64,000 nt of DNA, from NCBI GenBank assembly GCA_907163375.1, contig CAJQUW010012931.1, positions 80,034 to 144,033 of the forward strand, read 5' to 3'. Both the position numbers and the translations under genes were made by a program. Below are positions 1-64,000 of the stretch, one piece after another. Below the pieces are notes generated by a model, which saw only the letters and a program-made list of their open reading frames with translations, had not been told where the DNA came from and searched no databases. Origin of the DNA: Prostheceraeus crozeri. Lineage: Eukaryota > Platyhelminthes > Polycladida > Euryleptidae. Position 1 is the stretch's first letter. Each line of letters starts with the position of its first letter.

Positions 1-286
1 AATGTGGGTAAAAAATACCTTTCAAAAACTGAACTGGAAAAACTGATTATGACTGGAAGTAAACCAGCGTGTTTCCGGACGATGATTAAGGATCATAAAA
101 CAAAAGATGAAACGGGTTTTCCTCTAAGTCCGATAGCCGCAGTTAACAATACACCCACTGAAAAGCTAGATTGGTACAAGCAATATTTTGACGCAATTGG
201 TTCAGTTTGTAAACAGTAACGTGAAAAACCCTGAAGAAGTCATTTTTGACCTAAAAGATAAAAAACTGAATGTGAGAGATAAGATC
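1..286 (+). pseudogene. Penelope-like element reverse transcriptase, upstream fragment
   Basis: The window opens inside a reverse transcriptase (RT) of the Penelope-like class. The open frame 4-219 carries PACF..MIKDHK followed by P..PIAAVNNTPTEKLDW, the pattern that precedes the catalytic domain in these RTs (usually PARFYGLPKIHK and RPIVS..GSPT). After a frameshift near position 200 the protein continues in another frame as FVNSNVKNPEEVIF and ends at RDKI, where a LINE interrupts it. The remainder resumes at 3376. The gene is non-functional because of the frameshift, the insertion and downstream stops. The family assignment is by motif recognition, with no alignment run. Confidence 0.75.
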
Positions 287-302
287 AGATAAGTGTCAGA
301 GG

Positions 303-634
303 ATGTTCTCTTGTGCAGGCATTGATGGTGACCCTATTGTCAGTGCTACACGTGTGGGAAAGAAAAAAGGCGAGAGGCTGGTCAAGATTGCATGCAAAGA
401 CACTCGTACGAAATATGAAGTCTTGCGAAGTCTTGAAGAAGCGAAGAATTTACGTCGGGAGGAAGAATTCAAAAGGTTTTCTTAAATCCAGACCGAACCT
501 TTATTCAGCAGAGCTTGATGAAAGAACTGCAGACTGAATGCAAGCGGATGCGTGATGCTGGTGAAGATGTGGTTGTGTTCAAAGAGCAAGTTGTGAAGCG
601 TTGTGAAATTTCAAATTTTCGAAATCGATCTTAA
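303..634 (+). pseudogene. LINE-A N-terminal ORF remnant
   Basis: Reads RVGKKKGERLVKIACKD followed by EAKNLRREEEFKR, then after a frameshift near 480 FLNPDRTFIQQSLMKELQ and a run of basic and acidic residues to a stop at 632-634. The order R.G...G.RLVKI, K..VL, then (V/F)LNPD.T..Q is the nucleic-acid-binding segment commonly found just upstream of the endonuclease in CR1/Jockey-type LINEs. No intact start codon is visible. The piece is a decayed N-terminal part whose role would have been RNA binding or chaperoning. Confidence 0.6.
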
Positions 635-674
635 CCCGTAGGGAAAGTCAGCGTCTATACCCATCTCTGTTCCT

Positions 675-3239
675 CTCAAATGTGCAATCCTTGCAGCCAA
701 AACACGATGAACTGTGCGCATTTGCTTCTGCAAACCTGGTGTAATTGCTCTTACTGAGACCTGGCTGTCCGATTGTGTTTCTACTGCTCAAATTTCACTA
801 CCACAATATTCAGAACCAATTCGATATGATCGAGAAGGCAAGCGAGGTGGTGGTGTTTGCGCCTACGTTCGCTCTAATACCAGGATGGAGGAAGTAGACA
901 TTGATGAAGAGCATCCAGACTGCATGGAGTGTATTTGGTTGCATTTGCTGTCAAGCAAGCTTGTGCTTTTACTGGCGTATGTTCCCGCGAATCTCAGGAC
1001 TTCGCAATATGAAAGCATAATTTCCTATATTATTCGAAATGCCGATAACATCTTAGAAAAATGTCATGAGAGCAAACTTGTCATAATGGGTGATTTGAAC
1101 AAGCTACCTTGTAGCTCTTTTAAAGAGGTCCTTGGTTTGAAACAAGTGGTCAAATCTCCAATGCGTGGCCAATCAGTGCTAGACAAGATCTTTCTTGACT
1201 CGGAATTGATATGCTTCTATTCGCCTGCAAAAGTATGCTCGAATATCGGAAATGCTGACCACAAAGGCGTGTTTCTCAAACCCTCTGTTGATGTGTCTAT
1301 TGACTCCATTCAAAGACGGAGAGTTTTAGACTTTCGTCGCAGCCACGTCTAATCATTTAAAGCAAAGTTGAACGCTTTTGACTGGACAAGCTTTTACAGA
1401 TCACACGAGGATACTCAAGAGAAATGCAATACATTCTATGATGTCATAAATAATGCATTGGGTGAAATTCCGGTTTCAGAAGTTGAAATGACTCCACGAG
1501 ATAAACCTTGGGTCACACCTATACTAAAGAACCTGATAAATTTGAAGCACATGGCATATCGCGACCAGAACTTTGAACTGTATCATCATTATAAAGCCAA
1601 GGTCACGGACGAAATAAAAAATGCAAAATTAATTTGGTCGAATAAGATGAAGAAGTCGAAGAAGGGAATTTGGAAGGTTGTAGATAGTGTTCTTCTGAAA
1701 TCCTGCGGAAAGCAAAGCGACCTGAAATCAATCACGGACAACTTCAGCTCATTAGAAGACGCTGCAGCTGCTATTAATACTCACTTTCAGAGCTTCTTTG
1801 GATCCCAGTCAGACTGGACTCAGATTCAAAGTCACATCAACAATGAACATTGTAATTGGGTACCATTAATTGATCAAGGTATTGTGCTTCAAGAGATTCA
1901 AAATTTGAATGTAAACAAATCAGCTGGCAGTGATGATTTACCCCCACGCCTTTTGAGAGAATGTGAACATGAAATTTCTGGCCCTCTTACGCACATCATT
2001 AACCTATCAATACAATCCCAAACAGTGCCGGAGCAGTGGAAGGTGGCAAATGTGGTGCCGGTACCAAAGGTAAAGAATGCAACCGTCGATGACCTGAGAC
2101 CTATATCCCTTCTACCTGTGATGAGCAAAATCCTTGAATCATCAGTTTTGAAATCAGTAAAAACCTCACTCTTGGGGTGTTATGGAAAGGAACAATTTGG
2201 CTTCAGACCAGCTGCATCTACTCTTCATGCTCAAATTTATATCCAGGAATTTGTTACTCGCAGCATGGATTTATTAAACACTTCAGGTGTTATGCTCATT
2301 TCTTTTGACATGAGTAAAGCGTTCGATAGACTTTGTCATGCTTCCCTTATGCACTCTATGATTAAACATGATCTCCCTCCCAATTTTGTATTGTGGCTGT
2401 GTAACTATCTTCAAGACAGAACTCAGCGTGTTTGTTTAAATGGATACGCAAGTAGTCCTCTAATCGATGTATGCTCCGGTGTGCAACAAGGTTCAATATT
2501 AGGGCCTTATCTATTTGCCGCACATGTCGGGTCCTTGCGGGCCTTTTCATCATGCGCCTGTATCGTGAAGTATGCACACAACATTGTTGTGTTGCTTCCT
2601 TTTGTCAAAAAAGACAATTTGAGTGAAATGTTGAGCAGAGAGATGCAGAACATGTCAGGTTGGTGTTCTTCAAACGGCTTGCTGCTAAATCAGTCCAAGA
2701 CCAAAATAATGATTTTCTCTTGCACTGCCCCCAAGCCATTCATCTCATCAGACTTTGTGGTTTGCAGTACATTAAAGATTCTTGGTGTTACTTTTCAAGA
2801 TGACCTCAGATGGGATGAACATGTTGAAAGAATTTGCAAGATGGCTGCACGCAGAGTAAATGCTCTACGTATCTTGAAGAAGATTTTATCAAAAAAAGAT
2901 CTTATAACTGTGTACAAGATGTATATTTTTGGAATCCTAGAGTATAACGCTCCCCTGTTTGTTGGTATGTCAGCCAAAGAAAGCAAAAAGTTGGAAGCTA
3001 TCCGAAAAAGATCGCATGCAATAACTTGTGGCAAAGGCTGTCCTTGTGACTTGTTCGTGCCTCTATCTCAACAAAGAGAGACGAGAGCACTGAATACATT
3101 CAAAACTCTGATGAGTCCAAACAGTGTATTGAACTTTCTTTCGCCAGATCAGATGACTTACTCCAACCATTTGCGACTACCCATGATCAAAACTCGACGA
3201 AGAGCAGCTTCATTTATTCCTTTTTGTACTGTGATGTAG
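675..3239 (+). pseudogene. LINE-A endonuclease-reverse transcriptase (ORF2), nonfunctional
   Basis: Endonuclease signs in order: NVQSL..K.DEL (about 675-720, in a shifted frame), VIALTETWL, GGGVCAYV, VIMGDLN and NADHKGV near 1260. An in-frame TAA at 1350-1352 separates this from the RT, which runs in the same frame to 3239. RT motifs include KSAGSDDLPPRLL, DDLRPISLLPVMSKILE, GFRP..ST, ISFDMSKAFD and GVQQGSILGP. The catalytic YADD box is replaced by YAHN, so both Asp residues are gone. A thumb-like region with ILGVTF and ILEYNAPLF follows. The frameshift, nonsense codon and lost catalytic residues show the copy is dead. Confidence 0.88.
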
Positions 3240-3375
3240 CCTATAACAAGTTTTTAACAAGAATGTGAATTTTATGTGCTTACTTGTATTTTGATCTACA
3301 TGCATATTTTAGTATTACTCTGTTGCCATGAACGATTTTCAATCATTTCGAATAAAGACGCCTTATTATTATTAT

Positions 3376-4631
3376 TAAGATCTTTATTTCGTTGGATGTT
3401 GTAGGTCTATACCTATGGCATACAAGTCGTTACTGAATTTGCTTCGCGTCATTGGGATCAAATACATAATTGTAATTTGACTGTGAAAGATTTGGAAAAA
3501 TGTTTAACGTTCATAACCTATAATTATGAAATAAGCTTCGCTGAGAAAACATACTTGTAAATCCGTGGCTTCCCTATGGGTAGTCATTTTGCACCTCCTT
3601 TTGCCATCATATCCATGGATAAAATCGAAAATGAAGCTTTGAATGTATTGAAAAGTGAATACAATATTGTGCCTAAAGTTTACCTGAGATACATCGATGA
3701 TATCTTAATGGGACTTTTTGAACGTAATGATAGTCTCTTCCAGAGAATTCTGGCTATTTTTAATAATGTAAACGATAACATTAAATTTACCATCGATGTA
3801 CCTGAGGTGGACAAATCTCTAAATGTTTTGGACCTCTCAATATAAGTAGAAAATGAAAATATAAAGTATTCGTGGTATACTAAAGAAGCTCATTCGAGTA
3901 TCACTTTGAACAGAGAAAGTTGGCTTCCGAGACATGTAAAAAGTAACTTCATCATTAATACTGTAAAACAGGTGAATGATAAATGTTCTGACATGGATAA
4001 TAAAAATGAGGCCTTTCAAAAATTGGATAAAAGATTCCAGGAAAATGGTTACAAAAATGTCCACAGCAATCGCGTTGTGAAATGTAAAGACAAGAAAATA
4101 AGTAAATCGACAAAAAAAGATAAAAGTACATACTTGAAATTAGATTATATCAACGATAAATGCACTAAGAAAATCACTAAAATTGTTAATAAGCACAACT
4201 TTCCGATACAAATTATCAATAAACCAGCTAAATATCTCAATTGTCAAAGTCTCGATTGCAAATATAAGAGAAATAAACATGTAAATTGTACTATTTGCGA
4301 ACATATGCCAGATGACTACATGTATGAAGACAAATTTATTGTTTACTCTTTTGTCTGTAGGTTCTGCAACAAGAAATACATTGGTCAAACTTGCAGACAA
4401 TTCCAAGCTAGATATCGCGAACATGAATATAGTCTGAGAATGAATAATGACAATAGTGCCCTGTCTGATCATTCTAAGAATGATCACAATAATTCTTTGA
4501 CAATCAACGATTTTCAGGTAGAGATATTGACACATTGTAAAACGCCTGTTGAGACTAGAATCGCTGAAGCCCAAATGATTGATATTCACCGACCTGATCT
4601 CAACAGAAAGTATGAAATAACCCGTTGGTAG
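3376..4631 (+). pseudogene. Penelope-like element RT plus GIY-YIG endonuclease, downstream fragment
   Basis: Continuation of the PLE that starts at position 1. It begins with RT motif A (FISLDVVGLY) and after a frameshift continues with FASRHWDQIH. An in-frame TAA lies at 3558-3560, then come motif B (GFPMGSHFAPP), motif C (YLRYIDDI) and LNVLDLSI. After a second in-frame stop (3843-3845) the C-terminal half is open from 3846 to 4631. It contains SWY.K..HSS, a basic linker, a Cys-rich stretch and a GIY-YIG nuclease (IVYSFVCRFCNKKYIGQT...F..RYREH). PLEs are defined by this RT-GIY-YIG fusion. At least two stops and one frameshift make the copy inactive. Confidence 0.88.
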
Positions 4632-5070
4632 TGAAGTAGTCCACTCTCATGATTTTAATGGTTAATTTTACAACGCTCAGACGATGCGAGTGGTCTCGCG
4701 AAAGCTCAGCGTTCACCATGCTTTTGTTTTCTGGGCCATCATCTGTTGGCTACAGGGACGGAACAATATAAAAGATAACCAGCAGCTAATAATTTTTTTC
4801 AAGGGAGATTTACCAAACGAGTTGGAACTCATAAAAACATAAAACGTTTATTTATGGCCACCGTAATCACGTTAGAGATCCAAGGTTTTTCACGTGTAGT
4901 TCGTTTCAGATTTTGGTGAAGCTACATCCACTTTCTGTGGTACATAGTCAAAAAGCATATCCTTGGTATTATTATTCAAACTAGAGCCATTAGGAAAATA
5001 GAGCAAAACTCTACTTTTCTCATACTAGAGGAAATAAGGCAAAATTAATTGCTCAAAATTCTGAGTATCA
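4632..5070. other. Probable PLE 3' untranslated region and unassigned DNA
   Basis: No open frame of note. The first part directly follows the GIY-YIG stop codon and is probably the PLE 3' UTR. Nothing else recognisable. Confidence 0.4.
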
Positions 5071-5850
5071 TCATTTCAATTCACAGAGAGAACCGTCACT
5101 GAACACCATTGAGGATATAAATGAATTCTTTACCCAACAACAAAGTCCCCCACCAGATTTACCAGTAGTTCGATCAGCTCGACGAATGATATAGTTGCTC
5201 ATAGCAAGTAATCCGTCGCAAACAGTACCGCCGAGCCATGTCTCGATAACACAAACAATCAGGAGTTTTAGTATAAAGGAACATTGAAATTTCATCCAAT
5301 TTATGAAACACGGATCTCAAATTAAGCAAACACATCGATGGTAGGAAATACTGCTTTGCATGTCAAGCAGATCTGCTAACAATCTTTCCATTTCGAATCA
5401 CGACATTTTTGCCATTTTCTCTCCAGAATCTTAGTGTATCTTTGAACATTTTGTCTTCTTCCAGCTGAGATCTGGTTTAATCGTGAGAAAAAATATATTG
5501 CCTATCCTGGTGTGATTTCTTTCATTGAATGATTTTAGTTTCCATGCGTTATGAAGGCATTGAAGTTTTTCCTCGAATGATCGGAAACGAAATTTTATTG
5601 GTCTGATTTTTATTGTTTCGCTTACCAAGTCGACGTCCAGTGAGTACACTGTCCTTTAAAACAGACGAAGTATCAAGAACAGAATTAGTATTGTCCTCAC
5701 AATTATTATCATCATTTAAAGTGATAGATTCTTCGATTCCAAATATGATCGAATTGCTCTTGACATGAAGTATCTTTCTACAAAGAATACATGCAATGTG
5801 GTCACCATTGATACTCGTGTTGCAAGCACTACAAATTTTATCAAACTATA
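5071..5850 (-). pseudogene. LINE-B 5' fragment: zinc-finger ORF and start of endonuclease
   Basis: Read on the minus strand from about 5850 downwards, the frames give a Cys/His finger (KICSACNTSINGDHIAC, then CRKILH) followed by a segment with RPIKFRFRSFEEK, NAWKLKS and KPDLSWKKTK. This matches the N-terminal ORF architecture of CR1-like LINEs (PHD-like finger, then an R.IKF...EK..L domain). Below 5300 the endonuclease N-terminus appears (ICVIETWLGG, YIIRRADR, SGGGLCCWV). Frames change several times and the RT is missing, so this is a decayed 5' fragment. Orientation is opposite to LINE-A. Confidence 0.65.
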
Positions 5851-6539
5851 TGTAACTGTTCCTCCTTGAACCAACCCATTGTTTGCTGAAATATTGAAGT
5901 TATCGATGAAATGACACAATGCAGAGACAAAAGTAAACCAGCAGTAAACACTATCCATAAAAGTTGAGTGCAAATGAGGTTTGAGATCAAATTGCTCAAA
6001 AATAGTGAGGAATGAGATCAAACTGAAACCTCAACGATGATCAAAGCACACATAGTTACCATAGGATATGAAATTCGAGGAAGTAATATCCGGTGAAATC
6101 AATGAAACATCAATATTCTTCAGGTGACAGAGAGATAAGTCCAGCTCGCACGACGATCTTTTTTCAGAACGTCATTTTTTAAAACCTAAAACATCTGTGG
6201 TGCATGCACTTTGATTTTAAGATATTTTTAATAAGGCTACACGTCCATAAATCCTTGACATGTGTCAAGTGATCTGATCCACATACATCTTCATGATAAA
6301 TCTTAGCAACAATTTGGATACTATAGGGCTTCTGCCTAGACCTAGAAACTTTGAATGAAAATGGAACTAAGGATGATACCAGAAATGAAAATATACTCAT
6401 GTCATTCACTCTTACAGCATGTGGGTGAAAAATGGTGTGGGTCAGTTGGGTCGTGAATGTTTTCGTGAAATGTCGGTGGGTCACATATGCCGTGGGTTGA
6501 TCCATTTCCAACTCTTTATTCTGGACAGATCTGTCACAG

Positions 6540-6780
6540 TGGTCCGCACACCCTCCAGTTGCTAGCTGCCTCGCCAAGAAAGGATTCAACTCAACCGCCT
6601 CCGAACCGGTGTAGGGCGTTTCCGGGTCACCCTGGAAAGATGGGGCATCGTCAGCTCAGCGCAGTGCACCTGCCCCACTGGTCAACAAACCCATGTCACG
6701 TACTGCCTAACTGACCTGAAGCCACGCTGCAGCCTCAGCGATGTGGAGAACCCAAACTGCGGACATATTTGAAAATCTTT
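6540..6780 (+). pseudogene. Retrotransposon C-terminal zinc-knuckle fragment
   Basis: One frame reads RIQLNRLRTGVGRF followed by LERWGIVSSAQCTC, then TGQQTHVTYC. LNRLRTG.GR...L..WG...S..C.CG...QT..H...C is the conserved tail after the RT/RNase H region of many non-LTR elements. The upstream bases continue only for a few codons before frames break. It is a short orphan piece of a third LINE-type element. Confidence 0.6.
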
Positions 6781-6963
6781 TGACTTTCTATTATGGCTTC
6801 TTATATTCTGTTGACCTGAGTCAGAATCAAGCAGGATTCGTCGTATGACGTTATACATTGGATGTGATATCATTCGGGTTCAGGATCCACACCTCTTTCA
6901 ACGTCAACGGGATAGTGAATCACTTCACAATCAAACAAAATTAGCTGTGATTCTTTAAATTTT

Positions 6964-7230
6964 ATTTACAAGCTCGCTTGCAAGGGCTGTGATCGGTTTT
7001 ACATAGGTCAATCAGGTGATACGCTTCGTCATAGAGTTACTGTCCACCGCCGACAAATTCGTGATCAAATATATTCGTTCCTCCCTGTGAGTAACCATAT
7101 TAGAAATTGTGCTAGTAAGATTTCTGTGCAATTTTCTATAACTCCCTTTTATAAAATGTCCATTGGTTCAACTAAATTGGATTGGGAGTATAAAGAAAAA
7201 CATTTATTAAGAAATTTCATCCTCCTATAA
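6964..7230 (+). pseudogene. PLE-2 GIY-YIG endonuclease fragment
   Basis: An 88-codon open stretch ending in TAA encodes IYKLACKGCDRFYIGQS, then LRHRV..HRRQIRD, PVSNHIRNC and a C-terminal helix-rich part. This is the GIY-YIG core (Y.L.C..C...YIGQ....L..R...H) of a second, different Penelope-like element. There is no RT upstream, so it is a 3' remnant. The sequence to about 7500 (GTTGGCAGAAACATGTCGGC, then a T-rich stretch) resembles the 3' ends of PLEs. Confidence 0.7.
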
Positions 7231-7499
7231 ATGCTTCAAACTGTTAACGTTCAGATTTCATTAATTGAAATCTATGCATGCATGATTTCCATATTTTTAT
7301 TAGTTTGAATTTTCGTATTCAATGCATTTCATTTCGCCTTGAGGAGCCAACACAGTTGGCAGAAACATGTCGGCGACTCACTGAAGATCTCTGGTTTTTT
7401 TCTTTTTTCATATATTTTTTTGTGAAGGAGCCGAGCAAGCGGGCGACTACCGGCATTTGATCGATAAACTTAGGTAAATAAGCATGCATTTTTCCAGTC

Positions 7500-8420
7500 T
7501 TCAATAGTCTGACAATTCTGAAAGTCTGACTTCTGACAAATTACTTGCGTTTCTTTGTATTTTGAAGACAGTGATATACAAGTTGATTTGTCTTAAAACT
7601 TCTGCATTTTAGTATTCTAATAGCAAAGCATCTGAATCTAACTTGGAAAAAATAAATATTGGTCACAAGCCTGTCATTGCCTGTTGCTTGTGGCCTCCTG
7701 TCTACTATGGATTGCAATTATCGAGACATTCGGCCCGATTCTGGGATTATCGATTGAAAAAGAGTTCCAAAAATTGTATGCAGGATTTTTATTGATACAA
7801 AATGCAAGTCACTGTCAGATAATGTGTACCCGCACTATGAGCAGTTGAACTAAACAACAATCCGACATCCGACAATCCGAACATTTGGAGCTTCATTTTC
7901 TATTCGGATTGGATCAAACTGTTGAAAGTTTTAAACGCAAAGCGATGATCGCTTCCATTGGATTATCCACTTTGGCGATTTCGGCTCCATCCATGTGTTG
8001 CGCAATGAATGTCTTTTGATGTCAGTTTAATATACATTACATGTATGCTTGAACCCACATTTACTTCCTGCTTCACAAGGCGAGGCGTATGACTATTATT
8101 GTAAACGTATGACGAAAAATTAGATGTTGATTTAGATGACGAGGAATGTACATGTATTGTATACAACCATTTTGTATGAGCTTCGTTGTCGGTTTTTGTT
8201 TGCTGAGTTTTACATTGTATTTTATTGTTGCATGTGTTTTTATTTTTGTATTGAGTGCTTTATCACTTTTTTGCTACATGAATTTTTGTTATTGAGTGTT
8301 TTGTTATTCGGCTGGAGTTATTATAGGGAACAACGAAACAGCTGCTCTTATATCCCTGAGTTTTACCGGCCTCTCTCGAAAATTCATTAAGCAAACGACT
8401 ACGGTACCTAAGTTAACTTA
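7500..8420. other. Noncoding stretch downstream of the glycosyltransferase exon
   Basis: AT-rich DNA without convincing coding potential. By orientation it should be intron of the minus-strand glycosyltransferase gene, whose donor site is at 8421-8416. No matching downstream exon could be found here. Confidence 0.4.
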
Positions 8421-8421
8421 C

Positions 8422-9081
8422 CTCCAACCAATATGAATTTCCCGGGCGTGAGTACATGAATGAATTTTGTATATGACCAATATCACTGTTGTCGACCCAA
8501 TGTCCATCCATTGCACCTAGAACTATGCTGGCATTTAACAGATGTTCAAAAGGTCTTACACATTCGGTATCAAGATCTGCGTAAATTCCACCATAGTGCA
8601 GCATATAAAAGTATCTTACAGCATCCACTCGCATTATGTTTTGAGGAAATGATTCATAGCGCTTTACGAACCATGGATAATATTTCTTGATGAAATTGAG
8701 GTTGTCGTGATCCGTCCATAATTTGTAAGTCCATTTTGGGTAGCACCTTTTCCAGCTGTCAGCCCACCTCTTCATTCTTTGGGAGGGCAAAGTCGATGTC
8801 TTCCATGACTGATGAATGATTGTCGTAATTCCACTTTTTGTTGCATTTCGTGGTATAAAAAAGTCATCGATGAAAACACTACTTGGCACTTTTACAGGAG
8901 GCATAGTTGGATGAGTAGTTTCAGTGTGCGAAATTATAACCTCAGCAGCAAAGCTCGTAGGTTTCGATCGCACTAAAAGTAATGAATTTCGAAAAGTAAA
9001 TAAAGATGCCACCACGAATGTTATACAAAAAATGCAAAATATAAAAGGCAACTTTCTTCCTTGAGCTCGCGCTGTATCCAT
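8422..9081 (-). CDS. Type II membrane glycosyltransferase with DXD motif, first coding exon
   Basis: A 220-codon exon, probably of a host gene. Start chosen at the ATG 9081-9079, after which come a short basic cytoplasmic segment, a hydrophobic anchor (residues about 11-31) and a luminal stem. The catalytic region has TTIIHQSWKT, PKWTYKLWTD, MRVDAVRYFYMLHYGGIYAD and then LDTECVRP, the signature of the Gly_transf_sug (DXD sugar-binding) domain of the OCH1/GT32 type. The D-L-D triad would bind nucleotide sugar and metal in the Golgi. The exon ends in GAG followed by GTAAGT, a phase-0 donor. The C-terminal third must lie on further exons not found in this window. Alternatively it is a broken gene copy. 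The exact substrate cannot be told. Confidence 0.82.
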
Positions 9082-9109
9082 GAGAAATGCTATCTGCTGC
9101 AAAATCTAT

Positions 9110-10700
9110 GAAGTTATGCTGAGACAGAAGGCAGTTGGTCACACCAGTGTGATGCATTGATTACATAAGTTTGTGATCCGAATTCGTGAATAACGAATGA
9201 TGAAGTAACGCAACTTTGCAATCATTGGAGGATGATTTGTGTTGCAACAAAATCGTATTGTAAGAGTTGTCAGCAGGCAGTAGCCACTCACTGCTAGCGT
9301 GTGTTGCCCTAAAAATAGATCGCTCTCTTCTCTCAATATTTTCTCATTCAACTTCTCGTGATTGTGACCTATCGCAGCGATATAGATTTTCTACCTGAAT
9401 GAGATAAAAATAAATGTAGCTCGGGGAAATTGTCCTGTATTATTTGAAGCATTGATAACTGTGTTGCCGGACATCGTTCCCATTTCAAATTAATATTTAA
9501 ACCATGATAATGTCGCTTTCCGGGTTGTATTTTATGCTTTTTTACATCTTCTTTTTAAATGAAAATCATCATCCTCTAGGAATCTCAGTTAACTACATAA
9601 AATAAACTAAGATTAAGCCTACTGTACAAAATATAACTGCAATGAATAGATTTGTAATGAACTTTGAAGAAAAGAAAAGATAATACATGCGAAACTACAG
9701 TATAGGTACTGAACTTGCTAGAATCGACCTACAACGTATCACCTGGAACTACTCCATGAAGAAAATGAAATAGGGAACTAGATTTGTTATAAATGGACAA
9801 GTTGGTGACCAACTGTTCATGAAATTTAATATACCTCTCAAGAGGACCGGTCTGTGTCCCATCATATCTAGCCTCAATTCGCAAACAACTATGCCAAGCG
9901 TAATCTGTACACTACGGAAGATGCTATCAATCACCTATTTCACTGCAGATGGAAAAGGAGATAATCATTCACGTTGTTACCTAACTTAATATATATAAAA
10001 TAAGCTGACCAAGCAATTATCAAAGTGTAGATCGCACTTGTAATTTAAAAAAAAGAAAAGGAAGGGTAATACATTCTGACAGATAAACTTCTGAAAATGA
10101 TTAGCGAAGTATGACTACTATGCAACATTGAAAGTGTAACAAAAGAAAAAAATAACAATAATAAGGAAAAAATTAAATGAATGAATAAAAAATAAAAAAG
10201 GAAATAAACAGCACAAATGAAAATCATTAAGCATAAATCAAAATCAAAAATAAATAAAATAAATAGTCACAAGAAACTATTGAAAATAAATGAGTAGACT
10301 GCAAAAAATGAGTGCAAGCGAATAATGTAATACATGCTGAAAATAAAAGGAAATTAGTCCTTAAAAGGACTGGTTTTGAGTTCCCTGTACCAGCTAGGAA
10401 GTCATCAGCAGGAACTCAGGTAGGATTCGTGTTTCGGCCCCAATTCCTGAACACTGAATCCCACCTGAGCGGGGCCCTGCACAGTAAAACAGTACAACTT
10501 CCACAAAGTCAAAAGTCGGGATAGTCAAAATCGATGTAAGTCAAAATCGGAAAAAAAAGAAAATCTGATTATTCGGTTAGCAGAAAACTGAACTTAGAAA
10601 ATTATCTCGCTGAATACAACCCAAATTTCAAAAACCTGTGTAAAATTCTTTGTGCCTATGTAAACATCTTTCTATATTATTGATTAAAGAATCTTGATTA
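9110..10700. other. AT-rich noncoding DNA
   Basis: Only short, unsupported open frames. A strongly A-rich plus strand around 10040-10310 has low-complexity AAATAAA-type repeats. Upstream flank of the glycosyltransferase exon. Confidence 0.5.
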
Positions 10701-10717
10701 TAGTCTCTAGCTACTAA

Positions 10718-11547
10718 TTATCTAAAGGTCGAAGAAGCTTTTATCACGAAATCATCAAGGGATGAACAAATTCGACCATGTCTTATAAGTTGTTCGTTAA
10801 ATACCTCGCTACCCATTTTGTACGGGATTGTATTTTCTGGGAATGTTAGGAGTGTAACAGCAAAGTTAAAATCTATATACTTTATGATACACAGACGTTC
10901 GCAAACCATAATTATTCATTAGTCATGCTCAATTTAACATCTAGGTATTCAACCTCTTTTCTATTACTACCGCTTCTGCTCGCTTCCAAGCTACCAGGGT
11001 AAATATGCTTTATAATCTGATTAAAATGTTTATAATTTATTATACAAATGTCGTCGATGCATCTAGAAGTATTAGATGACAGTTTAGCCAGTCCCATCTT
11101 CCTATTTTTCAGTAAATTTTGCATATAAACAAATTCGCGATGTTGTAAAAACAGATCAGCTAAGAGAGGACTGCAATTCCCACCCATAGGAATGCCACTA
11201 GTCTGATGGAAAACTTGACTTCGATACGTTATAAAAAACATTTTTAAATATAAACTTAACTGCGGATTTGAATTTGTCCTTCGTAAAGGTTGTATAGCCG
11301 TTATATTTGGATCGTGATATGAAACTTTTATCATACCCAACGCATAAATATTTTTTATGTTATGATTGTCAAAAATCAAGTCAAGTAATTTAAAAATATG
11401 TTCTTTAGCTTCACGCTGGTCCAGGTTAGTATAAAGCGTAGAGAAACTAAACACTTGTGCACTTTTAACATTCAGACTTTGGACTTTATTATATATATTC
11501 TTGCGATTTCGGGATTTATTTTTTCGTGAATTTCTATATGATGTCAA
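10718..11547 (-). pseudogene. PLE-3 reverse transcriptase fragment
   Basis: Minus-strand frames encode FSTLYTNLDQREA (motif A region), HQTSGIPMGGNCSPLLADL (motif B), RCIDDICIIN (motif C) and EVEYLDVKLSM, then in another frame TFPENTIPY, NEQLIRHGRICSS and DDFVIKAS. That order (IPMG.NC.PLLADLFL, R.IDD, IYP..L, LD..LS, then P....Y...LIR..R.C....DF) is typical of Penelope-like RTs. The frame changes near 10910 and no GIY-YIG domain follows, so it is a third, degraded PLE copy in opposite orientation. Confidence 0.75.
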
Positions 11548-11559
11548 CTATCTACATAC

Positions 11560-12590
11560 AGGTGCTACATGTAGGCCTGCAGGCCTGCAAATATAGAAAT
11601 CCATGATTTTAGTCTTGCCTCGAAGAAATATGCAAAGCTTGAACAGGACTTCTTCAGAAGTCTTGACATGCGTCAAAGCTATTGATAAGAGTGTGGAATT
11701 AAATTATGTAGGTCTATGCAGATTTTTTCCATGTATGCTATTGCCACTTCATGGTGCTATTGTGTGCTCTATATTCAGTTGATTTGAGTGTCAAGAGGGC
11801 ATTTTTATAGAATGATCATTAAAAAGACCATGATACCGTGAGGATTCAAGTTCAAATGGAAATTCAGATTCTAGTTTAAAGCATATAATGTCACTCAAAA
11901 TCGGTGAATATGTGATTTATTTCGGTATCGGAAAGTAGGCCTATTCACTTGATCATCCAAGTATTTCGTGCCCGTTTCCATTTCTTTCTAAACAATTGCA
12001 TTGATCATTATGAAAATATAATGTCTATCTCATTGATTAACCAGGAACATTTTTGTTGAAAAGGTGCAGCAAAAATTTTCTCAATCTTAAATAAAGGAAC
12101 AAATTGCACTTTTTGTAAACGCCGTCCACCACTATGTGAAGAACGTCACGCATAAATCATGTGTTTCGAGATTCACTATTGGTGCTAAAGAAATATTCAC
12201 TGGTTCATGTCAAGAAAACACTTTTACATTCGCCATCACCTTAAAGATTAGTACTCCAATTGACAAATGCATAAATATATTCAGCCATGCCTTCATTGGA
12301 ATAGTTAATTGATGAAATAGTGAATTTTCCATAAAAGAAATTTATATTGAATTGCTAATAGAAACTGTAGTTGCATCCTCACATCATCCGTTTCAAGATA
12401 TCGCAACATTTGATCCAAATGACAAAGGAGGGAGCACTATTTAGATATGAAATCAAGGCACTATTATTTTCACATCTAATAACAAATCGCTTTCTGTTTA
12501 CTTCCTTGAGTTACATCTTCCATGTTTCACCGGCCATTGGCAGTCTGCAATCTGCCAAGTGTTGTAATAAAAGAAAGGAAGTTTGAATGA
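11560..12590. other. Unassigned AT-rich DNA
   Basis: No coding or repeat feature could be supported, apart from a small GCAGGCCTGC direct repeat near 11576-11590. Confidence 0.4.
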
Positions 12591-12593
12591 AGA

Positions 12594-12678
12594 CATATTA
12601 CCTTTCAAATGACAGCCTAGATCGTCGGCGCGAAGCGCCAGACGATTTAGGCTGATCATTTGAAAGGTAATATATGCA
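12594..12678. repeat. Foldback hairpin with GC-rich tip
   Basis: Near-perfect inverted repeat with arms of about 38 nt. The outer arms read ATTACCTTTCAAATGA and its complement. The inner arms read GATCGTCGGCGC and its complement with one extra base, around a GAAG-type tip. As RNA or single-stranded DNA it would form a long hairpin. No protein is encoded. Probably a foldback/MITE-type repeat. Confidence 0.75.
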
Positions 12679-12911
12679 TTGTTACTGAACTTAAAATCTA
12701 TGACATCAAAAATCCAAGATTTTGATCTGCAAAAGACTCAAATCTATGATAATTTTCTACATAGCCCATGCAGCTCAGAACATGGAAGCATGTAAAGCTT
12801 GAGATATCTACGAGTCCAAATTGTGAACCATAGGAATCACTTCAACGTCATTTTCACTGGGAATGCGAAGATGGACGGTGAAATGCTCCTACCTCAATGG
12901 CAGTACATAGC

Positions 12912-12953
12912 AAATTTGACGGCCTTAATCATGCAATTAAGGCCGTCAAATTT
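12912..12953. repeat. Perfect 18-bp palindrome with 6-nt loop
   Basis: The arms AAATTTGACGGCCTTAAT (12912-12929) and their exact reverse complement (12936-12953) flank CATGCA. There are no mismatches. Confidence 0.9.
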
Positions 12954-13104
12954 GGATTTGGAGATATATGAACGACTTTCATAGAAAAATGACATGTGAA
13001 ATATCGGCGGACAACCCTACTTACTCAGTAACAATGTCAATTCATATTCTATGCAATAAATGCCACAGCATTATGAACATTTCATAATGCAGATGAAGCA
13101 TCAT

Positions 13105-13246
13105 CACGGACATCCATGATCAATATAAGATATCCAAGGGACGCTCAACTCCCATACCATGTACTGGACTGGAGGCCAGTGACTTTGGTAGACTTAATCA
13201 ATGACGGTAGTTTGTATCTGGATAAAACCATGGAACAAGTGATAGA
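13105..13246 (+). repeat. Left arm of a 140-bp inverted repeat
   Basis: This segment is the diverged reverse complement of 14843-14987. Shared blocks include GGGACGCTCAAC, TACTGGACTGG, GGCCAGTGACTTTGGTA and GTGGATAAAACC-like sequence. The arms enclose about 1.6 kb of noncoding DNA. A short open frame (13116-13307) spans this arm and part of its sense is kept in the other arm, so it may derive from a transposon coding region. Confidence 0.75.
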
Positions 13247-13337
13247 CAATTCACTTACTTTACATCAGAATCCAGCTGAATTGATTGCTGTACATACGTT
13301 GAAGTAGAATGAAGCTCCGTTTCAGCAGCATAGTTGA

Positions 13338-13520
13338 TTAAAATGATAGAAGGAGAGCCAAAGCTGCAATATATGTTATCAATTATTATATATATTGTTT
13401 TTCTTATAATCGCCCTTATATATTATTATATATTATATTATTTTCTTTTTATAAGAAAAACAATATGTATAATAATTGATAACATATATTGCAGCTTTGA
13501 CTCTCCTTCTATCATTTTAA
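13338..13520. repeat. Long AT-rich foldback element with 70-bp arms
   Basis: The left arm starts TTAAAATGATAGAAGGAGAG and the right arm ends with its complement at 13520. The arms stay complementary through GCAATATATGTTATCAATTA and TTGTTTTTCTTATAA, with single mismatches, around an AT-only centre. It looks like a MITE or foldback element. No protein is encoded. Confidence 0.85.
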
Positions 13521-14842
13521 GCTGTACATACTAATTAATACGCCCGGCCCAGTCTTGCAGAGAAGTTGTCGGAAGAATCTGTGCAGTGTACATGTACAGT
13601 ACACAAACAAGCATATCATCGATGGTCAATTTCAAATAAATTGTGACTTTCTATATTCATTGATTTTCCCATTGTCTTATCTCAAGCCTCCTCTTGTATA
13701 ATTATTCGGACCACTGGTGGACTTCATTCGAGAATTCAAGAGCAATGAAGCGATATAACATGTATGGTTTATTTCCGGCCTTGAATTACTCAACTTTTAT
13801 TAAACGAAAATTGATGGCTATTTTTATCACAGTGATGCTTGAATGTTTTCATATTCGCTGACAAAATTTATGCGGATTTCGTAATCAACTTAAATCCTTA
13901 TCAATGCTGTTCCTGAATAGCCCAATATGGTAGGAGCTTAAAATCGTTGAGAGTCATCAATCACCACCGCTTGGTTTACTTTTTATTATTCATTTCTTTC
14001 TTTTTTTATGATCTCCGCATTTTATGAATCACTGACATCATAATCACATTTTATTTGTTTGGCGGAGTTTTGCTTATAATTTGAAGGCCTCCTGGGTGAT
14101 GCTCTATACTCACGAATTGTCTAATAAAAGATAAAAATATATTGACTTCGGCAACCACTTACGAAAAGGCACACTTGGAAACACTGGTTGCAATTTTCCA
14201 CCAAAATCTTGATAAAGGATCCTCCTAAAGAATGGATATTCAAGCGATTCTTGCTTAACTTTTAGCATTTTCATTAGTTATATACCAATCAAATTATTAT
14301 CAATTTTTGATGTTTCAATCTGTCTTGTGTTCGTTTCTGATTGCATAATCGGTAGATTTTCTTTATATTCTACTTGCGTATTATATTTTCTTTGTATTTC
14401 ACTTGTATAACAATGAATGAGACATGGACATATTGTGCAATGAGTGTAGTGGCAAGTAAAATCATCACTGATCAGTTATCATTTAGTCCATGACTCCTTT
14501 GAACAAAGGAAATAGATTATCAAAATTTTCATTACCACAATTCTCCAAAAAAACACTGCTGAATCGATTTTTGCAAGCGAATCTCTTTTGCAGTTAGCTA
14601 TGCTAATGTATGAATTTTAATGTATGCTAATGTGTGAAATGTTCTGAGTCCACACCAATGGACATTGATGCTGCGTGCCGTAGGTGAACAATTTCAATCA
14701 CTAGCAGTTGATATTGCAGCTGTTATTGACAGTTGCTTATTCTTGTTGGAGATTTGTGATTCTTTAGTCTCTTCTTGACTGGGTCCAGAATCTTTCAACA
14801 GATTCCGTGTATGAATGCGCGCTAGAGTATTGGATAATTGTT

Positions 14843-14987
14843 GACAACTTGTTTCACGGTTTTATCCACATGTACACAAGCTACCGTCATTAATTAAGTG
14901 TACCAAAGTCACTGGCCCCCAGTCCAGTATATGCTCTGGGGGTTGAGCGTCCCTTAGAAATCTTATATTAATCATAGATGTCCCTGA
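14843..14987 (-). repeat. Right arm of the 140-bp inverted repeat
   Basis: Reverse-complement partner of 13105-13246, diverged by roughly one base in seven by eye. With the left arm it would frame a 1.9-kb element, but no transposase or target duplication could be seen. Confidence 0.75.
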
Positions 14988-15092
14988 CAATGGCATCATA
15001 GAACTTTGATCACTAAAAGTCGACTCGCTATGTCTCCGGGATTTCTTTTATACTTTATAATTATATACTTTATACTTTATATAAAATTAAAG

Positions 15093-15372
15093 TATACCAG
15101 ATTATTGCGTAGTTGTAGAATCGTATTTCAGAATCCCTTCTACATCTGATAAAATTTGTTGCCAAGGAAAATCTTTGTAGAGAGGGATTCTATCGCGGAT
15201 ATCTATGGTCCTAATAATCTGGCATACTTTATAACGGATAGAGGATAGCTATACGATTCTCTGGCATAACTCGTGAAATTATCTGATATATCCCTCGGGC
15301 TAAAGCCCTCGGGATTCATCAAATAATTTCCCTCTCTATATCCCAGATAATCGCACGGCCATCCTCTATCCA
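15093..15372. repeat. Nested palindromes
   Basis: Two adjacent foldback structures. The first pairs AAGTATACCAGATTATT near 15093 with its complement near 15210-15230, with an inner pair built on AGAATCCCTTCTAC. The second pairs GGATAGAGGATAG (15237) with CCATCCTCTATCC (15359-15371), with an inner palindrome CCCTCGGGCTAAAGCCCTCG. No coding potential. Confidence 0.75.
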
Positions 15373-16344
15373 TTACATAATCTATGGTTTTCTGGGTTGC
15401 ATAGGCCTATACTTAAATCCCGAGAGCCTTCGGCTCAAACATTTTGTCAAAGATAGAAGAGCAAATTAATTTTATCAAATTTAAATAATGATATGCTTCC
15501 TTCAGAATATACATTTAAGATGAAATAATTTTGACAAATATTTCATGTACAAATTTTCAAGCCTTGAAATAAAGAGGAAATTTCAGACTTCGCTAAGCCT
15601 CGGTGTTTGGATAACAATTAGATAAATTGAAGAATTGGTTTACCCTATAATGTTAACAGTCTCAACGATAGATACATTCGTGCATTCATAAACAGAGATT
15701 TAGCATCAAAATATACCATGTGCACATAATGTAAATTAAAGTTACAAATACTCGCTGCAAATTCAACTGAGCCTGCGAGTAGAGAAACTAGAATGTGCCT
15801 ATGGCATCTTTTTTTATGCTTTCTGTTTACGAATTTGCCTATCATTAAGACTGTTTACATTACAAGGCAAGCAATTCAATATCACCATTTAACATTACCC
15901 ATTCTTATAAAGCGAGGTGATTGTCACAGCAACTAAATATTTCTTATTAAGGATAAATTATAGTTAATAATTTAACAAAAAATTATTGAAATTTATATAC
16001 ATTAATTTTATATTAGGCATAAATTATATTTACCAACATTCTTGTCTCGAAAACGTGATATCGCTCGAAGTCGACCTATATTCGCTTGCACAACGTCTTT
16101 TTATATTGAACAGACATACATATATATGTACAGTGTATTGCTACATTATATATTATTATGTGTTATATATTTTTGTATTGAAAAAATATATGACTTGGCA
16201 AAATTAGAAACTATCGAAGAAAAATGTTCAGTGAAACAAAGATGATAATTTTATTGCAGTCTAAACTTACTGTACAGGAATCAGATCACTGAATGTGTAA
16301 AGGGAAATAATGGTCTGAATAAGCTATAGCGTCTATTCTTTAAA

Positions 16345-16435
16345 AAGCCGCGACGGATCGTCGGCGTCCTGTGGCTTTGAGGTCGAGTGTATGGCAATAA
16401 CGCTATACGATCGACCTCAGAAAGCGCAGGTCACG
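16345..16435. repeat. GC-rich foldback hairpin
   Basis: Arms pair around CTTTGAGGTCGA and TCGACCTCAGAAAG, with GCCATAC-like inner complement and an AATAAC loop. The outer part GCGACGGATCGTCGGCG is itself partly palindromic and shares GATCGTCGGCG with the hairpin at 12.6 kb. Confidence 0.65.
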
Positions 16436-18842
16436 TCGAAATTTTTAATTAAGTGTTTACACTTCGAGACCTAAACCTTCTTCAACCAGGCGTTCGGGCA
16501 CAATGAACTGATTTAATACGAATAGCACATTATCCCGGTGTCTGATCAATTACGTGACCAAGTTAATAAATGCATCATTATTTTCAATAATATTTGTCCA
16601 AAAATAAGTCAAAATATTTCCTCTAATGCAAGGAAATCAAAAATCATTGCTAAAAGGGGGCTACATCCGCTTAAAAGTATTTTAATATTATTTTAAAGTT
16701 GTGTTGTGTGCTAGTAACACCTGCTCGACCGGTGCACTCAAAATTCTAAGAAGCTGCAATAAAGTACGTGTTAGTAGGCCCTATATGGCTGAAAAATAAG
16801 CTGTTTCAAGTTTTAGATTGTACAACATCTTGCATTACAAAATGAATACAAACGCATTGCACCAGGAAAAAATAGCCTGGGTAAAAAGCTCCCATGTATT
16901 TCCGATGGAGAAATTGTAGCATATTGATAGTAAACACGATTTTATTGAGTTATTTCTTCAATGTCTTTTGCATCTGCAGGACATACTTTTACATATGAGT
17001 GGCTCTTTCATCCGAAATAAATAAACGAGGTATTAGGAGAAGAAATGGCACATATTTGTTGAAGTCTCTATAAACATGCTACGAAGTTATAACTCATATG
17101 AGTGCTATATTAGTCAAGGATTCTAAATAAAACCGACCACTCATTGTGGAAGAGCATATGATCTGTAGATGCATTTTATATATATCACATTGAAGAAATA
17201 CTTCTTCGACTTTAATTTACAGACACCAACGCAATGAAATTATGTTTTGTAACCAATTTGCTAAAATACTGATTTCGTAATTACTAATCAGTACTTCCTT
17301 CGCTTTTTAATATGAAATACATTAGCTAGCAATGTACTGAATACAGTAGTTGCAATAATTTATATGATCCATCTCTGCTGAGTTCGCTAATTTATCTTAA
17401 ATGACTCTCTGGTGAAGTCTTCGTTTTGTTTTGCCAATGTATTTTCGGCTACTCGGATCACCAAGGCACGAGAATTCATATACAACGCAAGACTTCAGCT
17501 GATTGTTCAACTTGCGATTTGATGAAAAAAGTGATTTCATAGCTTCATTAAATGTACTGTAAATCTACCAATATGAAGAACTTGTGTAAACCAATACACC
17601 AACACTACAGTGAATGAACATGCAAATAATTACAACTGTATTCAGGACACTACTAATCAATTTCGGATAAAGTACAATGGGAACATTAATTACGAATTCA
17701 GTATTGTAGAAGTTATTATGATAAAAAATTGCTAAAATTGTTGCATTTGGAAATACATGAGGTTTTCAATCCATTCTATTCAGTCTTATAGCAGTCAGGA
17801 GGTAGGCCTACTCAATGCAATCTAAAAATTTCAGATGCGACTTCGTTCCCTGCACAATTTCGTGCTTGCTCCCGGACAATGACTGTATTAACCAACAATA
17901 TTGAGAACACGAGGTGATTGTGTAAATAGCCGACGAATCAACAATTCTTCTCGTTATTTTATCTCTGCGTAGGTGGCATGCACCATGGCAGTGACAGAAA
18001 AATCAAATAAGTAACAAGAAGAGGTAAAATGGGTCTACTGACAGCGAATACAAATGTTACTGGCCTATTCCTTCATTCTTATTTTTAAGAAACGGAGGGT
18101 CTCATCGACATATCTTTTGACTTTTTTCTGGACAATCAAATGAATTTCTTCATTCACATGTAATTCCATGTACAAGCGGAAAGACATTACATCCCTCAGA
18201 TACTGAAAAGGTAGAAAAATTGTACTTGCAAATTAAGCAGTTGGTACATAGTTAAAAACCGGTATTCCACTGATCAGCTTTTTGGCATGCTTTAAACTAT
18301 ATCTTCATTTTACTGAATAAAACGGCGAGAGTAACCCCGTTTGCACTATGGTGACATTGAAGCATGGATGCGGAGTCGGAGTCCTACTACTTGATCCGGA
18401 CTGTGGACTTTCAACTAGACCCGAGATATAAAACAGACAAATTATTTATCTTCGTGTATAACTGTCGCTGTCGTGATGTCAAATTTCTCCGTCAAACAAG
18501 AGTACAGAGACAAAAAAGTTGAAATCAAGCAAGCAATGTCGGCAGTGATGAGATCTCAACGGCGGAAAGGAAACATCCCCATTTATCAAACCATCGACAG
18601 CCCTGATATCTTGAAATCTACATGTCAGCTCCTCTCCACGATGCTTCCTCTCAACATCCCCAGTGTCCGTGGAGAGCCTCTGATAAGTAACCTATGATCT
18701 CGACTTACGGCTGATGCTGTCGACGCCATCATGTTCTGAAGAGCGAATAATGGAATGCTGTGGTGACTTATTAACACAGGATTAAACTTAGTCAAATGAA
18801 AAAAAATTAATTCAAAATTGTGTATAGTTGATATTAGAGACA

Positions 18843-18979
18843 TACCTGTATGAATTTTTACATCAAAATTATTCACAAGATTTGCGAAATCTGGAAGTTC
18901 GTTTATTGAATGATTCGAAACGCCAAAAACATCATCAACAGCACGAATCCACGTGACCCGGCGGAACAGTAATTCATTC
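18843..18979 (-). CDS. Tentative exon, unknown product
   Basis: A minus-strand open stretch beginning at an ATG encodes MNELLFRRVTWIRAVDD and continues with a protein-like composition to HTG, where a good donor CAG/GTATGT occurs at about 18843. The frame stays open upstream to 19026. The product is not recognised. It could equally be a chance open frame. The only support is the donor and the amino-acid composition. Confidence 0.25.
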
Positions 18980-19259
18980 ATTTTTTTCTTCCCAATCACA
19001 ACGACGAATACTGTAGGAGCCGCCAAAGGCGAACTCCACTACCGTGCCCACAGAATTAGATTGTTTAACTGTATCACTTTGCTAGAAGTGCAAATTGAAT
19101 CAAAATAATGGCACATGCAGGAACTTATTAAGTGGGCAAAAATAAAATTTTAATACCTTGCAGAGATAGGAAAAATAGTCGTGCGTCGCTTGCGGATTGT
19201 TGTGGATTACTTCAAAATGCTCCGATCGCGGCGATTCCTTCAGATTCGAAGAATTCAGA

Positions 19260-19457
19260 TCATTGCGCAAACGTTTTCTCGATAATGTTGGGCCCTCCGA
19301 TCATTTCAAAAAAAGTTAGCAGGCGCATGAAAAAACGTTCACAAACTTCTCTGTAGAACTTGACATCGTCTGTGTCTCTTTGCTGTGTGATCCGGTTGAT
19401 AACAGTCACTGAAACTTCGCACAATTTGGCGTGTTTAATGTTGAACTGACTGCTCAT
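19260..19457 (-). CDS. Tentative small ORF or exon, unknown product
   Basis: A 65-codon minus-strand ORF starting with ATG (MSSQFNIKHAKLCEVSVTV) and containing CERFFMRLLTFFEMIGG. It lies upstream of, and in the same orientation as, the tentative exon at 18.84-18.98 kb. No family recognised. The helical, hydrophobic pattern is protein-like, but there is no independent evidence that it is expressed. Confidence 0.25.
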   Translation of the reverse strand: MSSQFNIKHAKLCEVSVTVINRITQQRDTDDVKFYREVCERFFMRLLTFFEMIGGPNIIEKTFAQ

Positions 19458-21494
19458 TGTTCGATTGCGATGGTACGAGTATTATGTCAGCAGATTGTGC
19501 CATTTCACTAACGTTACATGTTCCAATGTTTCCTTTCTAGTCAAACCATAGAAATAAATTGTTTACCTGAAGTTGAGGTTTTATTGTTGTCGATTTCTAT
19601 GAGTCAAACAGAAGAAGAGACTACCTGTCTAATTCTATGACCGTGCCATTACCTCGTAGAAGACATTCATTATTTAAAATACAGTAATTCTACAAAAGCA
19701 GAAATTTCATACTGGAAGGTGCAGCAAAGTCAGGGCGGCTGGAATCGGGTTCTGTATTAAATGTCCGCCCAACAGCTTCAATGCCACGAGAATTCGGAAA
19801 CGGTTAATGTCACGATAGAATTCATTACGCGACTCAGTGAGGTGTCATCGCACCAAATAAAACCTGCACTTCAAATAAAAAGAACCTTTTATCAGTCTGT
19901 TGCATTCTATTAATGAAAAAGCGCTGTTTATCTGTGAATATTATCGGATTTTAAGTGCTACGTCATCAATCATCAAATTGTGACGTCATCATTTTTAACA
20001 GATATTTGCGGGCATTTTCAGTGAAGCTTTTCTGATAAGTAAAACGATCTTTTTCTGTTAAGTTATTTTATCATTTGTTCATTTGATCTTGTACACACAG
20101 CCTTTATTTTTGAAGAAATTGTTACATCAGACATACAAAAGCACACGGACAACACATTCGGTTGAGTTTTGTTTATTATCATTACTGTACTGCGCAAATG
20201 GATTTTCAGAGTGTCCTATAGACTGTCTTGTAGAGTACACAGCCATTCACTCAAGCAAGATGCTTATTTTTGCTTTGTTTTATTGGAAAAGTAGAGTAAT
20301 GGAATTTACACACTCAATCACTCAAAAATGCTCAGATGACTTTGAAATTAAGAGCTACTGTGATTTTAATACACCAAAAATATTCATATATTGATGACAT
20401 AATGCTAAGTAGATGATTTAAATAAATCTATTATTCACTCATTCAGAAGAAGCAAGAGATTATGAACCTTTGCACTTAGACATGGAGACCTTGAAGCACC
20501 TTGAATTGACTGTAGGCGGTTAACGATTACACCACACACACACTCACACATTCATCTAGCATTAATCACAGAAACCAATTATCAAGGTAATATCCTTAAT
20601 GGACGCATTTGATGAATGAAAGCTACTCAACGGTTAATAGGAAAGCCTTCTTTCTAGAGATGTCAATGAACTTTGCATTTGACATCCTGCTAGGATAGCT
20701 TGAAAATGTTGAAACCTATTACTTATCTAATTCTGACAAATCGCCAATGAATTTTACACAATCTGTCTTATAAGCACCACAATTTCACAGCACTCGATTA
20801 TTCACTTATGTGACAACAGTTAAAGAAAAATAATTCTTGACTGATCGAATTGTAATCGATTTAGATGGCGTATGAATTAGAGAAATATTTGACGCGTCTA
20901 ATATACTTCGGCACTGTGCACATTTTATGCAGACGACAAAGCTATTCAATCTAAAATGTATTATTCTTAAGAATTCTTAAGAATCTTGATCATTATGCTA
21001 CAATAACGGCTAACCCAAGGCTCGAACTGATGTCTTTGTACCTTTATCAACACGAACTCCACGAAAATATAGCATTATGTGTATTTACATAAACATAATT
21101 TACATGCAATAAAGGAATGTTGACTAGTAGAAAAAGGATTTAAGAGACATAATTACCAGCATGGAGCAATATTTTGTGACAATGTTCAGGATGCTCGAGT
21201 TCATTTTGAAACTTTTCCCTTGGAAAGAAGCGAAGAGTTCACACTATATGAGAGAGAACTTTTTCACAGTTGGCGAATTTCCTTCCTCAAAATACGCACG
21301 TGTTTCAAGAGTATCAGTACTACACAAGAGGTCGTGTGTTGTCGTGCTGCCATGCACAACAGCTCTTTCAGCTTTACGGGATTCGCTCGTACAGAATATT
21401 GGTTGATCATCAAATATTAGTCAGATCACTTTCACGACAAATTACGAACGAATCCCATGCAAGTGTCATTTAATGTCATATTTATCACTCCTCT

Positions 21495-22713
21495 TATAGA
21501 CAATATCATACAACTGAGATTGCTACACTTCATGTGCTATCTGATGCACTCTCGGCCGCGGATAAACAGCGTGTTACTCTCTTTTGCCAACTTGACATGT
21601 CCGCCGCATTCGACTGCGTCGATCACAAAATCCTGCTGCTACGACTGGAGAAACACTTCGGCATCCGTGATAATGTTCTGAGCTGGATCGAGTCGTTCTT
21701 GACAAATCGCTCTCAGAAGGTAATCTACAATGACATCTTGTCTTCCAGCCGGACAATTAGCCAAGGAGTGCCACAAGGTTCTGTCCTCGGCCCATTGCTA
21801 TTCAACCTATACACTGCCGAACTCTCAGACATAATCTCCTTCTACGGTGTGCGCTTCCATCAGTACGCAGATGACTTTCAGTTCTACATAGATGTTCCAG
21901 TTTCTGATTGCTTAACCGCTACTACGAAGATGTCTCGGTGTATTGATGACGTCAATTCCTGGTTGAGCTCCAACCGACTTCGACTCAACCCAAACAAGAC
22001 ACTTGCAATCTGGCTTGGGTGTAAGCAGCAGATAAACAAGATCTCTATGAAAGAAATTTCAATCTCCAATGCTATTGTCCAATTCCAAAAAGAAAATGCG
22101 CAACCTTGGAGTCGTTCTAGACAGAAACCTAATTCTAGCTGCACACATCAACGCAGTTTGTCGCTCCGCATATTGTTTCCTACGCCAACTCTGCCCCATC
22201 ATTCGCTGCGTTACGACCTCGGCAGCAAAGACTCTAATTCACGCATTTATTACATCTCGTCTAGACAATTGTAATTCTCTTCTCTATAGTGTCCCAGACT
22301 GTCACCTTCGTCCGCTTCAAGCGGTTCAGAACGCTGCTGCTCGCCTCATCACTAAGACTTCAAGACGTGAGCACATTACACCAGTCCTTCGTGAACTGCA
22401 CTGGCTTCCAATAAAGCAGCGCATCCAATTCAAGTTGGCTGTCATCGTATATAAGACGCTACATGGTCTATCCTCCCGATACCTTACCGACGACTGCCAC
22501 CCACTTGATCCGATTGGATACCGTCTTCGTTCATCCTCTGGTCCCTCCATCTGTCAGCCTACCAGAACCCGCACCCGCATGGGCGACCGTGCTTTCTCGG
22601 CAGCGGGTCCTAGACTCTGGAATAATCTTCCTATGAACATTCGAGACTTTGAAATTGGCCTCTTCCAATTTCGTCGCAAATTAAAGACGTTCTTGTTTTG
22701 TTCCGTGGTTTGA
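21495..22713 (+). pseudogene. LINE-D reverse transcriptase C-terminal part
   Basis: First frame (to about 22080): LDMSAAFDCVDHKILL (motif A), QGVPQGSVLGPLLF (motif B), FHQYADDFQFY (motif C with an intact YADD) and WLSSNRLRLNPNKT. A frameshift near 22070-22100 moves the gene to a second frame: NLGVVLDRNL, CRSAYCFLRQL, LDNCNSLLYSVPDC, LQAVQNAAARLITK, HWLPIKQRI and GPRLWNNLP. That series is the thumb/connection region of CR1/Jockey-like RTs. Apart from the truncation and one frameshift it is well preserved, so the insertion is relatively recent. Confidence 0.9.
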
Positions 22714-22790
22714 GCTGTACACCGGCGTTTTGATGCCTTCGGGTTTAGCGCGCCGTAAACAAATATATGTACAATAATAATAATAATAAG
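21495..22790 (+). mobile_element. LINE-D: 5'-truncated non-LTR retrotransposon with ATA-repeat tail
   Basis: Starts abruptly within the RT (YRQYHTTEIATLHVLSDAL) and ends in a poly(ATA) tail at about 22769-22788. This is the usual outcome of incomplete target-primed reverse transcription. It differs from LINE-A in sequence but has the same gene order. No clear target-site duplication was identified. Confidence 0.85.
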
Positions 22791-22799
22791 TGTGTGAGT

Positions 22800-23915
22800 T
22801 GAGCGTTTTGACTTGGGGCACAAATATCGGCACTAATTTCTCCGTTGCCTGTAAAAGCAAGGAACACCAATGTCCTCTTGCTCGTCAACTTTGGATGGAC
22901 ACCAGTTGGTCTCAACCAAACACTTTGGTCTCAACTGATGAGGATGATGCTAAGCTTCCTTTTTATTGCTTTGTCCATGGACAGCTAGATGTCCAGATTA
23001 TTCTAGATGTCTATGCTTAGTCAGAGCCGGTTTTTTTCTGTCAGAGCTGTTCTGTGTGACCAGATGCTGAAGGACATAATCAATTGAATTTTCATTGAAT
23101 AAAGTGATTGCATTCCTTCTGCTGTCGTCGGAAATGATTGTGAGGGATTCAAGCGGAGAATCATTTTGAAGATTAAGCTCACCCACAAGAATCAGTCGAG
23201 CTGTATCTTACGAGACACCTACTGTCCCATCAAGCTACGAAGACTGATTCTCGGGTCTTTTTCGACAAGTTTCCGCACACGACTTACAGTTTTCGCTGTG
23301 ACTGATGTGACCGGTCTTCCTCATCGTTCATCATCTTTGAATGACAGTCTTTCCTCTTGAAACCGATTGCATCACTCAAAAACTGTTCTACATGAAGGCA
23401 TTACAAGCTTTGTTCGTCGAAGTTAATTAAAAAATTCAACAAGTTTACGATTTAGTTACAATTCGAGGAAAACATGTGCTCGAAAGCATGTCTTGTTTAA
23501 TTCCACAATGATCAAGGTTGGCTGCTTGCACTATTGAATTGATCAAAGTAATGACTGGGGTGAATCTGATTAAATCTAGAGAAAAACAAAAAGCCGAAAA
23601 GATCACTATGACATTATAGTTTTAGAATCTTTTAATTATTTTGAAATCACATGTAGATATCCACAAACGTTCTTAAGTAGTGAGTGAAATCAAAACAGAA
23701 TCTAAAATCCAATTCAATACATGGAATTCTGCATCTTCGAGGAGCTTTTTCAACTTACCATACAAAGCTCGTGTTAATAAAGTTGCAAAGATATCAATTA
23801 GAACGTTGGGTTTGGCCTCTGTAGAGACATTTGAACACGGCCTATTGAGATACTTTGAACACGGTCCTAAGGATCTCCTAATGTTGCCGACATTGTCTCT
23901 ATTAGCGGTATTGTA
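22800..23915. other. Unassigned DNA between LINE-D and the Tc1 element
   Basis: No supported gene. The longest frame (23680-23916) has no recognisable family. Confidence 0.4.
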
Positions 23916-23921
23916 AGTATA

Positions 23922-25518
23922 CACTTAGCACAATTGAAAACGCACCACCTGTCAAATCCAGCTAATTCGAAGTAAATCGCTTCGATTGAATATGGAATGA
24001 AGGACGCACGCTAATTGACATAGATATCTGCACGACGGCGGTCTGGTGGTGGGATTGCGTAATTGTTCAGATTGAATTACTGAAGCAAGCATTATTATTA
24101 CCGAATTACTTAGCAAGCATGTGTTCAAATTGAACTTCGATCATGAAGTATAAAATTAACGACTTATTATGGGAAATGACGGTTTTGTGAAAAATCTTAA
24201 GATGGTGCGTCAAATGTCTGATGCCGAAAGATGGCGTGCTATTGGCATGCTTGACGATGGAATGTCCCTTCGGGCAGTCGGACGACATTTCGGTCGTTCG
24301 CATACGACGATTGCCCGACGTCTCAAGAAAGCGAGAGCAAATGGTACCGTGGCACATGCTGGCGTTGGTGCAGTTCGTCACACAACTGCTAGAGCTGACC
24401 GGCGATTGCTCAGAATGGTGCGAGGCAATCCCATACTCCCCGCAACTCTGCTACGACTGATGTGGGGCGAAAGAAGTCGCAGAGGCAACATCCTGAGCTC
24501 GGGCACCATAAGAAATCGGCTTCGAGAACAAGGACTTCGCTCAAGGAAGATGCGCAAATGCCCCAGATTAACACCTGCGCATGTGGCACGAAGAGAGCGG
24601 TGGGCGATGCAACGAGTTCACTGGAGACTACCACAATGGAGACGTATCATCTTCACTGACGAAAGTCGGTTTCGTCTGTTCCGCAATGATGGCCGCATTC
24701 GTGTTTGGCGTGTGCCACGCCAAGAGATGCTGCAGCAACACGTCCAGCCTACTCATCAGCAACAGGGGCCATCCGTTCACGTGTGGGCAGGCATCACCCT
24801 GACGGGCAAGACCGAGCTGGTAGTGCTCAACACGAACGTGACTGGTGAGCGTTATGCTGAACTACTGCAAACGCATCTTCTGCCATTTGCGACTCGAACA
24901 TTCGGAGACGTGGCCAACTGGATCCTGCAAGATGATAACGCACCTTCGCATCGTGCATACAATGTGACGCAGCTGAAAGAAAACTTAGGGATACGGACTC
25001 TTCGCTGGCCATCAAGGTCGCCGGACATGAACCCGATCGAGCACGTGTGGGATTATCTGAAGCGCCAAGTTCAGCAGCGGGACCCGCCTCCGCAAACACT
25101 GCGTGAATTACAAGAGACAGTGGTTGCAGTTTGGCAACAAATTCCTCAAAATTTTCTGAGACGGCTCGTCCTCAGAATGCCGCGACGAATCAGTGCCTTA
25201 TTGACTGCTCGCGGAGGTTATACCCGCTATTAACTTGTACAAGTATAGATGTTATGTTTAATAATTACTTTTCTTAATCACTAAAAGTTTGTCCTTTTCA
25301 TTTACATGTTATGTTTAATAATTTCTTTTCTTAATCACTAAAATTTTGTCCTATTCATTTACATTAGCTGTCAATCATGTCATTAGACTCCTGACCGCCG
25401 TCGGGCCGTAGCACAGATATCTATGTCGGTTAGAATGCGTCTTCCATTCTTTATCAATCGTGTATAGCGATCAATTTGACGGATTTGACAGGTGGTGCGT
25501 TTTCAATTGTGCTAAGTG
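23922..25518 (+). mobile_element. Complete Tc1/mariner-type transposon
   Basis: A 1,597-bp element flanked by TA (23920-23921 and 25519-25520), the duplicated Tc1/mariner target. The terminal inverted repeats start CACTTAGCACAATTGAAAAC and extend with gaps for roughly 120-130 bp, including a shared ACATAGATATCTG and CGACGGCGGTC block near the inner end. One uninterrupted transposase ORF fills the middle. All parts needed for an autonomous Tc1-like element are present. Confidence 0.95.
24169..25233 (+). CDS. Tc1-like DD34E transposase
   Basis: 354 aa, a full-length Tc1-family size. The N-terminal helix-turn-helix DNA-binding part has IGMLDDGMSLRAVGRHFG, then SHTTIARRLKK, followed by a second HTH with SSGTIRNRLREQGLRSRK. 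The catalytic DDE domain has IIFTDESRF, VWAGI, WILQDDNAPSHRA and PDMNPIEHVWD. The second Asp (of DNAPSH) and the Glu (of PIEH) are 34 residues apart, giving DD34E. The protein cuts and pastes the element by binding the TIRs in the nucleus. The first ATG was used; an alternative start is the Met of MVRQMSDAERW at 24202. There are no stops or frameshifts and all three catalytic residues are present. Confidence 0.95.
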   Translation: MGNDGFVKNLKMVRQMSDAERWRAIGMLDDGMSLRAVGRHFGRSHTTIARRLKKARANGTVAHAGVGAVRHTTARADRRLLRMVRGNPILPATLLRLMWGERSRRGNILSSGTIRNRLREQGLRSRKMRKCPRLTPAHVARRERWAMQRVHWRLPQWRRIIFTDESRFRLFRNDGRIRVWRVPRQEMLQQHVQPTHQQQGPSVHVWAGITLTGKTELVVLNTNVTGERYAELLQTHLLPFATRTFGDVANWILQDDNAPSHRAYNVTQLKENLGIRTLRWPSRSPDMNPIEHVWDYLKRQVQQRDPPPQTLRELQETVVAVWQQIPQNFLRRLVLRMPRRISALLTARGGYTRY

Positions 25519-25519
25519 T

Positions 25520-27470
25520 AGGTGAAATGCCTTCAGGTCTCAAGCCTTACCAAAACTTTAGTTGTATACTTTTCAAATTCGTGTGGTTATCAAAGAATGA
25601 TAAAGCAATTAAAGGAGCACTTCGGTCAATTTTTTAAGTTTGTCCGCATCGATGCTAGAGCATCAGTCAAGTTGATTTAGCGCCGTTAATTTGCAACGCG
25701 AGGCGCAGTTCTTTCGCTATACGTCGCACAATTCTCGGTGTGACGTCAGCTATGATGACAAAAACAATGACAAGGGATGGCAGCCATACACAGCGCTGAC
25801 TGCAGCACTGACGTCGTTAGATTGTCGTTTTAGAATAATCGTTTTTGCTGATGCTGGATTGGTGACAATCTACAAATTAGAAATATGAAGAAGCTCGTGC
25901 GCGAATTCAGGAAGAAAGCGTCGGTAACTCTCGGACTAACATGTCCGCGACGTTCTATTGCTTTCAATGTCCATGGCCGTTCTAGTCCTTTAATATTATC
26001 TAGTGTGAGATTCTATGGTCATGACAACCGATGTTAGTGTTGCGGATAGAAAAACGGACTGTCCTGATCATAAATTGATATTCACAGAATTTACTTCAGG
26101 TGCAACACGGTTTCAGTAATTTGATTCAATTAAGATATAGCAACGTTTGCCTACAGATCGGTGTCTCACCGAGCAGCTGAAATTACCGTCAACAAACAGC
26201 CATTGTCCATTCTAGTCCTGACTTATGCACAGTGAAAAGTCAGATTTCTATGGATATATCTATCATCTAGAATATATGTTAAAAATAGGACTTTTGTGGA
26301 ATAGATAATGAACCGATTCACAAGAGCTTATAATTAGCGTTGATCAGACGAGATGAAATGATTTTCTGAAAACTAAAACAATCAGCAAGAATGACCGAAA
26401 TACGTCATACACGTAAGTGATATGGATACCGTCTACACTTGTCGGAATACAATTGAAGTAGGAAATCGGATTGAAGAAGGAATAAGAATTGTCTATCTCA
26501 ATTCACAATCATCTGCTAAAGTCACTAAATTCACGTCTTCATTAAATAAAACGTGTTGCACTTAAAAGAAATTCTGTGAATATCGCTTTGTGATAGTGCC
26601 TCTCTGTTCGCTTATCTGCAACAGTAGCATCGGTTGTCATGGTGCTTTCTTTATCTTTAGGCCAAGCTAGAGTCTATGAGAAGCATCACATTTCTGCCTA
26701 CTCCGGAAGATATCCTAAAAGTACGATCAATTTCATGAAAATTGCAAATCAGTCCGTTTTTAAGTGCATCAAACTCAGAAGTACATGGATTCGCATAATG
26801 GAATTTTGCGATGTTTGACGCTCTCTAACTTGCAGGACGACTGTAACTACATCTTAAGCATTGTCATTTTATTGATGTTGCTTGGCAATCTACAAATTAG
26901 AAATATGAAGAAGAAGCTCGTGCGTGAATTTTGGAAGAAAACGTCAATAGCTCTAGCACTAAATAAGTCTGATCACTAAAAAATTCTCTCAAAGATTTAA
27001 GAATTTACTTGGATTATGTGGAAGATGGATTCGTGGTCGCTAGCCGGAATAAAGCTATGGAATCAATTATTCTGCCAGTTTAGAATACAAGTATTAATGA
27101 ATGAGCTATAGGCTTCAAAACTGATGATCCTGTACCTGTAAAACTGTGGATAGCAACATTGATGACATTTCACTGGTTAGAATTTGAGCACTGACTGTGC
27201 TGATGATATTCTTAAACTTCAAAATAAAGATTTTTTGGATGCCTAAACTACTCATTACACAAGAATCCTAAGGAAATTCCATCCTGTCCTGGTCATGTAC
27301 ATGTATTGATGACATTCATTCTATGTAGATTAAATTGTTTTATCAACCAAAAGAATCGCAACATTGTAAGAGCAGCATGCATTATAACGGGTGCTTGAAA
27401 CCCTTCTTTATCTCAAATAAAGTAGCGGAACATCAGTGCAACGGTTCTTCTGTTTGAATCGGCTCTCGTA
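25520..27470. other. Noncoding DNA with a short duplicated block
   Basis: No gene supported. A block of about 75 bp (GACAATCTACAAATTAGAAA and onward, 25865-25940) recurs in diverged form at 26886-26965, so at least part of this region is repeat-derived. Confidence 0.5.
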
Positions 27471-27471
27471 C

Positions 27472-28452
27472 CGGTGCACCGAAATTCAATTATGATTAAT
27501 TCATCTTATTTATTGTCTTAGTCCCAGCAAAAATGGGGAGGAAAATATTTAAAGTGTGAGCCAAATATATCATTGATCACATTAGGATAACATAATTCGA
27601 TTCCATTTGTCAATTCAATTCAAACTTTCAACTTTTGTATTATGATGCATCCGATGCATTTCCGGATGTTGAGAAAAAGGTGAAAGCAGTGACAAAAATT
27701 CAATAATTCATGTTCTTGATGAATCATTTTAGGCCAAGAAATCTGAATTCCCGTCACTCCAGGATTTTAGAATCTCATTGTAAATGCTGTGTACCCCGCC
27801 ATTGCACCTCTTACTAAGACAATATTGAAAGCTGCCAGTGATCCGTCCGAGAAAGTGTTCGAAGTCGAGTTATGTCGAGTTATGTCGAGATGCTGACCTT
27901 CTTGCATGATAATTTAGGCTATGTTTCCCGATAACCTGACCTTGTTCCAAACTTTTCTCCATTTCCTGATGTTTTCATGTATTTTGAAGAAATAGTCAAA
28001 ATATGCACAGGATGATATAAAACCAATGATAATAGGAAAATGATATTTTCGTTTCGTGCGCTACTTGCTTAGTTGCTTAGTTTGTTGCATATCTTTATCA
28101 TTTAAGTTTCATCTAGTATTAAAGAGTTCCATCAGAACTATCATTGGGACGTACGGATTAAGATTCAACTGCAAGTATTAGCAGATGTAAATTGAAAGAT
28201 ACCTATAGGCCTACACGTCTGCATCAAATTCTTAGGCACTTTAGAAGCTACATTATAATGCTATATAAAATTCGAATTGAATTTGTGGAAAATGTGGACA
28301 TTTATCAAGAAAAGATAGAGAACGCGCTTCCGAAGTTTTGAAGTCTTAATTCATTAACTATCACAAGACAATCTAGAACGTGAAGCAAATTATATTTTGG
28401 CTATACTGCAAATAGTGCTTCAGTGCACCTTTTTAAAATTTTCGGTGTACCG
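27472..28452. mobile_element. Non-autonomous DNA transposon-like repeat, copy 1
   Basis: About 980 bp beginning CGGTGCACCGAAATTC and ending with the near reverse complement AATTTTCGGTGTACCG, giving 16-bp terminal inverted repeats with two mismatches. The interior aligns by eye with 32231-33204 through landmarks such as CGATGCATTTCC, TTGAGAAAAA, AATCATTTTAGGCC and GCTTCAGTGCA. No transposase is encoded. The superfamily cannot be told without target-site analysis. Confidence 0.6.
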
Positions 28453-28499
28453 AACAGTGCACAGGTTATCATACCCAGTGCACCGGTGCGAGCAGGTGC

Positions 28500-31400
28500 T
28501 CAGACTCGAATTTCAATGCAGCTACATGTAGGAACCAATACTTCCTGAACATTTGACAGTGAATCGTGGAGCAATGGTTTGATCAGTAAACAGATGAATT
28601 TTGATTAACGTTGTACAGGTACAGCAGAAAGTCATGGATCTAGTAAAAATAGAGATTGAAGCATCTTAACCGAAATATTATCAATTGGAATTATCAAAAG
28701 TAAAATTCATTCATGAATGGGCTATATCAATTGCTTACAAATTATCAAGAGCTTAATGCAATTATCACAGAAATTGTAAGCTGAGATTGATAATTGCATC
28801 ACAAATATTGATGTTTGGTGTAATATGGAGAAGACTGAAAATCTGAATGAAAGAAACTTTCGAAATTAGACATTTGCAGATGGAGAACGATAATGTGGTT
28901 CATAAAAGAGGGTGGAGGTTGAACTCCAGACGAGACAACGGTGCATAAATTTTTGCTGAGAGAGTTTCAGCGATCTGCACAAGCGCATATCATCAATTCA
29001 TTCTTTTATACATGCATTTCCATGCTTCCCTAATGATAAAGAGCGAATTTTGCGCTTTCATAGAAAAAATGCGGTTTTCTGGCTTTTAAATAGAAATATC
29101 TCATGAAACATTCCTATGATATTTTTTCATGAGAAGCAGTCCTAGACTAAGTAAGTTTCTATCAAACTGCAATCTGCACTGTCAATAATTTCAATCAATT
29201 TATTCCCTTGCGCATTCATTGACATAGCTACCAAATGATGAAGGACGAATTTCTTGCCTTTCATTGAAAAAAACGCGTATTTGTCTGGCTTTTGGATAGA
29301 AGTAGGTCAGCATAAATATTTGAAAAGAAGCAGTCTTAGACAAACCAAAAAAATGCAGCCCTATGAACAGAATAAATTTTAATCTAGCTACTTATAAACT
29401 CTTACAAATGTGTCATATGAATCACCATTTAGCTGGAGATAGGAATTGCTTTCGATAAGTCGCATTTTCTCGAATGAAAATCGTGGCTTAAGTGATAGAG
29501 TCGGTCGTCTGAGGCTTTTTTACAATTTTTGCACGGACTCTTTTGTGAACAGGCTCCTGTTTACATGGGAAAGCTAAAAGGATCGAATGAGTTGTCTATA
29601 TCCACCAAATTTTCATTTAATCGCACCCCATTCTTTCTTTATCATCGCCTATCGATTAAAAACGCAATTTTGAATCTTTTTATAGTAACAGTGTGAGAAT
29701 AATTGCCATCATTTAATGATACATGTAGTCGATCGTCAATCCTCTACGAGTGCAATAGGCGCCAAGAACTCGCTTAGCATCATCAATTCTTAAACCGCAG
29801 GTAGAGAGTAGATCATAGTGAATTATTTTGACCTATTCGATAAAACTCAATTACTGAACTCAATTAGCAAAGTGCATGAGTTACAGGTGGAGTACCTAAA
29901 CTGTATATTGCTATATTAGAGCTGCTTGTGGTAAAAAATATAGCTCTTCAAATGATTGACCATGCTCACGTCAAATTAGGATAGCGTTTACTGATTTAAA
30001 TAAGAATCAAAAAGTTGTATAAGAACACAAGTTCAAATTGGCACAAAGATAAGAGTTCAATATCCATTGGGGAATAATCCAAAATCCAAAAACGACAAAG
30101 GCTCAGTTTACATATCAACTCAACATAAACTACAGCCGGATCTTGTTGACCTTAGATGTCAGTGATAATCACAATCTACTCCTCTTGCCAAGCAACGCAG
30201 AACTTGCAAGCATCTACGGAATTCCAAACCACTTCCGTGTCATTTTGCTCGCCTTGGCTTCGATTATATCTCCATTCTGGATAGGGAGATCTCATAAATC
30301 GTATAGGCCACATCGTGTTATAGGGATATCGTGTTTATCGTGTTATAGGCCACATAATCCTTGGGAGCACATAATCTTTGAGCCTCATTTGACCTGGTAG
30401 AGCTGTTCGGTTGATCTTGTTCAGGTACTTCAGTACCTACGCTTGTAGTTATACACCCTGGTGTTGGTCAGTCAATGGAAATGCATGCCGTCTTCCCATT
30501 GCGAGAATATATCGAAGGGTCATTGGGTCGGAGTCGGATCCTGAGTCGTGGTAGCTGGACGGCTCCGAAACCCTGATTATCATACATTTCGCTTATTAGT
30601 CGTTAGAATTGTTGCTGCTGATTGTTACTGGTTGTTGCCACTGACTATTCAAGATGTCTATTCCAGACAAGAAAAAGAGTGAGACAACTATTTGTATGGT
30701 GATGAATCAATTGACTTAATTTTCTGACATCCCACACTACCGGTGTGACATTCTTGTACGACACTATCCACTGGTTATACCCCTCATCCAGAGAGACGCA
30801 ATAATTCACAGATAGAGTCTCACATCAAATGCTGCCTTAAAAACTTATAAAAGTGCAGACTAGGTGAGCTAAGTCTTCTTCATTTAAAACAGGAAATTTT
30901 AATGACATTCATAAAGATCGGAATACATGAATCCAAAACCAAAGAATATGTCACACATTAAATCATATAAGTGTGTTGGAAAATTGAACATAATAACTGA
31001 AGATGTAAGAAACCAAAAACGTCTCGGTTTTCTGATTTTTTTCAGTCGGTTTCGGTTTTTGAAAAACTGCGGTTTCGGTTCGGTTTTGGGCTAAGAGCCG
31101 AGAACTAGCTGTTATTTATCATCATGTCTGGCAACAATGCTAAACATTTCAACTTAAATCAAAACTTACAATGTTGAAGTCGAAATCTGAAAGCTTTGCC
31201 TTAATCGTTTTAAGTTTTTCAGTGATCTAATTGCGATTATTTGATTCATTTTGCAGAAGTATAGTTCCGATTTCCAAAGTGTTATTCGACGAAAGTATTC
31301 CAATTAAGTTAGATAAGATGAAGTTTTGTCTGAATCTCCCTCCTGCATACCAAATCAAATTATGCATATGCATTTAAACCTGATAGGAAAATGTCCTCAC

Positions 31401-32200
31401 TAAAGAGTAACGGACATTGACGTTCACAAGTCGGAGATCACCGGCATGTTACTGAGACTGGGCACATGATATGTTTTGACAATGCGTAGCATTGATGAGG
31501 CGAAATGATGGCGGCAACGGCGCACTAAAGAAGCCAACTGGGTTCGGGCAACAAGACAAAGGTTGACTCAGGATCTTCATATGATACAGAATTATAATCC
31601 TTTATCGCATGTATTTTTTCTTTCAAGTTATCTTGGCATTATAAGAATGTTACTTTTATCTTTAATCAGTACTAAAATATCATCATTGACTCATTTTGTA
31701 AAGAGACTATTGTCATAATCTTATCAACACTTTTCATTCCTTCATGCGAATCTCGCAATAAATCACTAAGCGCATGATCATGATGTCTGACTCACCTCGA
31801 AAGCGCTCGCGCAAACCCAAGCATTGAGTTTTGCTACCAACAGCAGAGGGGACCTTCCGATCATATCATGTGGGAAAATATGTAAAAGATGTAAAGGATT
31901 TTATTCTATAATTTATCTGAAATTGAATTTGTAGTTATTTTTTAGGATAGGCAGTTTTTAGGATGATCAGTGTCAATGAGGCTACATAAATATGAATTCT
32001 AGAGGTAATCCTTACATGCACTGCAAGCTGTGCACCGGTAAAATCAGTAAAAATGACCTTAAAACTCGACAGAAAATATCCATGAATATCAGATATCTTT
32101 GACGAAACCACAAGGATTGATGACGCCACAGTTAAAATCAGTTAGCATCTGAAAAGCAATTGAATTATTTTTACACATTTTCTGTTCTGACTAAAAAGCA
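28500..32200. other. Noncoding DNA with minor repeats
   Basis: No supported gene. It contains a diverged tandem duplication of about 190 bp (about 29025-29160 and 29215-29345, sharing GAGCGAATTTTGC-like, TCTGGCTTTT and GAAGCAGTC.TAGAC blocks) and a small TCGGTTT-rich patch near 31020-31095. Confidence 0.5.
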
Positions 32201-32230
32201 GCACGGTCAATTTTAATTAGTACTGTGCGC

Positions 32231-33204
32231 GGTGCACCGAAATGTTCGAATTTCGATCAAATTGATGTTTTACTGCACAGTTTCATTTATTGCGTGGAGA
32301 CAACTAACTACATTAAATCTATATATCATGAAAATAAAGCCCAAAATCAAGGATGCATCATGAATTGACCGATGCATTTCCTGATGTTGAGAAAAATGTG
32401 GAGAAAATGTCGGCACATGTAGATAATGCAAGTTCATGATAAATCATTTTAGGCCGCGAATATTCAGTTCCAGCGACCTCAGAATTCTGGAATCTCATAG
32501 TGAATGCCGTGTACCCTGCTGTTGTTCCAATTTCTAAGATAAGACTATCTCGGTATTCCAGCGGCCAGCGATCGGTTCGAAGGATTTTTCACTATCCGGT
32601 GGTTATATCATATCAGAGAGGGACTGCTTGAAACCGCCTAATGTCGAGATGTTGACCATCTTGCATGGTACGGTAATTTGTAGATAGCGGTGACATTGCT
32701 TCGAGAATTTCTACATTTTCTAATGAGCTCTGGTATTTTGAAAAAAACGAAAATAAACTCTTCCTTTGCTATATGTATATACGGTCGTATATATTTTAAA
32801 ATAATCAATTAAAAACCGGACGTTTCGTCCGCCACTGACTAAGTAACTTAATCACTTTAATTTTTTACCATTTCTTGTTGCATATCTCCATAATATCTGA
32901 TTTCATACAACTTTAAAAAATTCTATTAGAACTGTCATGGAGTCATTTGCAAGTGATGGCAAGATTAAATGTAAGGAAGCCTATACATGTAGGTCTGTTC
33001 CTTAGTGTAGGTCAAATTCCTCAGTACTATTAGAATTTTCCTTGTACTCTATAAAATTTGTATTGACTTCTATAGAAAACATGAATATTTATCATGAAAG
33101 ATGGAGACCATGCCTTCAAAATTTTGAAATTTTAAGTGACAATCTACATTATAAAGCGAAACAAATTATAATACGGCTACCCTTTGACAAGTGCTTCAGT
33201 GCAA
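32231..33204. mobile_element. Non-autonomous DNA transposon-like repeat, copy 2 (3' truncated)
   Basis: Second, diverged copy of the 27472-28452 element, starting GGTGCACCGAAATG. Similarity stops near 33204 (after GTGCTTCAGTGCA), before the expected right TIR. The DNA that follows leads into the Polinton, so copy 2 may have been the landing site of that element or may have been cut by a rearrangement. Confidence 0.55.
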
Positions 33205-33254
33205 CTTCAGTAGTAAGCAAGTGACAAATACTGGATAGCGCAAGATGGCCGCCG

Positions 33255-33860
33255 TCGTGTCTGAGTCCCCCCCCTCTGGAACGACAGTGTCGTGGTGTGC
33301 CGTCCAGGTTGGCCGAGACAAGTCGCTGACGTCCCCCCCCTCTGGAACGACAGAGTGTGAGACTCGGGTGAATGGGTCCGACCGCCTGGTGGACGTGGGC
33401 GACCGTCTAGGTTGACGTGGGCGACCGTCTAGGTTGACATGGGCGACCGCCTAGGTTGTCTTGGATGGTGAAACGGAGGCCAGATTCGGATTCAGCGTGA
33501 AATTCTGCATCTGTATGGTGAATTTGAAAGCAATCGGAGATAAAAATTTTTTCGCTGACGTCCCCCCCCCTTTGTTCTAACTTTGGTTCTAGTGGACGGA
33601 TTTTGTTCGTTCGACTTGCATTGGAAAGAGGATGAAACACTGCTCGACCACATGTTTGGTTGCGAGTCAATCGGAGCAGCCGTTCAAAAGTTAGAGCGGT
33701 TACAAGATTTTAGGTCGGAGCTCACCTGAAAAAATCCTAAGTGTCAGAGTGACTTTGTATGGGAAAAATTAAAAATTTTCCAAAGTGTGGAATTTCGACC
33801 TGGGACTGTCACCAAAACATTTTTCATCAAATTTTGAAATTTCACTGACGCCCCCCCCTC
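33255..33860. repeat. C-run-containing repeats and 22-bp tandem repeat at the left flank
   Basis: Several copies of GACGTCCCCCCCCTCTGGA-like sequence occur near 33268, 33329, 33556 and 33846. The last two are followed by related sequence (TTCTAGTGGACGGATTTTGT and TTCCAGTGGATGGATTTTGT). At 33392-33457 a 22-bp unit beginning GACGTGGGCGACCG is repeated three times. No protein is supported. The block may belong to the left end of the Polinton or to an older satellite. Confidence 0.6.
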
Positions 33861-34063
33861 TGGACAGCTTGCTTCGATTTTGGCTTCCAGTGGATGGATT
33901 TTGTCGTGCGATAGCTCGTTTGAAAGCTAAGAGTGAGACAAATTCAGTGAAAGAATTGGCTTGTTCCTATCTGTCTTCGTTTAGATGTGAGACGCCATTT
34001 AAGATTTTGGGACATTGGCGAAAAACGACAGAGTTAGATTTCGAATCAGCTTGATGTTATTGT

Positions 34064-34140
34064 CCAATGAGGATCATCATCCAATGAGAATCAAGCATTT
34101 CTTTATAAATAGCGAGCCTTCCACAGTGAGAATCATTCCA
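34064..34140 (+). promoter_or_regulatory. Left early-type promoter: two CCAAT boxes, TATA box, initiator
   Basis: CCAAT boxes start at 34064 and 34081 (17 bp apart), followed by TATAAATA at 34104-34111 and an initiator-like TCATTCC whose A is at 34135, 31 bp after the first T of the TATA box. This is the textbook RNA polymerase II arrangement. It precedes the leader ATG at 34218. Confidence 0.75.
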
Positions 34141-34217
34141 TCGTTGAATCACACGAGTGACGGACGCACATTTTCTCTCTCTCTCTCTCTAGTTCCCTGT
34201 TCTATTATCCAACTAAA

Positions 34218-34993
34218 ATGGTAAGTCGCTACTTCCCTCCCTCTCCTCCCTTGAACGTAAACTTAATACAATCTTTTTTCATTTTCAGGCATCTACTCCA
34301 TCTGCTGCACTAGTAGGACAAAATGGCGGTCAAACGTTACAAGGTTCGCTACGGTCAGATCATCTACAACTGAGGCCAGTGGAAGAAACATCCAAGGTAC
34401 ATAATCCTACACCGCTACAGCGTAAATTTAAACAAGCCTTGCGTTATGATGATCATAGCGTAGTACTCCAAACGGGAATGCTCCCTTCCACGGATGTCAA
34501 GATAATGCACAATCAGTATGGGGACTACATACTGATCCCCGTGAGTCCGTACATTCGCCACCAACTTGATATTATTGAGGAGTACGTGACATTAAATATG
34601 GACATTCCTACTCCTCTTGCTCAAGAGTGGAAGGCGAGAGATGACAAGGATACTCCCTATAGAAAGATTTGGGATGGTAATCACATTTGCCTACCGGTAT
34701 CACATTGGTGTACTTACTATAAGAAGGATGGAGATCATTCAAAACCCATCAGATGTGATGAGCTCGGAGAAGGTACTTGGGATATCCTTTTCAAAGTGAA
34801 TGGGCTATATTATGGTCGACACAAGGATAATAAAATAGCCTCTCTCTCCATGCATATGGAATCCATCCTATATATTCCGAAACCACCCAACGTGGACGAC
34901 ATAATTGATCAAATCCTTAACAGCAGTGGTACGAAGCGCAAGTCGGAGAAGAATGCTACATCAAAACGCAAATCAAAGAAGGAGAATTGCTAG
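34218..34993 (+). CDS. Uncharacterised early-type protein with ATG-only first coding exon
   Basis: Coding exons 34218-34220 (just ATG) and 34289-34993, with a 68-nt intron 34221-34288 bounded by GTAAGT and TTTTCAG. The predicted protein has 235 aa. No upstream ATG exists in the long second exon before residue 31, which supports the spliced start. The middle part contains KIMHNQYGDYILIPVSPY and WDILFKVNGLYYGRHKD, then SMHMESILYIPK; the C-terminus is Lys/Arg/Ser-rich (a likely nuclear signal or nucleic-acid-binding tail). The pattern of the last third vaguely recalls OB-fold single-strand-binding proteins, which would suit a replication role, but this is inference only. It is the first gene of the left transcription unit. 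Confidence 0.7.
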
Positions 34994-35027
34994 TCCTTTC
35001 CTAACTCTACCCTATGACAATTCGCTT

Positions 35028-35153
35028 ATGTGCTTTGAGTGTCGTAGACGTGGTCTTATTAGATACATTTTACTTCTTCGTTGCCATCATATCATTTGTG
35101 TATTTTGTCGTGAAAAGCATCGATGTAATTCTTCATTTTGTAATATGTTATAG
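35028..35153 (+). CDS. Small RING-like zinc-finger protein
   Basis: A 41-codon ORF from ATG to TAG packed with metal ligands: CFEC, then 12 residues, then CHHIICVFC and C....C. Spacing C-x2-C-x12-C-x-H-x2-C-x2-C-x5-C-x4-C is close to a RING finger although very short. It lies between the leader-spliced genes. It could be a mini RING protein, a C-terminal exon of another transcript or a decayed gene. A second, larger RING protein is encoded at 36237. Confidence 0.4.
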   Translation: MCFECRRRGLIRYILLLRCHHIICVFCREKHRCNSSFCNML

Positions 35154-35187
35154 AACGTTTCCTTAGATGTGTAAATTTCCGTTTTAG

Positions 35188-35736
35188 GCTTCTATCATCA
35201 TTTTTATGGATTGTGAGGGTGAACCTGTACAGGAGCTGAGTGCTATTGCTATGAACAATTGGACATATCAGATTGTTAGTGTCTATCATCAACATGCCAA
35301 CTGCGATCCCAATGTTGATCAATGGGCGAGAAAACACATTCATGGACTTAATCTGAAATATTTGCAAGACTATGGCTTTTCTTGTGAAAGTGCTCTTCTT
35401 ATTGACTTTAAACGATGGTTAGCTGCTTTCAATGTTATACGCATCTTTTGTAATAATCCTGGTAAGGAGAGGAAAGTATTTCCCAATCTAATCATTGATG
35501 ATATTTTGCTCCCACCTTGGGATACTAGAGTGAATCAACATTATCATGAAGTCACGAAACGTTTTAAGGATTTGTGTGTTCCTATTTTGTCTGTTCGTTG
35601 TAGTAGCTACGTTCATAACCAATGCTTCTTTCCTCCTTACCTCAACACTGCCAAAGTCCTGTATGGTTATCATTGCTCGCTGTATGATAGTTACCAGCTG
35701 TATCTATTTTATCTCTTTCAAACCATTGATTTATAA
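35188..35736 (+). CDS. Uncharacterised protein, possible nuclease-like, behind a second splice acceptor
   Basis: The frame opens exactly at an acceptor (TTTCCGTTTTAG at 35176-35187). The base triplet before it is an in-frame stop, so translation could start from the spliced leader ATG at 34218-34220 or at the internal ATG 35206. The protein (176-182 aa) begins with a beta-strand-like hydrophobic run followed by MDCEGEPVQELSA, then WARKHIHGL, LLIDFKRWL and NNPGKE. The D-x-E after a hydrophobic strand is reminiscent of exonuclease motif I of DnaQ/RNase T-like folds, but I could not locate the other acidic residues with confidence. AATAAA follows at 35759-35764. Confidence 0.6.
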   Translation, partial: ASIIIFMDCEGEPVQELSAIAMNNWTYQIVSVYHQHANCDPNVDQWARKHIHGLNLKYLQDYGFSCESALLIDFKRWLAAFNVIRIFCNNPGKERKVFPNLIIDDILLPPWDTRVNQHYHEVTKRFKDLCVPILSVRCSSYVHNQCFFPPYLNTAKVLYGYHCSLYDSYQLYLFYLFQTIDL

Positions 35737-35758
35737 TGCATGCTTGTTACCGTTATTC

Positions 35759-35764
35759 AATAAA
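35759..35764 (+). terminator. Poly(A) signal AATAAA
   Basis: AATAAA 22 bp after the stop codon of the 35188-35736 gene. It probably ends the transcripts that start at the left promoter. Confidence 0.55.
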
Positions 35765-35823
35765 TGTTACTATGAGAAGAGTTGTTGTTTTCATGCAATG
35801 GATGGGTTAGATAAAGGGCGATC

Positions 35824-36234
35824 ATGTCTTTCTCAAACGACTGCGGAACATTACGTTTTCATAGGCAAAGTTTAAAAGGAGCTGTTCAAGATTATGTGAT
35901 AAATTTTCATAAAGATGAGACCGACATCGAAGCAGTGGTTGATGATGCTAGCACTCTATTTCTAGAGTTAATGAATACATTCTCTGATAGCATTATCATG
36001 GCGCGATTAGTTGCGAAAATTAAGTTTAGTCATTTTGGAAAGCAAGAGGTGGAAAGTCGCTCTTTCCATTTTGCTTCTTATTCAATGGAAGTGGTAGATC
36101 ACCCCCAAGAATTTTTTAAAAGACATATGATAAAAATTGCCGAACGTCTTAACGCATTTAACCATCATGGTAGCAGTCTAGTGATTGAAGCGATTTCAGA
36201 TATTCACATTCAACTTTCCATAAACAAAAATTAA
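35824..36234 (+). CDS. Standalone copy of the polymerase-associated N-terminal domain
   Basis: 136 aa, start at ATG 35824. The C-terminal half (MARLVAKIKFSHFG, ESRSFHFASYSMEVVD, FFKRHMIKIAERLNAF, SLVIEAISDIHIQL) follows the same pattern as the domain that precedes DNA polymerase B in this element (50164-49497: KALIYLKLKYIKID, RIQFHVPSSSATEVVD, LNFHIQCLKSNVDKF) and as the N-terminal domain known from Polinton polymerases (F...GSGW.L..I..L.I.I). It therefore looks like a duplicated, free-standing version. Function unknown; partnering with the polymerase or the protein primer is a reasonable guess. It is followed 2 bp later by the RING gene. Confidence 0.6.
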   Translation: MSFSNDCGTLRFHRQSLKGAVQDYVINFHKDETDIEAVVDDASTLFLELMNTFSDSIIMARLVAKIKFSHFGKQEVESRSFHFASYSMEVVDHPQEFFKRHMIKIAERLNAFNHHGSSLVIEAISDIHIQLSINKN

Positions 36235-36236
36235 AA

Positions 36237-36560
36237 ATGCAGTGGTACTTGATTGTAGCACAACTGGTTTTCGAGCTATGTCTGCTCACTCTCGAAGTAT
36301 ATTCCTTCTGTACATGCGTCTATTATTTAGAAAAGGCTAGCAAATTCATATCTTCAAAAAGACTTGCTATAGACATCAGTAACGGTGAAACTATGTGTTG
36401 CGATGTATGTAAGCGAAAGGATGGAAATGAAAAGCGCATCTTCAAGAGATGTAAGCATGCTTTTTGTCAACGCTGTTTCATACGTAATTGCATTCAACTT
36501 TGCCAATGTAACCACTGTGATATTGCTCATTTCGAGTGTCACTTATGTCGCAATAGTTAG
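36237..36560 (+). CDS. Membrane-anchored RING-finger protein
   Basis: 107 aa. Residues about 3-30 form a hydrophobic segment (WYLIVAQLVFELCLLTLEVY) suitable as a membrane anchor. The rest has a RING-type finger: CDVC, then 12 residues, CKHAFCQRC, then CQCNHC and CHLC. C-x2-C-x12-C-x-H-x2-C-x2-C fits the first six RING ligands. RING proteins are typically E3 ubiquitin ligases, so a virus-host interaction role is plausible but inferred. It starts 2 bp after the upstream stop, as part of a tightly packed plus-strand series. Confidence 0.7.
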   Translation: MQWYLIVAQLVFELCLLTLEVYSFCTCVYYLEKASKFISSKRLAIDISNGETMCCDVCKRKDGNEKRIFKRCKHAFCQRCFIRNCIQLCQCNHCDIAHFECHLCRNS

Positions 36561-36565
36561 TACCT

Positions 36566-36573
36566 ATGCAAAT
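36566..36573 (+). promoter_or_regulatory. Octamer ATGCAAAT upstream of the core-protein gene
   Basis: A perfect ATGCAAAT (POU-factor octamer) 38 bp before the ATG at 36612. Related copies sit at 36971, 39578, 43092, 44518 and, on the minus strand, 42741-42734. Confidence 0.5.
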
Positions 36574-36611
36574 GTGGTAAAGATAGGTTTTAGCAAAGAC
36601 TAACACGAAAA

Positions 36612-36968
36612 ATGGCGAAACGTAAAATGACGAAACGTAAAAGTCAAAAGTTTTCTTCAGCCATTCAAGCTCTCCGACGAATGAAAGCAAATCAGCGATA
36701 CAATGCTATACGACATGCCAACGATAAATTCATTCATGAAATTATTTCTCATGTGAGAAAGTTGAGGACGAAGAAATTAGCACCAAAACAACGAAAGTTA
36801 CTTAAGCGATATGCTACGAAATTGCGTTTCATCTCCAATCCTAAAGTCACCCTTCAAAGAAAGAGGAAAACTCTAACACAAAAGGGCGGTTTCCTTTCAG
36901 CAATACTTCCGATGTTAGCTCCTGTCGTGGGTAACCTATTGGGAAATATCTTTGGCTCTAAGCGTTAA
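36612..36968 (+). CDS. Basic core-like protein with hydrophobic Gly-rich tail
   Basis: 118 aa, about one third Lys/Arg/His. The N-terminal 90 residues are strongly basic and helical (KRKMTKRKSQKF, RKLRTKKLAPKQRKLLKRY). The tail KGGFLSAILPMLAPVVGNLL followed by GNIFGSKR is an uncharged hydrophobic/Gly segment. Small proteins with basic bodies and GGFL-type amphipathic tails are common in Polintons and recall adenovirus core and membrane-lytic proteins (the comparison is inference). Probable role: DNA condensation in the particle or membrane penetration. Its end is 31 bp before the ATPase start, with an octamer between them. Confidence 0.7.
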   Translation: MAKRKMTKRKSQKFSSAIQALRRMKANQRYNAIRHANDKFIHEIISHVRKLRTKKLAPKQRKLLKRYATKLRFISNPKVTLQRKRKTLTQKGGFLSAILPMLAPVVGNLLGNIFGSKR

Positions 36969-36970
36969 TT

Positions 36971-36978
36971 ATGCAAAT
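36971..36978 (+). promoter_or_regulatory. Octamer ATGCAAAT upstream of the ATPase gene
   Basis: Perfect ATGCAAAT, 21 bp before the ATPase ATG at 37000, followed by TTGAG. It lies immediately after the stop codon of the core-like protein gene. Confidence 0.5.
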
Positions 36979-36999
36979 GTTGAGTCTCAAAGTAATAAA

Positions 37000-37617
37000 A
37001 TGGATTTCAGACTTCAATGTGATAAAGTTCTGACTGTATCAGGTCCATCTCATGCAGGTAAAACTGTTTTCACGCTGAATTTATTGGATAAAAGAAGGGA
37101 GTTGTTTAGGGAAGCTATCAATCGAGTGATTTGGTGTTATGGTATTTATCAACCGTCGCTGTTTCAGGAATTGCAAAGTCGCAACTTTATTCGACATGAA
37201 GGAATTATTGCAGTGGATAAACTTCAGTCTAATGATGTTGTTGTATTGGATGATTTATTAAAAGAAAGTAAGAATTCAAAAGATGTTACAGATATGTTCA
37301 CTCGCGCAGCACACCATAAAAGGTGCTTTATCATCTATATCACACAAAATTTGTTTCCTGATGGAAAAGAAGCTCGTACACGAAACCTGAATACACACTA
37401 TTATGCTATTTTCAAGAATCCGCGAGATAAAAGTCAATTTGAAATTTTAGCGCGACAAGTTGCACCCAGAGGATCAAAAGCCTTAATTGAAATTTTTCAA
37501 GCAGCTACTGAAAAACCATACGGTTACTTATTCATTGACTTTACGCAAGAGTGTCCGGAAGAATTTAGATTTCGAAGTGATATTTTGAAAACTCCCATGA
37601 TTATCTACAAACTATGA
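37000..37617 (+). CDS. FtsK/A32-type genome packaging ATPase
   Basis: 205 aa. Start set at ATG 37000, because the frame upstream lacks an ATG and overlaps the previous gene. Walker A is GPSHAGKT (residues about 15-22). Walker B is DVVVLDDLL (about 72-80). Downstream are AAHHKRCFIIYITQNLFPDG, with the sensor-like TQN after a hydrophobic strand, and NTHYYAIFKNPRDKSQF. These are hallmarks of the A32-like packaging ATPases shared by Polintons, virophages and giant viruses, which pump DNA into the capsid. The stop TGA overlaps the next ATG in the tetranucleotide ATGA (37614-37617). Confidence 0.92.
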   Translation: MDFRLQCDKVLTVSGPSHAGKTVFTLNLLDKRRELFREAINRVIWCYGIYQPSLFQELQSRNFIRHEGIIAVDKLQSNDVVVLDDLLKESKNSKDVTDMFTRAAHHKRCFIIYITQNLFPDGKEARTRNLNTHYYAIFKNPRDKSQFEILARQVAPRGSKALIEIFQAATEKPYGYLFIDFTQECPEEFRFRSDILKTPMIIYKL

Positions 37618-38306
37618 GTTCTTATTCTCGCATGATTGTTATTCCTCAGGATGAATATGTACAATTGACTGCCATGCAGCAAGTAAAGCAACCTCTTGCA
37701 AATCAAATGTATAGGAAAGAAATAGATTATCAGCAAAATGTTCACATCAAAGATCCACATCGTGCTGTATTATTACAATCGGAAACTGTTGAGCAATTAA
37801 AAAACTTGAAGAATAAGATGCGTGACTCTGTATCGACTGCAACACCTTTAGCATCTCGCGCACATGCCATATCTCTTTTCAACAGTATTGAACCCCATCT
37901 CAATGTAAATGATAGAGGAGAAATCATTACAGATGAAAATAAAGTGATTGATGCTTCACGTTATGAAGACTTGATTCAGTATGCGACACGTAGAAAGCGC
38001 CGTCAGGGCTATGTTCCACCTGGTTGGTCATACTTTCTTAAACTATTGAAAAAGCATAATGTACCAAAATTTGCTTTGAATAATGAGACATTGAAAGAAC
38101 TTGATTCAACAGTGGCTACTGCTCCAATGCTTCAGACGATGAAAATGCCAACAAATTGGTTTAAGGCGTCACCTGCTACATCCCCTCCCACACTCACTAA
38201 GCAAACAAGAGGAAGAACTCGACGTAGATCTACATCGCCACTAAAACTAGTAAAAGGAAAACGTAAAACAGCTCCTCCCAGGAAATACATGTTCTCAGAC
38301 TATTAA
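37614..38306 (+). CDS. Conserved Polinton-type protein of unknown function
   Basis: 230 aa, beginning in ATGA overlap with the ATPase. Features: an N-terminal MIVIPQDEYVQL strand, a helical region rich in charged residues (DPHRAVLLQSETVEQLKNLK), a central segment GYVPPGWSYFLKLLKKHNVP and a strongly basic C-terminus (RGRTRRRSTSP, KGKRKTAPPRKY). A protein of this size with a P.G...F..LL....VP segment next to the ATPase is common in Polinton-like elements, but its role is not known to me. The basic tail suggests nucleic-acid contact, perhaps within the particle. Confidence 0.6.
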   Translation: MSSYSRMIVIPQDEYVQLTAMQQVKQPLANQMYRKEIDYQQNVHIKDPHRAVLLQSETVEQLKNLKNKMRDSVSTATPLASRAHAISLFNSIEPHLNVNDRGEIITDENKVIDASRYEDLIQYATRRKRRQGYVPPGWSYFLKLLKKHNVPKFALNNETLKELDSTVATAPMLQTMKMPTNWFKASPATSPPTLTKQTRGRTRRRSTSPLKLVKGKRKTAPPRKYMFSDY

Positions 38307-38307
38307 T

Positions 38308-38523
38308 ATGAAGCAGATGTGTTGCTTGCCATGTAATGAGCCGCCAGAGGTGAATGTCGTTGTCACTTGCACTTGCTGCGCCAGCTCTCACAATGAAACC
38401 CCTAAGCAATGTGAACACGATCGCAAAACCGCTAAAGCTAAATGCTGCAGTTGTTGTAAATGTAGAAAGGCAAGAAAGCAAAAAGATGAGAAGGAGGAAA
38501 AAGAGTCAGTCGTCATCGACTGA
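38308..38523 (+). CDS. Cys-rich small ORF overlapping the integrase start
   Basis: 71 aa, starting 1 bp after the preceding stop. It has 12 cysteines in clusters (CCLPC, CTCC, CCSCCKC) followed by a basic then acidic tail (RKARKQKDEKEEKE). The clusters could bind zinc or form disulfides. The first 130 bp of the longer integrase frame run in another frame of the same DNA, so only one of the two readings may be used there. The tight spacing and Cys pattern favour this being real, but it may be chance. Confidence 0.4.
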   Translation: MKQMCCLPCNEPPEVNVVVTCTCCASSHNETPKQCEHDRKTAKAKCCSCCKCRKARKQKDEKEEKESVVID

Positions 38524-39574
38524 ACGTTTGAAGTCAATCTATTATGATGTAAAACATCCGGCAGGATTTGCATCGATCAAGAAATTATCAAAAGCGAGTG
38601 GTCTTCCACAATCACAAGTGAAACGATGGTTAAAGGGTCAGGCTACCTATACACTCCACAAACAAGCGAAAAAGAAGTACCGCACCCGCCATTATATTGT
38701 TCATGACATCGATGAACAGTGGCAAGCAGATTTGTGCGATGTTGCCTCCATTTCAAAACATAACTCGGGCAATAATTTTATTTTAACCGTCATTGATATT
38801 TTCTCGCGTTATGCGTGGGCTCAACCTTTAAAAACTAAAGAAGGGAAAGGAGTAGCAAAAGCATTCCAAACAATTTTTCGAGAAGGTCGGATTCCAAAAA
38901 GAATTCAGAGTGATCAAGGAAAAGAGTTTGAAAATCAGCATGTGAGAAGATTATTTGAGAGGCATGACATTGAGTTGTTTAGTGTAAAGAGTGCTTATAA
39001 AGCTGCACTCGTTGAACGTTTTAATCGCACATTAAAAAATCGCTTGTGGCGACATTTTACTGCCAACTTAACACAAAATTGGACAAAGGTTCTACAAGAT
39101 ACACTCCATGCCTACAATCACTCTATCCATCGTTCTATTGGACTCAGACCAGTAGATGTAAATGCTGACAATGTAGATAAAGTGCGCGAATCATTCCAAC
39201 GTAAACGCACTCATTTGAAAAGTGATGTGAAAATTGGTGATAAAGTTCGTATCTCAAAAGTGAAAAGTGTTTTTGCTAAAGGGTACCTTCCGAATTGGAC
39301 AGAGGAGGTATTTACAGTATCAAGGATTAATCAAAAAGACTCTCCGACCACCTACAAGTTGAAAGATTATGATAATGAAGAAATTGAGGGTAGCTTTTAC
39401 CGCGATGAGATTGAGGTAGTCACTGAAAGTGAAACATATTTGGTAGAGAAAATCATTCGATGTAAAAAACGGCAAGGTGAAGAATGGTGTCTTGTTAAAT
39501 GGAGTGGTTACCCTTCAAGTATGAACTCTTGGATGCGTCGTGCCGACATCTTTCATCTAAGTGATCGACAGTGA
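38486..39574 (+). CDS. Retrovirus-like (rve) integrase with chromodomain
   Basis: The frame is open from an ATG at 38354 (406 aa). The start at 38486 (MRRRKKSQSSS, 362 aa) is preferred because the first 44 residues look non-native and overlap the Cys-rich ORF. N-terminal HTH-like part ASIKKLSKASGLPQSQVKRW. The catalytic core has WQADLCDV (first Asp), RIQSDQGKEFEN (second Asp) and ALVERFNRTLKNRLWRHF (Glu), with D and E 34 positions apart. An SH3-like segment (IGDKVRISK) follows, and a C-terminal chromodomain (YLVEKIIRCKKR, EEWCLVKWSGYP, NSWMRRADI). Polinton integrases insert the linear element into host DNA, and the chromodomain probably steers target choice through histone marks. Confidence 0.95.
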   Translation: MRRRKKSQSSSTERLKSIYYDVKHPAGFASIKKLSKASGLPQSQVKRWLKGQATYTLHKQAKKKYRTRHYIVHDIDEQWQADLCDVASISKHNSGNNFILTVIDIFSRYAWAQPLKTKEGKGVAKAFQTIFREGRIPKRIQSDQGKEFENQHVRRLFERHDIELFSVKSAYKAALVERFNRTLKNRLWRHFTANLTQNWTKVLQDTLHAYNHSIHRSIGLRPVDVNADNVDKVRESFQRKRTHLKSDVKIGDKVRISKVKSVFAKGYLPNWTEEVFTVSRINQKDSPTTYKLKDYDNEEIEGSFYRDEIEVVTESETYLVEKIIRCKKRQGEEWCLVKWSGYPSSMNSWMRRADIFHLSDRQ

Positions 39575-39577
39575 TTC

Positions 39578-39585
39578 ATGCAAAG
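39578..39585 (+). promoter_or_regulatory. Octamer-like ATGCAAAG
   Basis: ATGCAAAG followed by TTG, 30 bp before the ATG at 39616. Same sequence and similar distance as the element at 43092. Confidence 0.45.
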
Positions 39586-39615
39586 TTGTAACTAACAATG
39601 TTTAGGGTTTGAGCT

Positions 39616-40071
39616 ATGAATCCAACTGCCTCATTTTATTCACGACCCTCCTATGTAAGTGGTGGAGGACAAATTTACATCGGCGCTCGCCGCCAACGTG
39701 GAGGTAGCATACTTGGTGCACTGAAATCTGTTGTAGCACCTCTCATATCCAATGTCGGTAGATCTTTAAAACGAAATGTTTTAAGTAATGCCGTTGGCTT
39801 TGCTGGTGATGTTGCTAGTGATCTTTCCAGAGGTAGAAGTTTTAAGAGCAGTTTGTTGAATCGTGGGAAGGAACGCGGTTTAAAAACATTGAAGCAGACC
39901 TTTGCTGGTGTTACTCAAGGAAAGAAATCACCTAAACGAATGAAAAAAGGAAGGAGGAAACATCGCGGAGCTGGTAAGGCGCGATCTTCAGTCAAAAGGC
40001 ATTCACGCAAACGTCGCAGAGGCTCTAATCATTCATCAGGCGCTAAACGACGACGCTGCTATAACTTCTAA
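39616..40071 (+). CDS. Basic, Gly-rich minor virion protein (adenovirus core/pVI-like by analogy)
   Basis: 151 aa. The N-terminal stretch SFYSRPSYVSGGGQIYIGAR is followed by RQRGGSILGALKSVVAPLIS, an amphipathic helix after a Gly pair. The middle part is helical with KGRGLKTLKQ-like segments. The C-terminus is extremely basic (KRMKKGRRKHRGAGKARSS, KRHSRKRRRGS). Proteins with G.R.RGG..G....... helix plus basic tail precede the capsid gene in many Polintons and are thought to link DNA and capsid or disrupt membranes. The stop lies 2 bp before the capsid ATG. Function is by analogy. Confidence 0.7.
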   Translation: MNPTASFYSRPSYVSGGGQIYIGARRQRGGSILGALKSVVAPLISNVGRSLKRNVLSNAVGFAGDVASDLSRGRSFKSSLLNRGKERGLKTLKQTFAGVTQGKKSPKRMKKGRRKHRGAGKARSSVKRHSRKRRRGSNHSSGAKRRRCYNF

Positions 40072-40073
40072 TC

Positions 40074-41351
40074 ATGGAGTGTAAAACTTCCGGTTTTTGT
40101 TTGTTCGATCAACAAGCCATACAGACAGATATTCTTAGTTCAAGTATTGTAGATTATCATCCTCGAACAGCTGAGAATGCTGGCCCCATTGAATTTGTTA
40201 TTCCTGGTGGTAGTGATGACTACATAGATTTGAGTTATGCGATGCTTGATTTGAGGTTTAGAATTCAGCAAGCAGATGGAACTGCTATTGACGATGCACA
40301 TAAAGTTGGACTGAACAATTTACCATTGACTACATTACTTCGTGATGTTTCTCTAACGATTGGAGAGCAGCAGGTGGAAGGTGGTCAAAGCGATTATCCC
40401 TATAAATCATATTTCAATCATGTATCACAGTTTCATCCAGCAGCACAAAAAAGTCATATGGAAGCCATGGGATGGTACAGAGATGAAGCAGGAAAATTTG
40501 ATGTTGAAACAAACAGTGGCTTTGTAAAGCGATCTGCTATGATTAAAGATAGTAGAGTATGTCAGCTATATGGTCCGCTGAATTTAGACTTCTTTAGACA
40601 GTCAAAGTTTTTACTGTGTAATACCAGCATGCGACTCAAGCTGACATTGAATAAGCCTGAATTTGCGCTGAATGCATTTGCTAAAGTTGACAATTTTAGA
40701 ATTCATGTGGAAGATATTGCACTTTACATTCGTCGAGTAGTACCGAATCCAAGTGTCATTAGAGGGCATGCTGAAGGCCTTAACCGCCAAAATGCCATTT
40801 ACCCCGTTCAGCATACAAAGCTTCTCACCTTTACAATTCCGAAAGATCAAAAGAGTTTCATGAAAGATGGCCTCTTTCCATCGGAAGCACCGAAGCTCCT
40901 CATGGTGGCAATGGTTGAAAATGATGCATTTAATGGTAATATAAAGAAGAATCCTTTCAATTTTAAACACAATCAGTTAAGTGAAATTGCTTTACGTGTA
41001 AATGGTGTGAGTCATCCTGGTCCACCCTACAAACCAGATTTTGCTTCGGATCAATTTATGCGCAGTTATGTTGATTTTATGGATGTCTTTGGCTTTTACA
41101 ATACGGATGACACCAACGGACTGACTATGAAAGAGTTTAAGAGTGGATATACTATTTATGCATTTGATTTGACTGCTGACAGCGATATTAGTGCACCCTA
41201 TCGTCAAGCGAACGTGCCTCATAATATTCGTTTGGATTTGACGTTCAAAAGAACACTACCTGAGACGATCAATGTATTAATTTATGCAGTCTTCGATTCA
41301 AATATTGAAATTACAAAGTATCGTGACGTGATTCTTCAGTATAATCGTTAA
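40074..41351 (+). CDS. Major capsid protein, double jelly-roll type
   Basis: 425 aa. Near the N-terminus PIEFVIPGGSDDYIDLSYAM begins a stretch that continues with LDLRFRIQQADG and NLPLTTLLRDVSLTIGEQQV, then YPYKSYFNHV and KSHMEAMGWYRD. This Y.DL...L..R..I...DG, NLPL..LF..V...L....V, YPY..Y signature defines the capsid (hexon-like) family of animal Polinton/adintovirus elements (often labelled F54H12.2-like in databases). The C-terminal half has alternating strands consistent with a second jelly roll and ends in INVLIYAVFDSNIEI. It would build the icosahedral shell. It is intact. The stop TAA overlaps the protease ATG (TAATG). Confidence 0.9.
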   Translation: MECKTSGFCLFDQQAIQTDILSSSIVDYHPRTAENAGPIEFVIPGGSDDYIDLSYAMLDLRFRIQQADGTAIDDAHKVGLNNLPLTTLLRDVSLTIGEQQVEGGQSDYPYKSYFNHVSQFHPAAQKSHMEAMGWYRDEAGKFDVETNSGFVKRSAMIKDSRVCQLYGPLNLDFFRQSKFLLCNTSMRLKLTLNKPEFALNAFAKVDNFRIHVEDIALYIRRVVPNPSVIRGHAEGLNRQNAIYPVQHTKLLTFTIPKDQKSFMKDGLFPSEAPKLLMVAMVENDAFNGNIKKNPFNFKHNQLSEIALRVNGVSHPGPPYKPDFASDQFMRSYVDFMDVFGFYNTDDTNGLTMKEFKSGYTIYAFDLTADSDISAPYRQANVPHNIRLDLTFKRTLPETINVLIYAVFDSNIEITKYRDVILQYNR

Positions 41352-41812
41352 TGAGTTGGTTGACTGCTGACGATATTAAGACTAAAGTGCAGCGTAATGC
41401 AGACGAAGCGACGTTGAAAGCTTTCGATAATGTCTATTCACTCGATACCTTACCACCTGCAGTAAATCACTATCCCATCTTTATTGTGCTAAACACTCAT
41501 TCACAGAATTTAGGCGGTGAGCATTGGAAAGCGATCTTTATTGGAGAAGACCGACGTGGTGAACTATTTGACTCTCTTGCTCAACCTCCAAATATACCAA
41601 CACAGCAGTGGTTGAGAAAACATACGCGTCAATATCAGCGAAATGAACGCATACTACAACATCCACTTTCATCAACGTGTGGTGCTTTTGTACTGTACTT
41701 CATCTTAAGACGTTTACATGTATCTCGATTTGCATCTGTTATTCAAAACTTTTCATGTAATCCATCCTCTAATGAAAAAATGATTTGTAAGTTCTATCAT
41801 GATTTGAAATAA
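41351..41812 (+). CDS. Adenain-like cysteine protease
   Basis: 153 aa, C5/C48-type fold. Catalytic residues by motif: His in GGEHWKAIFI (residues about 56-65), the acidic residue in RGELFDSLAQ (about 69-78) and Cys in STCGAFVLYFILRR (near residue 110), with a Gln (IPTQQW) between them. Order His-Asp/Glu-Gln-Cys and length match Polinton and adenovirus maturation proteases, which cleave capsid precursors in the particle. It starts in 1-nt overlap with the capsid stop. Its own stop TAA lies within the AATAAA at 41808-41813. Confidence 0.92.
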   Translation: MSWLTADDIKTKVQRNADEATLKAFDNVYSLDTLPPAVNHYPIFIVLNTHSQNLGGEHWKAIFIGEDRRGELFDSLAQPPNIPTQQWLRKHTRQYQRNERILQHPLSSTCGAFVLYFILRRLHVSRFASVIQNFSCNPSSNEKMICKFYHDLK

Positions 41813-41843
41813 AAACATCATGTTGGAAAAATTGTTTTTTATT
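41808..41843. terminator. Convergent poly(A) signals overlapping both stop codons
   Basis: AATAAA on the plus strand (41808-41813) contains the protease TAA, and AATAAA on the minus strand (41843-41838) contains the TBP-like TAA. Two converging genes end within 36 bp. Confidence 0.7.
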
Positions 41844-42384
41844 TTACAATCCGCTGGGTACGTACATACTCAATGAGATAGTCTAGGATCATATTTGCTT
41901 GTACATGAGATTTTAGTCCAGTAATGATCACTTTACTATTATGAAAGATTGCCACATGCACAGGTAACCAACAACTAATGAGAGCTGCAGGAAAAAGTTC
42001 GGGTTCATAACACAAACTGTAACTGCTGGTACGAATCTTCAAAAATGATAGACTGTCACTCAATTGAGTAGAGATCACCATATTGTCCACAGTCAGATTC
42101 GACATCACACACCTCTCCCTCTTCCATATCCGACGTAGTAGTCTTTGTAGCTCTAAGCGCATTGACTGCGCCGATGAATGAGAAAGGGCGCCGAGAATCT
42201 GTACAGTCCCATTTGGGAAGAGTTGAAGATTCCGTGAATTGTTCATCTTCACCACTAACATTTGAGGACGACCCGGGTAATACTTGCTGTTTGGAAGCTG
42301 TTGGTGTAATGTTGTGAGATCGATTTTGGTATAGAGTCTGAAGCGACGGAGAATGTTGACGATGGTGTAGCGATGGCGCTTCAT
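41839..42384 (-). CDS. TATA-box-binding-protein (TBP) homologue
   Basis: 181 aa from ATG 42384 (the frame upstream is open but overlaps another gene and lacks TBP similarity). Two imperfect direct repeats as in TBP. Repeat 1: TIVNILRRFRLYTKIDLTTL, NSKYYPGRPQML, LQLFPNGTVQILGA. Repeat 2: NLTVDNMVISTQL, SYSLCYEPELFPAALI, VAIFHNSKVIITG. The YEPELFP box and the N..Y.P.R block are TBP hallmarks; human TBP has NAEYNPKRF and SYEPELFPGLIYR. By eye three of the four DNA-kinking Phe positions are kept; the first is replaced near the Pro of GRPQ. Length equals the conserved TBP core, with no N-terminal extension. Expected role: nuclear, binding TATA DNA and recruiting TFIIB and RNA polymerase II to the element's promoters. 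Confidence 0.85.
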   Translation of the reverse strand: MKRHRYTIVNILRRFRLYTKIDLTTLHQQLPNSKYYPGRPQMLVVKMNNSRNLQLFPNGTVQILGALSHSSAQSMRLELQRLLRRIWKRERCVMSNLTVDNMVISTQLSDSLSFLKIRTSSYSLCYEPELFPAALISCWLPVHVAIFHNSKVIITGLKSHVQANMILDYLIEYVRTQRIVK

Positions 42385-42706
42385 GATGAAAGAATGAGTA
42401 AATTGAGCGATGTACCTTCCTTTTATACTTTTCCCAACTACCTTGATGAAATGTGAAGTTAGTATGAAGTTGGGAATGATAGAGTTGAATTCGCCGATTG
42501 TTGACGCGCAACCAGATGCGATTTCCAATACGTGAATGTCTTTTCATATAGAAGTATTTTAAATCCTTCATGATATGATGTAGAGATTGAAAATGACGAT
42601 AAGATAAAGCAAACTCTCTTCTCACATTTCCAGTTGAATCTTTGAAATAGACGTTTCGATCATGATCCGTTTCAATACGTTGTAGGGAATCTAATTTCCA
42701 ACTCAT
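42056..42706 (-). CDS. PC4-like paralog B with overprinted tail
   Basis: 216 aa from ATG 42706. Residues 1-105 are paralogous to the neighbouring gene (42729-43085): both have LDSLQ.I..D.D.NV.FK.S.G, then a strand-helix unit (FQSLHHIMKDLKYF versus FVNLNDIMRDLEYF), then a second unit with I.LYHS.......F....WEKY.R.VHRSI. Each unit resembles the strand-rich core plus G(I/F).L....(W/F)..L helix of the transcription coactivator PC4/p15; this link is inference. The last about 110 residues are Ser/Asp/Glu-rich and lie in a different frame over the start of the TBP-like gene (329-nt overlap), so the true end may be earlier. An octamer ATGCAAAT sits at 42741-42734. Confidence 0.5.
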   Translation of the reverse strand: MSWKLDSLQRIETDHDRNVYFKDSTGNVRREFALSYRHFQSLHHIMKDLKYFYMKRHSRIGNRIWLRVNNRRIQLYHSQLHTNFTFHQGSWEKYKRKVHRSIYSFFHHEAPSLHHRQHSPSLQTLYQNRSHNITPTASKQQVLPGSSSNVSGEDEQFTESSTLPKWDCTDSRRPFSFIGAVNALRATKTTTSDMEEGEVCDVESDCGQYGDLYSIE

Positions 42707-42728
42707 GGTGTGTGATAGTCATGTCTGA

Positions 42729-43085
42729 TTAAGATTTGCATAGTAGGGCGATGAACTCACGACGAATAAATGTCATGATGGAGCGATGTATGTATCTTCT
42801 ATACTTCTCCCAATTGTATTTGCGAAATGAGAAACAGTTTGCGGAATGAGAATGGTAGATTTGAATTTCATTTCTGTAATGTTGAAGCCAAACTTGATCA
42901 CCCAGGGAGATGAATCTTAATGTTTCAAAATATTCCAAATCCCTCATGATATCATTGAGGTTGACAAATTGTCGCCATGTTAATGTAATTCCTCTTGATG
43001 TATGACCATGAGAATTTTTGAAATGTACGTTTCCATCACGATCAACTCTGATATATTGTAGAGAGTCCAAAATCCAAGTCTTCAT
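42729..43085 (-). CDS. PC4-like paralog A
   Basis: 118 aa, ATG at 43085. Paralog of the N-terminal part of 42056-42706. Two repeats of a strand-rich segment followed by a helix: YIRVDRDGNVHFKNS, TSRGITLTWRQFVNLNDIM, then SLGDQVWLQHYRNEIQIYHS, FRKYNWEKYRRYIHRSIM. The RGITLTWRQFVNL segment recalls the KGISL.PEQW..L motif of PC4, a single-stranded-DNA-binding coactivator that works with TBP and TFIIA. Assignment is tentative. The start codon lies 35 bp from the divergent plus-strand gene at 43121, so the two share a tiny intergenic region. Confidence 0.5.
   Translation of the reverse strand: MKTWILDSLQYIRVDRDGNVHFKNSHGHTSRGITLTWRQFVNLNDIMRDLEYFETLRFISLGDQVWLQHYRNEIQIYHSHSANCFSFRKYNWEKYRRYIHRSIMTFIRREFIALLCKS
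42734..42741 (-). promoter_or_regulatory. Minus-strand octamer ATGCAAAT
   Basis: Perfect octamer 27 bp upstream of the ATG at 42706. Confidence 0.5.
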
Positions 43086-43091
43086 GATGTT

Positions 43092-43099
43092 ATGCAAAG
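43092..43099 (+). promoter_or_regulatory. Octamer-like ATGCAAAG in a 35-bp divergent spacer
   Basis: ATGCAAAG followed by TTGCAG, 21 bp before the ATG at 43121 and within the short spacer to the minus-strand gene starting at 43085. Confidence 0.45.
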
Positions 43100-43120
43100 T
43101 TGCAGATTAGCAATATAAAA

Positions 43121-44518
43121 ATGTCGTTTTATCATATTTTGCTTAGCAATGCGGCTACAAAGAGATTTACTAGTAATCGAGCCGCACTCTTTTCTACTCC
43201 CATTGATCATGCACAACAGCTAAATGGGAATTGGGAAGTGGGTGTCACTCAACTTGTTTATAGCAACTGTGTCTATACTTTTGATCATGAGGTGATGACT
43301 ATTAATATGAGACGTACAGCTGCTTACCAATGTGAAAAGGGCTGCCGAGTATACATTCCACAGTGGCCAAAGAAAGATCTCTTATTATGTAAAAAGTTTA
43401 TATATGATTTCTTGAATAAAGCGTGTAAACATATTGCCCAATTTACTCCACACAATGATGATTATACTTATATACATCATGTAGTTGAGAAAGATTGGAT
43501 TGTTGGTTTAAGTCCAAGTTTAAGAAATGATTTAGGTTACCTCGCTAGCGCCTTGACAAGCTATGATAATTTTAACGTTAATTACCACATAAGTGCTCAT
43601 AAACAGTTAATATATCGAGAGGAAGCTTATTATGTAGATCTTATTCCAAAAAATGAGAAGACGTTGGTGAAGAAGATTGTGATTAAGCCAAGAAAGACAA
43701 ACATGACTCCTGAAACATTATTGAAGAAATTTAATTATCTCCTTCGAGTTGATGGTAAACAAGTGGCAACATTGACTTATATTAAATCATCTAATCATAT
43801 TGCAATAAGTAAATTAAATGATGATGATCTAGTATTAGTTTGTTCAAAAGATTTTCATCAGTTCTTGCGACATCATTCTGCAGCTGTTCATGGAAAATTT
43901 AATATGCAACATTTACCATGTGAAAGGTCAAATCAATTTGATACAGAATGGACCGTATCTTTATACAGAAAGTGTGTAGAGCCTTTCGGTGGTATCTTAC
44001 ATGAAACAAGAGTGTTGATGCCTCGCATCATTACTTCAGTTAAATTGGTTGTAGATTATTTAAATGAAGTGATTAATGACCAACATATTTCATTTTCTGA
44101 AAAAGAAGGTACTTTGTCTCTCACTATAAGTGGAAAAGGTATTGAACTAATTATGGATAAAACTCTAATGGACATTTTGGGTTTTGACCAAAATATCTTT
44201 AAAAGTGGTACTGTAACCAAAGCTAGCGCAGACATGTCGCTATCGCGTCGTATTAACTATTTTCAGATATATTCCAATATTGGTGAAGATGTACGTGTGG
44301 GAGATGTTGAAGCTCCATTGCTAGCAATGATACCATACCAGCCAAAGAGCTGCAGTATTTTATCTGAGCATACTTTCAAGAAAGTGCATTATACAAAGCT
44401 GAAATCAAACTACATCCCACAAATTGATATTGCCATTTATGACGATGCTGGTGCGTTGATTCCTTTTCATAAAGATGCTGTGACAAGTATCACACTCCAT
44501 TTCCGAATGAAGAGTTAA
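43121..44518 (+). CDS. Large structural-type Polinton protein, paralog 1
   Basis: 465 aa from ATG 43121 (the frame before it starts at a TTG). The N-terminus has FYHILLSNAATKRFTSNR followed by LNGNWEVGVTQLVY, the signature (L.SNA....F..N....F...L...L.G.WEV.L..I.Y) of a family that accompanies capsid genes in animal Polintons. A module ending in a predicted strand-helix recurs three times: YDFLNKACKH to LGYLAS, LLKKFNYLLR to FHQFLRH, VVDYLNEVIN to MDILGFD. Plausibly a minor capsid, penton or spike protein; the exact role is unknown. Its stop TAA overlaps an ATG (TAATG at 44516-44520), linking it to paralog 2. Confidence 0.75.
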   Translation: MSFYHILLSNAATKRFTSNRAALFSTPIDHAQQLNGNWEVGVTQLVYSNCVYTFDHEVMTINMRRTAAYQCEKGCRVYIPQWPKKDLLLCKKFIYDFLNKACKHIAQFTPHNDDYTYIHHVVEKDWIVGLSPSLRNDLGYLASALTSYDNFNVNYHISAHKQLIYREEAYYVDLIPKNEKTLVKKIVIKPRKTNMTPETLLKKFNYLLRVDGKQVATLTYIKSSNHIAISKLNDDDLVLVCSKDFHQFLRHHSAAVHGKFNMQHLPCERSNQFDTEWTVSLYRKCVEPFGGILHETRVLMPRIITSVKLVVDYLNEVINDQHISFSEKEGTLSLTISGKGIELIMDKTLMDILGFDQNIFKSGTVTKASADMSLSRRINYFQIYSNIGEDVRVGDVEAPLLAMIPYQPKSCSILSEHTFKKVHYTKLKSNYIPQIDIAIYDDAGALIPFHKDAVTSITLHFRMKS

Positions 44519-44525
44519 TGCAAAC
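44518..44525 (+). promoter_or_regulatory. Octamer-like ATGCAAAC
   Basis: ATGCAAAC starting on the last base of the upstream stop codon, 32 bp before the preferred ATG at 44558. A weaker match than the others. Confidence 0.35.
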
Positions 44526-44557
44526 GTATGCTAATATATTTTTCCAATGTGAATAAT

Positions 44558-46078
44558 ATGGAAAGTGAAAATAAGGACTCGTTTCTAATCTACTTGCCCA
44601 GTAATGCTTCTATGAATAAATTTCCCAAAAATAAACCATCAGACTATCGAGTAGAATTAAATCGGCCACTGCATTTAGAAGGTGAATGGGAGGTTGGCGT
44701 TTCTAGTATTTGCTATGATAGCAATATTCAGAATGTGAATGATTTGGAAGAAATGATATTGACTCCTCGCACCCATGATGGAATAACGATGAATAATGCA
44801 TTTCAGTTCCCATACAATTTAACATCAGATGGAAAGTGGAACTATGAATGGATTCAGATAAAATCAGATTCTTATGTGCCATTTGGGAATGAGAAAATTA
44901 TTAAGGCATTCAACAGTGGTAATACTTCCATCATGAAGAATAAAAATCAGAAAGCTTATGAGTTTACTATCTATCATTGGAGTGGGAGACAGTTCCTCCG
45001 CTTTCATTCTTTTACTAAAGGTCTTACGCTGAGGTTGGATAGTGAATTCTATCCCCATCTCGGTTTTGGTCATGGACTACATCTAACGTCAATTGCTACT
45101 GCAAATGTTAGAAAAGTTTATTCAAATCGAATCAACAAATTTCATTATAGATTTAAAATATTTGATGAAGATGTTGTAGAATGCGAAGAACGCATCATTT
45201 TGAAAAAGCGTGGTGTTCAACCTTTATCACTTATTGAGTTAGTAAAACGATGGAATGAGACTGTGGGTAAGAAGTATGGAGAGAAAATTATGGCGGACAA
45301 AAATAAGTTGGTCATTCAGAAATATAATGACAAACTTACAGTTTATTTCTCTCCAACCTTGCGTCATTTTGTAAGACATTATACACCTATTATTGGAAGC
45401 GGTGTGGTGTATGCTTCTCATGAATATCACACTAAAGCTGATTCAGTTAATGATGAATGGTGGGTGGACATCTATGGCGATCGCATCAAGAAAATTTACC
45501 AGTCTTATGAAGAATCTAAAGTTGCTATCAATATAATGCCGCGTCTATATCATACAGTTGAAAGCTTCATTCATGTAGTAAATCCTTATATACAACAGAA
45601 GTTGAAGCATGTGATGAAAAGTAAATATGATGTAAAGACACACCACATTTCGTTTTCAATTGAAAATCAACGCGTTGTTCTGAAACTGGGTGATGACATT
45701 CAATGTCAATTGAGTAAAAATTTGAAAAAACTCTTTGGTTTTTCAATGCTACAAACTGTGTTTGCTGCTGCGCATACGATTGGTATAGAAACACCAATGA
45801 CACTTGATAAACATGAACAGCACCTTTACATTCAAAGTGATTTGATTCTACCTATTTCTGTTGGTGAGAAAAAAGAATACATTTTACGCGATTTCATTCA
45901 TGATAAAGACGCTTCATATGGAATAGTCGAGAAGATGTTTGAATCTATTTTCTATCATCCCGTCGTCAAACAAACTATACCCTCTATTGCTATCAAAATT
46001 ACCAATGGTTTACAAGAGTGCATCCACGTGAAAGATACTAAATCCCTCATAACGTTAGTGTTTCGGAAAACAAAGTGA
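44558..46078 (+). CDS. Large structural-type Polinton protein, paralog 2
   Basis: 506 aa from ATG 44558; an in-frame ATG at 44528 would add 10 residues. The N-terminus DSFLIYLPSNASMNKFPKN leads to LEGEWEVGVSSICYDSN, the same family signature as paralog 1 but closer to the common LPSNAS form. Three repeats of a helix followed by a beta segment and a L..LGF-type end are visible: IIKAFNSG to FYPHLGFG, LVKRWNETVG to LRHFVRHY, FIHVVNPYIQ to LKKLFGFS. The two adjacent paralogs arose by tandem duplication and have diverged strongly. Likely a virion component. AATAAA follows at 46173. Confidence 0.75.
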   Translation: MESENKDSFLIYLPSNASMNKFPKNKPSDYRVELNRPLHLEGEWEVGVSSICYDSNIQNVNDLEEMILTPRTHDGITMNNAFQFPYNLTSDGKWNYEWIQIKSDSYVPFGNEKIIKAFNSGNTSIMKNKNQKAYEFTIYHWSGRQFLRFHSFTKGLTLRLDSEFYPHLGFGHGLHLTSIATANVRKVYSNRINKFHYRFKIFDEDVVECEERIILKKRGVQPLSLIELVKRWNETVGKKYGEKIMADKNKLVIQKYNDKLTVYFSPTLRHFVRHYTPIIGSGVVYASHEYHTKADSVNDEWWVDIYGDRIKKIYQSYEESKVAINIMPRLYHTVESFIHVVNPYIQQKLKHVMKSKYDVKTHHISFSIENQRVVLKLGDDIQCQLSKNLKKLFGFSMLQTVFAAAHTIGIETPMTLDKHEQHLYIQSDLILPISVGEKKEYILRDFIHDKDASYGIVEKMFESIFYHPVVKQTIPSIAIKITNGLQECIHVKDTKSLITLVFRKTK

Positions 46079-46172
46079 AGTCTTTATACAACATTTATTG
46101 AAATATGTACATGAATGTGAAGCAATAGACTTTATACAACATCCACTGAAAATATATACATGAGCGCACTTC

Positions 46173-46178
46173 AATAAA
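46173..46178 (+). terminator. Poly(A) signal AATAAA
   Basis: AATAAA 94 bp after the stop of structural paralog 2, in the 300-bp spacer between the converging plus-strand gene and the polymerase. Between them a TTTATACAACAT block is repeated twice (46083 and 46133). Confidence 0.5.
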
Positions 46179-46383
46179 CATTGCTATATACAAAAAGTCT
46201 TTTTACTTCGTGAAGGGTGGAAATATACAGGGATAGGAAAAATGTCTTTCAGTGGAAAAGTCATCACATGGGGAATGTACAGATGTGGACACATATTCAC
46301 AAGGAAGAAACGATCTCATACGATACATAAAACAACCATGTTTATCTACAGAAAGCAACATCAAAATACTGAGTTAAAGTTGA

Positions 46384-49300
46384 TTATGTCAATACATCTC
46401 CTGAATGTGGTAGCGTGAGTTTTATTCTTTTGGGTGGAGGTATGTTTGTATCAGGATGTCCATGTGGAAGAGATGTGTTATGTCCTATCCAACACCTCTT
46501 ATCCTCCCATGCTGAAAGCGCTCGTTTCTTAAATGTGTACGTTTTCACAGTATGAATTTGTGATTTTAAGATTGTCATATTGACAAACGTTATATTTTTA
46601 TTTTTATAGGCCTTCTTATAGGACCGATGTTTCATTTTTTGGACAATTGATTTTGATATTCCTTTAGCACGCTTAATACTATCTGCACATTCTTTTAATT
46701 TCATGGAATACATTTTAGGGCGGAGGAGAATCATTTCATCTATTTCCTTTCCTGCTGTTTCATCCTTAAAACAACCAAGTTTGGCTTTATTCTGTATGGA
46801 AAAGAGTGGATGAGCGGGATTGTAGTTAGATGTGTCGAAATATTTTTCTAATGACTTAGCTACTTCATTAAAATTTAAATCTTTTTGAGTGGTAATACCT
46901 AAGAAGAAACTATCTGTATCACCACCCAACAAACGAACCTCTTTTACGAGAGGACATGGTTTTAGTATTTTATAAAAGAGTTGGTACATTTCAAGCTTAG
47001 AGTAATCTAGTACAGCTTGGCCAATATAGATGGGCTTGCACAACTCAACTTCTGATTTAATCATTTTAACACCTACAAGATCCTCATCGATGATGTCTCT
47101 ATCAATGAAAAGAGGTGATGAGGTCAATTTGTGATATTTTTGTCCATCAACGACTAGTTTGTAATTCATACGTTTTCTAACATCCTCCATGGTCTTTCCG
47201 AATAGACTGTTATTCTTATATTTATAAAAATCCTTTTCAAAATTATTTTGGGCGAGTGCACGTTTTTGACTGTTACTATCTATGTAGGGTTTGAGGAAGG
47301 CTTTCTGTCTAAATTTGATAATGCGGTGAACTGACTTTAGAAGCATGCCCATTTCTAAATAGAATTTTAATATGCAGAAGTGTACGAGATAATTTTTCTT
47401 ATCATATTGGGTGAGTAAAAGTTTGCGGCATGGTTTGTACCTTGGCTGTCCACACTCTATTAAGTTATTATGAAATTGTGACATGAATGGTGAAAACATA
47501 TCTTCAGTCACTTCACCAGATTCAGGTGCGAGTGGGAAATCAGCAGTTTTATTTTTAATGCTATTTGGATAAATCAAATCCACTTCAAAATAATATCCCC
47601 AATCACCTTCATCTGGAATCTTCAGTATGTTTGAAGGGTTGGAGTAATACTCAAGCTCATCTTGATTTAACCAACTAAACTCGGAATGAGGTAGTGGTTT
47701 AGACAGTGAACTGCCATATAAATTATTTTGGTCATAGTACTTTAGGTGGATATGATCATCACCTACTGTTTTAGATTTTATATGATGTTTATTTACAAAT
47801 GTGAGACCACCGCGTATTCCGCGCTCAAATATGTTATACATCTCGGGGTCTTGTAAGAGATGAATGGTCTCACCAGTCATTTTAAAGGCTGATTTAAAGG
47901 ACATGGCTGGTAGACTGACAAAGTGGACAGGATCTAATTTGTCTTCTTCTAATGCCACTCGTCGAAATTCCTGAAAGACATCAGCCAGCAAAATGACATC
48001 TAATTCTAAGTAAGCGATCATATAATCGCCAAACGTTTTACAATCAAATTTTGTCCATGCCTCTTGAGCATGTTCATAGTCCTCTACTGGACAATCTTCA
48101 CCCGTCAAATCGTTTTTGAATTTGTCAATGGAAGGAAGGGTTGTTTCATTTAGTTTAGACATTGAGCTAAAATACGCATAGGGAAAGACTCCTTTGCGAG
48201 TGATCATGTCATCTGTTAAGTTTGGATAGTGTTTCTTCAAAGTTTGACTATGGGGAAGAAACTTGAGATTTCGAACGAGAGAAGCTAGTGACGCTGACAT
48301 GAATTGAAATGAATCTAAAAATTTTATTTCGAAGAAGACTATCTTATTTTCTTTAGTTTTATCTACTGGTACTTTTGCTGTCATTGCCATGAATTTTTCT
48401 CTCGTTTGTGCTATTACATTGAACTGCCACGATTTCATCTGGCTCAACCCTCCTTTTATGAGCATATGACTGTCATAGCCCTTAAAGTTATGAAAAATGA
48501 CGGGTAGTACACGACGTCTCAACCTAAGTGAAAAGTTACATTTGGAGCAGAGTGCGTTTCTAAATTTACCAGTGATGTGATCATGATCACGCACTTTCTT
48601 AATTTTATCGTCATCAAACGTTTTATGACATTTAGGACAGGATGTGCAACTTTCAAATTTTTGTTTGTCTTCATCTGACATATGTAGTGACTTACGCTGC
48701 AATTGGGAATCATATGATTGTTGAAATTTAGCAGCTTTATCGAGAAATTCTAGAAATTTTGAAATGCAATCTTCACCTTGCCAAGTATGCATTTTATTTT
48801 GTCTATTCCTAAAGTGGTCATGCCATACTTCATAGCAGGATATGGCTGCTGGCTTGTGGATGTTATCATCGATATAGCATTCGATGTCTGCGTAAATGAC
48901 ACGCAGGGGACTTAATTCGTCACCATTATCCCTATGTGAAAAGATTTTATCTTTGGGCATGCGTTCCATTTGTAATTTACCTCGCTTACACCATTCGTAA
49001 TGAGTTTCAAATTTAGTTTTCCTCCTAAAGTGGCGAATACATCTGTCGCAGTAATATAACTCTCTACTAGAGTTTTCTAAGTGGTGGTATAAGCGAGAGA
49101 TTTTGGGAATACCGCAGTAGTGCCATTCCTCACTATCATCCTGTTTTACTAATAACAGGTTTACTGTACGTTCATAACAACTCGAACGCGAATTATAGCG
49201 GGCACCCTTCAACCCCTTCTCCCACACGTGAACGACAATTTTAATCTTATTATGTTTTTCGAACGTTTCTACATCTTTGATTTTCATGTTGTTACTATCA

Positions 49301-49490
49301 CAACCTTCAAAGTCTAGTTCATCCTCCCACTGTCTATAGCTATAGGTATGATTTCGATTCGCGTTGATATCATTATAGTGAAGGATGGATAGGACTGCAT
49401 ATTTGAAACACTGTGATGTACAATCGACATTGATGACAGCTTTCTTATTATACAACGTTTTTGGTAGTTTAAATGTGCCTCGAGCTGCAT
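46384..49490 (-). CDS. Protein-primed-type DNA polymerase B (Polinton PolB)
   Basis: About 1,030 codons on the minus strand. There is no ATG at the head; the frame is open beyond the usual KKAVINV block, whose normal upstream neighbour lies in another frame (see 49497-50354). Order: Cys-rich finger (YYCDRCIRHF), exonuclease motif I (IYADIECYID), HNH/EndoVII-like insert (CPKCHKTF, VRDHDHITGKFRNALCSKC), exonuclease II (FHNFKGYDSHML), exonuclease III (YLELDVILLADVF), polymerase motif A (YYDQNNLYGSSL), motif B (KNNSLFGKTMEDVRKR), motif C (LGGDTDSFF). All catalytic acids are present. It would replicate the linear element with a protein primer and proofread. Confidence 0.93.
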
Positions 49491-49496
49491 GACTTT

Positions 49497-50354
49497 CTAA
49501 TAGGAAATTTTGAACATGGCTGAGTCCACACCATCAAAAATGAGAGCGCTGTCGCGCTGATTGAATTTATCTACATTTGATTTTAAACATTGAATGTGAA
49601 AATTTAGCCAAGACTCGCAGTCTACAACTTCGGTTGCGGAAGAGGAAGGAACATGAAACTGTATTCTCTCCGTCACTTGACCCGTTTGAAAATCTATCTT
49701 AATATATTTTAGTTTAAGGTAGATGAGCGCCTTCATTCTAAAATTGTCTAAATTGTTGAAGAGCGCTTCGATAATGTTAGAATTTTGAAGGAGCCACTCA
49801 GGAAAATCTACTATTTGAGTATTGGACTCCATGCAGTAGTCGCGTACTAAATTATTATGTGAAACATTAATGAGGGAGATGGTAGAGGTACCGTTGGTGT
49901 AGTGATCATTTGCATGCGTGTGTTGAAGTCTGTGCGAAGATCGCTGAAAGCGGCTATCGAAAGAAAGAGGGCACAAATCGCAAGGAAAGGAGATGTCATC
50001 GTCAGAATCAACTTCACCTCCGGAGATTGACACCGCTTTGCGTTGACACACACGTTGTTTGATGTGTCGAAGGAGACTGTGCTTCCTTGTAAACATATGT
50101 CCGCAGTCGGCACATTCCCACTCGTTGCCTTGTCGCGAGAGTCCTGAGCTGGAACTCACATCACCTGAAAGAGAAATCATTCTATCATCTCTGTTCAAGT
50201 CTCAGTGTATTGTTACAACCTACCTTGACTCAATAACTCTAAACTTTCCTCGAGAAGGGAGGGCGTTGGTGATGAAGTTGATGCCTGAAATTGAGGAAGA
50301 TGCTATTAACCACACGTTTGAGGGAGATGAGAGAGGAAATCTTCAACTTACCAT
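49497..50354 (-). CDS. Zinc-finger plus polymerase N-terminal domain protein, spliced; frameshifted relative to PolB
   Basis: Minus-strand exons 50354-50352 (ATG only), 50284-50224 and 50164-49497, with introns of 67 and 59 nt having GTAAGT or GTAGGT donors and TTTCAG acceptors; 243 aa. Two Cys/His fingers (WECADCGHMFTRKHSLLRH, FPCDLCPLSFDSRFQRSSH) are followed by the domain KALIYLKLKYIKID to DSALIFDGVDSAMF that in known Polintons is fused to PolB. Here a TAG ends it at 49497 while the polymerase frame continues one frame away, so it is either a real separate protein, a frameshifted gene or an unrecognised splice. It shares its start architecture with the left gene at 34218. Confidence 0.75.
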
Positions 50355-50507
50355 TTCAATGAAATCAAGTTTAAGGTTGATGCTTCAATAAGATAGAGAC
50401 TTCACTCAATTAATACGTCTCAAATTTGGAATTCACTTGTACACCTCAAATAATAGCAGAATTCGCTAGAGAACACTTCACTTATACGTCTCAAAGACAG
50501 AGTGAAA

Positions 50508-50576
50508 TGACACGGATGTCACTTTGCTTATATCCTTTCATGCTCATCATTCATTGGCTGTTCATTCTGATTGGTT
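50508..50576 (-). promoter_or_regulatory. Right early-type promoter: two CCAAT boxes and TATA box
   Basis: On the minus strand, two CCAAT boxes with starts 17 bp apart (ATTGG on the plus strand near 50553 and 50570) are followed by TATAAG (50532-50527) about 25 bp downstream of the second CCAAT and an initiator-like TCATTTC near 50510. Same order and nearly the same spacing as the left promoter at 34064-34140. Confidence 0.65.
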
Positions 50577-50647
50577 GCTTGTTGATACTTAAGAATTAGA
50601 AAAATGTTAAAGTTATCATTATTCAAAGTCAGCATTTCAAAGACAAC

Positions 50648-51085
50648 ATGACAAGTCCTCTAACAACACCAAATACCGCATTGGAGTTCTCCTCTCCATG
50701 CACATCAGCAAAGGTGCTCGTTACACCAAATGCACCAAGAAAGGCGAAGGTGGAGAAGACATACAATCTCGACAATGTACGAAAGTTATCATTATCGGAG
50801 GACGATGAAGAGGAGTTGCCCGACCTAACAGGCATACGGTGGAAATATTTACAATATGATGTCGAAGGGGTGATGGAGATGACCAGCAAGTCGCACTTGC
50901 ATCAAATATGGGAGTGGTACACCCCTAACTCCCAACCGCGAACCGTGGCGGAGTGGGCGTACATTGACAACGTGAGGGACGCTGCAGAAGAACGTTTAAA
51001 GCAGCTCAACTGTTTTTGTGATCTATGTGAAGTCAGACTCTGGGACGATATTGACGATGAAGACCTTTTAAAATACATGCCATAA
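50648..51085 (+). CDS. Uncharacterised acidic protein divergent from the zinc-finger/PolB unit
   Basis: 145 aa from ATG 50648. Low-complexity Thr/Pro/Ser N-terminus (TSPLTTPNTALEF), a basic patch (NAPRKAKVEKTY), an acidic Ser-rich stretch (LSLSEDDEEELPD), then a compact part with WKYLQYDVEGVMEM, WEWYTPNSQP, VAEWAYIDN and a Cys pair (CFCDLC) near the end. Family not recognised. It is transcribed away from the zinc-finger gene across a 140-bp intergenic region after the shared CCAAT boxes. Its stop TAA abuts AATAAA at 51084-51089. Composition resembles small transcription-regulatory or host-interaction proteins, but that is speculation. Confidence 0.6.
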   Translation: MTSPLTTPNTALEFSSPCTSAKVLVTPNAPRKAKVEKTYNLDNVRKLSLSEDDEEELPDLTGIRWKYLQYDVEGVMEMTSKSHLHQIWEWYTPNSQPRTVAEWAYIDNVRDAAEERLKQLNCFCDLCEVRLWDDIDDEDLLKYMP

Positions 51086-51089
51086 TAAA
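51084..51089 (+). terminator. Poly(A) signal overlapping a stop codon
   Basis: AATAAA begins on the second base of the TAA stop (51083-51085), the same economy as at 41.8 kb. Confidence 0.6.
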
Positions 51090-51229
51090 TGTTTATTTCG
51101 TATTATCTTTGCTTTCATACTGACTTACTTGAATGGGGCTTTAGTGAATAATTTAACCATGTATACTTTTTCATTTGGAAATAGTAGCACGCTTAGTTTA
51201 ACTTGCAAATCTTATAACATTTCATATGG

Positions 51230-51469
51230 GTGATAATGGTAGATGAAATAGTGTTAAATAAAATTAAGATAGCTTACACTTCTGATACAGGGATAGCAAT
51301 CGACTGCGATCCATGTGTAAAGAGCTTGTTAGACTACGGAAGAGAGAAGTGTGTTATGTTGCGTGTGGCGCGTGAGTGTCCTCCCTTTCATTCCATTCAT
51401 CAATTCGTCTCATTGATAGAGACAGGTAGAAGTCATGGCTCTCATAACGTATGCAATGGAAAGTTTTAG
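51230..51469 (+). CDS. Hypothetical small ORF
   Basis: 79 aa, no recognised family. It contains YTSDTGIAIDCDPCVKSLLD and VARECPPFHSIHQF. About 20 bp of this ORF (GGGATAGCAATCGACTGC, 51292-51309) recur at 52174-52191 just upstream of a 146-bp repeat copy. Another frame (51451-51828) overlaps its end and runs into that repeat. It may be a decayed gene. Confidence 0.3.
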   Translation: MIMVDEIVLNKIKIAYTSDTGIAIDCDPCVKSLLDYGREKCVMLRVARECPPFHSIHQFVSLIETGRSHGSHNVCNGKF

Positions 51470-51673
51470 GCAACCTTCGACAGTTGGCTAAATGTCGCCC
51501 TGGCGCGAATGCATACTACGTTGAGACAGAGGCAATCACTTGCAAACATGACGCAGAGAGGTTTAACAAGATTGACCATTGCCGAATGTCCCTTGCGGTA
51601 TACATAGCTACGGGTTTCACCGCCGCCCTTTACAGGAACGCCCGTCGAAAGGAAGTATTACACCGAACTGCAT

Positions 51674-51820
51674 TTGCAACGTTCAAGTTGACTGATAGCA
51701 GATTCAACTTAATGATAGTATTCGCCAGTCCGAAGACTGCCCAGGGCAAACCGCGTGGAGGTTCTATCATGTCTTGCCCCATGGTGGCCCTTAAGAGAGC
51801 CGATGGTTCATTCTCAGGAT
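51674..51820 (-). repeat. 146-bp repeat, copy A
   Basis: Direct copy of 52195-52335 and 52668-52811 with few substitutions. All three start GTTCAAGTTGACTGATAGCA (plus strand) and end GATGGTTC(A/G)TTCTC. On the minus strand it can be read as PENEPSALLRAT followed by GLPWAVFGLANTII. Confidence 0.9.
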
Positions 51821-51828
51821 TAGGTTGA

Positions 51829-52080
51829 CTATTGGCTTGAATAGTCAAGGGTTATGACGGTTAGGTTGTCATAAACCCTATACCGCCTAAGCCGTGCTGG
51901 TGCATCTGGCACCTTTCGGATGCGAGTGGTATTCGGAGTCCACACCTCATCCGTCCAAATGATCCTCTTGATCTTCCCCTTCTTCTCATCCTCATCCCAC
52001 TCGTCGAGGATGACGAACTCGGGAATGGCGTTGTCTTCATCGATGAAGACGGGAATGTTGTCGGCAGATGTGGCTTCCAT
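51829..52080 (-). CDS. Hypothetical small acidic protein
   Basis: 83 aa from ATG 52080, with TATATAAG at 52128-52121 upstream. Sequence features: IPVFIDEDNAIPEFVILDE followed by WDEDEKKGKIKRIIW and a basic C-terminal half (RIRKVPDAPARLRRYRVYD). No family recognised. It is bracketed by 146-bp repeat copies A (downstream) and B (upstream). Confidence 0.5.
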   Translation of the reverse strand: MEATSADNIPVFIDEDNAIPEFVILDEWDEDEKKGKIKRIIWTDEVWTPNTTRIRKVPDAPARLRRYRVYDNLTVITLDYSSQ

Positions 52081-52194
52081 CGTGACTTCAAATTGAATGA
52101 GAAGCGCTACAATCTTCTGGCTTATATAGGGTTTTCAACAATTAATTGCTCAACAGCGAATCAGAATGCTTCAGGGATAGCAATCGACTGCATA

Positions 52195-52335
52195 ATGTTC
52201 AAGTTGACTGATAGCAGATTCAACTTAATGATAGTATTCGCCAGTCCGAAGACTGCCCAGGGCAAACCGCGAGGAGGTTCTATCAAATCTTGCCCCATGG
52301 TGGCCCTTAAGAGAGCCGATGGTTCATTCTCGGGA
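52195..52335 (-). repeat. 146-bp repeat, copy B
   Basis: Second copy, between the two small minus-strand genes. It differs from copy A by a handful of substitutions (for example TCAAATC for TCATGTC). Confidence 0.9.
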
Positions 52336-52346
52336 GTAACGTCATC

Positions 52347-52613
52347 TTACACCCTACCAATTCTGCTGAGAGAGTCAAAGACTCTCTCTTTGGTAGCACT
52401 GTCGACTTCCACACTAACTGGCACATGGCTAAAAAGTGGAATGTAGCGCCATTCCGTTGGATTGACAGCAGTTGCTGTCATCGGATTGCCAATCCGAGCA
52501 AGATTATTAAAAACTCTGTCTTGCTCCTCTATTCTAGCAAATTCATTAAATAAATTTCGCGGTCTTAACTGCGGTCCGCGAGGAGAGTTGACTGCAGCGT
52601 TAGGTGTCTCCAT
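52347..52613 (-). CDS. Hypothetical small protein with internal RIG repeat
   Basis: 88 aa from ATG 52613, with TATATAAA at 52652-52645. The protein contains DRVFNNLARIG and ERVFDSLSRIG, a short internal repeat, and a Pro-rich N-terminus (PRGPQLRPRNLF). No family recognised. Flanked by repeat copies B and C. Confidence 0.5.
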   Translation of the reverse strand: METPNAAVNSPRGPQLRPRNLFNEFARIEEQDRVFNNLARIGNPMTATAVNPTEWRYIPLFSHVPVSVEVDSATKERVFDSLSRIGRV

Positions 52614-52667
52614 GATTGAAATGAAATGAAATGAGAGGTAGTGGTTTATATACCCCTCTAATGTGAC

Positions 52668-52811
52668 GCAACGTTCAAGTTGACTGATAGCAGATTCAAC
52701 TTAATGATAGTATTCGCCAGTCCGAAGACTGCCCAGGGCAAACCGCGTGGAGGTTCTATCATGTCTTGCCCCTAGGTGGCCCTTAAGAGAGCCGATGGTT
52801 CGTTCTCGGGA
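52668..52811 (-). repeat. 146-bp repeat, copy C
   Basis: Third copy. Its minus-strand reading has an in-frame stop (ACC TAG) where copies A and B read ACC ATG, arguing that the repeat is kept as DNA rather than as protein. Confidence 0.9.
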
Positions 52812-52943
52812 TAATTGAAGGACTATGGGACTCAAGCTTGCCGCTTCGCCTCCGGCTCGTTGACGGAGCAGGTGGGCGCTTCTCTTTGATATCTGTAAAG
52901 AAAGAAGTTGTTAGTTATCATCTTGAACTCTAAGTTACTTGTT

Positions 52944-53664
52944 TTAACTTACAGATCTTCTCCGGACGTGGTTCGAACAGGAATCCTGTGATCGCCTCCT
53001 TATGGTCGAATGTAAAGTGAAGGCATTCGATACCTTTTTTAGCCCTGCTGTAGCACATCTCGTCTCTGCACGTTCACAGAGGAGCGGTCTTGCGGGCACA
53101 CGTCCTTTCTTATCCAGGGGAATGTGGAGGCGACTTGATCGACGAGTACTGCTACTCATCACTTGCTGGTGCAGCTCCTGATTAGTCGCCACCACCTTCC
53201 CCAACTGCTTTCGCAGCCCTTCCACCTCCTCCCTCATCTTTCTCAAATCCTTCTCTTTACTCTCTCTCTCGATCATTATCTGTTCTTCTATAGCCTTACT
53301 ATCGATGTGCGAGAACCACTCGCGATCGAGCTCTCCTTCTTTCTCAAAAAGACTAGCTTTAGTCTTCTTGAGCTCCTGAAGTGACTCGCGAGAGGTTCTC
53401 GGAACTCGCTTTAGAAGAAGAAGCAGTCCCTCTTCCACACCTCCAACTCATTTTTCAACTTGTCATAGTTATCGACCAGTGGTGGGCGCATAATGAAGTT
53501 GCGACATTGAGCCGCAATCCCACCACTGCTCGATAACTTAGCCGGCTGCACCTCGCTATCGAGGTCAACTTCCCTCACCGCCTCTACCTCGCTATCGAGG
53601 TAGACACTCTCGACTAGGTCAGCCTTCGTCGAGCCTTTTTCCTCCTCCTCTTCTCACCTGCCTC
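52944..53664 (-). pseudogene. Coiled-coil protein gene, frameshifted, running into the pyrimidine tract
   Basis: The minus-strand frame 53438-52944 encodes heptad-rich sequence (ESLQELKKTKASLFEKEGE, RKMREEVEGLRKQLGKVVAT) and a basic Cys-containing tail. Upstream, another frame encodes GSTKADLVESVYLDSEVEA, DLDSEVQPAKLSS and FIMRPPLVDNYDKLKNELEV. A third frame gives EDEIIVEIVSEEEAGEKRR at the very edge of the tract. The pieces look like one acidic coiled-coil protein broken by frameshifts, or by sequence errors. There may also be an intron near 52910-52950. Function unknown. Confidence 0.45.
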
Positions 53665-56600
53665 CTCTTCACTTACAATCTCAACAATAATCTCATCTTC
53701 CCTCATCCTATCCCCCACCTCTACTTCCCCTCATACACTGCCACCTGGCTCATCAAATCCCTCTCTATCCGCCTCTCCACTCTCTATCACCCCATGAAAT
53801 CCTCGATCTCCTCACCCTCGCACATCTACTATCTTTCCCTCCCCTGATCCGCCTCTTCCCTCGTTCCTCCTGCCTCCCCTAGCCTCTTCACTCCTACAGT
53901 CTCTCATACTACTCCCATCATTACATCACTCCCTTTCTCAAAACTACATCTCGCTCTCCTCCCAATACTCTACCAGTTTACTCATTCTTCCGCTCCAAAT
54001 CTCTCTCACATCCTCACACAATTCCTCCCTCAGTCCTCCACCTCCTCCCCACATCCTCCATCATCTCTTCGCACTGAAATCCTCCCTCTACTCCTAGGCA
54101 GTCTTTCATCCTCCCTCCCCCCTCCTTCCCTCTCCTCTTCTATTTACCTCACACAATCTCAACCTACTCCCTAACACCTTCCCTCCGCTGCTCCCTCTCC
54201 TCTAAAAATCCTCAACATTCACCAAACGCTCCTCTCCCTCCTCACCTCTCATATTATCCACCTCCTCTCCCTCCCACCCTCTCATCCCACAACTCACTAC
54301 CTACTGACTCCTCATAAGCTACTATCTACCCCTCCGACTCACATACCCTTCCTCATCTCACCTATTCCTCTCCTCATTCCTACTCCTCCTCCTCCTCTCC
54401 TCATTCTCCTCCCTACACCTATTCTCCTACCCTCCACATCCCACAACTCTCCTTCCTCTAACTACTCAATCCCCTGCAGCTCCTCTCCTCACTCACTCTC
54501 CCTCCCTCCAAAACCAACCAAAAAACTAACTACTCCTACTCCAACTCTAACTCCTAAGCTCCCCTCCTCTGCGCACTCGTCCTTCCTTACTAATAACCAG
54601 AACCTTGCTCCCTTCACTCTCCTGCCCTCTCCCTCATCTTCCTCACTCTTATCTCCTCCTCTCACCTCTCTTCCATCTCCTCCCTCTGACTCTCTCCTAC
54701 TTTCTCTCTAACCTCTAGAAATGTTCCCTCAAACAGCTCATAATCCTCCCTCACCCTCCTCTCACCTCCTCATCCATCATCTCAATCCTCCTCTCTGCTC
54801 TACCTCATACTCTCTCCAAAAACACCCTCCACCGCAGCTGCACGTTGTACATCTCCTCCGTCCTCGCTCTCCTCCCTCCTCCTTCACTTTCATACTTCCC
54901 TGATCACAATTCCATCATCTACAACTCCCCCTAACTTCACCTACCACCCTCCTCCTCTCCTCAATTCCTCCCTTTCCATCCTCTAGCTTATTGCACCGCT
55001 AACCCCTTCCTCATCAGCCTCTCCTCTAATCTCGAGTCTTCCCCTCCTTCACCTACAAATCCTTCTAACCCTCTCCTCTACCTGCATTCCTCCCTCACAT
55101 TGCTCCTCTCTCTCCTCTTTCACCTTCCTTCTCTCACCCTGTCTCCCCTATTGCCTTACCTCTCATCCTCCTGTCCTTCTCTCTCTCTCCCCTCCTCACA
55201 TACTCCTCCATGCAGCCTCCACTAAAGCAATACCTCATTACCTCCTTCCTATCCTCTTCCATCACCCTCCCTCCTCTACATCAAGTCCTCATTCATGCCC
55301 TCCAGTTTTCCTACTCCATCCTCCTCATTCCTGCCTCCCTAACCTCCCTCCTCAATTATCTCCTCCAGAACTCCCCTTACCTCTCTGGCCTCTCCGCTCC
55401 TTCCTCCTCTATTTCCTTACACAATCCTTTCTCCTCCTCTCTACTCCTCCCCTGCTCCTCACCTCCTCTACCCCTCCTCCAACTCTCTTCCACCCTCAAC
55501 CAAAACCCTCAACTCTCCGGTCCTCTCATATTCCTCTCCTACTATTCAACAACTCTCACATACTCCCACCTCTCCCTCCTCTCCTCTCACCTCCTCTCCC
55601 TTCCTACATCATCCTCTAAGCCCTCCTCCTCCCTCAACCCAATTATCCCTCCTGCTCCCTCTCCTCTCCACCTCCCCTAACTTCTAACCCTACTCCCCTC
55701 AGTACCTCCCCCTTGCTTACCTCCCCACCCTATAACACAACACTATACTCCTCCTCTTCCTCCCCTCTACCCCCCACCTTCCTTCTCCTCACCTCTCTCT
55801 ATCCCTCCTCAGCCCTCCCTCTATACTAAGCCCTTCATCTCTTCCTTCTCCTCTCTCCTTTCATCCACGAAACTCCTCACATCCTGCTCATATAATCCTC
55901 CTCCAACCTCGTGCATCTCTTCCTTCACCTCTCACCTCCCTCTCAACTTCACTTAACTCCTCCTTAATCCTCCTCCTCACCAGTCCGCTATCATCCTCTC
56001 TCATTACATCCTGCCTGCCACTTACTCCTCTCCCCTCCTCCTAAATAATACACCTCATCCTCATTCCATCTTCTCTATCTCAAATCTCATCTCCTCTCCT
56101 CTAACTAACTTCCTCTCTCCCTTCCTCCTCCTCGCCCCTGCGACATATAACCCTCTCCTCTCCTCACTACCCCCCCCTACCACCTCCTCTCCCTACCTAT
56201 CCTTCTCTTCACCTCCTTCCTCCTCTGCCATGCCATCTCTCCCACATTACCTCCACTCCTTTCTGATCACCATATCCACTCGCCTCAAACATATCCCTCC
56301 TCTACTACAGGCTGATCATCTCTCGCTAACATCCTCCTCCATCTTCAGACCTCAATAATCTCTTTTTTCCTCCTATCCTCAACACCACATCATCCTACTG
56401 TTCAAAAGCTTCCCATCCTCATCTCATCCGTCCCCTTCCTAGCCCTCTTCACCCTCTCCTCATTCACTCTCCTCTCCTCATTACTCCTTCTCTACCTCGC
56501 CCTCTCTGACTCTCCTCCTCCTCCTCCTCTCTTACCTCCCTACACTCCTCCATCCTCGCTACGCCCTCCCTCGTCCTCCGAACCCTCCGCTACTCCCATC

Positions 56601-59600
56601 AATACCTCCTCCTCAAACCCTCTCTCTACCTCTCTACTACACGCTCCTCATCCTACATCCTCTAAACTAACCTCCAAATTAGCCTCCTCTAACTTTAGAT
56701 CATCATATTCAAATACTCCTCGACTCTTCTACCTCCTCTCCACTCCTCACCCTCTCTTCTCCTCCCTCTCCCTCTCTCTCTCCCCTTTACCTATCTCCTT
56801 CTTCTATTCTCCCCCTTCCTCACACCTCCACTCCCCCTCCTCCTACTCACCTCCTCTCTCCGCATCCTCCTTCCTCAACTATTACATCCCTCATCCCTAC
56901 TACACCTCTATCCTTTTGCTCGACTCTCTGCAATCCTACTCTCCATTATCCTCCTACACCTGCCTTCTCCCCCCTTCCCTCCTTTCTCTCCCTCTTCCTT
57001 CTCTCCTCCTCTTCCTCAACTCATTCATCTCCCTCCTCAATCTCCTCCTCCCCCTCCTCGCATATCTATCCTACATACCTCCCCTCCTCATCATTTCAAT
57101 CCTCATCCCTCAACATCCAAATCTTTACTCTACTCCTTCCTAACCTCTCCCCACCTCATTCATCATCTCCTCAACATTACTATCTCACCCTTCTCTCCCT
57201 CACCTATTCCTCTCTCTCCCCTCCTCATCCTCACCTTCCATCCTCTCTCTCTATCAACAGTTCCCCTCTCATCCTCCTATCCTCCTCCTCATACCACCCA
57301 ATCCTACTCTAGTCAGTCTCAACATCCTCTCCTCCTCCTATCACCTCCTGTATCTCTTCTCTATTCTCACTCCTCCTCTCTTTTCCTCTCCCTCTCCGTC
57401 TTTTTCTATCAACATCCTCCTCGACCACTTCCCAATACTTCCTCCTCTCCCAATCCCTCTCCCCCTTCCTCCCCCTAAAATCCTACATTTCCCCCCTTTT
57501 TTTTTTTTTATTTTATCCCTCCTCCTTCCACCTCCTCCTCCTCCGCTTCTCCCTCCTGCACGCACTTCTCCTCTATCTCTCCTTCAAATACTCCTATCCT
57601 CTCTCAACCTCACTCTTCGATCCTCCTCCCTTCTCCTCTACTCTACCCTCTTACGTAACCCTCCTACACTCAGCCTTCATCCCCCGACCTCCCACTCCCT
57701 TCCCATGAACCCCTCTATCATCCAACCCCACTCCAACACCTCTTCCAATTCCCCTCACCTACCCTCGTCTACGCTCACTCCACGAACCCTCACCTCACCC
57801 CCTCCCTGCACATACGCTCTTCCTCCCGCCCACCAACCTATCCGAATCCAACCTCACCAGATAATATACTTCCTTCAATCCTCAGGCCCCTCCTGTCCTC
57901 CTACCAACAAATTCCAACCTCTCCCACACTACTAAGCTTCCTCCTCCTAAGCTCCTACCTACTACTCCTCCTCACAAACTCCTTCTCCTACCTCCCCTGC
58001 CCTACCTGACCTCTACTCATTCTTCCCTACCTCACTCTGACCCTCTCCCTCTGCCTCCTCTCCATTCCCTACCGTCCCCTGCTCACCTCCCCCCTCCTCC
58101 TCCATTCTCTTCCTCGCCACCTCCTCAACACTCAAAAAAACCTCTTCACCTCTCATAACTCTTCCTTCCTGCTCTACTACCCTTATACCCCTCATCATCA
58201 CAATCACTCTTCCACTGACTCCTCACCTCCTCTCCTCCCTTTTCCATCATCTCCTCCTCCCCTCCCTCAATCCATCAACCCTCTCCTTCTCCTCTACTCT
58301 CTAACTAACCACCTACACATCTTCTTTCCTACCCTCACCTCTCTCTCCTCCAAATCTCACTCCTTTCTCTCCTTCTCTACCCTACTCCATCTGCCCTCCT
58401 CTTTTCATCCCTCCTTCAACCTCTCTCCTCCTCCTCTTCCTCACTCCTCCCACCCTCAGCGCAAAACCACCTCGTACCAACTCATCCCATCGCTCTCCGC
58501 ACCTCCCGACATCTCCTAGCTATCCTCCTACCTTCCTCACCTCCTCTCTCCTCAAACTTCTCCCAAATTCTCCTTCCCTCCCAATACTATGCCTCTCAGT
58601 CTCCTTCTCCCTTACATTACTATACGTCCATCCTCTACCTCCTCTCTCACTCGACTTCTCCTCCTATCCTCCACCCTCAATCAACCTACCTCCTCCACCT
58701 ACCCCCTCCATAGCCTCCACACCACAATCCTCTCGTCTTCTAATTCGTCTCTCATTCCCATCTCTCATCCCACCTCCCTCTTTCCCCCACCTCAATTCCT
58801 CATACTTCCTCTACCACCTCTTCCTCCACAATCCTCTCTTCACAAAATCATCGAATTTCTAGGCCCCCTACTCCACCTCCATCCTCCAACCTTCCACGAT
58901 CCCTCCCTCTACATACATCCTCTACCCCCCTCCCTCTCCCTCCTCACACTCCCTCCTCCTCTCAGACTTCTCTCTACCCTTGTCCACCTACAACCAAATC
59001 CTACTCTCATCACTCCTCCTCCTCCATCTCCCTACTCACTCTACTCCGCCCTCCCCCTCCTCTCTCGTCCCTCCTCACCTCAACCATCTCTCCTCCTACT
59101 CCCTCTCCTCCCTCCTCCTCCACCTCCTGTGTCTCACTCCTCCCTCACACCTCTCCTCTCTGTCCCTCCTCCTCCCCCTACCTCTCCTCCTCTCCCCCTC
59201 CCCCCTCTCCTCTCCCCCCCACTCTCCTCTACTCCCTCCTCCTCTCTCTTCACTCCTCCTTCCATCAACCTTCCCACCAACCCAATAACGACCGCAACAC
59301 AATCTCCACCATCCTCCATCACCTACTCTTCGCTAAACAAACCACTCCTACACCACCTCTCACAAACACATCCTCACCTGCCCAACAACATGCTACACAG
59401 TCCATCACCAAACCTCCACCCAAAACTTTCACCTCAACCATCACCATACTCAACTCCCTTCTCCTACCCCTCCTGCCCCTCTCCTCTACTCCTCCAACTA
59501 ATCACCTCCAACTCCCTCCTCGTCCCACTCCCTGCAACCTACCCCTCCCTCTCCTCCCATACTTCCACCATCTCAACCTCCTCCCTCGTCTCCTCAGCCA

Positions 59601-62600
59601 CTCCTCCCCCCAATCCCATCCCCTCCATTTATTACCCAAACATCCCACACTATCTCCTTAACTCTTCCTCACTTCTAACTTCCACATTCCTCCGTCTCCT
59701 GCTCCCCTCCCTACTCACTCAATCCTCCCATCTCAACCTCATAACATCCTCATCCTACTCCTCCTCCTCTCCTCTTCCCGTATCTACACGCACTCACCCT
59801 GCCCACAACACAACCTCTCCGCATTTCCTCATCTCCTCTCTCTACTTCTCCCCTCTCTCTCCTCCTCCCTATCCGTCTTACTCCTTCTCCCCACCACCTC
59901 ATCCACCATCCTCTCTTCCTCCTTCCTCCCTCTATTCCTCTCCTCCTCTCCCTCCCCCTCTCTGCTACCCACCCCACTCCTCTCTCACTTCATCACGATC
60001 CTCTTTCAAACTCCTCTCAAAATCTACTCTCACCCTCTGATCCTCCTCTACTCTCCTCCCATTACCTCCCCATCTTCCTCTCTCCCTCCTCACCTCTCTC
60101 TTCCATATAACATCCTCTCATCTCTACGGCCTGCTACACAATACCTTCCTCCACTCTCTCATTCCTCCTCTCCCCCTTCCCTCATCTCCTCACCTCTCAT
60201 CCCTCCAATCCAAACTCATACACCTCCTTTCTCTCCTACCTCTCCTTCCTCCTTACTCCCTCACTAAACCAACCTCTCCACTCGCTCCTTCCTCTCCTAC
60301 CTCCTCACTACTCCCCTCCTACTCCACCTTCCCCTTCGCTACCTCATAACCATCTCACCAATATATCTATACACCCTCCTCCACCCCGTTCCCCCTTCAC
60401 CTCTGACCTCAATCTCTCTAGTATCTTCACAAATACTAAATCTAAAGCAACTCCTCCACCTCAGTTTCCTGCAAACTCTCTTCCTCATCTACTATACCTT
60501 CTCCACCTCCCAACCTTCTGCCAACTCCTCTACTCTCTCTTTCCACTTCGCACATCCATCTCTACCTCAACCAATCCTCTTCCTCATCACCCCTTCCTTC
60601 TCTCCTTAACCTCTCATACCACCTTCCTAATTATCTCTCTCATCCTACTCCCCACCTACCCTCCTCTTTCTCTCACTCAATTCTCCTATACCTACACCCC
60701 TCTCTCGACCTTCTCCACCTTCACTCATTTCAACCCCTCAATTCAACCTAACTCCCTCCTCTTCCAACCTCTCCTCTCCCTCTATCCTCTGTCAATCCTC
60801 GTCACAAACCTCACCTCCGACCACTCCTCACCATCCTCCTCATGCATCTTTCATTCACCCTTCCCTCCATTCGTTCCTCCCTCAACTCCACCCTCCTGCC
60901 CTCATCAATTCACTTCCTCTCTTCTCCTCATAAATCCCGCAATTCTTCCCTCCTCTCAACCCCCTCACTCCTGAGCCTACTAATCTACTCCCACCCCTCT
61001 CATCCCCTCCTCCTCACACACCACCCCCTCAACACTCGGTCCTCCTCACTCTTAGTACCTCCCATCCTCTCCCACCTCCTCTCTCAAATTCTCAAATAAA
61101 CTACTCCTCCTCATCTTCTCCTCACACCTCCACTTTTCCTTCAGAATACCATCTCTTTCTCTCCTCTTCCACAAAATCCTCCTACTATGCCTCTCCTACA
61201 TTCCCTCCTCCACCATCTCTTCCATCTCTCCTCTCTCACCCGCGCCAACTCCTACATCGAACCTGCTTCCTCCTCGCTACTTCATCCTTTACTCTCACAC
61301 TCCTCTTCAATCCTATCCTCTACAGGCCTACCTCCTCTATCCTCCATAGCTACCTCACATACCTCCCTACACCCTCTCTCCTCCAGTACTTCCTCTTCCT
61401 CCACTCTTCCTCAACTCCTCATCTATCTCCCTCGAAATACTCTACCTACAAACTCCCCTCATGATCCAGTCCTCCAACTCCTCCCTCCCCCTCCCTTCTC
61501 TCTTCCTCTCACTTCCTCCATACCTCCACTCCCCTCTCCTCTCTACCTCTTATCCATCTCCCTCCCTACATCCACTCCATCTCCTACTCCTTTCTCCTCC
61601 ATCATTCCACTCACCATACTATCTCGCTTACCTCTCCTCCCCTCCCCTTCACTCCATCCTCACTCCTTTCTCACCTCCCATCCTCTCAGCCATCTCCCAC
61701 CACAATACTACCTCTGCTCCTCCTCCAAAAATCAAATCCACTCCCCTCATACTTCTCCCCTCCATTTCCATTCCTCTCATGCTCGTTCAACACCATAGCC
61801 TCTCGAATCAACAACCCTTCTCACCTCCTCCTCCTACCTTCCTTTCCTCTCATTCCTCTCTCCTAATCCTCACACTCCATCACTCCTTCCTCAAATCTCC
61901 TCCTTCATCAAATCTCCTCCTCCTTCTTCTCCACCGCTACCTACATACCTGCTCACTCAATCACTCCTTCAACTCTCCTCTTTACTCTCTAATACCTCCT
62001 CTCCTCTCATCTACTACTCCATCCATCTTTTCCTCAACATATACAACTCATATCAATCATATCCCCCTGCCTCCACCCTCACTCTTCCTCTCTCATTCCA
62101 CTCCCTTCCTCCCTCCCTCCCTTTCATCCTCTCCGGGCATTTCTTGCTCTCTACAACTTCAATACCTCTTCCTCCCTCCTCTCTCCTCCTAACTCCTTAT
62201 CTACACACCTCCCACTCTCCTCCTAATCTTAACTCCCCCTCTCCTACACCATTCCAAATAACCCTCTATACTTCCTCACGCATATCCTCTACCTCAACAA
62301 CTCACTCCTCCTCATGCACATCTCACCTCTCATCCCCTCCCACGTTCCGCCTTCCCCCCTCTCTCCCTCTCCACCTCCTATCCTCTCCATTCCTTTCATC
62401 TCTGATCCTGCTCCCCTAACTCATCCTCACCTGACATCACAAAACCATAACTCTCTCCTCCTCAAACCTCAAACCTCATTCTCCTTTCACCCTTCCTACT
62501 ATCCTGCACTCCTGTCATACATCATATCCTTTCCTCCCCTCTTCTACCTCAATCCCCATCCCTCATTCCTCCTAATCAACACCTCGCTCACTCTCCTCCT

Positions 62601-63893
62601 TCCTCGTTTCATACCTCAGAAATCACTCTACATCCCCCCATTTTTTTTCTCCTCCTCCCTAACATGTCTCCCAATTCTCCATTCCCTATCACCACATCAA
62701 CTTAACTCGCCTCACTCCTTCCCTCACTCCTCCTCCTCGTCCCTCCTCCTCCACATCCTCCTTCCAACTACCATCACCCCCAACCTCTACCTCATCTCCT
62801 CCCTACCTACAATCCTCTCTCCTCAAAAAACTCAAGATCACAACACCCTACCTCAAATTAACTCTCTCTCCTCACTCCAGATTCCTTGCCTCTTACTTGC
62901 TTACCATCTCCGCCCCTTTTCAGCCTCCTAAAACCTACCTCCCTCCCTCTCTCTCACACCTCTTCCGCTTCTCACTCTCTCTCCTCCAAACTCCTCCACT
63001 TTACCTCCTTATCCTTCATCCTCGGCCCTCATCATAGCCAAAATGATTCTTCCCTCCTCCCTCCTACACGTTCTTCCATCAAAATCTCCTCCAAATTAAC
63101 CACCACTCTTCAACTCTCCTGCTCCTCCTCCATCCTCCTCCTCTCCTCCATTCTCTCTCCTACATCACCACTATCCTCTACCTTCCCTGCCCTCCCTATG
63201 CAGCACCGGGCTCCTCCTCTATAACTGCTTCATCTCCTCATTCTCCCCCCCTCTACTGCTCTCCAATGTTCCTCTATTCTCTACCCCTCGACCCTTCTCT
63301 TCCCTCTTATCTCACCTACTACTCCACTCTCTCCTCCTCCAGACTCATCTCCTCAAAGAAGCTAACTATCCCCTCTTCCTCATACTCCTACTCTCTTCAG
63401 ACCTCTACCTCTTATAGTCAAGTTCCCACTCCTAACCACTCTCATTCGTCTCCTCCCTCTACGTCAACTTCCCTCCCTTCCTCCTGCCCCTCACTCACAC
63501 CATCCCTCCCTCTACCTCACAACTCGCTCTTCTCGAACCCGCAACAACCTCCCCTCACCCTCTAATCAAATCCTACTCATCCTCATTTCCTTCCATTCCA
63601 ACCTCCTCCTCTCTCCTGCTCCTCTCTTCCTCACACGCCAACCTACTCAAACTCCTCTTACGTCTTCTCCTCCACCCACATACTCCTTCACTCCGAATTC
63701 CTTGCACACTAACTATCCTACTACTCCCCCTCATCCTCTACCCTCCTCCTCACACTCCTCTGACTCCCTCTAACTCCCCTCCTCACCACCCTCTCTTCCT
63801 CCACTCTTCCTCTCCGCTTTTCCGACTCCTCCTCTCTACAAAATGCAAAAATCCCATACCTCCCCACTCCCACACATAAACAGCCCAGCCATC
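53640..63893. repeat. 10-kb degenerate pyrimidine-rich tract (CTC/TCC-type)
   Basis: For over 10 kb the plus strand is made mainly of C and T with scattered A and only very rare G. Short CTCCTC, CCTCTC and TCCTCC words recur without a fixed unit. The minus strand is therefore a polypurine strand. This is either a very long degenerate microsatellite/satellite or an assembly artefact of an error-prone low-complexity read. Long open frames here (for example 58589-60040) arise because without G only TAA can stop translation. Confidence 0.85.
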
Positions 63894-63924
63894 GGGGGGG
63901 GGGGGGGGGGGGTGGGGGGGGGGG
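63894..63924. repeat. Poly-G run
   Basis: Nineteen G, one T, eleven G, abruptly after the G-poor tract. Possible read-end artefact or G-quadruplex-capable DNA. Confidence 0.9.
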
Positions 63925-64000
63925 AAGAGGAGAAAGAATTTATATAAAATAAAGTATTAAAAATAAAAAAGTAAAAAATAAAAAATATATTATAAATAGT
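63925..64000. other. Short AT-rich tail
   Basis: A purine-rich start (AAGAGGAGAAAG) passes into AT-only sequence with AAAATAAA words. No gene. Confidence 0.7.

Follow-up and report, generated by a model that had tools for sequence, protein, structure and literature searches.

Can a transposable element carry a TATA-binding protein (TBP) of its own, and if it does, whose promoters would that protein serve? The question is raised by a minus-strand open reading frame (ORF) at 41839–42384 of the window, the 64,000-nt stretch of DNA analysed here, in which all positions are counted. An earlier sequence-only reading had taken this ORF for a TBP with both core repeats, encoded by a Polinton and perhaps used to build private pre-initiation complexes on the element's own TATA promoters.

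A two-repeat TBP within a Polinton

The ORF runs from an ATG at 42384 to a TAA at 41841–41839 and encodes 181 aa, with two TBP repeats at residues ~6–85 and ~97–175. Pfam TBP (PF00352) matches it in two stretches that correspond to both repeats (E=4.9e-20, 71.6 bits, cut-off 22.9), and TBPs in the PDB were matched by sequence with best E-values of 2.1e-12 for the single protein and 1.1e-24 for a family profile. An AlphaFold model built on a 62-row alignment reached a pLDDT of 95.5, and all 44 Foldseek matches in the PDB at E<=0.001 were TBP-containing entries (query TM 0.66–0.81). The ORF is thus a two-repeat TATA-binding protein, and the family search and structure prediction that had been proposed as checks returned a significant TBP match and a saddle fold. 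The named motifs are all present: LFPNG at residues 55–59, NMV at 101–103, YEPELFP at 126–132 and IFHNSK at 146–151. Repeat 1, however, departs from the standard block and carries P40 where in cellular TBPs a Phe follows the Arg.

The TBP gene belongs to a Polinton with an rve integrase, a placement that is well supported by the genes beside it, by copies throughout the genome and by the ends and target duplication of one of these copies, and that agrees with the sequence-only reading. The integrase gene (38354–39574, plus strand) matches Pfam rve (4.5e-11) and encodes a C-terminal chromodomain (Chromo, 7.1e-07). Upstream of it lies a probable A32-like packaging ATPase (37000–37617, plus), with Pox_A32 matches below the cut-off (E=0.017 and 0.019) and a P-loop, SGPSHAGKT, read by eye. 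Downstream are a 425-aa protein (40074–41351, plus) and a probable Ulp1/adenovirus-type cysteine protease (41351–41812, plus; Peptidase_C48 E=0.001, 19.4 bits, cut-off 20.7), the latter convergent with the TBP gene. The 425-aa protein has 263 relatives in public data and no sequence match in Pfam or the PDB; it is a candidate capsid protein on the grounds of its place in the gene order of Polintons.

Two small ORFs precede the TBP gene on the minus strand. P0065 (42729–43085, 118 aa) has a predicted PUR-alpha/Whirly-like nucleic-acid-binding fold with two beta4-alpha units, as in the PUR-alpha/Whirly/PC4 fold, and no sequence match to the PUR, Whirly or PC4 families in Pfam or the PDB. The N-terminal part of P0064 (~110 aa, 42374–42706) is a paralogue of P0065. 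The full P0064 frame comprises 216 aa (42056–42706) and overlaps the TBP gene by 329 nt in another frame; of 20 other copies, 15 keep it open to aa 217, 4 have a stop at aa 17–72 and 1 has a stop at aa 207. That the frame is open over most of the TBP gene's length, beyond the halfway point, may reflect either overprinting or chance.

Further to the right, ORFs of 465 aa (43121–44518, plus), without an assigned family and with a Pfam match at chance level only, and of 506 aa (44558–46078, plus), without a family match, are followed by a probable protein-primed PolB with an inserted endonuclease VII domain (46384–49455, minus; Endonuclease_7 E=8.7e-07). The PolB ORF has no polymerase match in Pfam or the PDB, and its PolB motifs DQNNLYG, KNNSLFGK and GGDTDS were read by eye. 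The right-hand terminal gene (49497–50354, minus) encodes a C2H2 zinc finger (zf-C2H2, 1.4e-06), its start at 50354 and its splicing being assigned by eye; near 49497–49530 the frame changes between this gene and the PolB ORF with almost no gap. Both terminal genes have a common 5' exon and intron (34216–34302 against 50356–50271, 73.6% identity) with the splice pattern ATG, gtaag...cag, GCATC, seen by eye, as if the start of one gene had been duplicated at the opposite end. No other strong similarity between the left and right sides was seen in the window, and we take this one for the common spliced exon and not for the terminal repeat.

The left end of the window element lies at 33209–33217 (plus; AGTAGTAAG), and other copies have the same ends. 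Copy C315 (23,530 bp) starts with AGTAGTAAG and ends with CTTACTACT, so that its termini read AGTAGT...ACTACT; its end regions are inverted, and the 6-bp target duplication GATATT is found on both sides. Copy C347 (23,892 bp) has inverted ends without a matching duplication, and copy C3350 has the right end, its exact left 9-mer not being found. The element resembles animal Polintons/Mavericks in its integrase, protease-like and PolB-like genes, its AGTAGT ends, its 6-bp duplication and its size. Polintons themselves are regarded as kin to, or ancestral to, many DNA viruses of eukaryotes. The window copy lacks its right end: similarity to C347 ceases after 53638 (and to two other copies at 52811 and 52968), the sequence beyond is a C+T-rich tract, and CTTACTACT was not found in the window after 50000. 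No inverted repeats of at least 40 nt were found at 30000–53000. Three 145-nt direct repeats, also found in other copies, lie at 51676–51820, 52192–52336 and 52668–52812 (94–97% identity to the first). A tract of ~10 kb with a GC skew near -0.9 (53640–63900) begins where element similarity ends; expansion of a simple repeat or a fault in the assembly could explain it. The flanking DNA contains a Tc1/mariner-type transposase and a reverse transcriptase, at 24169–25233 and 1368–3239.

Throughout the genome (2.05 Gb, 14,165 contigs searched), at least 150 places encode the identical 181-aa TBP without a stop (100% identity, among the matches listed), the window's own copy not being one of the 150 listed. 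Two distant relatives used as queries each found at least 150 places, of which 2 and 3 had a stop among the matches listed; these two sets overlap in part. Around the TBP gene, 3.1–3.5 kb in eight fetched loci is 98.5–99.8% identical to the window element. Each TBP query gave 10,347 to 11,899 first-look candidates, so that copies of this TBP-carrying Polinton may number in the thousands. Among 12 copies found with the distant-relative queries, one of them gapped, we counted 81 non-synonymous and 70 synonymous changes with respect to the window TBP, giving a pN/pS of 0.33 that is biased downwards because the copies were picked by protein similarity. There is a signal of purifying selection on the TBP in this biased sample.

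Relatives of the element TBP and their distance from cellular TBPs

One protein search of public genomes and metagenomes recovered 61 relatives of the TBP, with 31–78% identity in the alignment. All 62 aligned family members match Pfam TBP at E<=0.001. Their contigs are under 5 kb for 46 of the 61, of 13–25 kb for eight, and at most 24,690 nt. Viral contigs were scanned with the TBP and the 425-aa protein, each also as an alignment, and with PolB and the integrase; neither these scans nor two genome-contig scans and tblastn against phages gave a relative in a DNA context, and relatives outside this genome are therefore known as proteins alone. Contig sizes were compared as a coarse fingerprint. 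A TBP relative (P0002) and a neighbour relative (P0067) are both on contigs of 1771 nt, and the families of P0065 and of the 425-aa protein have contig sizes of 12876 and 11119 nt in common. None of the 61 TBP relatives is on a contig of either of these two sizes, which may speak against universal presence of the gene or may reflect gene calling at the overlapping ORF. Relatives of the TBP and of the 425-aa protein share a contig size of 7106 nt (among the best 120 of the 263 relatives of the latter), a coincidence that chance could give.

The window TBP is 21% identical to the TBPs of yeast, human and E. cuniculi, 22% to that of S. acidocaldarius and 27% to that of M. jannaschii; for comparison, yeast TBP is 81% identical to the human protein and 37% to that of M. 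jannaschii. The sequence-only reading had proposed a phylogeny with host TBP, TRF paralogues and viral TBPs. Our tree contains 55 of the 62 family sequences (54 relatives and the window TBP; 7 shorter than 165 aa were dropped) and the five cellular TBPs, and as these are its only taxa, the split between the family and the cellular TBPs (support 100/100, long connecting branch) bears on separation and not on origin. From the tree and the low identity together, it seems that the TBP was probably not captured recently from a host gene.

TBP folds are already known in viruses. Structural matches in BFVD include proteins of Heterosigma akashiwo virus and Terrestrivirus, with 16% identity to the best named match and 21% to the best unnamed one. 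Giant viruses and mirusviruses likewise combine a TBP fold with a DNA virus, although they are far larger, and many of them encode their own RNA polymerase. In PMC10132985, TBP is given for 59% of mirusvirus genomes and for 0% of Nucleocytoviricota by that study's own gene clusters, and PMC10675990 describes sporadic TBP in endogenous elements of algae that putatively derive from mirusviruses. For a TBP in a Polinton, Maverick, virophage or adintovirus, there was no report among the literature matches listed, which is not proof of absence in print, and the string 'TATA' is absent from the main text of the Polinton papers PMC8097293, PMC4028283, PMC11071308 and PMC10120064. A Polinton-borne TBP is thus apparently unreported among the matches listed.

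A rebuilt repeat 1 and conserved TFIIB-contact glutamates

Beyond its two-repeat saddle, the element TBP resembles cellular TBPs in its bare core length, in its YEPELFP stirrup and in the equivalents of N159, V161, F190, P191, F207 and T215 (yeast numbering in this section, except for residues named as those of the window protein). Across the family alignment (62 rows), repeat 2 retains N159 (62/62), V161 (62/62), F190 (61/62), P191 (62/62), F207 (62/62) and T215 (61/62); its alterations are V213, mostly to Ile, and L205, to Ala, Thr or Ser. The glutamates of the C-terminal stirrup that contact TFIIB are likewise kept, E127 of the window protein in 61 and its E129 in 62 of the 62 sequences. 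Roles in minor-groove contact for the compared residues are those of yeast TBP.

The differences from cellular TBPs, besides the low identity, lie in repeat 1. The window protein keeps three of the four intercalating phenylalanines (F56, F131 and F147), with yeast F99 replaced by P40, and F99 has become Pro in 58 of the 59 rows with a residue there. L114 is replaced by Gln in 58/62 and V122 by Gln in 62/62; T124 is Leu, Met or Phe in 62/62, mostly Leu; V71 is Met, His or Leu in 54/55 and A72 is Arg in 43/55. When eight positions of repeat 1 (69, 71, 72, 99, 114, 116, 122 and 124) are set against yeast TBP, only N69 (50/50 rows with a residue) and F116 (62/62) are kept family-wide, which makes a non-standard site more likely than an ordinary TATA box. 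The claim that the protein serves TATA promoters of the element is for the same reason probably not exact. Being both specific and uniform, the changes in repeat 1 look like new specificity and not like decay.

Three virus-encoded or cellular relatives offer comparisons. The four intercalating phenylalanines of TBP are described in PMC10005294 and PMC12529657. The latter presents KSHV ORF24, one of the TBP mimics of beta- and gammaherpesviruses, as a viral TBP fold in which hydrophobic contacts have become Asn, which works with host Pol II on TATTWAA promoters, needs all four of its phenylalanines, has lost the TFIIB glutamates and has extra domains; EBV BcRF1 is reported to be another virus-encoded mimic of this kind that also works with host Pol II. 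By comparison with ORF24, the element TBP is a bare core that has kept the glutamates and lost one Phe. The ORF24 parallel, with a polar face and TATTWAA promoters, suggests that specificity has changed in repeat 1 of the element protein. TRF2, a cellular TBP relative that we liken to it by description, is also short of one Phe: PMC10005294 describes it as lacking an intercalating Phe that TBP has, as failing to bind TATA and as directing special promoter classes. Loss of F99 could therefore mean weak or no DNA bending by the element TBP.

Start-site words and the possible roles of the protein

We compared the 60 nt before 18 gene starts of this one element family, the starts being the analyst's choice. 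The best-shared 7-mer is ATGCAAA, present before 6 of the 18 at distances of 29–46 nt: at 36566–36572 (plus), 46 nt before the ATG at 36612; at 36971–36977 (plus), 29 nt before that at 37000; at 39578–39584 (plus), 38 nt before that at 39616; at 42735–42741 (minus), 35 nt before that at 42706; at 43092–43098 (plus), 29 nt before that at 43121; and at 44518–44524 (plus), 40 nt before that at 44558. The sites at 42735 and 43092 are each kept in 17 of 20 other copies. The element (34200–50700) contains the word nine times in total. A best-shared 7-mer reached six starts in 3 of 5000 sets of random element windows and in 1 of 3000 dinucleotide shuffles; the ATPase start was 1 nt off in the random-window test and the right-terminal start 3 nt off in both. 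The word had first been noticed by eye, for which these two nulls allow; the comparison with other ATGs of the element, 11 of 845 of which follow the word (Fisher 3.6e-7), does not, the word having been picked after looking. ATGCAAA is absent at 12 of the 18 starts, including those of the capsid candidate (40074), the protease (41351), the integrase (38354) and the TBP, and is therefore no general promoter of the element. We regard it as a candidate promoter word, and its link to the element TBP as a hypothesis.

Host-type signals are also present. A canonical TATA box, TATAAAAG (42420–42427, minus), stands 43 nt upstream of the TBP ATG and is kept in 19 of 20 other copies, its bases also coding for P0064. 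Two CCAAT boxes and TATAAATA precede the left terminal gene, whose TATA box stands at 114 nt; the right terminal gene has no TATA[AT]A within 200 nt upstream.

On these sequence grounds, we consider the protein to be probably an element-specific transcription initiation factor that would work with host TFIIB and Pol II, which suggests that the element may activate its genes by means of a start signal private to it. The left terminal gene, with its CCAAT boxes and TATAAATA, would be read first from a host-type promoter, and probably the TBP gene as well, from TATAAAAG. Repeat 2 of the element TBP would then settle on an A/T-rich half-site and the rebuilt repeat 1 on a half-site unlike it; the conserved C-terminal stirrup would bring in host TFIIB and RNA polymerase II. 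Both DNA binding and TFIIB recruitment are inferred, and the order of an early phase with host TBP and a later one with element TBP is drawn by analogy with herpesviruses. The proposal of private pre-initiation complexes is in this form plausible, given the rebuilt repeat 1, the kept TFIIB residues and the word at one-third of the starts. If an integrated element encodes a TBP whose DNA face is rebuilt, the timing of its capsid genes becomes testable.

The protein could instead act in trans on the host, titrating TFIIB or sitting on host TATA promoters, and so slow transcription or divert polymerase without any private code. Conserved TFIIB contacts and nearly all compared contacts of repeat 2 are what such an activity would use, a changed repeat 1 could yield a partial, non-productive TBP, and an ordinary TATA box of host type precedes the TBP gene. 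We nevertheless hold this to be rather unlikely, because the uniform glutamines of repeat 1 (58/62 and 62/62) look like a new specificity and because a common word precedes six of the 18 starts. The many intact copies of the TBP gene in a single genome also make it worth asking whether host promoters respond to an initiation factor that comes from a parasite.

A plain TBP substitute would bind ordinary TATA boxes and add to the TBP dose where this is limiting, with ATGCAAA as a host POU-type site. The TATA boxes before the left terminal gene and the TBP gene would suit it, as would the six ATGCAAA sites, three of which have the sequence ATGCAAAT, the octamer to which POU factors bind. Against it stand the identity of only 21–27% to the five cellular TBPs, the family-wide change of most compared repeat-1 contacts and the position of ATGCAAA, which at 29–46 nt from the start codons is nearer to a core-promoter than to an enhancer place; it is an improbable account. 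Re-use of the TBP fold for another DNA task, such as packaging or replication, aided by the PUR/Whirly-like neighbours, would fit a gene flanked by a protease-like gene on one side and by those of two predicted nucleic-acid-binding proteins on the other, but it leaves the TFIIB-stirrup residues without a reason to persist at 61/62 and 62/62 and is very unlikely. That a host TBP, a TBP-related gene or a retrocopy landed beside a transposon is, although the host genome must possess its own TBP, ruled out by the copy number (at least 150 places with the identical protein) and the near-identical flanks of the eight loci, and sits badly with the separation of the 55 family sequences from the cellular TBPs.

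Within the favoured reading of an element-specific initiation factor, a tentative and on balance doubtful refinement is that the TBP reads a box of the TATGCAAA type, repeat 2 lying on its TAT half and the conserved repeat-1 glutamines on the half containing G and C, and forms late complexes with host TFIIB and Pol II. If true, the herpesvirus TATT system would have an independent counterpart carried by a Polinton. The 8-mer TATGCAAA precedes four starts, a weaker signal than that of the 7-mer (70 of 5000 sets of random windows), and with at most one mismatch it occurs 92 times in the whole window against 82, without clear enrichment. With at most two mismatches, ATGCAAANGTTG was observed 45 times in the whole window, against 27.5 expected.
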